Source: Haloplanus sp. (GTDB taxonomy: Archaea; Halobacteriota; Halobacteria; Halobacteriales; Haloferacaceae). Taken from it: DNA of 44,760 bases. Below the pieces are notes generated by a model. The model saw nothing but the letters and a program-made list of their open reading frames with translations. It had not been told where the DNA came from and did no database searches. Location of the stretch: the NCBI RefSeq assembly GCF_028275055.1, contig NZ_JAQCNJ010000045.1:1-44760 (forward strand), read 5' to 3'. Below, one piece after another: positions 1 to 44,760 of this stretch. Position 1 is the first letter of the stretch; each line of letters opens with the position of its first letter. Position numbers and translations under genes: made by a program.

Positions 1-88
1 AGAAGAGGAGTTAGATAGACTCGGGGTGTACGCGTCGAGGCAACGAGACGTTGAGCCCGCGAGCACTAACAGTCCAAGCCACATTCAT
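1..88 (+). rRNA. 23S ribosomal RNA, 3' end (partial)
   Basis: The first ~88 bases match the 3' terminus of haloarchaeal 23S rRNA as I know it: the segment with ACTCGGGGTGTACGCGTCGA and the closing CCAAGCCACATTCATCA. The gene starts outside the window. The exact mature end is estimated from the family and could shift by a few bases. A 5S gene follows in the same orientation. Confidence 0.9.
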
Positions 89-103
89 CAGATGTCGCAC
101 TGT

Positions 104-125
104 GACCCGATTTGATTGTCGGGTC
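104..125 (+). other. 23S-5S spacer hairpin
   Basis: A perfect 7-bp inverted repeat, GACCCGA (104-110) and TCGGGTC (119-125), encloses an 8-nt loop just after the 23S 3' end. In archaea rRNA precursors are cut at helices around the mature ends, so this is probably part of the processing structure. Its exact role is inferred. Confidence 0.5.
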
Positions 126-165
126 CAGGCGCTAGCTGGATCGCACGTACGTACGGTAGAGTTTA

Positions 166-206
166 CCGACACTGGATGGTCGGCGGTTCGATTCCGTCGG
201 TCGGCA
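166..206 (+). other. tRNA-like 3' half (T-arm plus acceptor strand) before 5S rRNA
   Basis: Bases 182-198 form a canonical T-arm: a 5-bp stem GGCGG/CCGTC around the 7-nt loop TTCGATT. It is followed by a 7-nt acceptor-like strand GGTCGGC (199-205) and one discriminator-like base. CCGAC at 166-170 can pair with GTCGG at 200-204, giving a minihelix. There is no D-arm, anticodon arm or CCA, so it is not a functional tRNA gene. It abuts the 5S 5' end and may be a processing signal read by tRNA-maturation enzymes. Confidence 0.55.
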
Positions 207-328
207 TGAAGGCGGCCAGAGCGGCGGGGGCACACCCGTACCCATCCCGAACACGGACGTTAAGCCCGCCTGCGTATCGGGCAGTACTGGAGTGGGCGAC
301 CCTCTGGGAGTTCTGATTCGCCGCCTCA
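207..328 (+). rRNA. 5S ribosomal RNA
   Basis: The sequence reads as a complete haloarchaeal 5S rRNA. It has the conserved CCCGTACCCATCCCGAACAC, TTAAGCCCGCC and AGTACTGGAGTG segments, and terminal complementarity between AAGGCGGC (209-216) and GCCGCCT near 320-326. Length is about 122 nt, as usual. It lies ~120 bp after the 23S end, the standard archaeal order. Ends are approximate by a base or two. Confidence 0.95.
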
Positions 329-342
329 CCACTCATACCTAT

Positions 343-374
343 GCCCGTCGGGTCGCTGTCTGACGGGTGCTTTT
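343..374 (+). terminator. rRNA operon terminator-like hairpin
   Basis: CCCGTC (344-349) pairs with GACGGG (362-367), and a TTTT run follows at 371-374, just after the 5S gene. Archaeal termination relies mainly on the T-run, so the hairpin may be incidental. Confidence 0.45.
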
Positions 375-517
375 CATATCGATTCATCAGTGGCGACATC
401 GCCGCCGAACCGGTTCCGTCCAGCGAATTAAACCGGACTTAATGGAAATAAAATGGGCCGAACCCGGGTTCAGCGCGTTCCCGATTTAACGCGGTGGGTG
501 TCCACGGACCGGACGTG

Positions 518-1639
518 ATGAACACGAAACGGCTCGGCACGATACTGCTCGTCGCCGCGATGCTGGTGTCGGCGGTCGCACCGGCCGCGGTGACAGCACA
601 GACGACATCGCTCTCCGTGAACGTAGCACAGGACGACGGGACGGGTGACGTGACGATCACCGTCGCCGACAACGGGACGGCTGTCGAGAACGCGACGGTG
701 AACGTGACCACCGGTGGGAACGACACGTACCCTGGCACGGGCGAGTACACGACCGACGAGAACGGCACGGTCACGCTCGCAAACCCCGATGAGCCGGTCG
801 AACTCACGATCACCGCGATTGACGACGGCGACACCGCGGCGACGACAGTCGCCGTCGAATCGGTCGAGACGCTCGCCGTAGGCGCCGAACAGGCGGATGA
901 CGGTTCGGTGACCGTCTCGGTCGGACGACTCGGCGAACCGGTCGCCAACGCCACGGTCGAAGTGACCGCGGAGGGGAACGACTCGTACACGGGCACGGGA
1001 ACGTACGAGACGGGCGATGGCGGAACGGTTGTCCTCCCCGCGCCGTCCGAGAACACCACGGTGACCGTCGAAGCGCGCGACGACGGCGGGACGGCAACGA
1101 CGACAGCAGACCTGACGCCACCCGAGCCGACCGGTCCGTTCGGCCGGATCGTTTCGACGTTCGCCGAGACGCTGAAAAACGCCGGCTTCAGCGGCCCACT
1201 CGGTCAACAGGTCTCCGAATTCGTGACCAGCAACAACCCGTCGAACGAAAACACCAGCGCGAACGCGTCGGAGCGTGGCCCGCCTGAGGACGCGGGTCCG
1301 AGCAACGACGGGAACGAGACCCGTGTCGTCCCGAGTACGCCGCCCACCGAGCAGCCGGGCAACTCCGACGACGCGCCGGGCCAATCCGATGCGGACGGCA
1401 ACGAATCCGAGGACTCGCCGGGCAACTCCGGTGACGACGATGGCGACTCCGACGACGAGGACGACTCACCGGGTAACTCCGGCGACGCACCGGGCCAGCC
1501 CGGCGACTCCGAGGAGGACGAGACGGACGAAGAAGACGAGACGGACGAGGAAGACGAGTCCAGCGACAACGGCGACGACGGAGGCAACGGAGACAACAAC
1601 GGCGGCGGCAACGGTAGCGCCAACGACAACGGCCGGTAG
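518..1639 (+). CDS. Secreted acidic protein with two Ig-like repeats
   Basis: I chose the start at 518 because the protein then opens with a Sec-type signal peptide (MNTKRLG, then a hydrophobic stretch to about residue 27 ending A-x-A/Q). A longer reading from 494 would put eight extra residues before it. Two ~75-residue beta-sandwich-like repeats follow (about 28-105 and 106-185), each with an ENATV/ANATV strand and a G-x-G-x-Y-x-T motif, and with several N-x-T sequons. From ~235 the chain is low complexity: Asp/Glu/Ser/Gly with repeated PGNSGD and APGQ units. No C-terminal membrane anchor or PGF-CTERM is visible, so it is probably released or held by the acidic tail. A weak TATA (about 483-489) precedes it. 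Function unknown; surface or adhesin-like by inference. Confidence 0.75.
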   Translation: MNTKRLGTILLVAAMLVSAVAPAAVTAQTTSLSVNVAQDDGTGDVTITVADNGTAVENATVNVTTGGNDTYPGTGEYTTDENGTVTLANPDEPVELTITAIDDGDTAATTVAVESVETLAVGAEQADDGSVTVSVGRLGEPVANATVEVTAEGNDSYTGTGTYETGDGGTVVLPAPSENTTVTVEARDDGGTATTTADLTPPEPTGPFGRIVSTFAETLKNAGFSGPLGQQVSEFVTSNNPSNENTSANASERGPPEDAGPSNDGNETRVVPSTPPTEQPGNSDDAPGQSDADGNESEDSPGNSGDDDGDSDDEDDSPGNSGDAPGQPGDSEEDETDEEDETDEEDESSDNGDDGGNGDNNGGGNGSANDNGR

Positions 1640-1662
1640 CTGAGACGCTCTCCCTGTTCTTT

Positions 1663-2007
1663 TCACCGCCGTTGCCGTTCGACGACGGATTCGAGTGTCG
1701 ACGGCGAGCAGTCGGCGAGGGCGGCTGCGTGGTCAAGAGATACGTTCCGACGCCGGACGGCGACGGCCGCGCCCGCGAGAACGGCGCCGTCGGTGCGGTC
1801 GGTCGGCTGCCACGCCCCGTCGTCGAGTGGGGTGTTTCGGTCTCTCCCGACACAGCCCACGGCGAGCATCGCGGCCGCGAGGGGGCTGTCGGCTCCGCCG
1901 TCGGTGTCGGCGGCGTCGGCGACGCCCGCGAGGGCGAGGGCGGTTGTGGGGTCGTCACCGACCAGCGCCCGGTCAAGCGCCGCCGCACGGACGTCGGCGA
2001 ACGTCAC
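1663..2007 (-). CDS. Hypothetical haloarchaeal protein, translationally coupled
   Basis: The start is taken as GTG at 2007, which overlaps the TGA stop of the upstream gene (GTGA), a typical coupled arrangement. Upstream of this point the frame is Arg-rich and does not look like protein. The 114-residue product is alanine-rich and helical. Its C-terminal ~25 residues (SLDHAAALADCSPSTLESVV) resemble a helix-turn-helix of the sigma/KorB kind, but I do not recognise the family. It is probably co-transcribed with the 98-residue gene ahead of it. Confidence 0.6.
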   Translation of the reverse strand: MTFADVRAAALDRALVGDDPTTALALAGVADAADTDGGADSPLAAAMLAVGCVGRDRNTPLDDGAWQPTDRTDGAVLAGAAVAVRRRNVSLDHAAALADCSPSTLESVVERQRR

Positions 2008-2300
2008 GGCTCCGGCGCGGTGAGCGTGTGTTCGACGACGGTCCCCTCCGGCGTTAGCGTCACCGTCCCGAGTTCGACGCGCTCGCCGGCCGTGGCGGCG
2101 GTCCCGACGGCATGGAGCGTCGACTCGCGGTCGAGTCGCTCCCAGACGGCCGCCTCGACGAGTCGCTGGAACGTGTCCCGGTCGCTCCAAGCCGCCTCCA
2201 GGTCGGACGGGACGTGGACGAGAAACCGGAACGCGTCGTCGTCGACGCCGATGCTGACGCCGAAGGTGTCCGCGGGCGGCGTCCCCTCGGTATCGGTCAT
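2004..2300 (-). CDS. Hypothetical haloarchaeal protein (98 aa)
   Basis: This is an acidic 98-residue protein with no signal peptide or membrane segment and alternating predicted beta strands (FGVSIGVDDDAFRFLVHV and later VELGTVTLTPEGTVVEHTL). A TATA-like TTATG on the minus strand at about 2324-2331 sits 27 nt before the ATG, fitting a leaderless transcript. It is the first gene of a two-gene unit with the 114-aa protein that overlaps its stop. I do not recognise the family, so no function is assigned. Confidence 0.65.
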   Translation of the reverse strand: MTDTEGTPPADTFGVSIGVDDDAFRFLVHVPSDLEAAWSDRDTFQRLVEAAVWERLDRESTLHAVGTAATAGERVELGTVTLTPEGTVVEHTLTAPEP

Positions 2301-2413
2301 ATCTTTGTTCGGCTCGGTGACGGCATAAGCGGGGCGGTCGTCGCGTGCGAGAGCGTGTCATTCACACGCCACCGGGATGGCGGCGTTTTTTCTCCCCGCT
2401 CCGGACCGAGGGT

Positions 2414-3003
2414 ATGAGCTACTCCATCGGACTCGTCGGTAAGCCCTCCGTTGGCAAGTCGACGTTTTTCAATGCGGTCGTCGGAGCGGAGCTCTGACGG
2501 GCCTGCGACGGCGACGATGAACGAGGCTCCCGAGGGTTCGTCCCCGTTCACGACCACCTCACGTTCGTCCCGACGAGCGCACACGCCGAACGGGCGTCGA
2601 AAGCCGGTGACGAGGAGGGCGTTCTCGACAACACACCCGGCAACGACGCGTTCGAAATCGTCGGCGATGTCGGCGGCAGACGGGCGGCCAGGTTGGAACG
2701 GATCGGGTCGCTGCTCGACACGTACGGTCGGACGGGCGTCCGGTCGTCGCTGGAGGCGGCATTGTTCGATGTGTTGAAGCTTATCGCGGTGTTCCCGGGC
2801 AGCGACAACGAGTCGACCTGTGAAGCGGGACGCTTTCGTGACCAGTTCGTTTTTCCCGAGGGACCGCCGACTCCGGCGACCACATCCACACCGGTCTGGG
2901 CGACGGGGTGCTCCACGGCACCGACTGCCGGTCCTCACGCCAGATCGGCGGTGGTCGCGAACTCGACGACCGCGACGTGATCGAACTCGTGACGACGACC
3001 TAA
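2414..3003 (+). pseudogene. ychF: Decayed ychF (Obg-family redox-regulated ATPase) remnant
   Basis: Translation from 2414 gives MSYSIGLVGKPSVGKSTFFN, the N-terminus of haloarchaeal YchF with an intact P-loop, but it stops after 27 residues. Further pieces follow in other frames: MNEAPEGSSPFTTT (~2517-2560), then HLTFVPTSAHAERASKAGDE onward (~2562-2812, matching the YchF helical/TGS region), and finally the C-terminal QIGGGRELDDRDVIELVTTT ending at a TAA at 3001. A normal gene is ~1.2 kb; here 590 bp remain, so most of the G-domain has been deleted and several frameshifts have accumulated. An intact copy is expected elsewhere in the genome. The last bases overlap the stop of the convergent cinA-like gene. 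Confidence 0.85.
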
Positions 3004-3533
3004 ATCGCATCGAGCAGAGCCGAGAGGGCCCGCCGCGCGCTTTCGGCTTTGACCGTCCAGCGGTCGCCGTCGAGAACGTGTCGCTTTGCACGGAGAAAAG
3101 AGTCGTCGCTCCCCCACGGGGCGGCGTGGGCAACGCCGACGAAGACGAGTCCAACGGGTTTCTCATCGGTGCCACCGGAGGGCCCGGCGACGCCCGTGGT
3201 GGAGACGCCCCACGTCGTCCCTGATCGGTCCCGGATACCCTGTGCCATCTCGCGGGCGACGGCGGCCGAGACGGCGCCGTGGGCGTCCAGCGACTCCCGT
3301 GAGACGCCGAGATCCGCCAGTTTCGCGTCGTTGGAGTAGGCGATCACCCCGCGGTCGAAGTAGTCGCTCGATCCAGGCACGTCGGTGAGCATCGACCCGA
3401 CGAGTCCGCCGGTCAGCGATTCGGCGACAGAGACGGTGTCACCCCGGTCGCACAGGCGTCGACCGAGGACGCGTTCGACAGCCCCCTCGTCGCCCGGCCC
3501 GGCCGTGAGCGTCCGCGTCTCGTTGTCGGTCAT
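3000..3533 (-). CDS. CinA C-terminal family nicotinamide-nucleotide amidohydrolase
   Basis: The 177-residue protein matches the stand-alone CinA C-terminal domain (PncC type), which hydrolyses NMN to nicotinate mononucleotide and ammonia in pyridine-nucleotide salvage. Visible signatures are DTVSVAESLTGGLVGSMLTD, YFDRGVIAYSNDAK and the VSTTGVAGPSGGTDEKPVGLV block. The ATG at 3533 (MTDNETRT) is chosen because the family domain begins soon after it; longer readings add unrelated residues. The gene is cytoplasmic and converges on the ychF remnant, with stops overlapping by a few bases. Confidence 0.88.
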   Translation of the reverse strand: MTDNETRTLTAGPGDEGAVERVLGRRLCDRGDTVSVAESLTGGLVGSMLTDVPGSSDYFDRGVIAYSNDAKLADLGVSRESLDAHGAVSAAVAREMAQGIRDRSGTTWGVSTTGVAGPSGGTDEKPVGLVFVGVAHAAPWGSDDSFLRAKRHVLDGDRWTVKAESARRALSALLDAI

Positions 3534-3627
3534 GGCCCGCGGTTGTCCCCCGAGACGTATCAAACGGGTGGCCGCGGAGCTACCCGCATCCGACTCATTT
3601 ATACTGTGTGAGTGGAGTAGGATGGGT

Positions 3628-4530
3628 ATGACGGACGAAACCATCGCTTTCGTCGGACTCGGCATCATGGGTGGACCGATGGCGGAGAACCTGCTCGATG
3701 CGGGCTACACCGTGGTCGGTCACAACCGCTCACAGGGACCGGTTGACGACCACGTCGCCGCCGGCGGTGAGGCGGCCGAGACGCCGAAGGAAGCCGCCGA
3801 ACGCGCCGACGTGACGATCATGTGCCTCCCCGACCACGAGGTGGTAGCGGAGGTCATGCGAGCGGACGAGGGTGTTCTCGCCGGCCTGAGCGAGGGTGAC
3901 GTGGTCATCGACAATTCGACGATCTCGCCGATGGTGACCGAGACCCTCGCCGAGGAGGTCCGTGACCGTGGCGCACGGATGCTCGACGCGCCGATCAGCG
4001 GCGGCGAGGAGGGCGCCATCGATGGCTCGCTCTCGATAATGGTCGGTGGCGACGAGGACGTTCTGACGGAGTGTCGTCCGATCCTCGAGGTGATGGGCGA
4101 GACGATCACGTACTGTGGCGACAACGGTGCCGGCCAGGTCACGAAGGCCTGCAACCAGATCGTCGTCGCGGGGACGATGGAGGCCGTCAGCGAGGCTCTC
4201 GTCTTCGCTTACAAGGCTGATGCGGACCTCGAAGCGGTCGTCGACGCCATCAGCGGCGGTGCGGCCGGGTGCTGGACGCTCGACAACCGCGCGCCGAGCA
4301 TGATCCACGGCGACTTCGAACCCGGGTTCTTCGCCGACTACCAGTACAAGGACCTTCGCATCGCGACCGACGCCGGCGAGGCGTACGGGTCGCCGATGCC
4401 ACAGACGGAACTCGTCCACGAGATGTACAAGTCTATGGTGGAGACCGGCCGCGGCAAGGACGACAACTCCGGCGTGATGCAGGTGATCGAGGATCTAGCC
4501 GGGGTTGAGGCGCGGGTAGAGGACGAGTGA
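3628..4530 (+). CDS. NAD(P)-dependent beta-hydroxyacid dehydrogenase (3-hydroxyisobutyrate dehydrogenase family)
   Basis: The 300-aa protein opens with the Rossmann motif FVGLGIMGGPMAENLLDAGY. It carries the family substrate-binding block DAPISGGEEGAIDGSLSIMV (~120-140) and the catalytic lysine segment GAGQVTKACNQIVV (~170). Such enzymes oxidise 3-hydroxyisobutyrate or reduce tartronate semialdehyde and relatives; the substrate here cannot be told. A TATA box (TTTATAC, 3598-3604) lies 27 nt before ATG 3628, which supports this start over the in-frame ATG at 3622. It is a single-gene unit; its neighbours do not fix a pathway. Confidence 0.88.
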   Translation: MTDETIAFVGLGIMGGPMAENLLDAGYTVVGHNRSQGPVDDHVAAGGEAAETPKEAAERADVTIMCLPDHEVVAEVMRADEGVLAGLSEGDVVIDNSTISPMVTETLAEEVRDRGARMLDAPISGGEEGAIDGSLSIMVGGDEDVLTECRPILEVMGETITYCGDNGAGQVTKACNQIVVAGTMEAVSEALVFAYKADADLEAVVDAISGGAAGCWTLDNRAPSMIHGDFEPGFFADYQYKDLRIATDAGEAYGSPMPQTELVHEMYKSMVETGRGKDDNSGVMQVIEDLAGVEARVEDE

Positions 4531-4643
4531 GTTGGCCCCGGACATAATCGCCGCCACGACCGGGGTAACGCTCGTTGTCGATCTCCCTCGGACCGACTCC
4601 GTGGCGTCCTGCCCTGCCCCGTCGCTTCGGTGACTCGCGGGCG

Positions 4644-5075
4644 TTACTCGACGTCGTCGTGGTCCAGAAGCCGCCGCGATCGATCCGCAGGCGCGGGGTC
4701 GTACGTGACGACCTCCAGTAGGTTCCCGGAGGGATCGACGAAGTAGAACCCCTCGAACTCCCCCCAGTCGTACGGCCCCTGCTTCGGGAACTGGTCGTCG
4801 AGACCGTCCATCACCGACTGGTACGTGGCGCGGTCAGTTTCGAAGGCGACGTGGGCCTTATCGAGCGGGTGGTCCAGTCCCCGTTCGTCCCACCGCTCGC
4901 CTCGCCCCGTCTCCACGAGCGTGACGACGGTTCCCCCGTCGGTTTCGAACATCACGTGATCGCCTTGGAAATCCTCCGGCGGGCGCAACAGGGTCAGGTC
5001 GAGCACATCGCGATAGAACTCGTGTGCTGCGCTGAGGTCGTCCACGTCGATGTTGATGTGATCGAGAGCGTCCAT
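4644..5075 (-). CDS. VOC-superfamily (glyoxalase/dioxygenase fold) protein
   Basis: The 143-aa protein has two beta-alpha-beta-beta-beta modules: LDHINIDVDDLSAAHEFYRD at the start, and later KAHVAFET...FEGFYFVDPSGNLLEVVTY. His6, and a late Glu in NLLEVV, are at the usual metal-ligand positions. Members bind a divalent metal and act on small organic substrates; no specific reaction can be assigned. The start at 5075 is supported by a TATA box on the minus strand (CTATATC, ~5098-5104). The promoter region is shared back to back with the aldehyde oxidoreductase gene. Confidence 0.8.
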   Translation of the reverse strand: MDALDHINIDVDDLSAAHEFYRDVLDLTLLRPPEDFQGDHVMFETDGGTVVTLVETGRGERWDERGLDHPLDKAHVAFETDRATYQSVMDGLDDQFPKQGPYDWGEFEGFYFVDPSGNLLEVVTYDPAPADRSRRLLDHDDVE

Positions 5076-5160
5076 AGCACCAGTGACAAGCGACGACAGA
5101 TATAGGTTTTCCCACCCCGGATCCACGGAACTATATGCGTCCCGTCCCGCCATGTGTGTG

Positions 5161-6852
5161 ATGCGACGCGCTCGTGGGTCCCTGCTTTCGATCGACGTGG
5201 GCGAGCGAACGTGGCGGACGGAACGCGTCGACGACGCACTCAGGCGGTTCGTCGGCGGTCGGGGCCTCGGGACGCGGCTGGCGTACGAACGCGTTCCGTT
5301 CGACGCCGATCCGCTCGGTCCGGCGAACCGGCTGTACTTCGCCGCCGGTCCGCTCCAGACGACGACGACCAGCTTTGCCGGCCGGCTCTCGTGTACAGGC
5401 CTCTCCCCGCTGACGGACGGCCTGTTATCGTCGAACGCCGGCGGGTTTTTGCCGGGGAACTTCGTCGCCACCGGCTACCCCGCCGTCGAACTCACGGGCG
5501 AGAGCGCCGACCCGCTCGCCGTCCATATCCGGGAGGGCGGCGTCGACTTCGAGCCCGTCCCGCAACTCGCCGGTGCGGAGGTGTCGACGGTGACCGAGTG
5601 GGCCCGCAACACTCATGCCCTCGACGGCGACCACGTCGCCTGCACCGGGCCGGCGGGCGACAACGCCGTCCGCTTTGCCGCCATCATGACGACCGACCAC
5701 CGGGCGTTCGCCCGCGGCGGTCTCGGGGCGGTTTTGGGTTCGAAAGGCGTCAAGGCGATCACGTTCGACGGCGACGCCGACCCGGGACCGGCCCTCGATG
5801 GGGCCGCAAGCGAGGTGGCGAGTGAAATCCACCGTGAGGCCGCCGAAACCGAACACGTCATGAAACGACAGGGGACGGCCAGCCTCACGTCGTTCGCGAA
5901 CGAGGTGGGTGCGTTGCCGACGCGGTACTTTTCCGAACTGTCGTTCGAGGGTGCCGACGCGGTCAGTGGCGAGCGGGTGGCCGAAAAGAAGACCGGTCGC
6001 GGCACCTGCTCGCGGTGTGCCTTCGCCTGCAAGCTTCCCACGGCCGACGAGAAGCGGGGTATCGAAACGGAGGGGCCGGAGTTCGAGACGATCATGGCCT
6101 TCGGGAGCAACACCGGCGTCGACGACCTGCCGTCGGTGATGCACGCCAACGACCGGTGTGACGAACTCGGCCTCGACACCATCTCGTGTGGCGATGTCGT
6201 CTCGGCGTATCTCGCCGCCGAGAACGCCTTTGGCGACGAGAAACTGGTCCATGACTTGATCGAGAAGATCGCTCACCGCGAGGGTGTCGGCGATCTGCTT
6301 GCCGAGGGGATCGCCCGTTGTCACGACGACCTCGGCGTTGCCGACTGGACGATGAAGGGGATGGAGTTTGCCGCCCACGACGGCCGGGCGCTCGCCGGAC
6401 AGGGACTCGCTTTCGCCACCTCGAACCGCGGCGCCGACCACCTCTACGGCAGTATGTACGTCTACGAGTATCCGCTGGTGGATACGGAGGCGGCGCTCCC
6501 CGCCGACGGACTCGACGGCAAGGCCGAACGCTTGGTCGCGTCCGAGAACCGAAACGCCGTCTTGGACTCGGCCATCGCCTGCCGGTTCTCCCGTGGGACA
6601 CTCACCGACGACCGCCTAGCGACGCTTCTTGATGCATCCACAGGGGAACTGAACGCACTGGGCTCGCGGGTGGTGGATCTGGAACGTGGTTTCAACAACC
6701 GCCGCGGCCGAGACCGGAACGACGACAACGACCTTCCCTTCGCGCTTGACGGCCTGTCGACGGCGCTTGACTCGTACTACGACCGGCGGGACTGGACCTC
6801 CGATGGGACGGTGCCGCAGGCGCGGTGTGACCGACACCTCGGCCGGGAGTGA
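5161..6852 (+). CDS. Aldehyde:ferredoxin oxidoreductase family tungsten/molybdopterin enzyme
   Basis: The 563-aa product is the length of archaeal AOR-family enzymes, which oxidise aldehydes to carboxylates with ferredoxin as electron acceptor, using a tungsto- or molybdopterin and one [4Fe-4S] cluster. Seen: the N-terminal domain start (LLSIDVGERTWRTERV and FVGGRGLGTRLAYERV), the cluster motif C-x2-C-x3-C in RGTCSRCAFACKLP (~residues 283-290), and a later Cys in SAIACRFSRG as the expected fourth ligand. TATA box CTATATG (5131-5137) is 27 nt before ATG 5161, so the start is secure. The substrate is unknown; formaldehyde or another C1/C2 aldehyde would fit the neighbouring alcohol and formate dehydrogenases. 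Its stop directly abuts that of the convergent cupin gene. Confidence 0.85.
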   Translation: MRRARGSLLSIDVGERTWRTERVDDALRRFVGGRGLGTRLAYERVPFDADPLGPANRLYFAAGPLQTTTTSFAGRLSCTGLSPLTDGLLSSNAGGFLPGNFVATGYPAVELTGESADPLAVHIREGGVDFEPVPQLAGAEVSTVTEWARNTHALDGDHVACTGPAGDNAVRFAAIMTTDHRAFARGGLGAVLGSKGVKAITFDGDADPGPALDGAASEVASEIHREAAETEHVMKRQGTASLTSFANEVGALPTRYFSELSFEGADAVSGERVAEKKTGRGTCSRCAFACKLPTADEKRGIETEGPEFETIMAFGSNTGVDDLPSVMHANDRCDELGLDTISCGDVVSAYLAAENAFGDEKLVHDLIEKIAHREGVGDLLAEGIARCHDDLGVADWTMKGMEFAAHDGRALAGQGLAFATSNRGADHLYGSMYVYEYPLVDTEAALPADGLDGKAERLVASENRNAVLDSAIACRFSRGTLTDDRLATLLDASTGELNALGSRVVDLERGFNNRRGRDRNDDNDLPFALDGLSTALDSYYDRRDWTSDGTVPQARCDRHLGRE

Positions 6853-7194
6853 TCACGGCTGTTTCCAGTCGGGATCGGACCGCGGCGGCGAGAGGACACC
6901 GATGCCGACCGCCGGCTCCTCGCCCCGGTTCTCGGCACCGTGTAACTCGTTGCTCTCGAACAGGTAGGAGTCGCCGGGACGAAGCGTGATCTCCTCGTCT
7001 TCGGTGATCGCCGTCAACGTCCCCTGGATCATGTAGCCGATCTGCTCGTTGTCGTGGCGGTGAACGGGGAGCGTCGCTCCCGGTTCGACCCGCCAGTGCT
7101 TCATCGACGCCTGCTCGCCGGCCGCGAGATCAGCGAGATAGACGCCGTTTGCGACCTCGTCGCCGTCCGCTCGCTCGTCGTTGATCCGCCTCAT
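6853..7194 (-). CDS. Cupin-domain protein
   Basis: This is a single-cupin protein of 113 aa. The metal-binding motif reads HRHDNEQIGYMIQGTL (~41-56) and the second motif GDSYLFESNELHGAENRG (~73-90), so His41, His43, Glu46 and a late His are present as metal ligands. Such small cupins serve as sugar/small-molecule-binding regulators, isomerases or dioxygenases; the activity here is unknown. It is transcribed divergently from the first soluble binding-protein gene across the 7226-7252 palindrome, whose CATAAA half reads as a minus-strand TATA ~30 nt before this start. Joint control of the two genes is likely. Confidence 0.82.
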   Translation of the reverse strand: MRRINDERADGDEVANGVYLADLAAGEQASMKHWRVEPGATLPVHRHDNEQIGYMIQGTLTAITEDEEITLRPGDSYLFESNELHGAENRGEEPAVGIGVLSPPRSDPDWKQP

Positions 7195-7225
7195 TCGATA
7201 TATCCTTATGATACGATGGGTAATT

Positions 7226-7252
7226 CATAAAGGTTCCTGAGGAACTTTTATC
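7226..7252. promoter_or_regulatory. 27-bp palindromic operator/promoter element, copy 1
   Basis: The core GTTCC-TGA-GGAAC is flanked by A-rich and T-rich ends, giving a near-palindrome. TTTTATC at its right end lies 27 nt before ATG 7277 and serves as the TATA. The left CATAAA reads as a TATA for the divergent cupin gene. The same 27-bp string, with 3 differences, recurs at 9253-9279. A repressor or activator bound here would cover both promoters. Confidence 0.7.
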
Positions 7253-7276
7253 TATGAGCGGTTATACGGATGCGGT

Positions 7277-8179
7277 ATGCCAGCGACCGAGACGATCAAG
7301 CTGTTCCACCTGCCCTACTCGTTCATGCTTCCCCAGCGTGTCGCTGCGGAGCGTGGGTACTTCGCCGACGAGGGGCTCGACGTCGAACTGGTCGAACGGG
7401 ACCGGACCTGCGTGACGGACAAGTACATTCCGTCCGAGGAGACGCTGACCAACGACAACGACGTGGACCTCTACCCCATCTGCAAGTGGGAGAGCCTGAA
7501 GCGGACGTGGGAGTTCGACGACGGTCGTATCGTTGCCGAGGGGACCTTTGCGGACCAGCCCTACGCGGTGTTCGTCCGTCCCGACTCCGACATCGAGGAC
7601 CCGGCGGATCTGGCGAACGTTCCGGTCGGTGTCAACCTGCGAACCGGACAGGAGTACACGGCTATCCGGGCGCTCGAGGCGCACATGGACGAAGACGAGG
7701 TGACCATCGAAGGACACGGGATGCCGACCGACCGGCTTCGTGCCCTCAGAGACGGCGAGGTGGACGCCGTCACCCTGCTGGACCCGCAGATCACGCTCGC
7801 AGAACATCTCGGCTTCGAGAAAATACTGGAGTTCGAGAATCATATGGGTATCGTCGGTGTCGAGGCGTTGGAGGGCGAGACGCTCGACGCCTTTATGCGC
7901 GCCTACCGCCGCGCGGTCGAGGCGATCAACGCCGACCCGTCGGCGTACCGCGACCAGTATCTCGACATGCTCTGGAAGGACGAGGAGGTCGCCCCCGAAC
8001 TCTTCGAGGACGTCGACACCGAGGCCGTCCGCGCCGCCCTCGACGTGCCGGAGTACGAGGTGCCCGAGTTGGCCGACCGCGATGACCTCGATTACCACCT
8101 CGACTGGATGAAACAACGACAGTTGATCGACGCCGACGCCGACATCAACGCCATCGTTTCCCCGATCCGGCTACCGTGA
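7277..8179 (+). CDS. Soluble NMT1/SsuA-like substrate-binding protein, no signal peptide
   Basis: The 300-aa protein has the type II periplasmic-binding fold of the NMT1/THI5/SsuA group: LPYSFMLPQRVAAERGYFADEGLDVELVER at the N-terminus, then a PYAVFVRPDS hinge strand and LRTGQEYTAIRALEAHM. There is no Tat, Sec or lipobox sequence, so as read it stays in the cytoplasm, unlike ordinary ABC binding proteins. The leaderless start is fixed by the TATA at 7246-7252. It heads a run of four such genes, and no permease or ATPase adjoins them. It could be a ligand-binding sensor, a carrier or an enzyme of the THI5 type; the ligand is unknown. Confidence 0.75.
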   Translation: MPATETIKLFHLPYSFMLPQRVAAERGYFADEGLDVELVERDRTCVTDKYIPSEETLTNDNDVDLYPICKWESLKRTWEFDDGRIVAEGTFADQPYAVFVRPDSDIEDPADLANVPVGVNLRTGQEYTAIRALEAHMDEDEVTIEGHGMPTDRLRALRDGEVDAVTLLDPQITLAEHLGFEKILEFENHMGIVGVEALEGETLDAFMRAYRRAVEAINADPSAYRDQYLDMLWKDEEVAPELFEDVDTEAVRAALDVPEYEVPELADRDDLDYHLDWMKQRQLIDADADINAIVSPIRLP

Positions 8180-8240
8180 GCGGCGTCGCCACGGACGGTG
8201 CGTCCCGTTTCGGCCGCTCCGGTCGGTCCGTCGGCCCGGT

Positions 8241-9233
8241 ATGAGTCGACGCCACATCGACGCCCAGCAGGCCGCTCTCGACGAGTACCACGACGACCCG
8301 GGGGACCTGCCGGAGATGCGGGCGCGCTTCGAACACAACGGGAGCCCGCGCTACCTGCTCTACACGATCAAGCGGTTCGGCTACGACCACGATCACGGCG
8401 TCCATCTGGACGTCCGACTCGTCTCCGACGAACTCGAAAGCGGCATGGAGACGATCAGATCCCGACTGCACGAGGGGGAGACGGATCTCGTCGACACCGA
8501 CTTCATTTCGGTCGCCCGGGAACGCGCCGAAGGGGCGGCCATCGTCGCCTTTCACCCGTACGGGCGGACGGTCGGGGGGTTGGTCGCGCCGGAGGACACC
8601 GACATCTCGGGACTGGAGGATCTGTCGGGCAAGCGCATCGGGGTGACCCGCCGCCTCGACAAAAACTGGATTCTGACACGGGCGGCCTGTCGGGAGTACC
8701 ACGGCTTCGATCCCGACGAGACGGCGACCCTCGTTGCGGCCGAGTCCCGCGACGACCTCACGCGGCTGATCCGCGACGGCGAGGTCGACGCCGGCTTCCA
8801 GTTCTGGCCGCTCGTCCCCGAACTCACCCGGACCGGTCCCTACCGAGAGGTGTTTCCCGTCTCGGATCTGGTCCAGCGACTCTCCGGCACCGACCGGAAA
8901 CTCCCCGTCGCGACGTTTCTCACCGGCGAGTCCTACATCGAGAAACACCCGGACGCGGTTCGGGGGTTCGCGGACGCCGCCCGGGACGCGGTCGACCGCC
9001 TCGCCGAGGACGACGACCTCTGGGTGCGGATCGGCGAGGTGCTCATGCCCGAGGACGACCCGACGGTGACCCGTGCCGTCCGGGATGGCTGGCGCGAGAT
9101 GGTCGTTCGCGACTGGGACGAGAAGCGGGTTGACGGGATGTATCGGTTGTTCGATCACCTGCGGGCCGTCGCCGGCGCCGACGCGCTCGGCGTCGAGACC
9201 ATCCCCGATGGGACTCTCGACCCCGACCCGTAA
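8241..9233 (+). CDS. Soluble substrate-binding-protein-like paralog A (330 aa)
   Basis: This protein has a type II binding-protein fold without export signal: an N-terminal extension (HIDAQQAALDEYHDDPGDLP), LLYTIKRFGYDHDHGVHLDV, then the core block VGGLVAPEDTDISGLEDLSG and later GEVDAGFQFWPLV. It has the same length, and no indels, relative to the gene at 9420, with which it shares long stretches of identical DNA, so the two arose by tandem duplication. It starts 61 bp after the previous gene with no clear TATA, so it is probably co-transcribed. The His-rich segment (YDHDHG) could bind metal. Ligand and role are unknown. Confidence 0.75.
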   Translation: MSRRHIDAQQAALDEYHDDPGDLPEMRARFEHNGSPRYLLYTIKRFGYDHDHGVHLDVRLVSDELESGMETIRSRLHEGETDLVDTDFISVARERAEGAAIVAFHPYGRTVGGLVAPEDTDISGLEDLSGKRIGVTRRLDKNWILTRAACREYHGFDPDETATLVAAESRDDLTRLIRDGEVDAGFQFWPLVPELTRTGPYREVFPVSDLVQRLSGTDRKLPVATFLTGESYIEKHPDAVRGFADAARDAVDRLAEDDDLWVRIGEVLMPEDDPTVTRAVRDGWREMVVRDWDEKRVDGMYRLFDHLRAVAGADALGVETIPDGTLDPDP

Positions 9234-9252
9234 TCTCCATCGACTACACAGG

Positions 9253-9279
9253 CATAAACGTTCCCGAGGAAATTTTATC
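9253..9279. promoter_or_regulatory. 27-bp palindromic operator/promoter element, copy 2
   Basis: This copy is identical to 7226-7252 at 24 of 27 positions, with core GTTCC-CGA-GGAA. The TTTTATC at its right end lies about 27 nt before ATG 9304, so it defines the promoter of the small leader ORF and the genes after it. The same spacing to a start codon at both sites argues that it is a true promoter-operator. Confidence 0.7.
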
Positions 9280-9303
9280 AGGATACAGTCACACCCTGCG
9301 GGT

Positions 9304-9423
9304 ATGCAGACCGACGAGCCGACCGCGTCGCGTCGCCGGGGCGACGGCCCACCCGGTGATTCCGCGGGTACGGGCACCGAATCGACACACAAGCGACCGG
9401 CTCCCGACCGGGCGGCCAGATGA
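9304..9423 (+). CDS. 39-aa leader ORF coupled to the next gene
   Basis: The ATG at 9304 is exactly where the TATA at 9273-9279 would start a leaderless mRNA. The reading frame runs 39 codons and its TGA overlaps the ATG at 9420 (ATGA). The peptide is Arg/Gly/Pro/Thr-rich (MQTDEPTASRRRGDGPPGDS at the start) with no recognisable domain. Its likely role is translational coupling or regulation of the following gene; whether the peptide itself does anything is unknown. Confidence 0.5.
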   Translation: MQTDEPTASRRRGDGPPGDSAGTGTESTHKRPAPDRAAR

Positions 9424-10412
9424 ACCGAGACCAGATCGACGCCCAGCAGGCCGCTCTCGACGAGTACCACGACGACCCGGGGGACCTGCCGGAGATGCGG
9501 GCGCGCTTCGAACACAACGGGAGCCCGCGCTACCTGCTCTACACGATCAAGCGGTTCGGCTACGACCACGACCACGGCTTCCATCTCGATGTCCAACTCG
9601 TCTCCGACGCACTGGAGGACGGCATCGAGACCGTCGAGGCACAACTGCAGGAAGGGCACGCCGATCTGATCGATATCGACTACATTTCCATCGTCCGGGA
9701 ACGTGCCGGCGGGGCGAATATCGTCGCCTTTCACCCGTACGGGCGGACGGTCGGGGGGTTGGTCGCGCCGGAGGACACCGACATCTCGGGACTGGAGGAT
9801 CTGTCGGGCAAGCGAATCGGGGTGACCCGCCGCCTCGACAAAAACTGGATTCTGACACGGGCGGCCTGCCGGGAGTACCACGGCTTCGATCCCGACGAGA
9901 CGGCGACACCCGTCGAGGCCGGCTCGAAGGTCGAACTCACGCGGCTGATCCGCGACGGCGAGGTCGACGCCGGCTTCCAGTTCTGGCAGATCATCCCGGA
10001 GATCACCGAGACCGGTCCCTACGAGAACGTTCTCCCCGTTTCGGAGCTGGTTCAACGACTCTCGGAGACGGACAACAAACTCCCCATCGCCGCGTTTCTC
10101 ACCAGCGAGTCCTACCTCAACGAACAACGCGGGACGGTGCGGGGGTTCGCGGACGCCTACCGCGACGCGGTCGACCGCCTCGCCGAGGACGACGACCTCT
10201 GGGCGGAGATCAGCGAGCGGTTGATGACCTACGACGACCCCGACGTGATGCGTGCGGTGCGTGATGGCTGGCGAGACATGGTCGTTCGCGACTGGGACGA
10301 GGAGAGCGTCGACGGGATGTATCGGTTGTTCGACCACCTGAAATCGGTCGCCGGCGCGGACGCGCTCGGTGTTGAAGAGATTCCCGACGGCACCTTCGAA
10401 ATCGACCCATGA
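9420..10412 (+). CDS. Soluble substrate-binding-protein-like paralog B (330 aa)
   Basis: This is the tandem paralog of the 8241 gene, also 330 aa with no signal peptide. Identical residues include the N-terminal HIDAQQ/QIDAQQ block, the RFEHNGSPRYLLYTIKRFGY segment, and VGGLVAPEDTDISGLEDLSG through EYHGFDPDETAT. Other parts, such as residues 55-100 and the C-terminal lobe, have diverged, which suggests a changed ligand. The start overlaps the 39-aa leader stop, and its own stop overlaps the next start (ATGA at 10409), so three reading frames are translated as a chain from the 9253 promoter. Confidence 0.75.
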   Translation: MNRDQIDAQQAALDEYHDDPGDLPEMRARFEHNGSPRYLLYTIKRFGYDHDHGFHLDVQLVSDALEDGIETVEAQLQEGHADLIDIDYISIVRERAGGANIVAFHPYGRTVGGLVAPEDTDISGLEDLSGKRIGVTRRLDKNWILTRAACREYHGFDPDETATPVEAGSKVELTRLIRDGEVDAGFQFWQIIPEITETGPYENVLPVSELVQRLSETDNKLPIAAFLTSESYLNEQRGTVRGFADAYRDAVDRLAEDDDLWAEISERLMTYDDPDVMRAVRDGWRDMVVRDWDEESVDGMYRLFDHLKSVAGADALGVEEIPDGTFEIDP

Positions 10413-11383
10413 CGGAGACAGAGACAGTTACCTTCCAGTTGAACTGGGAACCGAACGGCTTCCAAGCACCGTACTTTCTCGCGCGTCGCGAGGGCTTCTA
10501 CGACGAGGCGGGCCTCGACGTTGAGTTCGTCGAGGGCCACGGCTCCCCTTTCGCCGCCGAACAGACGGCGAAAGGGCGGAGCGACCTCGGCTTGGCCGGG
10601 GGAAGCGCCGTGCTTTCGGTTCGGAGTCAGGGGCTCAATCCATTGGCCGTCGCCGCGGTCAGCCAGAAGACGCCCGCGACAATTTATAGCCTCCAAGACG
10701 TGTTTGGCGAGCCGTTCACCGACCCCGAACAGCTTCGGGGACGGACGGTCGCGCCCTCCGCAACAAAGACCCGTATCCTCGCGTTGCAGTTGCTGGAGGA
10801 CCGTGGTATCCGCGACGAGGTGGAGGTCCACGATGTCCAGAAACACACCCACCACCGGGTCGAACATCAACTGCTCGACGGTGACGTCGACGCCGCCGTC
10901 GGCGTCGTCACCAACGGCAAGGAACTCGAACGCGAGTACGACCGGCTGGCCGACGAACTCCTCATCGGGAACTACCTTGACGTCTACGGGATGACGGTCG
11001 TCACGAATCCCGAGTTCGCCGAGTCGAACCCGGAGACCATCCGCTCGTTCCTGCGTGCGACCGCACGCGGATGGGAGGCGGCGACGAACGACCCCGAGCG
11101 TGCGGTCGAGACACTCATCGACCGCAACGCTCAGTTGGAACACAACCGCGCGGTCGAGCGGATGAAGTTTCTCGCCTCCGCCGAGGACCTCCAGTTCACC
11201 GAATTCGTCCGCGGGGCTGGTTGGGGCCACTTCGATGCCGAGCGCTGGGAGAATCTGGGCGAGATGCTCGCCGAGACGGACCTGCTAGAGTCGCCGGTCG
11301 ACCCTGCCGAGGCGTGGACCAACGAGTACGTCGACGACTCGGACCCGGTCATCGCGAACTACGCCGAGCGGATCGGCCGTTAG
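10409..11383 (+). CDS. Soluble NMT1/THI5-like protein (324 aa)
   Basis: NMT1-family features: the opening FQLNWEPNGFQAPYFLARRE, GFYDEAGLDVEFVEGHGSPF, a VAAVSQKTPATIY strand, and a C-terminal WTNEYV. The three blocks NW-x-P-N/S-G-x-x-AP, GWG and WTNEY are shared with the lipoprotein binding protein at 22975-24102 and, except WTNEY, with the HTH-fused sensor at 19363, so the three likely recognise related ligands. No export signal is present. No THI5-type cysteine cluster (CCCFC) is visible, so pyrimidine synthase activity is not supported. It overlaps the previous gene by 4 nt and is last in the operon. Confidence 0.78.
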   Translation: MTETETVTFQLNWEPNGFQAPYFLARREGFYDEAGLDVEFVEGHGSPFAAEQTAKGRSDLGLAGGSAVLSVRSQGLNPLAVAAVSQKTPATIYSLQDVFGEPFTDPEQLRGRTVAPSATKTRILALQLLEDRGIRDEVEVHDVQKHTHHRVEHQLLDGDVDAAVGVVTNGKELEREYDRLADELLIGNYLDVYGMTVVTNPEFAESNPETIRSFLRATARGWEAATNDPERAVETLIDRNAQLEHNRAVERMKFLASAEDLQFTEFVRGAGWGHFDAERWENLGEMLAETDLLESPVDPAEAWTNEYVDDSDPVIANYAERIGR

Positions 11384-11982
11384 TTCGGTCCGTCGTCACC
11401 CTGTTGCCAGAGCGCGCGGTACACCGTCCAGCGGTCACGGTCCACCCGGTCCGCAACCGCTCCGACGGCGTCGAGATACCGCCCGTACGCCGCGGTCGTC
11501 ACCGGGTCGGGAGAGGGAGCGGACAGTTCGCCGGCCGCGTGGAGTGTGTCCCACTCTCGCGCCCCGACAGCCACGTGTCGAGCCGGCCGTATAAAGGCCA
11601 GAAACGCCGACGCGACGGCGACATCGACGCCGGCGAGATCGGTCAGCCGACCACACTGCTCGACGAGGTCGGTCGCCGACGCGGCCCCCTGTATCGACTC
11701 GACGACGGCGTCGTAGTCGTTTTTCAAAAACCGCTCCTCGCCGTCGCGTCGTTCGGCGTCGGTGATGGCGCCGATCCGACGACGACGGCGGTAGTACCAC
11801 TGGACGACCCACTCGGCGTCACGCCGCCCGAACTCGCCGGAGGCGAAAGCCGGGGGAAGCGTCTCGATGTGTTCCCGTTCGACCATGTCGAACGGCTCCT
11901 CCCGCCCGTACGCCTCGGCCGAATCGTCGACGACTGCCCGGGTGAGCGCCGCCGTGTCGGCCGTCTCGTCCCCGTCGGTCAT
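11380..11982 (-). CDS. Hypothetical haloarchaeal protein (200 aa)
   Basis: This is an acidic, mostly helical cytoplasmic protein. Residues ~30-75 hold a basic WYYRRRRRIGAITDAERRDG patch. It has no signal or membrane segment. Its stop overlaps that of the convergent binding-protein gene by a few bases. A minus-strand TATA-like GTTAGG (~12008) lies 26 nt before the ATG at 11982. I recognise it only as a conserved-looking haloarchaeal protein and assign no function. Confidence 0.65.
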   Translation of the reverse strand: MTDGDETADTAALTRAVVDDSAEAYGREEPFDMVEREHIETLPPAFASGEFGRRDAEWVVQWYYRRRRRIGAITDAERRDGEERFLKNDYDAVVESIQGAASATDLVEQCGRLTDLAGVDVAVASAFLAFIRPARHVAVGAREWDTLHAAGELSAPSPDPVTTAAYGRYLDAVGAVADRVDRDRWTVYRALWQQGDDGPN

Positions 11983-12079
11983 ACCCTTTCATCCGGGTCC
12001 TAACGGGAGAAAGTTCCGTCTCGACGGGCGGTTCACGTCCGGACTGTCCGGTTTTGCCACGACACCGTATGACAACATT

Positions 12080-12105
12080 GATATTCTCCCACTAGGTCTA
12101 TACAC
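12080..12105 (+). promoter_or_regulatory. Promoter of the formate dehydrogenase gene
   Basis: GATATTC at 12080-12086 is 28 nt before ATG 12111, the leaderless spacing. A second TATA-like CTATACA lies at 12098-12104, too close to the ATG for a leaderless start. Confidence 0.45.
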
Positions 12106-12110
12106 GTATA

Positions 12111-14243
12111 ATGTCATCCGACTCAAGCACCGAATCGGACGGCCCCGTAAAAACGATCTGCCCGTACTGCGGTGTAGGCTGTGGTATCAAAATCGCACAG
12201 GACGACGAGGGCGAGGTCACCTTCCGGCCGTGGGGTGACGCCCCGGTCAACGACGGAAGCATCTGTATCAAGGGTGGTGCGGCGACGCAGTCGGTCAACC
12301 ACGAGGACCGTCTGACCGATCCGCTGATCCGTGACGACGACGGTGACCTCCGCGAGGCGTCCTGGGACGAAGCCTACGACGTGATCGTCGAGAACATGGA
12401 GCGCATCCGCGAGAACCACTCCGCTCAGGGGATGGGGTTCTACGGGTGTTCGAAGGCGATGAACGAGGAGAACTACCTCATCCAGAAACTGGCCCGACGC
12501 TACGGCACCAACAGCGTCGACACCTGCACCCGGATGTGCCACTCCTCGACGGTGTACGCCCTCAAAAACAGCCTCGGCGAGGGTGCGATGACAAACAGTA
12601 TGGCCGATCTCGAGGAGGCGGCGGACGTGTTCTGGATTCAAGGGGCCAACCCCGGCGAACAACACCCAATCGCCAACAGCCAGTACTTCCGGCAGGCGGT
12701 ACTGGAGGGGGCGACCGTCATCCAGATCGACCCCCACGCCAACAAGACGACGCGGTCGTTCGAAATCGACGAGACCGACCGCCATATGCACCTCCAACCC
12801 GAGCCTGGGACCGACATCCCTCTTCTCAACGTCGTTCTCAAAACGGTTCTCGAGAACGACTGGATCGACGAGGAGTTTATCGCCGAGCGCACGGAGGGGT
12901 TCGAGGATCTGAAAGACACCCTCGACGGCTTCGACACGGAAGCGGCGGCCGAGGAGTGTGGCGTTCCACTCGAAGATATCGAACGCGCCGCAGAAAAGTA
13001 CGCCATGGCGAACAACGCGGCCATCTTCACCGGGATGGGGATGAGCCAGCACACCTGTGGCGTCGACAACGTCCAAAACGAGATCAACCTCGCCTTGATC
13101 ACGGGCAACCTCGGCCGACCGGGGACGGGTGTCAACCCGTTGCGCGGCCAGAACAACGTCCAAGGAGCGTCGGACGTCGGTACGATGCCGAACGTGCTTC
13201 CGGGCTATCGTGACGTCTCCGACCCCGAGGTTCGAGCGGATGTCGAGGCGGTGTGGGACTTCGAGATTCCGTCCGAACCCGGCCTGACGAACGTCGAGGT
13301 GTCCCACGAGATCGGCGACACCGTCCACGGGCTCTACATCATGGGGGAGAACCCCGTGATGAGCGAACCCGACACCAATCAGGTCGAGAAGCGCCTCGAC
13401 GAACTCGACTTCATGGTGGTCCAAGACATCTACAAGACCGAGACCGCCGAGTACGCCGACGTGATTCTCCCCGCGACGTCGTGGGCCGAACGCGACGGGA
13501 CGGTCGTCAACACCGACCGCCGGACCCAACGGATGCGCGGCGTCGACAAGGTCCACCCGAACACCAAAGACGACCTCGAAATCCTGTGTGACGTGGGCAA
13601 CCGACTGTTTGGCGACGGTTCTTTCGACTTCGACGGGCCCGAGGAGGTCTTCGAGGAACTCCGGCAGGTCGCACCCATCTTCCACGGCATGACCTACGAC
13701 CGTCTCGGCGAGGAGGGCATCCACTGGCCCTGTTATGAACCCGGCGATCAGGGTGATGACTACCTTTACGCCGACGGCTTTACGACCGAGAGTGGCCTCG
13801 GCCAGATCGAGGGTGTCAGCCACCAGCCGCCGAAGGAGACTCCCGACGAGGAGTATCCGCTCATCCTCACGACGGGCCGCATCATCGAACACTACAACAC
13901 GGGAACGATGAGTCGACGCTCCGAGACGCTCAACCGCGTCGAACCGGAGAACTTCGTCGACGTGCATCCGAACGACGCCGAGCGCTACGGCATTGAGGAC
14001 GGCGACTACGTAACGCTCAAATCCCGGCGCGGCGAGATCGAGGTCGAAGCGCGGGTCACGGCGGACACGAAGGAGGGCACCGTGTGGACGACACCCCACT
14101 TTGCCGACTCCGCGGGCAACCGCCTCACCAACGACGTGCTCGACGAACGGGCGAAGATCCCGGAGTACAAGGCCGCCGCCGCGGAGATTGAGGTCACGGT
14201 CGAGTCCGACGCCGACACCGCGGACACCCCGGCCGACGACTGA
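12111..14243 (+). CDS. Formate dehydrogenase catalytic subunit (Mo-bis-MGD, [4Fe-4S])
   Basis: The 710-aa product is the catalytic FdhA/FdhF-type subunit that oxidises formate to CO2. An N-terminal [4Fe-4S] binding set is visible: CPYCGVGC (Cys17, 20, 24) and Cys52 in SICIKG. The molybdenum-site segment DTCTRMCHSSTVYALKNSLG gives Cys143 as the likely metal ligand followed by His144. Later blocks include LALITGNLGRPGTGVNPLRG, QGASDVGTMPN, the MGENPVMSEPD MGD site and the C-terminal TTGRIIEHYNTGTMSRRSE dinucleotide domain. It lacks a Tat signal and the extra N-terminal 2Fe-2S/ferredoxin domains of NAD-linked alpha subunits, and no beta or diaphorase gene adjoins, so its acceptor is unknown (ferredoxin or a distant partner). 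It suits the C1 gene set in the window. Confidence 0.9.
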   Translation: MSSDSSTESDGPVKTICPYCGVGCGIKIAQDDEGEVTFRPWGDAPVNDGSICIKGGAATQSVNHEDRLTDPLIRDDDGDLREASWDEAYDVIVENMERIRENHSAQGMGFYGCSKAMNEENYLIQKLARRYGTNSVDTCTRMCHSSTVYALKNSLGEGAMTNSMADLEEAADVFWIQGANPGEQHPIANSQYFRQAVLEGATVIQIDPHANKTTRSFEIDETDRHMHLQPEPGTDIPLLNVVLKTVLENDWIDEEFIAERTEGFEDLKDTLDGFDTEAAAEECGVPLEDIERAAEKYAMANNAAIFTGMGMSQHTCGVDNVQNEINLALITGNLGRPGTGVNPLRGQNNVQGASDVGTMPNVLPGYRDVSDPEVRADVEAVWDFEIPSEPGLTNVEVSHEIGDTVHGLYIMGENPVMSEPDTNQVEKRLDELDFMVVQDIYKTETAEYADVILPATSWAERDGTVVNTDRRTQRMRGVDKVHPNTKDDLEILCDVGNRLFGDGSFDFDGPEEVFEELRQVAPIFHGMTYDRLGEEGIHWPCYEPGDQGDDYLYADGFTTESGLGQIEGVSHQPPKETPDEEYPLILTTGRIIEHYNTGTMSRRSETLNRVEPENFVDVHPNDAERYGIEDGDYVTLKSRRGEIEVEARVTADTKEGTVWTTPHFADSAGNRLTNDVLDERAKIPEYKAAAAEIEVTVESDADTADTPADD

Positions 14244-14246
14244 CGA

Positions 14247-15017
14247 CTAGCGGTCGTCCAAGTCCTCGATCAACCGGACGCCGCAGTCGGCACACGTCGC
14301 CATCAACACGCGTTCGGACTCGGTACAACAGGTCTCGACGGTTTCGGTTTCCTCGTTGTCGAGTGCACCGTCACAGCGCGGGCAGTAGGTCAGGTATTTT
14401 CGGAGGTCGCGAAGCGTCGCCACACGCGAGTCCGGGTCAAGCGACGCCCACGCCGCGCCGCCATCCGTTTCGAGCACCGCCGCGGCCGCGGCGTCGGCGA
14501 GCAACGCCGATTCCGAGAGCCACCGTCTGAGACCGCCGTCGACGACGTACGCCACGTCGCCGGGGACACTTGACGTCTCGGGGACGCCGAGGAGTCGCGC
14601 CACGTCATCCTCCGTGACGCCCGCCTCACGCATCCGCTCGATCCGGTTGTCCCACGCGGTCTCGAACGAGTCGACGAGTCGGCCGCCCTCCGGGGTCGCC
14701 CGAACGGCCGTTCCCTCGACCGGTTCCAACGTCTTCCGGAGGTCGACCTCCTTGCCGAACAGTTCGAGAAGCCACGGCGGAAAGTAGCGCACGGTGAGCA
14801 TCGGCGTCCCCGGGACGAGATACCCACGGAAGTAGATGGCTCCGACCGCGCCCACGAGAACGACGACGCCCCCGACCGGGCCGAGACCGACCGAGACGAC
14901 CGCCGCGGCGGCGACGGCGAGACACAGGTTCACGACCGTACACGGCATACACCGATTCTCACCGGTGTACTCCGGCCGCCGCAGGCGATCCCCGATGCCG
15001 CTGAGTTGGGTACGCAT
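14247..15017 (-). CDS. Membrane protein with C-terminal zinc-ribbon-like cysteines
   Basis: The start at 15017 is supported by an upstream AAGGAG and by a T-rich TATA-like element ~26 nt away. The 256-aa product has an early CMPC pair, two adjoining hydrophobic segments (~27-62: NLCLAVAAAAVVSVGLG and VVVLVGAVGAIYF), a long cytoplasmic helical part, and a C-terminal cysteine array CPRC...CC...CADC (~215-250) that could bind zinc. I do not recognise a named family. It follows the cupredoxin-like gene by 49 bp on the same strand and could be transcribed with it, but nothing ties it to the quinoprotein. Confidence 0.65.
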   Translation of the reverse strand: MRTQLSGIGDRLRRPEYTGENRCMPCTVVNLCLAVAAAAVVSVGLGPVGGVVVLVGAVGAIYFRGYLVPGTPMLTVRYFPPWLLELFGKEVDLRKTLEPVEGTAVRATPEGGRLVDSFETAWDNRIERMREAGVTEDDVARLLGVPETSSVPGDVAYVVDGGLRRWLSESALLADAAAAAVLETDGGAAWASLDPDSRVATLRDLRKYLTYCPRCDGALDNEETETVETCCTESERVLMATCADCGVRLIEDLDDR

Positions 15018-15066
15018 CGCTCCTTGATACGGATCGGCCCTCGAAAAAAGCTGTGTGCCGTGTCGA

Positions 15067-15762
15067 CTACTCGTCGCTGCTGCCACGACGGAGCGCGCCG
15101 TACGCACCCGCACCGATCGCGGTCAGAGCCGCACCGATGCCGAAGCCGGGTCCGTTGCCGGACGTTTCCTCGCCGCCGTCGCCGCCGTCGCCGCCGTCAC
15201 CGCCGTCGCCGCCGTCGCCGCCGTCGCCACCGCTCATTGGCGTGTCGGTCGCGTCGCCGTTGTCCATATCGCCGCCGTCGCCACCGTCGCCGCTGTCCAT
15301 GTCGCCGCCGGAGACGTCGAACTGACCCCCCTCGGCCGGGTAGTCTTCAAACGACGCCTCGATTTCGCCCTCGAACACGTAGGAGTGTTCCTCACAGCCC
15401 CACGTGGTGAGGTTGCTCGTCGCCTCGAAACTGACACTCTGGGAGTTCCCTTCATCGAAGACGTAGTTGCTCCGGGTGAGGGTTCCGTCCTCTGTCCGGA
15501 GCGTCATGTTGTGTCGTCCCGGCAGCCCCTGGAGTTCCGGTACGTAACTCACCGTGTAATCGATGGTGTACTGGCTGCCAGCCTCGACCGCCAAGGTCGG
15601 GTTGGTCGTGCCTTCGATGCCGGAGGGCGCTTGACCGACGAACCCTTGATCGGTCAATTCGAGTTCGAACGTCTGTGCTTGGGCGCTCGCGGATCCGGTC
15701 GTTGCGGCCAGACCGGTCGTCGCCGCGGCGGCACCGATCAGGAACTTTCTTCGTGTCGCCAT
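15067..15762 (-). CDS. Tat-exported cupredoxin-like protein with PGF-CTERM anchor
   Basis: MATRRKFLIGAAAATTGLAA is a twin-arginine signal. The mature domain (~30-150) is beta-rich, with His84 (GRHNM), Cys123 and His126 (WGCEEH) spaced like the His, Cys-x2-His copper ligands of plastocyanin-type proteins; the usual axial Met is not evident. A Gly-Gly-Asp repeat linker (~160-200) leads to GNGPGFGIGAALTAIGAGAY and a basic tail, the PGF-CTERM sorting signal cut by archaeosortase A. The protein should sit on the cell surface joined to lipid. It lies downstream of the PQQ dehydrogenase but has its own TATA (~15791-15797). Electron transfer from the quinoprotein is an inference. Confidence 0.75.
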   Translation of the reverse strand: MATRRKFLIGAAAATTGLAATTGSASAQAQTFELELTDQGFVGQAPSGIEGTTNPTLAVEAGSQYTIDYTVSYVPELQGLPGRHNMTLRTEDGTLTRSNYVFDEGNSQSVSFEATSNLTTWGCEEHSYVFEGEIEASFEDYPAEGGQFDVSGGDMDSGDGGDGGDMDNGDATDTPMSGGDGGDGGDGGDGGDGGDGGEETSGNGPGFGIGAALTAIGAGAYGALRRGSSDE

Positions 15763-15853
15763 ACCCTCACGGTGAACCCCATGTTAGATAAAATTACGGG
15801 ATACACCCGTGAGTCCTATACTCATGGTAACGGCCGCGACGCTGCCGGCGGTG

Positions 15854-15859
15854 AAAAAA
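15854..15859 (-). terminator. T-run terminator after the PQQ dehydrogenase gene
   Basis: Six A on the plus strand (a T6 run on the minus strand) lie 22 nt beyond the dehydrogenase stop at 15881, the usual archaeal terminator form. This separates the dehydrogenase transcript from the PGF-CTERM gene. Confidence 0.5.
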
Positions 15860-15880
15860 CGAGGAAGGCGGGTGGGGTCG

Positions 15881-17605
15881 CTACTCGCTGAGGCCGAAGA
15901 CGGCGACGGTGGAGCCACGACGGCCGCCGTGGAGCCAACCGGAGCCACCGACCTGGACCGCGACGTACTGCTTGCCCTCGCCGGGGTCGTACCAACTGGA
16001 CAACGAGGAACAGATCGGCGCGCCGAGCTGGAACTGCCAGAGGCGGTCGCCGTTCTCGCCGTCGTAGGCGACGATGTTCCCGTTCTGTGTGCCGGTGAAC
16101 ATCAGGCCGGTCGAGGTCGTGATGGAGCCGCCCCAGAGGTAATTGCTCGTCGTCTCTTGGGAGATCCAGTCACGCCAGACACGCTCGCCGGTGGACGGAT
16201 CGACCGCGACGATGGCGCTGAGGTTGCCGTTCCAGCCCTCCGGCGCGTCGACGTCGGGCCAGTCGTTGAGCCCGCCGCCCCAGTAGGTCTGGCCGGCCTC
16301 GTACTGCGCCTCTTCCCAGAAGATTTCGTGTGGCGCGTTGTTCTGGTTCATGTACATCAGGCCGGTTTCCTGGCTGTACGACGGCGGCTGCCAGTCGTTG
16401 CCACCGTGTGCGCCCGGCACGAAGGCGACCCGACGGTCCTCGTCCGTGTGCGGGACCATCTTCCACATGTTGATGTGCTGGGTCGTCTCCTCGGACCGCT
16501 CGAGAAGCTGACCGTTCTCGGCGTCCATGGTGTACTCCCAGGCCGTCTTGCCCGGGCTGAGAACGACGTCGCGCGTCTCGCCGTCCATCTCCATGTCGTT
16601 GACACGGATCTTGGTCGCCGAGGAGTCGTAGTCCCACACGTCGTGGGGGCTCTCGCCGTAGTGCCAGTTGATGGAGCCGTCGTTGGCGTCGAGGGTCAGC
16701 GTGCCGATGGTGAATCGGTTCGGACCGGGACGGACCGTGCCGTCGAAGTCCGGACCGGGGTTACCGACCGGCGCGTGGATCTTCCCGCTGTCGGGATCGA
16801 GCGTCGGCGTCATCCAGACGGTGCCGGCGCCGTGTTCTTGCGAGTCACCGGCCCACTCCTCTGCGGGCGTGGTGTTCGTCTTCCACATCTCGTCACCGCT
16901 CTCGGGGTCGAGCGCGGCGACGAAGCCACTGACACCGTACTCGCCACCGGCGGAGCCGGTGATGACCTGCCCGTCGTAGACGATGGGCGCCCAGGTCGCG
17001 GAGTACCCGATCTCGTGGTCGCCGGTCGAGGCGTACCACTCCTCTTCGCCGGTGTAGCGGTCGAGCGCCACGATACCGGAGTCGAGGGTGGTCATGTACA
17101 CCTTGTCACCGTGGACGGCGGCACCACGGTTGTTCGCGTCACAACAGAGAAGGAGTCCCTGCGGGTTCGCGTACGTGTAACTCCACAGGGTCTCACCGGT
17201 CCGGGCGTTGATCGCCTTCATGTGGTTCGGACCGTTCGTCTGGTACATGACCGGCGGATCGCCGGACACAACGATCGGCACACCCTCCATGCTGGAGGAC
17301 ACACCGCTCTGGACCAGATACTCCAGTTCGAGACCGTCGACGTTGTCCGGCGTGATGACGTCGGCGGACGTGTATCGCTGCTGCTGATAGCCGCCACCGT
17401 ACATCAGCCAGTTCGTCGGATCCTCCTTTGCGGAGGCGGTCAGATCCTCCTGGGTAACGTCACGCTCGGGGATCTGATCGATGTCGAACTGCTGGGTGAT
17501 GGATTCGTCGGGCAGGTTCGTCAGCGTATACCCGTCCTCAACCTCCACCATCTCGATGTTCTGTGCCGCTTTTACCGCTTCGTCGCGTTCGTGAATACTA
17601 GCCAT
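15881..17605 (-). CDS. PQQ-dependent (lanthanide-type) alcohol dehydrogenase, no signal peptide
   Basis: This 574-aa quinoprotein is an eight-bladed propeller with repeated tryptophan-docking motifs (GETLWSY, GEEEWYAS, GERVWRDW, GDRLWQF). Expected active-site parts are present: the vicinal Cys154-Cys155 that stacks on PQQ (LLLCCDANNRG), Glu222 (GGEYGVSG), Asn282 (GNPGPDFDG), catalytic Asp325, and Asp327 in HDVWDYD. Asp-Tyr-Asp at this place marks lanthanide-using XoxF/PedH-type enzymes; calcium MxaF has Ala at the second position. Family members oxidise methanol or larger alcohols outside the cell. The start is firm: GAGGTGAT, an excellent Shine-Dalgarno, overlaps the stop of the upstream gene 6 bp away. 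Yet there is no signal peptide, although the upstream gene has one. The substrate is unknown. Confidence 0.88.
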   Translation of the reverse strand: MASIHERDEAVKAAQNIEMVEVEDGYTLTNLPDESITQQFDIDQIPERDVTQEDLTASAKEDPTNWLMYGGGYQQQRYTSADVITPDNVDGLELEYLVQSGVSSSMEGVPIVVSGDPPVMYQTNGPNHMKAINARTGETLWSYTYANPQGLLLCCDANNRGAAVHGDKVYMTTLDSGIVALDRYTGEEEWYASTGDHEIGYSATWAPIVYDGQVITGSAGGEYGVSGFVAALDPESGDEMWKTNTTPAEEWAGDSQEHGAGTVWMTPTLDPDSGKIHAPVGNPGPDFDGTVRPGPNRFTIGTLTLDANDGSINWHYGESPHDVWDYDSSATKIRVNDMEMDGETRDVVLSPGKTAWEYTMDAENGQLLERSEETTQHINMWKMVPHTDEDRRVAFVPGAHGGNDWQPPSYSQETGLMYMNQNNAPHEIFWEEAQYEAGQTYWGGGLNDWPDVDAPEGWNGNLSAIVAVDPSTGERVWRDWISQETTSNYLWGGSITTSTGLMFTGTQNGNIVAYDGENGDRLWQFQLGAPICSSLSSWYDPGEGKQYVAVQVGGSGWLHGGRRGSTVAVFGLSE

Positions 17606-17611
17606 ACGTTA

Positions 17612-18529
17612 TCACCTCAGAGCAGATGGAGCGCGCATTTCGTCCGTGATGCGCATCACGTCGTTCGTCAGGTCTTCCTGTCCAACGATCATCATCGCCG
17701 CACCCGCAGAGAGGGCGGCGGTGAGCTGTGCGTCGGAGAGTTCCTGAGCGCCGGCGAGGTCCTCGGCAGCGCTGGCCAACAGGTGCAGGCCGGCGTACAT
17801 CTGCTTGAGGTCGCCGTAGTTGTTGTCGAGAATCGTCTCGGTCAGAAGCACCTCGTTCTGCCAGAGGTACGTGTCGAGGTAGTCCGTCCACAGGAGCACA
17901 CCGGCGGCCGCTCGTTGTTGGAGCGGGGCGATGTTTCCTGGGTCGAACCCTTCGACGCCGGCCGGGATCTCCGTGGTGGGAACCCACATGGCCAGCCGTT
18001 CTTTGTTGTTGACGACGTTGACGACCGTCGAGGTCAGTTCCGCCTCGCTGTACCCGAGTTCGCTGAGCGCGCCGGCGAGCACGCCCGTGTTGATGAACTC
18101 ACGCGCCGTAGCCCCGATATGCTCGGGGGTGAACTCCGGTAGGTGTTCCTCGGCGCTCTCGAAGAAGCCAACCTCGATGAGATGCTCGTGGATAGCCAAA
18201 CCGGGCTCGGCGAGTTGCTGGTACTCTGTGCTGTCCTCGGCAGGGACACCCATCGCCCGAAGTTCGGGCAGGCGCTCGATCTGTCCCTCGAGGGCGGCGA
18301 GTTCGTTCCCGAGGAGACCGGCGCTGAGTTCGCCGGCAAGGTCCTCACGAATGGCCTCGCCCATCGCGGCGAGTTCCCCCGCCGCTTCGCCTTCTACTTC
18401 GCCCCTGAGATCGCTCAGGGTGAACTCACTACCTGCTGCCACTGCGCCGGTCAACCCGACGACCTTGAGGAACTGCCGTCGATCCTCTTGATCGATCTCG
18501 GGCATTCCGTCATTTACATATTGCGACAT
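17612..18529 (-). CDS. Tat-signal protein, putative export/assembly partner of the quinoprotein
   Basis: The start at 18529 (MSQYVNDG) is chosen over ATGs at 18553 and 18544, given an AAATATAG TATA near 18562-18570. Near the N-terminus EDRRQFLKVVGLTGAVAAG is a twin-arginine motif with a hydrophobic core. The rest (305 aa in all) is almost wholly helical and acidic, with no cofactor motif that I can see. Its stop overlaps the ribosome-binding site of the PQQ dehydrogenase, so the two are made together, probably in a fixed ratio. By analogy with small Tat-bearing subunits that carry a signal-less large subunit across the membrane (NiFe hydrogenase, gluconate dehydrogenase), it may piggyback the folded quinoprotein. 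The family is not recognised. Confidence 0.7.
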   Translation of the reverse strand: MSQYVNDGMPEIDQEDRRQFLKVVGLTGAVAAGSEFTLSDLRGEVEGEAAGELAAMGEAIREDLAGELSAGLLGNELAALEGQIERLPELRAMGVPAEDSTEYQQLAEPGLAIHEHLIEVGFFESAEEHLPEFTPEHIGATAREFINTGVLAGALSELGYSEAELTSTVVNVVNNKERLAMWVPTTEIPAGVEGFDPGNIAPLQQRAAAGVLLWTDYLDTYLWQNEVLLTETILDNNYGDLKQMYAGLHLLASAAEDLAGAQELSDAQLTAALSAGAAMMIVGQEDLTNDVMRITDEMRAPSALR

Positions 18530-18680
18530 GCCATACCACTCCATCAGTATCAAGGGGGTTGTCTATATTTAACTTGTCGCTATGTTTCACGAATTAAGAC
18601 GTTGATTAAATATGAGTGTATAAGATACAACGCGGCTGGGTCCGAAAACGGCGTTCACACGCCGCTTGCGAACGTCGCCT

Positions 18681-19223
18681 TTACCTGACGGTTATCGTTC
18701 CGACCATCCCGGACGCGGCGTGTGGAACACAGACGTACGTGTACTCACCGGTCGTCTCGAAGGTGTGTTGGTAGGTCGTTCCGGCTTCGTTGAGCGAAAC
18801 GTGGTTGATGTCGTCACCGGAGATGTCGTAGCTTGCGAACGGCTCCGCACCGTCCGGGATCGACACATCGCTCGCCGCGTCGGGGTGGCCCGCGACGTTG
18901 TGACCGCCGGATTCGAAAACGAACTCGACGGTGTCTCCCTGTGAGACCGCGGTCGTTGCCGGTTCGAACTGGAGGCTGCCGCCCGGCCCCACGGCGATCG
19001 ACGCGTCCGCCTCGCTTGTTTCCATCGCCGTCGGCTCCTCGGTCGCCGTCTCCGTTGCGGTCGGTTCGTCGGTTGCCGTCTCCGTCGGATCGTCGCCGCC
19101 GTCGCCGCCGTCGCCACCACCGCCGCCACCGGAACAGCCCGCAAGGCCGGTGACCGCGACGCCGCCGAGTGCCGCTGCGAATTTCCGCCGGGACAGGACT
19201 TCTTTCGGCTCTTTTGAAACCAT
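18681..19223 (-). CDS. Halocyanin-type blue copper lipoprotein
   Basis: This 180-aa precursor has SRRKFAAALGGVAVTGLAGC, a Tat signal ending in a lipobox with Cys30 as the lipid-modified residue. A Gly/Asp then Thr/Glu/Pro linker follows. The cupredoxin domain has the first copper His in ESGGHNVAGHP and Cys, His and Met in YVCVPHAASGMVGTITV. Halocyanins are membrane-attached one-electron carriers. Lying directly upstream of the PQQ dehydrogenase unit on the same strand, it is the obvious electron acceptor. A TATA-like CTTTAACC (~19249-19256) fits a start at 19223 (MVSKEPKE); an ATG at 19229 is also possible. Confidence 0.9.
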   Translation of the reverse strand: MVSKEPKEVLSRRKFAAALGGVAVTGLAGCSGGGGGGDGGDGGDDPTETATDEPTATETATEEPTAMETSEADASIAVGPGGSLQFEPATTAVSQGDTVEFVFESGGHNVAGHPDAASDVSIPDGAEPFASYDISGDDINHVSLNEAGTTYQHTFETTGEYTYVCVPHAASGMVGTITVR

Positions 19224-19332
19224 CAACATGATCTTTGACCTGAATCGGTTAAAGCTGATGCATTCAAGTCAGTGACTTCCACGCACGGACCGCGTGCGCG
19301 AAAGGGCACCGACGGGTCACCGCCACGCGTAG

Positions 19333-19340
19333 TTTATATA
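19333..19340 (+). promoter_or_regulatory. TATA box of the HTH-binding-protein fusion gene
   Basis: TTTATATA is centred 26 nt before GTG 19363 and fixes a leaderless GTG start. In the same 140-bp divergent spacer a small palindrome, AAGTCA-G-TGACTT (19266-19278), lies upstream of both this gene and the halocyanin gene and might be an operator. Confidence 0.65.
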
Positions 19341-19362
19341 CTCCGGACGACAATCTGTTGCC

Positions 19363-20643
19363 GTGCAGGTGAGAGAGTTCCCGGTTCTCGGCGACGAGGA
19401 CGAACGAACCGTCGAGGCGTTCGCCATGGGATTCGACCGCGAGGCAGCACGCGTACTCGCCTACCTGGTCGGGCGCGAGGGCTCCGACCGCTTCTCGGGT
19501 GAGGTCGCCTCCCGTCTCGCCGTCCGCGTCGGCGTCGACTCGGGCCGGGGACGGGTTTCCGACGTGTTGTCGACGCTCACCGACCTCGGTCTCGTCGAGG
19601 AGACGACCGTCGACAGCGAGGCCCCCGGTCGGCCGCCCAAGGGCTGGCGTGCCAGCGCCGACTGCGACCAAACGCTCGCTCGGGTCAGACGTCTCCACGC
19701 AGAGGCCTTGCTCGAACAGGCGGCAACCGTCGCCGCCACGCTCGGCGACAACATCGACATCGATGTCGACGTCGACCCCACCGAGTCGACCGAACACACC
19801 CACCCGATCGAGGTGGGGCTCAACTGGAACCCCAACGGCCTCCACGCACCCTTGTTTGCGTCGACGTACGCCGACCACGGGGTCGACGTGACCTTCACCG
19901 GCTGTCGGGGCTCCCGTGCGGCCCTGTCGGCCGTGGCTGACGGGGACGTGGACATCGGTCTCACCGGCGCGGCCACGCTCCTCCGGGGACACGCCGCCGG
20001 TCACGAGCTGGTGCCGCTGGCGCTGTACTACCAGCGTGCGATGGTCGTGCTGTACACCACACGGTCGGCCTTCGACGGGCCGCTCCGTAGCATTGAGGAC
20101 GTCCGTGGCCGTCGGGTCATCATGCCCGACGGCTCGGAAACCGGCACGCTCGGTCGACTCTTTCTCTCACAGGCCGGCGTTGTCGACGATGTGACCGTCG
20201 TCCCGGCGAAAGGCGAGGAACGGACGGCGCTGCTCAACGGCGGCGCTGACGTGGCGACCGGCGTGTTCACCGACCCGCTGGAACTCGAAGCGGAGGGCCA
20301 CGACGTGGACTCGGTGCTGGTGGCCGACCAGTTCCCGGTTCCCGGCCCCGCGCTGGTCGTTCGCCGAGAAACGCTCCGTGACCGTCCGGCCGCGCTCCGA
20401 GGGTTTCTGCAGGGAACGATGGGCGGGTGGACCGACGCGACGGTTGACCCCGAGGCCGCCGTCAAGGCACTCGACGGGCGCGCCGACGACTCGCCGGCCG
20501 CGGAGCAGTACAAACTGGAGCAGGCGCTTGACCGCTTCACCGGTGGCGACGCCGTCGAGAAACACGGCTGGGGATGGCACTCCCAGGAAACGTGGCAACG
20601 GTTCCGGGTCGCACTCGGTCAGGCGGGCGTGTTGGAACCATGA
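19363..20643 (+). CDS. Winged-helix regulator fused to NMT1-like ligand-binding domain
   Basis: Two parts are visible in 426 aa. Residues ~20-100 form a winged helix (FDREAARVLAYLVGREGSDR, then RGRVSDVLSTLTDLGLVEET). After a short acidic linker, residues ~143-426 are a binding-protein domain starting VGLNWNPNGLHAPLFASTYA, with later GVFTDPLELEAEGHDV and EKHGWGWHSQETW. There is no signal peptide or membrane span, so ligand is sensed inside the cell. The GTG start is supported by the TATA at 19333. ATGA overlap with the ABC ATPase makes it the first gene of the transporter operon. Its sensor resembles the lipoprotein binding protein at 22975-24102, so it most likely controls uptake by sensing the imported compound. 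The ligand is unknown. Confidence 0.82.
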   Translation: MQVREFPVLGDEDERTVEAFAMGFDREAARVLAYLVGREGSDRFSGEVASRLAVRVGVDSGRGRVSDVLSTLTDLGLVEETTVDSEAPGRPPKGWRASADCDQTLARVRRLHAEALLEQAATVAATLGDNIDIDVDVDPTESTEHTHPIEVGLNWNPNGLHAPLFASTYADHGVDVTFTGCRGSRAALSAVADGDVDIGLTGAATLLRGHAAGHELVPLALYYQRAMVVLYTTRSAFDGPLRSIEDVRGRRVIMPDGSETGTLGRLFLSQAGVVDDVTVVPAKGEERTALLNGGADVATGVFTDPLELEAEGHDVDSVLVADQFPVPGPALVVRRETLRDRPAALRGFLQGTMGGWTDATVDPEAAVKALDGRADDSPAAEQYKLEQALDRFTGGDAVEKHGWGWHSQETWQRFRVALGQAGVLEP

Positions 20644-21419
20644 CCATGATCAGCGTCGAGAACCTGTCGGTCACCTACGGCGACCTGGTCGCTCTCGACG
20701 ACGTCTCGCTCGACATCGACGACGGCGAGTTCGTCACGGTCGTCGGCCCGTCCGGTTGTGGCAAAACCACGCTGTTGCGGGCCATCGGCGGTCTCGAATC
20801 GCCGACGACCGGGCGTGTCAGTGTCGACGGCGACACCCCGGAGGCCGCACAGTCGGCCGCCCGCCTCGGCTTCGTGTTTCAGGATCACACCCTTCTACCG
20901 TGGAAGACGGCGCTCGAGAACATCACGTTTCTCCGGAAGATGGCGGGGAAAGACCCCGATCCGGAGGGCGCACGCGACCTGCTGGCGACGACCGGACTCG
21001 ACGGCTTCGAGGACGCCCGCCCGTCGGAGCTCTCCGGCGGGATGAAACAACGGGTCGCCATCGCCCGTGCCATCCACCTCGGTGCCGACGTGTTGCTCAT
21101 GGACGAACCGTTCGGCGAACTCGACGAGATCACCCGCGACGAGATGGGCGTCGAGATTCTGCGTCTGTGGCGTGAGAACCGCAAGACCGTGGTGTTCGTC
21201 ACCCACAGCGTGCCCGAGGCGGTCTTTCTCGCCGACCGTTGCCTCGTCGTGTCGGGCACGACCCCGACCGCCGGCGCGACCACCGACGACGGGGTGGGCC
21301 GGATCGTCGGCGAGTTCGATATCGACCTGCCCCGTCCTCGGGACGAATCGGTGTTTGGCTCCGAAGCCTTCGGAACACAGGTGGCACGGGTGCGTCAAGC
21401 GCTCCACGGTGACGAATGA
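20640..21419 (+). CDS. ABC transporter ATPase (nitrate/taurine/NMT1 class)
   Basis: This 259-aa ATPase has Walker [10 protein letters not shown] (~36-44), Q-loop [10 protein letters not shown], signature [15 protein letters not shown], Walker [13 protein letters not shown] and switch VTHS. The LLPW segment after the Q-loop and the GELD D-loop are typical of SsuB/TauB/ThiZ-type ATPases, which power uptake with NMT1-like binding proteins. The start ATG overlaps the previous stop (ATGA), and its own stop overlaps the permease start in the same way. It is cytoplasmic, attached to the permeases. Confidence 0.92.
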
Positions 21420-22171
21420 GCGTCGCCAGCCGGGTTCCCTTTCCCGATGTCGTTCTCCCCGTGTCGGGACTCGTTGCCGCCGTTGCCTGCTGGTGGGGAC
21501 TGACCGCCGTTCTCGCGCTCCCGCCGTACGTTCTTCCCTCACCCGTCGCGGTGGGGACTCGCCTCGCCGAGAACCCCGGGCTGTACCTCTCCAACGCCGT
21601 CGAGACCCTGCGGAAGATCACCATCGGCGGGGCCACCGGTATCGCGACCGGTTTCGTTCTCGCCCTCGTCATCAGCGAGGTGTCGCTGCTCAGGCGGGCG
21701 ATCTACCCGTACCTCGTCGCCGCTCGCGTTCTCCCGAAGATAGCAATCGCCCCCATCCTCCTCATCTATCTCGGCGTCGGCTTCGGCACGGCGGTCCTGT
21801 TTGTCGCGTTGATCGTCTTTTTCCCCGTCGTTGTCGGCACCGCGGCGGGGTTGAACCGAGCGCCCGACTCGCATCTCGATCTGCTCCGGTCGGTCGACGC
21901 CGACCCCATCCGGACCTTTCTTTCGGTCCGCCTCCCCCACGCCCTCCCGGACGTGTTCGCGGGCGTGAAACAGTCGGTCACGCTCGCCGTCGTCGGCGCC
22001 GTCGTCGCCGAGTGGATCCTCTCGAACGACGGCCTCGGCTCGCTCATCCTCGTGGCCTCCGAGAACGTTCAGGTGGACGTGATGCTGGCGTCGCTCGCCG
22101 TTCTCCTCCCGATGGGGCTTCTGTTGTACGGCGGTGTCTCGTTGTGTTATCGCGCCGTCGCGTGGCGGTAG
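21416..22171 (+). CDS. ABC transporter permease 1
   Basis: This 251-aa membrane protein of the BPD-transporter inner-membrane family (SsuC/TauC/ThiX type) has about six helices, an N-terminal [16 protein letters not shown] segment and the cytoplasmic EAA-like loop [28 protein letters not shown] that contacts the ATPase. It overlaps the ATPase gene by 4 nt. It probably pairs with the second permease encoded convergently at 22172-22975; the two stops are adjacent. Confidence 0.9.
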
Positions 22172-22975
22172 TCAGCCCCAGTCGAACCGCCGCTCGACCG
22201 CCGCGGGGACGAGATAGAAGGTGAGACCGAGACCGACAAGCGTCGCGAGCGCCGCGAAGGTGGTGCTCGTATCGAGGTACTCCGCGCTGTCGAACAGTTG
22301 GTAACCGATCCCGGACTGGAGAGTGAGAAACTCCGCGACGACGGTGCCGACGACGGCGAGCGCCGCCGCGAGTTTCACGCCAGCGAACACGCTCGGTGCG
22401 GCCGCGGGGATCCGGATCCTGAGAAAGGTTCGGATCGGCGGTGCGTCGACCGACCGGGCCAGATCGGTGTACTCCCGGGGGACCGCCCGGAGACCGTCGA
22501 CAGACGCCACGGCGACGGGAAACACCGTCATCGTCGACACGAGAAGCGCCCGCGAGAGAAGGCCGTCGCCGATCCAGAGAAAGACAAGCGGTGCGATGGC
22601 GATCAGTGGCGCGATGCGGAGCGCGACCAGATAGGGGTGGAACACGGCGCTTGCGGTCCGTGACCCGACCATCGCGAACGCGAGCCCGAGGCCGACGACG
22701 ACCCCGCCGCCGAGTCCGAGTCCGGCCGTTAGCGCCGTGGTCGCCGCGGCCGAGAACAACGTCGCCCGGCCCGCGATACCCGCCGCCACCACGTCGGCGG
22801 GCGATGGCAGGATCACCGACGGAACGCCGCTCACCGCCACGTACCACTGCCAGCAGGCGAGGATAACGCCGAGAACGAGAACGGGCGGCCAGACCCGCGT
22901 CAGGAGCCGCCGGAGACGGCCGCCGCTCACCGCCGGTGTCTCGACGCCCGGAAGCTGCTCATCGGAGGTCGCCAT
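22172..22975 (-). CDS. ABC transporter permease 2
   Basis: This 267-aa permease is of the same family as permease 1. [19 protein letters not shown] follows the first helix, and the coupling loop [20 protein letters not shown] matches its partner nearly residue for residue. The start ATG shares its A with the stop of the binding-protein gene (TGATG). Two distinct permeases and only one ATPase gene suggest a heterodimeric channel with a homodimeric ATPase, although two alternative transporters sharing one ATPase are also possible. Confidence 0.9.
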
Positions 22976-24102
22976 CAGACTGTGTCGGTGTACGACCCGA
23001 TGTATTCGTACCCCGTGTCCAGATACTCGTTGGTCCAGACCGAGGCCGGGTCGACCTCGCCGTCGAGGGCGGCGGTGTCGGCGAGCGCGTCGTGGACCAC
23101 CTGCCACGGTTCGTTCTCGCTCCATCCCCAGCCGTGTTCGGCCACCACGTCGCCGGTCATGAACTCCGTGGCCATGGTCTCCCACTTCTGTCGTTGCTGG
23201 CCCCGCGACTCCTCGAGAACACCGTTGGCGTCGATCAGCGCGTCGGTCGCATCGCCCGGGTTCGACTGCGCCCACGCGGCCCCGCGAGCGGTCGCCCGGA
23301 GAAACGCCCGGACCGCCTCGGCGTTCCCGGCCGCCCAGTCACGCTCGGCCGCCACCACGTGACCGTAGGAGGGGACGGTGTCGCCGACGGCGATGCTGTC
23401 GACCGTGTACCCCTGTGCTTCCGCGCTGATCGCGTCGCCGAAGACGCCGCCGGCGGCGTCGATTTCCCCCGAGAGCAGTTGCTGGACTGTGTCGTAGCCG
23501 GTATCGACCATCTCCACCTCGCCGCGGATCCCCGCGTCCTCCAACAGCAGGGTCGTGAGCACCCTGACCATCCCCGGTCCGGTGCCGACGGTCTTGCCCG
23601 CGAGTTGGTCCACGCTCGTCAGTTCGCCGCCGAACGTCTCTCGGGTCGAGAACACCACCGCCGGGCTCTTTTGCATCACGACGCCCACGGACTGTGGCGA
23701 GAGGCCGCGGCTGTTGATGTTGACCACCTGATCGCTGCTACTGATCGCAAACTCGACGTTGCTCAGTCCCGCCTGCTTTGCCGAAAACGTCGACCCCTCA
23801 CCGGTCTCGATCGCGGCCAGCGACAAGCCCTCCTCGTCGTAGAACCCGTTTGCCTTCGCGGCGAAGTAGGGGGCGTGGAGACCGCTCGGCTTCCAGTTGA
23901 GGAGCAGCGAGTAGTCGCCCGGGATGGGCGTTCCCGTCGTCGTTCCGGTCGGCTCTCCCGTCCCGGCCTCGGTGTCGGTGTCGGTGTCGGTGCCGCCGGC
24001 ATCGGCACCGGTCCCGCCGCCCCCGAGACAGCCGGCAAGCCCCGCCGCCCCGGTCGCACCGGCCGCCACGAGGAACCGTCGTCTCGTCGCTGTCCGTCTC
24101 AT
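22975..24102 (-). CDS. Tat-exported lipoprotein substrate-binding protein (NMT1 family)
   Basis: MRRTATRRRFLVAAGATGAA followed by GLAGC gives a Tat signal with a lipobox; a Gly/Thr/Asp linker (with a TDTDTDTE run) tethers the domain. The binding domain begins LLLNWKPSGLHAPYFAAKAN and contains STRETFGGEL, DTGYDTVQQL, EHGWGWSENEPW and WTNEYLD. ThiY/SsuA-type proteins deliver sulfonates, pyrimidines or similar compounds to the permeases. The start is taken at 24102 because the Tat motif follows at once. A 20-bp perfect-arm palindrome lies 20 nt upstream. The ligand is undetermined. Confidence 0.9.
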   Translation of the reverse strand: MRRTATRRRFLVAAGATGAAGLAGCLGGGGTGADAGGTDTDTDTEAGTGEPTGTTTGTPIPGDYSLLLNWKPSGLHAPYFAAKANGFYDEEGLSLAAIETGEGSTFSAKQAGLSNVEFAISSSDQVVNINSRGLSPQSVGVVMQKSPAVVFSTRETFGGELTSVDQLAGKTVGTGPGMVRVLTTLLLEDAGIRGEVEMVDTGYDTVQQLLSGEIDAAGGVFGDAISAEAQGYTVDSIAVGDTVPSYGHVVAAERDWAAGNAEAVRAFLRATARGAAWAQSNPGDATDALIDANGVLEESRGQQRQKWETMATEFMTGDVVAEHGWGWSENEPWQVVHDALADTAALDGEVDPASVWTNEYLDTGYEYIGSYTDTV

Positions 24103-24121
24103 GAGCAGACGTGGGGACACG

Positions 24122-24141
24122 ACCGGAATAAGAATTCCGGT
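24122..24141. promoter_or_regulatory. Palindromic operator before the binding-protein gene
   Basis: Perfect 8-bp arms ACCGGAAT and ATTCCGGT are separated by AAGA. The element covers the minus-strand core promoter of the lipoprotein gene (TTCTTATT at its centre is a possible TATA ~25 nt before 24102). It is a good candidate site for the HTH-binding-protein regulator or another dimeric repressor. Confidence 0.6.
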
Positions 24142-24151
24142 AAAACGTTTA

Positions 24152-24442
24152 TTAACTAATGTCGATCTTGTCCTCCGGCGGCGACCACTCGAACTCGAGT
24201 TCGAGTTCCAGTTGGCGGTGGGTCTCGCCGACGAACTCGACCTCGACCTCGATCGGTTCGTCGAACTCGAAGGGGATCTCCCACTCGTCGGTGGAGATGG
24301 TGAGTCGCGGTTCGTTCTCTATTTGGTCGGCCAGGTCGCGGAGAAACGCCGCGGTCGACGTTCTGGAGAGGCGCACCTCTCGCTCGAAGTAGCCGTCGGT
24401 AACGGTTCTGGTGCCGTTGTTTGCGTCCGGCAGGTCGGCCAT
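24152..24442 (-). CDS. Amphi-Trp domain protein
   Basis: The start at 24442 (MADLPDAN) is chosen because the domain begins soon after. The 96-aa acidic protein shows the pattern of the haloarchaeal amphi-Trp family: EREVRLSRTSTAAFLRDLAD, then DEWEIPFEFDEPIEVEVEF and a closing LELELEFEW. Alternating Glu/hydrophobic beta strands make an amphipathic sheet. The function of the family is not known to me. The gene shares a TATA region with the divergent ArsR-like regulator. Confidence 0.7.
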   Translation of the reverse strand: MADLPDANNGTRTVTDGYFEREVRLSRTSTAAFLRDLADQIENEPRLTISTDEWEIPFEFDEPIEVEVEFVGETHRQLELELEFEWSPPEDKIDIS

Positions 24443-24463
24443 GGAGTGTGTAATGTGGTACGG

Positions 24464-24473
24464 AGTATAAGAG
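24464..24473. promoter_or_regulatory. Shared bidirectional TATA region
   Basis: AGTATAAGAG reads as a TATA element in both directions: ~25 nt before ATG 24442 on the minus strand and ~33 nt before ATG 24501 on the plus strand. The two divergent genes are only 58 bp apart and must compete for, or share, this site. Confidence 0.45.
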
Positions 24474-24500
24474 TGTGCGTCTCGAACGGACCCGTAATCG

Positions 24501-24794
24501 ATGTCTTTGTTCGACGTTCTCGGGAGTAAGGCACGACTGCAGATCATCCGCGAACTGGCGACCGAACCCCGGTATGTCTCCGAACTCGCCGACCGCGTCG
24601 GTATGGACGGTAAAACGGCCGTCCACCACCTCTCGACGCTCGAGGAGGCGGGTATCGTCGAGAGCTACCGGACCAGCCGACGGAAGTACTACCGGCTGAC
24701 GAAACGGATCGAACTCCGGGCATCGCCCGAACCCGATCCCATGTTTCTGCTCCACGCGGACGACGTCGACGGGGCCGAATCGTCCTCAGACTGA
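24501..24794 (+). CDS. ArsR-type winged-helix regulator (97 aa)
   Basis: Residues 1-70 are a compact ArsR-like winged helix: MSLFDVLGSKARLQIIRELA, then YVSELADRVGMDGKTAVHHL as the recognition helix-turn-helix and a wing at ESYRTSRRKYYRL. No metal-binding Cys is present, so it is not a classic metal sensor. The acidic tail is short. It is divergent from the amphi-Trp gene, and the cation exchanger follows it on the same strand by ~100 bp with its own TATA. Targets unknown; self-regulation of the tiny divergent promoter is likely. Confidence 0.82.
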   Translation: MSLFDVLGSKARLQIIRELATEPRYVSELADRVGMDGKTAVHHLSTLEEAGIVESYRTSRRKYYRLTKRIELRASPEPDPMFLLHADDVDGAESSSD

Positions 24795-24891
24795 CGACCG
24801 GCACGTCGAACCCGTCTGCGTGTATAATAATTCAACGTACACCGATACCCGCGTACAAACCTACATAATAGTCCACTCCTTTCGCCGTTCT

Positions 24892-26193
24892 ATGGTTCGA
24901 ATGCTGATGGTTGTCGGTATCGTGTTGTTACTGTCGCTTGCCGTCGCTTCTCCGGCGGTGTCCGCCGTTGGGGACGACCTCGGTGTGAGCGGTCCGGTTG
25001 ATCTCGTCGGCGCTCAAGAGGGTGGCGGTGAAGAAGGCGAAGCGGGTGAAGAAGGCGAAGCGGGTGAAGAAGGCGAAGCGGGTGAAGAAGGCGAAGCGGG
25101 TGAAGAAGACGAAGAGGAGGAAGGCGGTATCGAGGGCGCGATCGAGGGATTCATCGAGGCACAGGGGACGATCGGTGCCGTCTTCGTGTTGCTCGGCGGC
25201 ATCGCGTTACTGACCGTCTCGACGGAGAAACTCATCAGCTACCTCGCCCGCGCGTCGATCAACATGAAGCTGTCGTTGTTTGCACTCGCCATCGTGTTCA
25301 CCGGCTTCGAGTTCGACGACACGATTCTCGCACTCGTGCTCTCGGGCGGTGGACTGGAGGAGGCGGCCCTCGGGACGGCGCTCGGGACCGGACTGGCGAT
25401 CATCGGCATCACGCTCGCCGTGGCCGCCATCGTCAAGCCGTTCCCGGTCGATCTCCCGACCGACTACGTTGTCATCTTCGCGCTCGCGCCGTTGATTCTC
25501 GTTCCGTTCGTGTTGCTCGGAACGCTCACGTTCATCCACGGAATCATTCTGACCACCTTCTTCGTGCTCGCCTTCGGCTACTTTGTCGTCCGGGAGCGCC
25601 AACGGGAGGTGCCGGTGTTCCGTGACACGGAACTCGGGAAGGAACTGCAACCGGACGGCGGTATGGCCAGACCGGAGTCGATGGAGGACATCCCGGAGGA
25701 CCGCATCCTCGGCGATCTCGCCGACTCCGGGATCGTGTGGGTCGTCCTTTCTATCGTCGCACTCGTCGGCATCGTCTTCGCCGCCATGCTGCTTGAAGGT
25801 GGCTCCGAGGTCGTTATCGAGGGCTTTGGCATCTCAGGGACGGTCTTTGGCGCGACCTTTCTCACCCTGTTGCTGACCGGTGAGGACCTCCTGCTCACCA
25901 TCGAACCGGTCCGCCGTGGCTTCCCCGAGATCGGCGTGGGTAACGTTATCGGAAGCGTGCTGTTCTCGGTCACGGGCAACATCGGCGTCATCATGTTTCT
26001 CAGCGAGGTGAGCATCTCGCCGTCCGTGCTGACATTCCACCTCCCGGCGATGATTCTCGTCACCACGCTGGCAGCCTACTTTTTCTGGGAGGGCGAGGTG
26101 AAGCGCTGGCACGGCTACCTCCTCGGGGGTTGTTACGTCGCCTACTGGGTCATCGCGCTCGTCATGTTCAGCGGCGTGCCGATCGGGGAGTAA
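24892..26193 (+). CDS. CaCA-family sodium/calcium-type exchanger A
   Basis: The start at 24892 is supported by TATA CATAATA (24864-24870). The 433-aa protein begins with a signal-like hydrophobic segment ending SPAVSAVG. A long Glu/Gly-rich external stretch made of GEEGEA repeats follows, then ~10 membrane helices. The two alpha-repeat regions read VFTGFEFDDTILALVL and LLLTGEDLLLTIEPVRRGFP; the acidic residues in them are where CaCA exchangers bind cations, though the usual GNSxPE motif is altered. It exchanges Na+ or H+ for a divalent cation by family inference. It converges on a paralog 30 bp away. Confidence 0.82.
   Translation: MVRMLMVVGIVLLLSLAVASPAVSAVGDDLGVSGPVDLVGAQEGGGEEGEAGEEGEAGEEGEAGEEGEAGEEDEEEEGGIEGAIEGFIEAQGTIGAVFVLLGGIALLTVSTEKLISYLARASINMKLSLFALAIVFTGFEFDDTILALVLSGGGLEEAALGTALGTGLAIIGITLAVAAIVKPFPVDLPTDYVVIFALAPLILVPFVLLGTLTFIHGIILTTFFVLAFGYFVVRERQREVPVFRDTELGKELQPDGGMARPESMEDIPEDRILGDLADSGIVWVVLSIVALVGIVFAAMLLEGGSEVVIEGFGISGTVFGATFLTLLLTGEDLLLTIEPVRRGFPEIGVGNVIGSVLFSVTGNIGVIMFLSEVSISPSVLTFHLPAMILVTTLAAYFFWEGEVKRWHGYLLGGCYVAYWVIALVMFSGVPIGE
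25027..25116 (+). repeat. Tandem 18-bp repeats inside exchanger A
   Basis: GGTGAAGAAGGCGAAGCG is repeated four times perfectly (25027-25098), with a diverged fifth unit at 25099-25116. It encodes GEEGEA hexapeptides. The unit length is a multiple of three, so slippage would change loop length without breaking the frame. Confidence 0.9.
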
Positions 26194-26223
26194 CCGCCGC
26201 CGCAGTTCGGCGGGTCGACCCTT

Positions 26224-27294
26224 TCACAACAAAAAGTTTCCACCCCAGTACGCGACGTACGCGCCGAGGAGAACGACCCCCGTCGGCCGACCGACCTTTC
26301 CACGGAGAAAGGCGACGGTCACGACACCGAGCGCCAGGAAAAAGAACGGCCAGTGGACGGTCAGCACCGTCCCCGTCGTGTCGAGGGGGCGGACCATCGC
26401 GATCAGCCCGACGTTCGCGCTGACGAAAAAGAGCATACTCCCGACGACGTTGCCGACGCCGATCTCGGGTCGCCCCCGCCGGACGGGTTCGACGGTCAGA
26501 AACAGTTCCTCCAGCGACGCGATGAAACTCATCACCGTCGCGCCGAAGGCGAGTCCGGTCACGCCAAGCAACGCCAGCAGATCCTCCGCGCCCGAGACGG
26601 CGAGTTCGGAGCCGACCGTCATACCGACGGCCGCGACGACGGCGATTCCGACAAAGGCCGGCCCCTCGTACCGCTCCGGAACCCGTTCCTCCACGAAATC
26701 ATCCACGTCCAGATCCATGTCGAACTCGAACCACTCGTCCTCCTCCTCGACGCCTCGCTCCCCCCGTTCTCGCTCCCCCCGTTCTCGCTCCCGTTCCCTG
26801 ATTTCGACGTCCTCGGCCGAGAGATACTGTGTCTCGCTCGACCGTTCCAGCAGGTAGACGATCACGAGGTACGGAACGAACGTCGCGGTGAGAACGACCC
26901 CGTCGAAACGCGAAAGGGTTCCATCGAGCGCGAGACCGAAAAAAAGGAACGGGGCGAGGGTCATCAGCCCGAGATAGTTTCGGGGTACCGTTGTCTCGAA
27001 GGGGACGAGAACGCCGGCGATGCCGACGGCGGCCCCGAGAATAAACAACGCCTCCCCGAAGACGGTGCCGAGTGCGAGGTCCGGCAGGTCGTCGGCCGCC
27101 GCCACGATACCGAGCACCACGTTTTCGAGGTCGGTTCCCGCGAGAACGACGGTGAGAAAAAAGCCCGACACCCCGAGTGCCAGCGCTCCCTCGGCGACGG
27201 CTTCGATAAACGCCTCGACGCTCACGACGACGATGGCGACGCCGACGAGAAACAACACGACCGACACCAGTTCGCCCGACAGTCCTAATATCAT
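26224..27294 (-). CDS. CaCA-family sodium/calcium-type exchanger B
   Basis: This 356-aa paralog of exchanger A lacks its acidic N-terminal extension; instead it has a charged central loop (EIRERERERGERERGERG, then an Asp/Glu-rich run) between the two halves. Alpha-repeat regions: LAGTDLENVVLGIVAA and SFIASLEELFLTVEPVRRGR, the latter followed by PEIGVGNVVGSMLFFVSANV, nearly identical to exchanger A. The start at 27294 (MILGLSGEL) is chosen as the first residues of helix 1; an ATG at 27327 would lie inside the likely promoter (ACTTTATG at ~27328-27335). The ion specificity is undetermined. Confidence 0.82.
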   Translation of the reverse strand: MILGLSGELVSVVLFLVGVAIVVVSVEAFIEAVAEGALALGVSGFFLTVVLAGTDLENVVLGIVAAADDLPDLALGTVFGEALFILGAAVGIAGVLVPFETTVPRNYLGLMTLAPFLFFGLALDGTLSRFDGVVLTATFVPYLVIVYLLERSSETQYLSAEDVEIRERERERGERERGERGVEEEDEWFEFDMDLDVDDFVEERVPERYEGPAFVGIAVVAAVGMTVGSELAVSGAEDLLALLGVTGLAFGATVMSFIASLEELFLTVEPVRRGRPEIGVGNVVGSMLFFVSANVGLIAMVRPLDTTGTVLTVHWPFFFLALGVVTVAFLRGKVGRPTGVVLLGAYVAYWGGNFLL

Positions 27295-27345
27295 GCCGTC
27301 TCCGGTGGGAAACCACCACCGCAACATAAAGTTCCCGTCCCCGGT

Positions 27346-28134
27346 TCAGAGATTCGAGGCGTGGGCGCCGCCATCGACCGGGATGGCGGCCCCGTTGACG
27401 TAACTCGCCCGGTCCGAACACAGAAAGGCGACCACGTCGCCGAACTCTTCGGGTTGGCCGATCCGTCCCATCGGGGTGCCGGCGCTCCACTCCGCGATTC
27501 CGGCCTCGTAGTCGGGGTAGTCGCCGCGGTCGACCCCTTGTTCGACGAGTTCCTCGATCCGGGGGGTCTCGTGGCTCCCCGGCAACACCGTGTTGGCCCG
27601 TACCTCGGGGGCGAGTTCCGCCGAGAGCGTCTTCTCCAGTCCGACGACGCTCATCCGGACCGAGTTCGACAACACGAGCGAGTCGATAGCCTCCTTGACG
27701 CTTCCGGAGGTGACGGTGGTGACCGTCCCTCCGCCGTCGCGCAGGTGTGGCGTCGCCTCCCGGACCAACCGCACGACGCTCATCACCAGCAGGTCGAAGG
27801 CGTCGTACCAGTCCTCGTCGTCGGTGTCGAGAAAGGGACCGCTCGGCGGGCCGCCGGCGCTTGTCACGAGGTGGTCGAGGCCGCCGAACTCCTCGACGGC
27901 CCGGTCGACAAGCCGCGTCGTGTCGTCGGGGTCGGTGATGTCTCCCGGGACGCCGACCACCTCGCCGGTCGCTGCCTCGCGGATGTCCGCGAGAGCGGCG
28001 TTGAGCCGATCCGGGTCGCGACCGTTGATGACCACGTCCGCGCCCTCGGCCGCGAGCGCAGTCGCCGATGCTTTCCCCAGTCCACTGCTTGACGCCGACA
28101 CCAGTGCCGCGTCGCCGTCGAGTCCGAGATCCAT
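27346..28134 (-). CDS. Short-chain dehydrogenase/reductase family protein with altered catalytic site
   Basis: The 262-aa SDR has ALVSASSSGLGKASATALAA as the cofactor motif, NGRDPDRL, a DITDPDD acidic patch, and VTSAGGPPSG in place of NNAG. The C-terminus is PVDGGAHASNL. The normal catalytic Tyr-x3-Lys is missing: after Ser in TVTSGSVKEA comes VLSNSVRMSVVGLEKTL, with Asn/Ser and Arg at that place. A known SDR subgroup has this same replacement, so it is probably not a mutation, but the chemistry is uncertain. It is cytoplasmic. A weak T-rich TATA lies at ~28158-28165. Confidence 0.82.
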   Translation of the reverse strand: MDLGLDGDAALVSASSSGLGKASATALAAEGADVVINGRDPDRLNAALADIREAATGEVVGVPGDITDPDDTTRLVDRAVEEFGGLDHLVTSAGGPPSGPFLDTDDEDWYDAFDLLVMSVVRLVREATPHLRDGGGTVTTVTSGSVKEAIDSLVLSNSVRMSVVGLEKTLSAELAPEVRANTVLPGSHETPRIEELVEQGVDRGDYPDYEAGIAEWSAGTPMGRIGQPEEFGDVVAFLCSDRASYVNGAAIPVDGGAHASNL

Positions 28135-28237
28135 ACCCCGACGTGTCGTTGCACCCCCAAAAGAGCCACCGGAGGCGGAAAAGCCGTCGTCCGCACCTCC
28201 AGAACGGTTAAGGGCGGTCCGTTCTCCCATCATGGAC

Positions 28238-28315
28238 ATGGACGAGGACGTCACGGTCGTGGAACGCTCGGTCGGTCTTTCGACCGCGTGCCGTCCCCAA
28301 CGGAGGGCTCGATGA
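28238..28315 (+). CDS. 25-aa leader ORF coupled to the HTH gene
   Basis: GGTTAAG (28206-28212) is a TATA candidate ~29 nt before ATG 28238; an in-frame ATG is also at 28232. The reading frame encodes MDEDVTVVERSVGLSTACRP plus five basic residues, and its TGA overlaps ATG 28312 (ATGA). It is probably a coupling leader. There is no independent evidence that the peptide has a function. Confidence 0.4.
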   Translation: MDEDVTVVERSVGLSTACRPQRRAR

Positions 28316-28956
28316 GCCTTATCGCCGCGCTGGAGATCGACCACCCCGACCTCGCGTTGACGCCGTCGATCCGGTCGACCGACGCGTCCGTACAGGTCGT
28401 CTCCCACACCGCGACCGACCCCGAGACGGGGATGTTCTTTTTTCTCGTCGAGACCGACGACTTTCCCGCGTTCGAAGCGGCGCTAGAACGGGATCACACC
28501 GTCGAGGCCTCACTGCTCGTCGCCGAGGCGGCCACGACGCGGATCTACCGCCTCCGGCACGCCCCGGACACGAAGTTGATTTCACCGATCACCACCGAGA
28601 TGGGTGGACTCATGCTCGAAGCCGAGGGCACCGACACGGGGTGGTCGGTTCGGGTGCAACTCCCCGACCGCGAGGCGCTCGGCGACCTCTGGGAGTACTG
28701 CGACCGGGTGGGCATCGAGTTCCACATCGACCATATCTACAGCCTCGATGATGTCTCCGTCGACGGCGTTGGCCTGACCGACGCCCAGCGTGACGCGCTC
28801 CTCGCCGCCTACGAGGCGGGTTACTTCGAGGAGCCGCGGGGCACATCGCTTGAGGAACTGGCTTCGGAACTCGACATCTCGCCTACTGCCGTCGGTGGCC
28901 GCATCCGACGGGGCACGTCGCGGCTCGTCGAGCGCACACTCATCGAGGAGTCGTGA
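28312..28956 (+). CDS. HTH-10 (bacterio-opsin activator-like) transcriptional regulator
   Basis: This 214-aa protein has an N-terminal sensor-like domain of about 150 residues (MSLIAALEIDHPDLALTPSI, then strands such as FFFLVETDDFPAFEAALE). The C-terminal HTH-10 domain is typical of haloarchaea: LTDAQRDALLAAYEAGYFEE, the turn residues EELASELDISPTAVGGRIRR, and a final LVERTL. Members activate diverse haloarchaeal genes. The start ATG at 28312 overlaps a short leader ORF. It lies divergent from the SDR gene, a possible target. Confidence 0.88.
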   Translation: MSLIAALEIDHPDLALTPSIRSTDASVQVVSHTATDPETGMFFFLVETDDFPAFEAALERDHTVEASLLVAEAATTRIYRLRHAPDTKLISPITTEMGGLMLEAEGTDTGWSVRVQLPDREALGDLWEYCDRVGIEFHIDHIYSLDDVSVDGVGLTDAQRDALLAAYEAGYFEEPRGTSLEELASELDISPTAVGGRIRRGTSRLVERTLIEES

Positions 28957-29100
28957 CCGTCACGGGTGAGACCCGCGTCGACGGTGGCGCCCCCCGATAC
29001 ACCGGGCCCTCACCGATTTCGCCCCCCTCGCCCGGTGTTCCACGTTCATGATCGCGACCGAACTCCCACCCGACAGCGGTTCGTGACGATCCGCTTTCGA

Positions 29101-29451
29101 TCAAACGACGCCGACGTGATCGTCCCGCGGCTCCCAGAGTTCGCCGGCCAGTCGATGGTCGTGGACCGCCGAGAGCGTCTCACCCACGGTCCAACCGCGT
29201 CGGCTCATGGCGGCGCTGACAGCGCACAAGGGCGCGCCGCCCGTGTCGGTGGCGAGTCGGTCGGTGGTGTCCGTGAGTTCTGCCGTCGCCGGAACGTCGG
29301 CGGTGTCGGGGGACCGCTCCCACGCCACGTCGTGGCCCGTGACCGCGTGGTGGCATCGGTAAAACGCCACGACATCGTTGGGAGCGTTCGTAACGACCTG
29401 TTCGGCACAGTCCGGACACCCGGCGACGGACGCGTTCTCGGGAGTCGTCAT
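29101..29451 (-). CDS. Small protein with N-terminal CxxC, downstream of the Rieske gene
   Basis: This 116-aa protein is coupled by ATGA to the Rieske oxygenase gene. Cys12 and Cys15 (GCPDC) with Cys33, His34 and His35 (YRCHHAV) could bind zinc or iron. The remainder is Thr/Ala/Asp-rich with no recognised domain. Coupling suggests it serves the oxygenase, but no ferredoxin or flavin motif that could pass electrons is visible. Confidence 0.65.
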   Translation of the reverse strand: MTTPENASVAGCPDCAEQVVTNAPNDVVAFYRCHHAVTGHDVAWERSPDTADVPATAELTDTTDRLATDTGGAPLCAVSAAMSRRGWTVGETLSAVHDHRLAGELWEPRDDHVGVV

Positions 29452-30584
29452 GCGTTGTATGCCTCCTGTGCCAGCCGGTGGAACCGGTGGAGTATATGTT
29501 CGTTGGAGCCCAGTTGGCCCTGTGCGAGCGCACCGGACCGCAGTGCTTCGTACTGACGCTCGACCAGTTCGAACTCCTCCTCCTGGAGTCGCCGGCTGGT
29601 GCGGATGAACTCCGCGTCGGTCTCGCTGAGGTCCGGGTCCGCGAAGTGGTAGTCGGCGATCAACTGGAACCGACTCTCGTCGATCGGGTCGATGATGTAC
29701 GTGCCGTAGCCGTCGGCCGTCCCGTACGTGTTGAGGGTGGAGTGCCAGAAGTACTGGAACTGTGCCTCGTGTTCGTCGTGGATTCGGAGTTCGTCCTCAA
29801 CGTCCGCCTCGTCGGTGTAGTGGAGTACCCGGTGGTAGTCGTTGACCTCCAGTTCCGACTCGTCGAGTTGAATCCCCGTGATCCACTCCCGGTGGGCCGC
29901 CTCGAAGTGGTCACACTTGGAGTAGTTTCCCCCGAACGTCTTCGAGTTGCACTCGACCTCCGAGACGTACCGTCGCGCGTGTTCGTACTCCGCGGACGGG
30001 AGCGACTCCAGCCTGGATTGCAGCGTCCCGGCCCGTTCGGCGAGTGACAACGGCGGGTCGTCGGCGAAGTTGAGAAAGGTCAGCGGCCCGATGGTGTCGG
30101 TGGTGACCTCCATCAGTCCGTTCTCGTCGGGATCGACCCCCGAGACGCTCGAATCGTCGAGGTTCGGGTTGAGGTTTGTCTCCTCGAAGCTCCGCGGCGT
30201 GCTCTGCAGGTCGCCGTTGAGGTTGCACGTCCAGAGGTGGGACGGACACCGGATCCGCCCCATGTTGCCCGGATCGGTCACCGGCGTGTCGTCGACCATC
30301 CTCGACCCGCGGTGGGCACAGACGTCGTAGAACGCGCGAACCGCACCATCCTCGTCCCGTGCGACGATCACCTGCTTGTCCCCGACGGCCCGGGTGAAGT
30401 AGTCCCCGGGGTCGGGAACGCAGTTCGCGTGACCCGCGTACACCCAGTACCGCGAAAAGATCTTTTCCTTTTCCATCTTCACGTCCGGGTCGGTGAGGTA
30501 TCTCGCCGGGAGGGCGTTTGTCTCGTCCGTGATGTCGGGGCTCACGGTGGGTACGCGATCAGTGCCGTTGTTCCACCGGGTCAT
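29448..30584 (-). CDS. Rieske non-haem iron oxygenase, alpha subunit (betaine/choline-oxygenase-like)
   Basis: This 378-aa protein has the Rieske cluster ligands Cys89, His91 (VCAHRGSRM) and Cys113, His116 (RCPSHLWTCNL). The catalytic domain holds NSKTFGGNYSKCDHFEAAH, where His226 and His231 match the two iron His (H-x4-H). The residue three before the first His is Lys223, where most relatives have the bridging Glu/Asp. Overall order and length fit the group that includes glycine betaine and carnitine monooxygenases, which remove a methyl group as formaldehyde. No reductase gene adjoins. A T-rich TATA (~30609-30616) fits the ATG at 30584. The gene context (FAD-GcvT demethylases, BCCT carrier) supports an N-methyl substrate. 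Confidence 0.85.
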   Translation of the reverse strand: MTRWNNGTDRVPTVSPDITDETNALPARYLTDPDVKMEKEKIFSRYWVYAGHANCVPDPGDYFTRAVGDKQVIVARDEDGAVRAFYDVCAHRGSRMVDDTPVTDPGNMGRIRCPSHLWTCNLNGDLQSTPRSFEETNLNPNLDDSSVSGVDPDENGLMEVTTDTIGPLTFLNFADDPPLSLAERAGTLQSRLESLPSAEYEHARRYVSEVECNSKTFGGNYSKCDHFEAAHREWITGIQLDESELEVNDYHRVLHYTDEADVEDELRIHDEHEAQFQYFWHSTLNTYGTADGYGTYIIDPIDESRFQLIADYHFADPDLSETDAEFIRTSRRLQEEEFELVERQYEALRSGALAQGQLGSNEHILHRFHRLAQEAYNA

Positions 30585-30725
30585 GTACGGTCACGTCGGT
30601 AATCGGGGCTCAAAATCTCTGACCTGTCTCACGTGTGGGGGTTAATCTGTCGTTATCATCCGTTCGGTTATACGGACTGAAGACGACGAAAACATCCGGC
30701 TGTCGACAAACGCCGGCAGTTCGGT

Positions 30726-30746
30726 CGGCTTCGAGGCTTGAAGCCG
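30726..30746 (-). terminator. Hairpin downstream of the metF-like gene
   Basis: CGGCTTC (30726-30732) and GAAGCCG (30740-30746) form a perfect 7-bp stem with a 7-nt loop immediately after the metF-like stop. No T-run follows on the minus strand, so it may protect or define the 3' end of the mRNA rather than terminate transcription. Confidence 0.4.
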
Positions 30747-30747
30747 G

Positions 30748-31602
30748 CTATCCGTCCAGACGGGACCGACGCCACGACTCGGTGTCGGCCGCCTGGTTGA
30801 ACGTGTAGACGTGGAGCCCCCGGATCGCGTACTCGGGGTCATCCGCGTAGGGAGCCAGTCCGTCGACGAGGTCGTCGGGTGTGTACTTCCCACGCGACCC
30901 GACCAGTTGTCGAACGAACCCGAGGATCCCGCTCGTTTTCCGCAGGAATCGAACCGAGTCACCAACACCCACCTTTTGTGAGATGTTCAGTAACTTTTGA
31001 TACTTCATGACGCCCGGAACCCCAACCTCGACGGGGAGGTCGATCCCGCGGTCGCGGAGCCGCTTGATCCACTCACGGATCGCCGCTGGATCGTAACAGA
31101 GCTGTGTCGTGATGTAGGTCGCGTATGGTGCTTTTTTTTCCATCGCGTCGGCGAGTTCCCGGTCGTCGAGAAAGGCGTGGCCCTCGGGATAGCCGGTGAT
31201 GCCCACCTCGTCGAACGCGTAGCCGAGGTCGTCGAGCGCAACGAGCAGGTCGTGGGCCGACTCGAACTCACCGATGGGATCCTCGCGGTCGCCGCCCGGA
31301 ACGAAGATGTCGGTGACTCCCGCGTCGACGAGTCGGCCGGCGACCTCGTCGAGATGGTCGTTGTCCCGGACGTACCGCGCGGCGACGTGTGGGACCGGCG
31401 TGTACCCGCGATCGGCGGCCCGCTCCGACCACTCGACGGTCGCATCGAGGCCGAGCTGTGGGGAGGCCGTGATGGCGATTTCGGCTCCCTCGGGGAGCCG
31501 TTCCATCTGCCCGTCGAAGCTGTCGAAGGGCATCAGTTCGTACCGGGGGTCGCTGAGTAGAGTCGATGCGCCATCGGCTGGTTTCGGTGTAGTGAGAGAC
31601 AT
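30748..31602 (-). CDS. Methylenetetrahydrofolate reductase (MetF-like)
   Basis: This 284-aa TIM-barrel protein shows MetF-type segments: EIAITASPQLGLDATVEWSE, a GYTPVPHVAARYVRDND strand, DIFVPGGDRED (the FAD/NADH region), EVGITGYPEGH, and KKAPYATYITTQLCYDPAAI. Such enzymes interconvert 5,10-methylene- and 5-methyltetrahydrofolate. It lies 58 bp after the DmdA/GcvT-like gene with no strong promoter between, so they are probably one transcript. In that setting it would oxidise or reduce the methyl-folate made by demethylation. It is shorter and more divergent than bacterial MetF. Confidence 0.82.
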   Translation of the reverse strand: MSLTTPKPADGASTLLSDPRYELMPFDSFDGQMERLPEGAEIAITASPQLGLDATVEWSERAADRGYTPVPHVAARYVRDNDHLDEVAGRLVDAGVTDIFVPGGDREDPIGEFESAHDLLVALDDLGYAFDEVGITGYPEGHAFLDDRELADAMEKKAPYATYITTQLCYDPAAIREWIKRLRDRGIDLPVEVGVPGVMKYQKLLNISQKVGVGDSVRFLRKTSGILGFVRQLVGSRGKYTPDDLVDGLAPYADDPEYAIRGLHVYTFNQAADTESWRRSRLDG

Positions 31603-31660
31603 ATCGGTGATCCGGAATTGTTGGTGGTTAGGTCGCGCGACCGTTATGACTGTCGGGGAG

Positions 31661-33028
31661 TCACTCTCCCGCGTCCGGTCGCGCGTTCAGTTTCGCCTGT
31701 TCGCGGGCGCTCGGGTTTACCGACTCCTTGAACGGCACCTCTGCGACCGTCGCGAAGGCCGGTTCGTTCGACTCCTCCGCGTACTCGTCGGGGAGATGGA
31801 CCGCAAACTCCAGATCCAGATCCTCCTCGTAGACCTCGTCGTTCAGGTCCGCGTCCGTCTCGGCTTGCAGTTTCTCCGCCGGCACGAAGCCGAGACCGAT
31901 GTTTGTCTCGAGGTCCGGGTTCCACCACGGCGAGGTCATGTAGCCACACTCCTCGCCGGTGTCCGGGTCCGAGACGATCCAGAAGTCCGGCGCGTAGTCC
32001 CGGATCGGCTCCCCGGCGATCTTCAGCCCGACCAGTTTGAGGTTGAATGGGTACTCCCCGTTCTCGATCAGCTCCTGCTGGCGTTCGAGTTCCTTCTTGC
32101 CGATGTAGTCGGCCTCCTTGTCGTCGGGCACCTGGTACCCAAGGTTCACCTGGAACGGCGAGGTCTCGTGGTCCATATCTTGGCCCCACGAGAGGATCCC
32201 GGCCGCGATCCGGCGGTGGTGCCCCGGCGCGATCTGTCGGCCGCCGTGGTCTTTGACCGTCTCCATAACCGGGTCCCAGACCTGCTCCGCGTTTTCGGTC
32301 GCGTCCTCGACGTAGATCTCGAACCCCTTCTCGCCGGAGAAGCCGGTCTGGCTCACCAACACCGGGCAGCCGTTGATCTCGGCCTCCATCAGGCCATAAT
32401 ACGGGATGTCGCTCACTTCCTCGCCCACGACCTCGACCATCACGTCCTCCGAGAGCGGCCCTTGGATCTGCATCGGTGCGACGTCGATCTCGTCGATCTC
32501 GACGTCGAAGTCCATACCCACGTTGACGCCCTGGAGCCACTGCATGAGCGTCGAATCCGAGATGGAAAACCAGAACTCGTCGTCGTCGACCCGAAGAAGG
32601 ATCGGGTCGTTCAGGATGCCGCCGTCCTCGTTACACAGGATGACGTACTTTCCGTGCATGGGTTCGATCCCGGTCGCGTCCCGCGTGATGACGTGGTTCG
32701 TGAGCGCCTCTGCGTCCGGGCCTTTTACGCGGATCTGGCGCTCGACCGCCACGTCCCACAGCGTCACGCTCTCGGTGAGCGCCTCGTACTCGGCCATCGC
32801 TCCGCCATCCTCCGGTTCGACCAACCCGCGCGGGTGGTAGATTCGGTTGTAGACGGTGCATCGCCACGCCCCCTCCTCGTTGAACGACTTGTCGAAAAAC
32901 GGTGATTTGCGAACGCGCGTGGACACGAGCATTTCGATGCCCGGGTCCCCCGTCTGGCGCAGGTTCCGCGGGAGTGTCCGGTCGGACTGGTCGATCTCCG
33001 GGTGGTTCGGATGGGTGTCGTCTGTCAT
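31661..33028 (-). CDS. DmdA/LigM/GcvT-type tetrahydrofolate methyltransferase (demethylase)
   Basis: This 455-aa aminomethyltransferase-fold protein is longer than ordinary GcvT. RVRKSPFFDKSFNEEGAWRC, then TVYNRIYHPRG and VTLWDVAVERQIRVKGPDA, follow the pattern of DMSP demethylase DmdA and related O-demethylases, not of glycine cleavage T protein. Later segments: LVSQTGFSGEKGFEIYVED (substrate/folate pocket) and a C-terminal MTSPWWNPDLETNIGLGFVP. It would move a methyl group from a small substrate to THF. The start at 33028 has a minus-strand TATA (33054-33060). It leads an operon with the MetF-like gene and diverges from the FAD-GcvT pair. Substrate unproven (DMSP, betaine or a methoxy compound). 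Confidence 0.82.
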   Translation of the reverse strand: MTDDTHPNHPEIDQSDRTLPRNLRQTGDPGIEMLVSTRVRKSPFFDKSFNEEGAWRCTVYNRIYHPRGLVEPEDGGAMAEYEALTESVTLWDVAVERQIRVKGPDAEALTNHVITRDATGIEPMHGKYVILCNEDGGILNDPILLRVDDDEFWFSISDSTLMQWLQGVNVGMDFDVEIDEIDVAPMQIQGPLSEDVMVEVVGEEVSDIPYYGLMEAEINGCPVLVSQTGFSGEKGFEIYVEDATENAEQVWDPVMETVKDHGGRQIAPGHHRRIAAGILSWGQDMDHETSPFQVNLGYQVPDDKEADYIGKKELERQQELIENGEYPFNLKLVGLKIAGEPIRDYAPDFWIVSDPDTGEECGYMTSPWWNPDLETNIGLGFVPAEKLQAETDADLNDEVYEEDLDLEFAVHLPDEYAEESNEPAFATVAEVPFKESVNPSAREQAKLNARPDAGE

Positions 33029-33083
33029 CGTATGTACACACGACGCTCCGTCCGCATAAGCGTAGACCTCAGCTATCTCGGAC

Positions 33084-33207
33084 GTATAAATACCCCCGCC
33101 GGATCGGGTCCCAGCGAACCCGGCCGGGAGCCACACCGATGATCCCTCATCGGCCGCTCATCCCACCAGTATATAAATGGGTGTCGTCGCTGAGGTGTGG
33201 ATATAAG
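33084..33207 (+). promoter_or_regulatory. Three plus-strand TATA boxes before the FAD-GcvT operon
   Basis: GTATAAATA (33084-33092), GTATATAAA (33169-33177) and ATATAAG (33201-33207) all face the dehydrogenase genes. The last is 28 nt before ATG 33232 and gives a leaderless start. The first would make an mRNA with an in-frame ATG at 33139 and hence a 31-aa N-terminal extension. Confidence 0.5.
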
Positions 33208-33231
33208 ACGCCGTGGCCGGTGTGTTTCGGT

Positions 33232-35811
33232 ATGAGTAGCGCAAGCACGGTTCCGAGCGACGCCGGCACCGTCGTCGTCGGTGCCGGAATCGTCGGCTGC
33301 AACGTCGCGTACCAACTGACCGAACTGGGACGGGAAGACGTCGTCGTCGTCGATCAGGGACCGATGCCGACGACGGGTGGGTCGTCGACGCACGCGCCGG
33401 GCATTATGTTCCAGACGGCCGAACCGAAGGTACTCTCGAAGTTCGCGGACTACAGCCGACAACTGTACTCCGCACTCGAAGGCCGGGACGGCCAGCAGGC
33501 GTACAAGGAGGTCGGAGGCATCGAGGTGGCCCGGACAGAAGAACGGATGGATTTTCTGCAGCGGCGGGTCGAACACGCGACCGCATGGGGCATAGAGAAC
33601 CCGCAGTTGCTCTCGCCCGCGGAGGTGACCGACCACCTGCCGCTTGTCGACGAGGACGCCATCCTCGGTGGCTACTACTCCCCGACGGACGGGCAGGCCT
33701 CAGGGGTCGTCGCCTGCGACGCGCTTGCTCGGGCGGCGATGGACGGCGGCGCGAGCTTCGTCCCGCATACGCGGACCGAGGACATCGAACTCGACGATAA
33801 CGGTGACGTACAGGCGGTCGTCACGGAGCGTGGCTCAGTCTCGTGTGACGAGGTGGTGGTCGCGACGAACATCTGGGCCCGGCAACTGGGCGAGAAACTG
33901 GACGTCCACCTGCCGGTGGCACCCGTCGAACACCAGTATACGATGACCGAATCCCTCGACGAACTCGCCGACAACGATGGGGACGTCACCGACCACCCGT
34001 TGTACGACGGCTACGAGAACGTCTCCGGCGAGAAGGCACGACGTCTGCTCGCGAACCCCGACCGTCCGATCCTGCGCGACCAGGACAACGCGATGTACTA
34101 CCGGACCCATGGCGACTCCTACGGCATCGGGTCGTACAACCACGACCCCGTCGTGCCGGACCCGGACGACCTCGGCGGGAACGACCCCGACGGAAACCAG
34201 GCCTCGGTCCATGACTTCACCGAGCGGTTCATGAACGAGGCGACGCACCCGGATCGGCCGAACAAGGCGCCCCGCACCGCCAGCGACGAACTCATCCCCG
34301 CGACAAAAGACACCGAACTGGAGTTCAAATACAACGGGATGTTCGCCGAGTCGCCCAACGGCCTGCCGATCATGGGGCCGGTCCAAGGTCACGACGGATT
34401 GTGGGTCGCCTCGGCGATCTGGATCACCCACGCGGGCGGCGCGGGCAAGGCGCTCGCGGAGTGGATGGAGACGGGCATCCCCCGCCTCCCCGACGGACCG
34501 ATCGACCTCGCACACTGCGACGTGAACCGGTTCGACGCCCACGAAGGGTCGTGGGACTTCACCCGCGACATCGGCGGCGAGGAGTACCGAATCGTCTACA
34601 ACATCATGCATCCCAAGTGGGTGTGGGAGAACGAACAACGGGACATCCGGCGCACGCCGATGTACCACGCACATGAGCGACGCGACGCGGAACTGTGGGC
34701 CTCCGCCGGATGGGAGGAGCCACAGTGGTTCGAGTCGAACGCCGACCTCGTCGACCGCTACGGCGACCGCATTCCCGACCGCGAGGGGTGGGAGGCGAAC
34801 TACTGGTCGCCGATAGAAGGGGCCGAACACATCCACGTCCGCGAACACGTCGGTCTCCACGACATGACCGCGTTCAACAAGATGGAGGCCGTCGGCTCCG
34901 AGGCCGGCGCGTTCGTCCAGCGGCTTTGTACAAACGACATGGACCTCGACGTGGGACAGATCCGCTACACCCTGATGTGCAACGAGGCGGGCGGCGTCCG
35001 CGCCGATATCACGGTGACGCGAACGGACGACGACCGGTACCTCCTGCTCACGACGGGCCGCGAGGTGGGAAACAACCACGTCGCGTGGGTCCGTGAACAA
35101 TCGCCCGACGATGTGGTGGTCAACGACGTTACCTCCAGCCTAGCGGCGATGGTCTGTACCGGACCGGATGCACGGAACGTTCTCTCGACGGTCGCCGACG
35201 CCGACCTCTCGGACGACGCCTTCCCCTTCTTTACGAGCCAGCAGTTCTACGTGAAGAACGTCCCCGTCACGGCGTTGCGGGTCTCCTACGCGGGCGAACT
35301 CGGGTGGGAACTGTACACCCCCTCCGAGTACGGCGAGACGCTCTGGGAGCACATCATGGACGCCGGCGAGGCGTACGATATCCGACCGTACGGCAACGGT
35401 GCGCTCGATTCCCTGCGCATCGAGAAGGGGTTCCGGCTGTGGGGCGAGGATCTCCACACGGAACACAATCCCTACGAGGCCGGCCTCGGCTTCGCGGTCG
35501 ATCTCGAGACCGAGTTCATCGGGAAAGGGCCCGTCGCCTCGGCGGCAAACGGCGACAACATCCGCCACGAGGTAGCGGTCCTGACCCTCGATGATCCCGA
35601 GGCGGCGATCCTCGCAGACCGTCCGGTGCTCAACCCCGACACCGGCGAGGCGCTCGGCTATGTCCACTCAGCGGAGTACGGCTACTCCGTCGGTGCCTGC
35701 GTCGCGTACACCTACCTCCCGCCGTCGTACGCGGAGCCGGGAACCGACGTGGAGATCCTCTACGAGGGGCGAAAGTACGCTGCGACCGTCCGCGAGGAGC
35801 CGCTGATTTAG
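33232..35811 (+). CDS. Dimethylglycine/sarcosine dehydrogenase-GcvT fusion 1
   Basis: This 859-aa two-domain enzyme starts with an FAD domain: VVVGAGIVGCNVAYQL (G-x-G-x2-G at 17-22), then GGSSTHAPGIMFQ, where His54 fits the covalent-FAD His of dimethylglycine and sarcosine dehydrogenases. The middle part has HQYTMTESL and IMGPVQGHDGLWVASAIWIT. From ~440 the GcvT domain follows, with SPIEGAEHIHVREHVGLHDM, SYAGELGWELYTPSEYGETL and GLGFAVDLETEFIGKG. It oxidises an N-methyl group and gives the C1 unit to folate. ATG 33232 is fixed by the TATA at 33201. Its stop directly precedes the next start, so the two are co-translated. Confidence 0.9.
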   Translation: MSSASTVPSDAGTVVVGAGIVGCNVAYQLTELGREDVVVVDQGPMPTTGGSSTHAPGIMFQTAEPKVLSKFADYSRQLYSALEGRDGQQAYKEVGGIEVARTEERMDFLQRRVEHATAWGIENPQLLSPAEVTDHLPLVDEDAILGGYYSPTDGQASGVVACDALARAAMDGGASFVPHTRTEDIELDDNGDVQAVVTERGSVSCDEVVVATNIWARQLGEKLDVHLPVAPVEHQYTMTESLDELADNDGDVTDHPLYDGYENVSGEKARRLLANPDRPILRDQDNAMYYRTHGDSYGIGSYNHDPVVPDPDDLGGNDPDGNQASVHDFTERFMNEATHPDRPNKAPRTASDELIPATKDTELEFKYNGMFAESPNGLPIMGPVQGHDGLWVASAIWITHAGGAGKALAEWMETGIPRLPDGPIDLAHCDVNRFDAHEGSWDFTRDIGGEEYRIVYNIMHPKWVWENEQRDIRRTPMYHAHERRDAELWASAGWEEPQWFESNADLVDRYGDRIPDREGWEANYWSPIEGAEHIHVREHVGLHDMTAFNKMEAVGSEAGAFVQRLCTNDMDLDVGQIRYTLMCNEAGGVRADITVTRTDDDRYLLLTTGREVGNNHVAWVREQSPDDVVVNDVTSSLAAMVCTGPDARNVLSTVADADLSDDAFPFFTSQQFYVKNVPVTALRVSYAGELGWELYTPSEYGETLWEHIMDAGEAYDIRPYGNGALDSLRIEKGFRLWGEDLHTEHNPYEAGLGFAVDLETEFIGKGPVASAANGDNIRHEVAVLTLDDPEAAILADRPVLNPDTGEALGYVHSAEYGYSVGACVAYTYLPPSYAEPGTDVEILYEGRKYAATVREEPLI

Positions 35812-38361
35812 ATGAGCGGAGAACTTCCCTCGTCGGCCCGGACCGTCGTCATCGGTGCCGGTGCGGTCGGTTGTAGCGTCGCGTACCACCTCTCGGAGCT
35901 CGGTGCCGAGAACGTCGTTGTCGTCGATCAGGGGCCACTCCCCGTCACCGGCGGCTCCTCCACCCACGCACCGGGGATCATGTTCCAGACGTCGCCGTCG
36001 AAGCTGATGACGAAGACGGCCCACTACACGAGCCGGCTCCTTGACGACGCCGGGGTGTACGACGAGGTGGGCGGGATCGAAGTCGCCCGGTCCAAGGAAC
36101 GGATGGACTTTCTCCAGCGGCGGGTCGAACACGCGACGGCCTACGGCCTCCCCGATCCCCAACTGTTGACGCCCGCGGAGGTCACCGACCATCTGCCGCT
36201 CGTCGACGAGGACGCCATCCTCGGTGGCTACTACTCCCCGACGGACGGTCGTGTCGACGGCGTCGCCGCCCTCCAGTGGTATATCGAGGAGTCGGCGGCC
36301 GACTTCCACGGCCACACCTCGGTGACGGACCTCGATGTGACGGGCGGGACGGTGACCGCCGTCGAGACCGACCGCGGCCGGATCGACTGTGACCGGTGTG
36401 TGATCGCGACGAACAACTGGGGCTACCGGACCGGGAAGATGGCCGGCCTTGACCTCCCCATCGCGCCCGTCGAACACCAGTACACCGTCACCGAACCGCT
36501 GTCGGAGTTGGCCGGCGTCGACTCGGGGACCCGCGTGGACACCGACGGGATGGACGTTCCGGGCGACCGGGACATCGCCGACGCCATGGGGAGGGCCCCG
36601 TCCCGTCCCGTAGGCCGTGATCAGGACCACTCGCTGTACTTCCGCACTCACGGCGACGCCTTGGGTCTTGGCTCGTACAACCACGAGACGCTCTCGGTCG
36701 ACCCCGACGCGATGGGGTCGAACACCGAGCGGCGGCAGGCGTCGGTTCGCGATTTCACCGACCGCCACTGGGAGCGAGCGACCCACCCCGACCGCGACAC
36801 CTCGGCGAAGCGGGCCTTCGAGGAACTGCTCCCGGTCACCGAGACCCTCGAGTTCGAGACGACCGAAAACGGGATCTTCGTGTTCACCCCCGACGGGATG
36901 CCGTTGATCGGCGAGACGGCGGCTGTCGACGGTCTCTGGACCGCTCTCGCCATCTGGTGGACCCACTCCGGCGGCTACGGGAAACTCCTCGCGGAGTGGA
37001 TGGAAACCGGCGTCCCACGCCTCCCGTCCGGCCCTGTCCCCACCGGCGGTATCCACGTCGAACGGTTCGAACCGCACGCCGGCAGTAAGCCGTACTTCGT
37101 CGACCGCGGCGCGACGCAGTACCGGCAGGTGTACAGCATCGTCGACCCCGGCTGGCAGCCCGACGACCACCGCGGCCTGCGACGGAGCCCCTTCCACAGC
37201 CACCAACGCGACCTGGGCGCCGAGTTCGTCCAGTCGGGCGGCTGGGAGTCGCCGAAGTGGTACGACTCAAACGCCGACCTCGTGGAGCGGTACGCCGACC
37301 GCATCCCCGACCAGGACGGCTGGGCGGCGATCAATCGCTCGCCCATCGAGGGAGCCGAACACCTCCACACACGCGAACACGTCTCCATGTTCGATATGAC
37401 GTCCTTTACCTCGATCAGCGTCGAGGGGAGCGATGCCGCCGGCTTTCTCCAACGGGTGTGTAGCAACGATGTCGATATGAACGTGGGACGGGTCCGCTAC
37501 TCCCTCCTGTTGAACCAGGGGGGAAATATCCTCGCCGACGTGACCGTCGTCCGCCTTGATGACAACGAGTTCATGGTGACGACCGGCGGCGGCAACTCGC
37601 CGGGCATCCATGGCTCGTGGCTGCGGTCCCACGCTCCCGATACCGTCTCTGTCACCGTCGAGGAGGGCGCGAAGTCGACCGTCGGCCTGTGGGGACCGAA
37701 ATCACGGCTCCTGCTCCAGCGGGTGACGGAGGCCGACGTCTCCGCCGAGTCGTTCCCGTACTTCAGCGCCAAGCGCCTCTACGTCGGCGACGTGCCCGCC
37801 ATCGCGCTCCGGGTGTCGTACGTCGGCGAACTGGGCTGGGAACTGTGGACACCCGTCGAGTACGGCGCACGCCTGTGGGAAACGCTGTGGGAGGCGGGCC
37901 AAGATCTCGACGTACGGCCGATGGGGGGCGGCGCACTCGAATCCATGCGCTTGGAAAAGGGGTACCGGCTTTGGGGGACCGACATCGACACCGACACCAA
38001 CCCCGTCGCCGCGGCCCTTTCTTTCGCGGTCGATACGGACACCGACTTTATCGGACGCGACGCCCTCGAACGGACCCGTGAGGCGGGCGTCGACGGCCGG
38101 ATCACGCCCGTGACACTCGACAACGCGGCCGACCGTGTCCTCGCCGGGCGACCGGTCCGCAAGGACAACGAAACTCTCGGCTACGTCCAAGCTGGCGACT
38201 ACGGCTACAGCGTGGGTGAATCCATCGCCTACACGTACCTGCCCACCGAATACGCCGATGCCGGAACCGCCGTCGAACTCCTGTGTGAGGGCGAAACGTA
38301 CGACGCCACTGTGCGCGACGAACCGTTGTTCGACCCCGGCAGAGAGAAACTGCTCCGGTAG
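35812..38361 (+). CDS. Dimethylglycine/sarcosine dehydrogenase-GcvT fusion 2
   Basis: This 849-aa tandem paralog has the same domain order: VVIGAGAVGCSVAYHL (residues 13-28), GGSSTHAPGIMFQ with His52, then the GcvT half with SPIEGAEHLHTREHVSMFDM and SYVGELGWELWTPVEYGARL. The ATG is the first base after the upstream TAG, with no promoter, so it depends on the upstream message. Divergence is spread through both domains, though some DNA blocks stay identical. A likely division of labour is dimethylglycine for one and sarcosine for the other; which is which cannot be told. Confidence 0.9.
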   Translation: MSGELPSSARTVVIGAGAVGCSVAYHLSELGAENVVVVDQGPLPVTGGSSTHAPGIMFQTSPSKLMTKTAHYTSRLLDDAGVYDEVGGIEVARSKERMDFLQRRVEHATAYGLPDPQLLTPAEVTDHLPLVDEDAILGGYYSPTDGRVDGVAALQWYIEESAADFHGHTSVTDLDVTGGTVTAVETDRGRIDCDRCVIATNNWGYRTGKMAGLDLPIAPVEHQYTVTEPLSELAGVDSGTRVDTDGMDVPGDRDIADAMGRAPSRPVGRDQDHSLYFRTHGDALGLGSYNHETLSVDPDAMGSNTERRQASVRDFTDRHWERATHPDRDTSAKRAFEELLPVTETLEFETTENGIFVFTPDGMPLIGETAAVDGLWTALAIWWTHSGGYGKLLAEWMETGVPRLPSGPVPTGGIHVERFEPHAGSKPYFVDRGATQYRQVYSIVDPGWQPDDHRGLRRSPFHSHQRDLGAEFVQSGGWESPKWYDSNADLVERYADRIPDQDGWAAINRSPIEGAEHLHTREHVSMFDMTSFTSISVEGSDAAGFLQRVCSNDVDMNVGRVRYSLLLNQGGNILADVTVVRLDDNEFMVTTGGGNSPGIHGSWLRSHAPDTVSVTVEEGAKSTVGLWGPKSRLLLQRVTEADVSAESFPYFSAKRLYVGDVPAIALRVSYVGELGWELWTPVEYGARLWETLWEAGQDLDVRPMGGGALESMRLEKGYRLWGTDIDTDTNPVAAALSFAVDTDTDFIGRDALERTREAGVDGRITPVTLDNAADRVLAGRPVRKDNETLGYVQAGDYGYSVGESIAYTYLPTEYADAGTAVELLCEGETYDATVRDEPLFDPGREKLLR

Positions 38362-38407
38362 CCCGGCGCGTTCCCTTCGTCGGGCACACGCTCGAACAAA
38401 CACGAAT

Positions 38408-38414
38408 CTTTATC
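38408..38414 (+). promoter_or_regulatory. TATA box before the BCCT leader region
   Basis: CTTTATC sits ~43 nt before ATG 38451 and ~245 nt before the transporter start. If used, it yields an unusually long leader for this genome, containing a small ORF and a 46-bp duplication. Confidence 0.45.
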
Positions 38415-38450
38415 CGATAGAACGAGTAGAAGCCAATGTAGATTTGCATC

Positions 38451-38612
38451 ATGGGTGGGGATACCTATGACCACCACAGTCGTCGGCGGTCCCGCACGGA
38501 CACCCGGCCGGCCGATGATCGCACGCACGGTCACGGCGAGTACACCGACACACAACACATGAGTAACTCACAACCGACGACCCGAGTACACCGACACACA
38601 ACACATGAGTAA
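38451..38612 (+). CDS. 53-aa His/Arg-rich leader ORF (probably frameshifted)
   Basis: From ATG 38451 the frame reads MGGDTYDHHSRRRSRTDTRP and on through MSNSQPTT into the second copy of a 46-bp duplication, where it ends at TAA 38610-38612. With only one copy of the repeat the same frame would run on through GICRMEERYG to a TGA at 38659-38661, overlapping the transporter start. So the ancestral form was probably a coupled leader. A shorter ORF (ATG 38605, 18 aa) still makes that overlap. Coding is uncertain. Confidence 0.35.
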   Translation: MGGDTYDHHSRRRSRTDTRPADDRTHGHGEYTDTQHMSNSQPTTRVHRHTTHE

Positions 38613-38628
38613 CTCACAACCGACGACC
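38537..38628 (+). repeat. 46-bp perfect tandem duplication in the BCCT leader
   Basis: Two identical 46-bp units (38537-38582 and 38583-38628) start CGAGTACACCGACACACAAC and end ACCGACGACC; each contains an ATG reading MSNSQPTT. Being perfect, it is likely recent or conversion-maintained. Because 46 is not a multiple of three it shifts the leader reading frame. Confidence 0.95.
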
Positions 38629-38653
38629 GGCATCTGCCGGATGGAGGAGCGAT

Positions 38654-40420
38654 ATGGCTGAATCGGACGACACGACCGGCGAGATGTCCGACGGGCTTCA
38701 GGTCGAACTGTTTCACCCCGACTCGGACCGTGAACCCGGCGACACGAACATCCAAGCGCTGGGGTTCGACATCCACCCGGTGGTCTTTCCGGTCGCACTG
38801 GTTCTGATCGGACTCTTTATCGCCATGACGATCCTGCTTGGCGATCAGGCCTCGGATGCGTACACGGCGCTGTTCAACTTCATCGGTACCAACTTCGGCT
38901 GGTTCTACCTGCTGGTGGTGAACGTCTTTATCGTCGTTCTCCTCTTTTTCGCGTTCAGTAAGTACGGCAACATCAAAATCGGTGGCGTCGAGGCCGAAAA
39001 GGAGTTCAGCGACTTCTCGTGGATGGCGATGCTGTTCAGCGCCGGTATGGGAATCGGCCTCATGTTCTTCAGTGTCACCGAACCGATGTTCTACCTCAAC
39101 AGCCCGCCGTCGTACTTCGGTGCCGAGGCCGGGACGGGCGCGGCCGCGGCCGGCGCGATGGCTCAGACGTTTTTCCATTGGGGCCTTCATCCGTGGGCCG
39201 TCTACGGGCTCGTCGGCCTCGGTCTCGCCTTTTTTTCGTTCAACCGTGGTCTCCCGCTCACGTTCCGTTCGATCTTCTGGCCGCTGCTCGGTGACCGCAT
39301 CTACGGGTGGCCCGGCCACGTTATCGACCTCGTGACCGTGTTCGCGACGCTGTTCGGTCTCTCGACGTCGCTCGGCCTCGGCGTCGCACAGGTCAACAGC
39401 GGGCTCTCCTACGTCTTCGGGAGCGAGATGCTCGGGGTAGCGAACATTCCGACCGGGACGACCGTTCAGGTGCTGCTCATCGCCGGCATCACGGCCATCG
39501 CCACCGTCTCGGTCGCGGCAGGTCTCGACGGCGGTGTCAAGCGCCTGAGCACGGTGAACCTCTATCTGATGTTCGCCCTGCTTGGCTTTCTTCTGATCGT
39601 CGGCCCGACGGTGTTCATCCTGAGCACGTGGGTCGAGGGACTCGGGACGTACCTCCAGAACATCCTCGGTCTTGGCTTTTTCACCGGGACGCTCACCCCC
39701 GCGGCCAACGGCACCCCGACCGGGTGGACCGTCTTCTACTGGGGCTGGTGGATCGCGTGGTCGCCGTTCGTCGGGATGTTCATCGCCCGGATCTCGAAGG
39801 GGCGGACGATCCGGCAGTTCGTTCTCGGCGTGCTCTTTCTCCCCGCCATCTTCTCGACGATCTGGCTGTCGACCTTCGGCGGGGCCGCGCTGAACCTCGC
39901 CATCGGCGGCGGTCCGGTCCAGACGCAGTACGCCGAACTTGGGTACGGGTCGTTCGAGACGCTCGGTATGTTCGTCACACTGAATCAGTACCCCATCGGT
40001 GTTCTGTCCGGGTTGCTGGCGACGCTTCTGGTGATCACCTTCTTTGTCACGTCGTCCGACTCCGGGTCGCTGGTCATCGACCATCTGACCTCGGGCGGCA
40101 AGCACGACGTGCCGAAAACCCAGCGCATCTTCTGGGCGGTCACGGAGGGTGGCGTCGCGTCGGTTCTGCTGATCGGCGGCGGCCTGACCGCCCTGCAGAC
40201 GGCCGCGATCACCACCGGTCTCCCCTTCGCTGTCATCCTTTGTCTGATGTGTTATACCGTCTATCTCGGCCTCAGCAACGAGTACGAGATTCTCGAATCC
40301 GAGGAGTTCGCCGAAACCATCGAGGAGTTGAGCGACCGCGAGAACGTCGATGTCGTGACCAGTGGCGACGAGATGGTCACCGACGTCAGGGAAGGCGACG
40401 ACGCCCCGAGCGGCGACTGA
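38654..40420 (+). CDS. BCCT-family betaine/carnitine/choline-type transporter
   Basis: This 588-aa, 12-helix carrier has the BCCT marks GMGIGLMFFSVTEPMFYLNS and FYWGWWIAWSPFVGMFIARI followed by SKGRTIRQF. It has ~50 hydrophilic residues at the N-terminus and an acidic C-tail. These sodium- or proton-driven carriers take up glycine betaine, choline, carnitine or DMSP. GGAGG 9 nt before ATG 38654 is a real Shine-Dalgarno, unlike most genes here. Placed after the demethylase pair, it probably supplies their substrate, for nutrition as well as osmoprotection. Expression may depend on the duplicated leader. Confidence 0.92.
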   Translation: MAESDDTTGEMSDGLQVELFHPDSDREPGDTNIQALGFDIHPVVFPVALVLIGLFIAMTILLGDQASDAYTALFNFIGTNFGWFYLLVVNVFIVVLLFFAFSKYGNIKIGGVEAEKEFSDFSWMAMLFSAGMGIGLMFFSVTEPMFYLNSPPSYFGAEAGTGAAAAGAMAQTFFHWGLHPWAVYGLVGLGLAFFSFNRGLPLTFRSIFWPLLGDRIYGWPGHVIDLVTVFATLFGLSTSLGLGVAQVNSGLSYVFGSEMLGVANIPTGTTVQVLLIAGITAIATVSVAAGLDGGVKRLSTVNLYLMFALLGFLLIVGPTVFILSTWVEGLGTYLQNILGLGFFTGTLTPAANGTPTGWTVFYWGWWIAWSPFVGMFIARISKGRTIRQFVLGVLFLPAIFSTIWLSTFGGAALNLAIGGGPVQTQYAELGYGSFETLGMFVTLNQYPIGVLSGLLATLLVITFFVTSSDSGSLVIDHLTSGGKHDVPKTQRIFWAVTEGGVASVLLIGGGLTALQTAAITTGLPFAVILCLMCYTVYLGLSNEYEILESEEFAETIEELSDRENVDVVTSGDEMVTDVREGDDAPSGD

Positions 40421-40539
40421 CAGCCACGATACGGCCCGGCTATGGGTGTGTCGTCACCCGCTTCGCCGGCTGTTTCTGCCGGCCGGCCGCCGAAACGTTC
40501 TCGACAAGTCATTTATGATCACGCGCTCGTAACACACGT

Positions 40540-40989
40540 GTGACCGACGACACCGGCGGCCTGTTGACGACGGTCCGCCGGGTGCTCGCCCAGGGTGTCG
40601 ACCTCGTCGTGTGGGTCGGCGCACGGCTGGTGGCGCCGCTCAGAACCGACGACGACCCGAACGCCTTCCGACTGTCGAGTGTCGAAACCCACACCACAAC
40701 CATTGAGGGCGACACCGGTTGGGGACACCGACCCCCTGCAACCGTTCGGTGTCCGGAGTGTGGGGCCGAAATCCTCCAAGCCGACGCGAACGATCCGATC
40801 GACTGCCCGGAGTGTGCGGCCACGTTCCAGCCGGATCGGTTCACCGATCTGGAGCTTCTCACCATGACCTGTCCGGTCTGTCGCGCCCCGATGCAACACG
40901 GGCAACGGCATCCACACACCTTCGACGTTCCGGAGTGGGCGACGTGTGGGAACTGCCAGTACCACTGGGAGTTCAAGCATTTCTACTGA
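40540..40989 (+). CDS. Zinc-ribbon protein (149 aa)
   Basis: The leaderless GTG start at 40540 lies 26 nt after TATA ATTTATG (40511-40517). Residues 1-65 are a helical N-terminal part with a weakly hydrophobic segment. Then come CPEC...CPEC (~70-91), CPVC (~110) and CGNCQYHWEF (~136), i.e. two zinc-ribbon-like modules. DNA or protein binding is possible; no named family is recognised. Confidence 0.75.
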   Translation: MTDDTGGLLTTVRRVLAQGVDLVVWVGARLVAPLRTDDDPNAFRLSSVETHTTTIEGDTGWGHRPPATVRCPECGAEILQADANDPIDCPECAATFQPDRFTDLELLTMTCPVCRAPMQHGQRHPHTFDVPEWATCGNCQYHWEFKHFY

Positions 40990-41021
40990 CCGGCGACAGA
41001 TCCTTGCGCCCGCGGGCCGTT

Positions 41022-41204
41022 GTGGCCGCCGTGGGTGAGTTCGTTCCGACGGCGCTTGCGGCGCTTGTCGCCGTTCTCTTTGCCGTCGCGTTGGTGACGA
41101 TGGCGGCGGACCGACTGACCGTCGCGGGGCTGTGTTTCCTGAGCGCCAGTCTCCTCATCTACCTCCGCGAGCGGTGGCTACGGGACTCGAACGTGGACGC
41201 CTAA
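41022..41204 (+). CDS. Small two-helix membrane protein
   Basis: The product is about 60 aa, with two hydrophobic segments (ALAALVAVLFAVALVTMAA and LTVAGLCFLSASLLIYL) and a basic end RERWLRDSNVDA. Start codon uncertain: GTG at 41022, GTG at 41031 or TTG at 41004 are all in frame. It follows the zinc-ribbon gene by ~30 bp and is probably in its transcript. Function unknown. Confidence 0.6.
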   Translation: MAAVGEFVPTALAALVAVLFAVALVTMAADRLTVAGLCFLSASLLIYLRERWLRDSNVDA

Positions 41205-41207
41205 CCG

Positions 41208-41648
41208 TCACCCGTCCATCGTCTGTCGCACCGTTATCACCGGCACCTCCGAGGTACGGACGACCCTCTCGGCGGTGCTTCCCAGCAACGCCCGGAACTT
41301 CCCCCGGTACGCGCTTCCCAGAACGATGGCGTCGATCCCTTCCGACTCGGCGTAGTCGGTTATCTCTTTGGCCGGCGACCCGGTTTTGATGATCGACTCG
41401 CAGTCGAGTCCCATCTCGGTCGCGCGATCACAGAGCTCTCCGGTCACCTTCTCTCCGTACTCGTGGTACTCTCGTCGCATCTCTTCCTCGTCGTCCCGGA
41501 TGTACACCGTCCGGGGCGCACCCGGGAGGTCGATGACGTACAACCCGTGGACCGTCGACCCACACCCAAACGCGAGGTCGAGTCCGTGGTCGACACCCTC
41601 TCGTGCCTCCTCGCTCCCGTCGAACGGGAGCAAAATACTGTCGTACAT
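41208..41648 (-). CDS. UspA-type universal stress protein
   Basis: This 146-aa single-domain protein begins MYDSILLPFDGSEEAREGVD. The ATP-binding motif G-x2-G-x9-G-S/T appears as GSAYRGKFRALLGSTAERVV, and it ends SEVPVITVRQ. Family members bind nucleotide and act in stress response. The start is at 41648 because the domain starts there; an in-frame ATG at 41669 would add seven residues. A minus-strand TATA-like TTATTT is near 41684. It converges on the small membrane protein, 3 bp apart. Confidence 0.9.
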   Translation of the reverse strand: MYDSILLPFDGSEEAREGVDHGLDLAFGCGSTVHGLYVIDLPGAPRTVYIRDDEEEMRREYHEYGEKVTGELCDRATEMGLDCESIIKTGSPAKEITDYAESEGIDAIVLGSAYRGKFRALLGSTAERVVRTSEVPVITVRQTMDG

Positions 41649-41708
41649 CTCGTTGAACGCAGTTCTCATGTCGGGGCGAAATAACTTGGGGCAGGCCGGC
41701 GTCGGGGA

Positions 41709-42263
41709 TCACCGCGCCGTCATCCTCGCCGCCACCGACTCCGCCGAGCGACCCCGACCGCTCACCCAGCACCGACCGAGGAGGCGGCTGTCGATGACCG
41801 CCAACGCGTCCCGGGCGTCGTCATCCGTCGCGACGACGACACCCCGCGCCGAGTCGATCCGGGCATCGCGAAGCGCCGTCTCGTCGGTGGGGTCGGCCGT
41901 CAACACGTTCACCTCCGTTGCCGTCGCGAGTTCGCACATGAGCGGTTCCGTCGGGTCGCCGTGGCCGAGGACAAGAACGTGGTCCTCAATGAGTGTGAGT
42001 TCCGAGGCGGTTATGATTCCGAACGCGTTGGAGATCCGCGATTCGAGAACAGGAACGAGCAGCGACCCCGTCGCGACGGTGAACATGCCCGTCCCGAGAA
42101 CGATCACCGACGGGCTAAACAGTTCTGTGACCTGTGTCGTCGGTGTCGCGCCGCCGTGGCCGACGGTCGTCCCGGTGACGATGATGTAGTAGAAGGCGTC
42201 GGTCACGGTGTCGACACCGACGAAATTCTCCCGCATAGCGTATGCGCCGACGGTACCGTACAT
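41709..42263 (-). pseudogene. Decayed potassium channel with TrkA-N-like domain
   Basis: From 42263 the frame reads MYGTVGAYAMRENFVGVDTV, FYYIIVTGTTVGHGGATPTT, a second helix, then NAFGIITASELTLIEDHVLV and an NAD-binding-type VLVLGHGDPTEPLMCE. This is the order pore loop - inner helix - RCK/TrkA-N of haloarchaeal K+ channels. The first membrane helices are missing, the filter reads TVGHGG where TVGYGD is normal, and after ATDDDARDALAV the C-terminal half collapses to a short, Arg-rich, probably frameshifted end. Upstream sequence is not protein-like and contains a short tandem repeat. I judge it non-functional. Confidence 0.65.
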
Positions 42264-42346
42264 CTGCACGGCCACGGACGCGGCCACGCGACGGCCGTCT
42301 GGTGGACACGCCGTCGAACGACCGACGGTGGCGACACATCGGACGA

Positions 42347-42374
42347 CTGACTGCTGACTGCTGACTGCTGACTG
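42347..42374 (+). repeat. Heptanucleotide tandem repeat
   Basis: CTGACTG is repeated four times perfectly at the 5' side of the channel remnant, in sequence with no convincing coding character. Confidence 0.85.
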
Positions 42375-42524
42375 CCACGACCGGACGGTGCCGAACACCC
42401 CAGCCGCCACACACCTGTCCGGTCTTCCGGCCGACCGATCGACGTGACACACCCTACACCCGCCGCCGGCGTAACACTCCCGTCGAGCCAAGGCTTAAGA
42501 CACGCCTCCACCATGCTCCACCGA

Positions 42525-44144
42525 ATGTCGTCCCTCCCAGACCGCGCCCGCCGGCCGCCGGGCCCGGAGGTTGCGGTGTTCGTCTCCGGTGTCGCCAGCA
42601 TGGGACTCGAAATTCTAGCCGGACGGATAATCGCCCCGCAGTTTGGGAGCAGTATCTACACCTGGGGGAGCATCATCGCCGTCTTTCTCGCGGCGCTCTC
42701 GCTCGGCTACCACCGTGGCGGACAGTGGGCCGAACGCCGGGCGAGCGACGGCCGACTCGCGTGGCTGTTGCTCGGAACCGCCGCCTACGTCGCGCTCGTC
42801 GTGTTTGCGTCCGACCTGTTGTTGTCGGCCGCCTCGGCGCTTCCCCTGCCCGGCCGCTTTGCTTCGCTGCCCGCGGTGACGCTTCTCTTTGGCCCGCCAA
42901 CCTACCTTCTCGGGTTCGTCAGCCCCTACGCCGCCGAACTCTCGAACACGGAAGGTGTCGGCGCCGCCTCGGGGCGTGTCTACGCACTGGGCACCGTCGG
43001 TAGCATCGTCGGCGCGTTCGGGACGACCTTCTTTCTGATCCCGGCACTCGGCGTCGAGACCATCGGCGTTGGCTTTGGTCTCCTACTCGTCGTGACGGGC
43101 CTGTGGCTCGCCCGCCGGACCGAGAGCCGTCGACCGACGCTCACCGGGGTCGCCGTCGCGCTCCTGATCGTCGGCGCGGGCGTGGGCGGGTCGGTCGGTG
43201 TCTCGACCGGCGGTCCGGTGCTCTACCAAACCCAGACGCCGTACCAGGAACTCCAGGTCACGCAGCTGGGCGACGAACGGACGTTGTATCTCGACGGCCA
43301 GCCACACAGCGCGATGGACACCTCCGACCCCGACCGCCACGTCTTTGGCTACACGCGCTATTTCCACCTGCCGTTGCTCATGACCGAGGACGTGGATCGG
43401 GTGCTGTTCGTCGGCGGCGGCGGGTTCACCGGACCGAAACACTTCGCCGACGAGTACGACGTGACCGTCGACGTGGCCGAAATCGACCCCGAGGTGATCG
43501 ACACGGCGAAACGGTACTTCGAACTCGAGGAGTCGGACAGCCTGCGGGTCCACAACACCGGCGGGAGGCAGTTCCTCCGCGAGACAAACCGGACGTACGA
43601 CCTGATAATCCTCGACGCGTACAAGAAAGACAAGGTCCCCTTTCAGTTGACCACCGTCGAGTTCATGCGACTCGCCAACGACCGACTCGACGACGACGGC
43701 GTTCTTTTCGCCAACCTGATATCGGCGCCCAGCGGTCCCGCCTCGAAGTTCTACCGCGCCGAATACAAGACGATGAATCAGGTGTACTCACAGGTGTACA
43801 CGTTCCCGACCGCCGGGACCGGCGCCATCCAGAACGTCGAGGTCGTCGCCACCAAAGACGACGACCGCCTCTCGACGGCCGATCTGCAGGAACGAAACAC
43901 CGAACGGGACATCGGGATCAGCCTCCGCCGTGAGATCGACACCTACCAGCCGCCGCCACGGACCGACGACGTGCCCGTTCTCCGCGATGGTCGTGCCCCT
44001 GTCGACTCCCTGCTCGACCCGATGGTCGGCCAGCGATACGTCGTCCAGCGGACCGACGGGAGCGGAACCGCCGCCAACACGACGGCGGCCCGTGCGGGTT
44101 CCCCCTCGCGCTCCCGACTGACCGAACCCGCCGTACCGCGCTGA
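42525..44144 (+). CDS. Fused MFS/spermidine synthase-like membrane protein
   Basis: This 539-aa protein has ~7-8 N-terminal membrane helices (residues ~15-240: VAVFVSGVASMGLEILAGRI, YTWGSIIAVFLAALSLGY, FGPPTYLLGFVSPYAAELSN). A spermidine-synthase fold follows: YQELQV, TLYLDGQPHSAMD, VLFVGGGGFTGPKHFADEYD (nucleotide-binding loop), AEIDPEVIDTAKRYF, and DLIILDAYKKDKVPF. The usual polyamine-site residues are only partly kept, so transfer of an aminopropyl group is uncertain. The C-tail is Arg/Thr/Pro-rich. A TATA-like GCTTAAGA (~42493-42500) favours ATG 42525 over 42513. Confidence 0.88.
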   Translation: MSSLPDRARRPPGPEVAVFVSGVASMGLEILAGRIIAPQFGSSIYTWGSIIAVFLAALSLGYHRGGQWAERRASDGRLAWLLLGTAAYVALVVFASDLLLSAASALPLPGRFASLPAVTLLFGPPTYLLGFVSPYAAELSNTEGVGAASGRVYALGTVGSIVGAFGTTFFLIPALGVETIGVGFGLLLVVTGLWLARRTESRRPTLTGVAVALLIVGAGVGGSVGVSTGGPVLYQTQTPYQELQVTQLGDERTLYLDGQPHSAMDTSDPDRHVFGYTRYFHLPLLMTEDVDRVLFVGGGGFTGPKHFADEYDVTVDVAEIDPEVIDTAKRYFELEESDSLRVHNTGGRQFLRETNRTYDLIILDAYKKDKVPFQLTTVEFMRLANDRLDDDGVLFANLISAPSGPASKFYRAEYKTMNQVYSQVYTFPTAGTGAIQNVEVVATKDDDRLSTADLQERNTERDIGISLRREIDTYQPPPRTDDVPVLRDGRAPVDSLLDPMVGQRYVVQRTDGSGTAANTTAARAGSPSRSRLTEPAVPR

Positions 44145-44278
44145 TTTTCCCGATCCAACGGCCGCCGTGGTTGGCGTTCGGTCCCGTGAGTTGCCGACCC
44201 GCATACACGGCCCCGACCTCAGGATCCTCGTTCGGCCGAACCGACCGTCCGGAGCCGCCGCTTCCCGGACGAGTTCAC

Positions 44279-44284
44279 AAAAAA
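44279..44284 (-). terminator. T-run terminator of the cold-shock gene
   Basis: A6 on the plus strand (T6 on the coding strand) lies 40 nt beyond the cold-shock stop and is a typical archaeal terminator. Confidence 0.5.
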
Positions 44285-44323
44285 CCGTCGTCGTACCGGC
44301 CGCCGCAGGGCGACGGTCCGATA

Positions 44324-44518
44324 TTACAGGCGAACGACGTTCGCCGCACGCGGGCCCTTGGGGGCCTGTTCGATGTCAAATTCGATCTCGGTCCCTTCGG
44401 TCAGATCCTCACCGCCAACGTCTTCCATGTGGAAGAACACGTCGTCGTCAGCATCCTCAGTCTCGATGAAACCGTAGCCGCCAGTGTCGTTGAAGAAGTC
44501 GACCTTACCGTTTGCCAT
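44324..44518 (-). CDS. Cold-shock domain protein (CspA family)
   Basis: This 64-aa complete OB-fold cold-shock protein reads MANGKVDFFNDTGGYGFIET, DDDVFFHMEDV and GPRAANVVRL. The RNP1-like GYGFIE and RNP2-like VFFHM nucleic-acid-binding strands are present, and the surface is highly acidic. TATA GTTATACG on the minus strand (44544-44551) is ~28 nt before the ATG. It is an RNA chaperone by family. Confidence 0.95.
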   Translation of the reverse strand: MANGKVDFFNDTGGYGFIETEDADDDVFFHMEDVGGEDLTEGTEIEFDIEQAPKGPRAANVVRL

Positions 44519-44704
44519 TGCAAATGGACGAATGTCAACTGTACGTATAACAGTTCCGCATTCGTGTTCCGTCTCGGCGAACCACCGGACGAATATCCGC
44601 ATACGACGCTTCGGACGGTCGGTTCGACGCCGCGCCGGTGACCGGTCGGTCGGTGTCGACGGGGAGAGAGCGCGGATACCGACATCCTCGGCCGCCGCCA
44701 CCGA

Positions 44705-44760
44705 TCAGAGGTCGGGTGCGGGCGCGAGTGTCGTCTCCTCCTCGAGCGAGAGCGTCTCGT
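44705..44760 (-). CDS. 3' end of an unidentified gene (partial)
   Basis: The last bases read, on the minus strand, ETLSLEEETTLAPAPDL followed by TGA at 44705-44707. The acidic character and codon use look coding, but 17 residues are too few to identify the protein. The rest lies outside the window. Confidence 0.45.
   Translation of the reverse strand, partial: ETLSLEEETTLAPAPDL

Follow-up and report, generated by a model that had tools for sequence, protein, structure and literature searches.

Within a window of 44,760 nucleotides from Haloplanus sp., the whole stretch of DNA that was analysed, a PQQ-type dehydrogenase without an export signal and a helical partner protein with a Tat signal probably make up one enzyme, which would be exported by the signal of the partner, oxidize an alcohol or aldehyde and deliver electrons to copper proteins (Table 1). 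As judged from sequence, the window is best explained by Tat hitchhiking, which is not a general rule. In the cytoplasm the helical partner and the signal-less quinoprotein would fold together, and the Tat signal of the partner would carry both, folded, over the membrane, as gene linkage and the distribution of signals suggest. Outside, the quinoprotein may use PQQ obtained by scavenging, with PqqC not found, together with a lanthanide or calcium ion, as predicted from its residues, and the blue copper proteins encoded to both sides of the pair would receive the electrons.

Table 1. Features of the quinoprotein locus in the window
Feature	Position	Strand	Basis
Cupredoxin-like protein, Tat signal, PGF-CTERM, 3' of the pair; candidate electron acceptor	15067..15762	-	
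Dehydrogenase, signal-less, PQQ-type (XoxF/ExaF-like), 574 aa	15881..17605	-	Pfam PQQ match, solved relatives, metal-site residues
Shine-Dalgarno-like GAGGTGAT of the dehydrogenase, over the partner stop codon	17611..17618	-	Match to the consensus AGGAGGTGATC
Partner, 305 aa, N-terminal Tat signal; all-helical by prediction, outside known families	17612..18529	-	Relatives directly 5' of dehydrogenase
Partner Tat signal region, DRRQFLKVVGLTGAVAAGS	18428..18484	-	TIGR01409, 15.7 bits (just under cut-off)
Halocyanin-like blue copper protein, own Tat signal, 5' of the pair; candidate electron acceptor	18681..19223	-	Copper-bind

The propeller domain of the dehydrogenase was detected by PF01011 at 183.5 bits (cut-off, 26.7), and its best solved relatives are the quinoprotein ethanol dehydrogenase 6zcv and the XoxF 6dam. 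The preliminary description had assigned Glu222, Asn282, Asp325, Asp327 and Cys154-Cys155 to this protein; all are present, with the same residues in the aligned 6dam, and position 353 is Lys here and Arg in 6dam. C154, C155, R160, E222, N282, D325, D327 and K353 are invariant in all 83 CCD-motif pairs. The motif is not fully equivalent to the alignment columns, as 5 of the 42 pairs that lack it have Cys in column 154 and 5 in column 155. Asp327, two residues past the catalytic Asp, is kept in 124 of 125 pairs, the remaining pair having a gap. In the available text of PMC5487730 an extra Asp at this place is associated with lanthanides, and the dehydrogenase carries this mark of the lanthanide-dependent subgroup as Asp327. 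Against TIGR03075, the model of the methanol/ethanol family, the protein scored 392.3 bits, below the curated cut-off of 480.05; by this measure it is a divergent relative, outside the curated subfamily.

The start of the dehydrogenase had been placed behind a ribosome-binding site inside the previous gene, with no signal, and both points held. The element GAGGTGAT lies 5 nt 5' of the ATG, overlaps the TGA stop of the partner and agrees at 8 bases with the Shine-Dalgarno complement, whose consensus is AGGAGGTGATC. The frame 5' of the start is shut by TGA TAA, so that no N-terminal signal of the dehydrogenase was missed. When the start sites of the 125 pairs were scanned, 90 showed at least 5 bases of Shine-Dalgarno-like match and 24 showed none.

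The partner begins with MSQYVNDGMPEIDQEDRRQFLKVVGLTGAVAAG and scored 15.7 bits against the Tat model TIGR01409, just under the cut-off of 16.7; the uncharged stretch of its signal is short, at 12 residues. The Tat motif is identical in all 11 copies of the pair within the genus, where the pair occurs in 11 of 12 genomes and is absent from G005. At E<=1, TIGR01409 matched 19 of 20 Tat-type and 0 of 20 Tat-less partners, a comparison covering 20 + 20 of the 125 sequences, sorted and picked by our own RR pattern. In line with the earlier view of this product as a Tat signal on an unrecognized helical protein, the predicted structure of the partner alone is confidently all-helical, and no family was found for it: the Pfam search gave Tat-signal and chance-level matches only, of the 351 matches between the model and PDB folds at E<=10, not one was convincing or reached E<=0.001, and among PDB sequences a profile built from 20 Tat-type partners reached at best a nitrate-reductase precursor peptide at an unconvincing E=0.14. 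The known hitchhiker small-subunit families in Pfam, gluconate 2-dehydrogenase subunit 3 and the sorbitol dehydrogenase small subunit, likewise gave no match to the partner, with PF12318 at E=0.08 in 1 of 20 relatives. A joined-chain AlphaFold2 model of partner and dehydrogenase was poor (pLDDT 72.1, pTM 0.58) and no usable interface was read from it; in the joined-chain input, in-frame stop codons were rendered as Gly in 20 loci. The window holds a signal-less catalytic subunit adjoining a Tat partner, as in hitchhiker systems, with a Tat score just below the cut-off.

Both flanking genes encode copper-type proteins, and all 11 loci of the genus have them. The halocyanin-like neighbour matched Copper-bind at 65.7 bits (cut-off, 21.2) and the halocyanin model at 58.4 bits, under the cut-off of 93.8. 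The downstream neighbour matched PGF_CTERM at 27.0 bits (cut-off, 24.5) and had no Pfam match of its own; it is labelled cupredoxin-like from 34-36% matches to annotated plastocyanins beside distant pairs. This downstream gene bears a Tat signal in every one of the 11 loci, at a distance of 107-125 nt. A transporter of the NMT1 type is a further neighbour and a candidate for PQQ binding.

Whether the partner regularly precedes a signal-less quinoprotein in haloarchaea was the check proposed in the preliminary description, and the arrangement was found almost throughout. The dehydrogenase lies directly 3' of 143 of 144 partner ORFs in 142 haloarchaeal stretches, the lone exception being a broken remnant, and a signal was found on none of the dehydrogenases of the 125 non-redundant pairs (143 minus 18 with an identical aligned core). 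In the class sample the partner was found in all 69 genomes with the dehydrogenase, and a single intact dehydrogenase, the second copy in L082, lacks an adjoining partner. The class searches scored no more than 6 candidates for the partner and 3 for the dehydrogenase in each genome, so that copy numbers per genome are lower bounds. Some dehydrogenase match occurred in 55 of 99 genomes, from which just the 19 with a full-length match were counted, the rest being short and weak.

Three signal states were found among the 125 pairs, with Tat on the partner in 49, on the next gene in 32 and on neither in 44, as scored by our own pattern, in which RR precedes a hydrophobic stretch free of charges (threshold 1.0 for partners, 0.55 for next genes and controls). 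In the second state the partner is Tat-less and the protein encoded directly downstream, mostly a cupredoxin, bears the signal; the next gene is the cupredoxin by distance in 30 of the 32. The Tat signals of the L190 and L194 cupredoxins were accepted upon reading of the N terminus, and L146, which has no cupredoxin match, entered this group by the Tat signal of its next gene, bringing it to 32. In L148 the next gene bears the signal and cupredoxin domains lie farther along; L141 counts as partner-Tat by rule but has a weak signal, falls in a Tat-less subclade and has a next gene with Tat. A copper protein lies within 2.6 kb of 63 pairs, of which 31 are Tat-less and 32 have a partner Tat; a Tat-bearing gene starts at most 60 nt past the dehydrogenase stop in 31 of 31 of the former versus 2 of 32 of the latter, and within 300 nt after other acidic ORFs in 24 of 498 controls. 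A rule equating partner Tat with copper and no Tat with ferredoxin was ruled out by these 31 pairs, and reading their next genes gave the three-state rule, a grouping that is partly circular because the presence of a cupredoxin nearby helped to sort the Tat-less pairs and export is normal for cupredoxins. The comparison confined to the copper-neighbour pairs is the cleaner of the two. Copper and ferredoxin neighbours are mutually exclusive (63 and 39 pairs, overlap 0), and none of the ferredoxin-neighbour pairs has a partner Tat. In 17 of the 49 partner-Tat pairs, mostly on deep branches, no copper protein lies within 2.6 kb and no ferredoxin within 7.5 kb, so that signal and acceptor show no such link there.

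With 76 of 125 partners Tat-less, the earlier proposal of a hitchhiker export pair stands as the best explanation in the window and finds no support as a general rule. Since the partner is kept even without Tat, both in the 32 pairs with a next-gene signal and in the 44 that are mainly ferredoxin-adjacent, it likely does more than tag the enzyme for export; rather than just carrying the signal, it probably serves as a subunit for structure or folding to which the signal is attached. Trees were built by a quick method from 53 of the 125 pairs (<87% identical), and caution is due to the long end branches of L154, L156, L157 and L159, to long branches joining both in the basal clade and among the bacteria, and to three bacterial rows of odd composition. 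Only 2-3 independent signal-state changes lie beneath the counts, and an independence test was not significant, with 2 independent pairs on starred branches. Tat on the partner looks ancestral, and the signal seems to have been moved between subunits or lost, roughly in step with the type of neighbouring acceptor.

The 44 pairs termed the ferredoxin clade were defined as Tat-less, with the CCD motif and with no copper protein within 2.6 kb; all 15 sampled rows fall in one starred clade of the tree. A 2Fe-2S ferredoxin gene lies within 7.5 kb in 39 of these 44 versus 0 of the 81 other pairs (within 3.3 kb, 37 versus 0), in stretches with uneven flanks that reach 5 kb on both sides in 26 of the 44 and 40 of the 81. 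No ferredoxin was found near L087, L104, L165, L175 and L204, the remaining 5 of the 44. A CDC48-type ATPase is in the stretch of 35 of the 44 versus 0 of the 81. One pair of the clade occurs in Halomarina. All checked PQQ and metal residues are kept in the clade, and a next-gene Tat was scored in L105 only, by eye probably a false match. It is conceivable, if rather doubtful, that these enzymes are cytoplasmic, ferredoxin-linked quinoprotein alcohol dehydrogenases with imported PQQ, export being ancestral and internalization derived; if true, a quinoprotein was returned into the cell and the Tat signal of its partner was dropped.

The partner could instead be a cytoplasmic maturation chaperone, for example for cofactor or metal loading, with a Tat signal that serves itself alone while the quinoprotein stays inside. 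Its retention in the 44 pairs with no Tat on partner or dehydrogenase points to a role independent of export, and ferredoxin as the usual neighbour of these pairs and the 17 partner-Tat pairs without a nearby copper protein also agree with a chaperone. Such a role is nevertheless quite improbable, because the window neighbours are Tat-signal copper-type proteins, of no use to a cytoplasmic enzyme, and the next gene bears Tat in all 31 copper-neighbour pairs with a Tat-less partner. Downstream signals, which all 32 Tat-less pairs not belonging to the ferredoxin clade possess and which also occur in the 11 loci of the genus, could mark a three-part complex in which the Tat-bearing cupredoxin is the main carrier of the dehydrogenase and the partner Tat is redundant; ternary hitchhiking has precedent in the available text of PMC4273604. 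However, in 33 of the 49 partner-Tat pairs no next gene with a Tat signal follows within 300 nt, so that the partner would have to suffice there, and the cupredoxin-like protein of the genus carries a PGF-CTERM tail of its own, which leaves a cupredoxin carrier no more probable than a chaperone.

Somewhat less improbable, but still unlikely, is a quinoprotein-like propeller whose PQQ use has been lost. PqqC exceeded its cut-off in 0 of 391 genomes (one 19-bit match; positive control pSymB, 428 bits) and PqqE in 0 of 20, the TIGR03075 score falls short (392 versus 480 bits), and an 'empty quinoprotein' model also matches the dehydrogenase at 282 bits, far under its cut-off of 650. Against such a loss, the eight checked sites, vicinal Cys included, are invariant in the 83 CCD-motif pairs, and many bacteria use PQQ without making it, as stated in the available part of PMC12124388.

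Bacterial XoxF/ExaF (PedH), which are lanthanide PQQ alcohol dehydrogenases, share the propeller, Cys-Cys, Glu, Asn and Asp-x-Asp seen here, at no more than 36.7% identity for the bacterial entries among the 40 of 562 matches listed. In contrast, the haloarchaeal dehydrogenase has no N-terminal signal, a helical partner gene and no PqqC found, and its neighbours in the window are copper-type proteins where cytochrome c genes lie near the bacterial loci examined. PQQ dehydrogenases generally carry their own export signal, and an N-terminal signal was seen by eye in five bacterial relatives. In E. coli, PaoA is an Fe-S subunit. In PaoABC, whose three subunits travel together, and in hydrogenase-2 (HybOC), a Tat-bearing subunit carries a signal-less catalytic subunit, as proposed here, according to the available text of PMC4273604; HybO is described there as an Fe-S subunit, whereas here a helical protein of no assigned class would be the carrier, with a cupredoxin as a possible carrier in relatives. 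The gamma subunit of the Burkholderia cepacia FAD glucose dehydrogenase is a small helical Tat subunit that a signal-less dehydrogenase requires in order to fold and be secreted (PMC6719666, available part), but it has no sequence, Pfam or solved-fold match to the partner, and its catalytic subunit is a flavoprotein instead of a quinoprotein.

PQQ dehydrogenases are predominantly periplasmic enzymes of Gram-negative bacteria in the accessible portion of PMC12124388. In the open-access literature, which mostly leaves subscription journals outside, titles and abstract beginnings among the matches listed gave no description of the pair or of a haloarchaeal XoxF-type dehydrogenase, nor did the available parts of PMC10266531, PMC5892119, PMC6657660 and PMC11996626. 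In conclusion, an archaeal branch of quinoproteins appears to depend for its export on a separate carrier, whose family is undescribed. The movement and loss of the Tat signal across the pairs offer a natural series for the evolution of Tat hitchhiking, and they raise the questions of lanthanide and scavenged PQQ use by archaea and of a cytoplasmic quinoprotein working with ferredoxin.

The pairing of a helical partner with a PQQ-type dehydrogenase, claimed in the preliminary description, is real: both reading frames were found among four consecutive minus-strand genes, for a halocyanin-like protein, the partner, the dehydrogenase and a cupredoxin-like protein, in a source genome of 79% completeness. 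Ahead of the dehydrogenase ATG, at 5 nt, stands GAGGTGAT, which marks the start and overlaps the partner TGA; upstream, TGA TAA shuts the frame. Export of the dehydrogenase through Tat by hitchhiking on the partner is the best reading for the window, and we hold it to be probable. An adjoining protein without a Pfam family above cut-off accompanies the pair at every one of the 12 loci inspected in the genus (that of H. ruber duplicates the fetched stretch L058), and also occurs in many stretches of the ferredoxin clade, that is, Tat-less pairs with a CCD motif and no copper protein within 2.6 kb.

Coordinates of the pair, its surroundings and two further loci (window positions unless a locus is named)
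Feature	Position	Strand
Halocyanin-like gene	18681-19223	minus
Partner, 305 aa, N terminus MSQYVNDGMPEIDQEDRRQFLKVVGLTGAVAAG	17612-18529	minus
PQQ-type dehydrogenase, 574 aa	15881-17605	minus
Tat/PGF-CTERM cupredoxin-like protein	15067-15762	minus
Protein without Pfam family	14247-15113	minus
Molybdopterin oxidoreductase	12111-14243	
Rieske oxygenase, MTHFR-like protein, two DAO+GCV_T proteins, BCCT transporter	29451-40417	
Na/Ca exchanger-family gene	24820-26190	plus
Na/Ca exchanger-family gene	26227-27327	minus
Six NMT1/THI5-type binding-protein genes	7277-11380, 19363-20640, 22978-24105	
ABC ATPase and permeases	20574-23128	
Second pair of G003	L067 (G003:C7:767000-786000)	
Plastocyanin-annotated Tat-signal protein, Natrinema thermotolerans	L080:10921-12885	minus

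Co-occurrence of the two genes, which had been predicted, was borne out in the following samples, which overlap. In 99 related genomes the partner was found at 19 places and the full-length dehydrogenase at 19, every partner adjoining a dehydrogenase in the fetched stretches; the two lie side by side in 8/8 plasmid records with the partner and in 26/26 contigs of a named collection. Among 391 class genomes the partner matched in 70 and the dehydrogenase in 69, the sole exception (G238) holding only broken remnants. Pooling 142 stretches, a same-strand dehydrogenase lies downstream of 143 of 144 partner frames, and 4 of 147 dehydrogenase frames have no adjacent partner: L082 is an intact orphan, L134 is one half of a split gene, L091 lies at the end of a contig and L162 is broken.

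No Tat pattern or uncharged 15-residue hydrophobic run was detected in the N-terminal region of the 125 dehydrogenases, while by our own Tat rule 49 of 125 partners carry Tat; TIGR01409 matched 19/20 picked Tat-type partners and 0/20 Tat-less ones. In 32 Tat-less pairs the next gene bears Tat and begins at -38 to 53 nt relative to the dehydrogenase stop, and in 30 of these a same-strand cupredoxin domain follows within 700 nt. The other 44 form the ferredoxin clade (for example L060-L067, L082-L084 and L098-L100), where a single next gene shows a Tat pattern, probably a false match. A ferredoxin gene, of the 2Fe-2S type by annotation, lies within 7.5 kb of 39/44 of them versus 0/81 other pairs, and a CDC48-type AAA ATPase gene is present in 35/44 versus 0/81 stretches; some loci also have genes that we take to encode aldehyde ferredoxin oxidoreductase. 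G003, of the window's genus, holds a Tat-less ferredoxin-type pair besides its Tat-type pair. In L080, a Natrinema stretch, the Tat-signal protein annotated as plastocyanin is encoded convergently with the pair and, on visual inspection, appears fused to a glucose/sorbosone-dehydrogenase-like domain.

Sorting of the Tat-less pairs is partly circular, as a nearby cupredoxin served as a grouping criterion. A cleaner comparison is confined to pairs having a copper protein no more than 2.6 kb away (63 in all), where the start of a Tat-bearing gene lies 60 nt or less from the dehydrogenase stop in 31/31 Tat-less versus 2/32 partner-Tat pairs; in the control, after other acidic frames, such a gene lay within 300 nt in 24/498. 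Against a tidy rule of signal and acceptor stand 17 of the 49 pairs with partner Tat: they have neither copper protein nor ferredoxin nearby, and most sit on deep branches. These pairs, with the circularity, slightly lower the confidence in hitchhiking.

The dehydrogenase tree (53 rows plus 5 bacterial rows, bacterial root) was built by a quick method with long-branch warnings. Partner Tat needs three changes on it and three on the partner tree, and the copper/ferredoxin switch needs one; an independence test was not significant. P values for the count comparisons carry little meaning because the rows are related. All 10 rows of the basal clade are partner-Tat. Tat-less copper pairs and ferredoxin pairs unite with support 98, their sister being the partner-Tat grouping of Haloplanus and L120 (support 84). 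Parsimony makes partner Tat ancestral, with a minimum of two losses. Pairs with a Tat-bearing next gene occur in both of the lineages that lost it, and the ferredoxin pairs are a clade without one inside one lineage. The next-gene pattern is compatible with co-export in which a third subunit bears the signal, export of such pairs being presumed; a parallel is the three-subunit PaoABC (PMC4273604).

Family searches with the partner returned just weak Tat-signal models and chance-level rows. Its AlphaFold2 model (26 rows) is a confident helical fold (pLDDT 88.2, pTM 0.89), for which a structure search found no solved relative. Partner matches occur in 8/392 genomes of a phylum sample, all from the window's order, one spanning just 33 positions at the signal end. 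The closest solved relatives of the dehydrogenase are 6zcv, a quinoprotein ethanol dehydrogenase, and 6dam, a lanthanide XoxF; it scores 392 bits against the curated methanol/ethanol family model, under the 480-bit cut-off. Cys154, Cys155, Arg160, Glu222, Asn282, Asp325, Asp327 and Lys353 are invariant in 83/83 CCD-motif pairs; in the 42 without the motif, column 154 has no Cys in 37 and the Glu222 site is Asp in 8. Asp325 and Asp327 occur in 124/125 pairs, the remaining one being gapped there. This Asp-x-Asp pattern goes with lanthanides (PMC5487730); the enzyme is a putative lanthanide user.

No PqqC match exceeded the cut-off in 391 class genomes (lone match 19 bits; 428 bits for Sinorhizobium pSymB as positive control), nor did PqqE in 20 (best 120 versus 381 bits). 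The enzyme's PQQ would need to be imported, as in many Gram-negative bacteria (PMC12124388). The NMT1/THI5-type genes, accompanied by the ABC ATPase and permeases, possibly serve cofactor or substrate uptake; matches to three of the proteins lie near 10/10 fetched genus pairs and, as raw counts in pair-flanking stretches, in 27-30/43 ferredoxin-clade, 17/32 Tat-less next-gene and 5/38 other Tat stretches. Na/Ca exchanger-like genes, possibly for metal supply, occur in 8-9/43, 12/32 and 8-9/38 of these stretches, respectively. The molybdopterin oxidoreductase, which we take to be of the formate-dehydrogenase type, lies on the opposite side of the pair from the Rieske-to-BCCT genes. Together these flanking genes look like betaine demethylation and C1 oxidation, and the dehydrogenase substrate might be a C1 compound; eight genus upstream stretches hold MTHFR in 7, DAO+GCV_T in 7, BCCT in 4 and Rieske in 3, and the molybdopterin gene is in 10/10 near genus stretches.

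The ferredoxin clade may represent a cytoplasmic quinoprotein, a bolder and less certain lead than hitchhiking in the window. In the broader picture, the partner is the constant companion of the dehydrogenase and the Tat signal the movable part.
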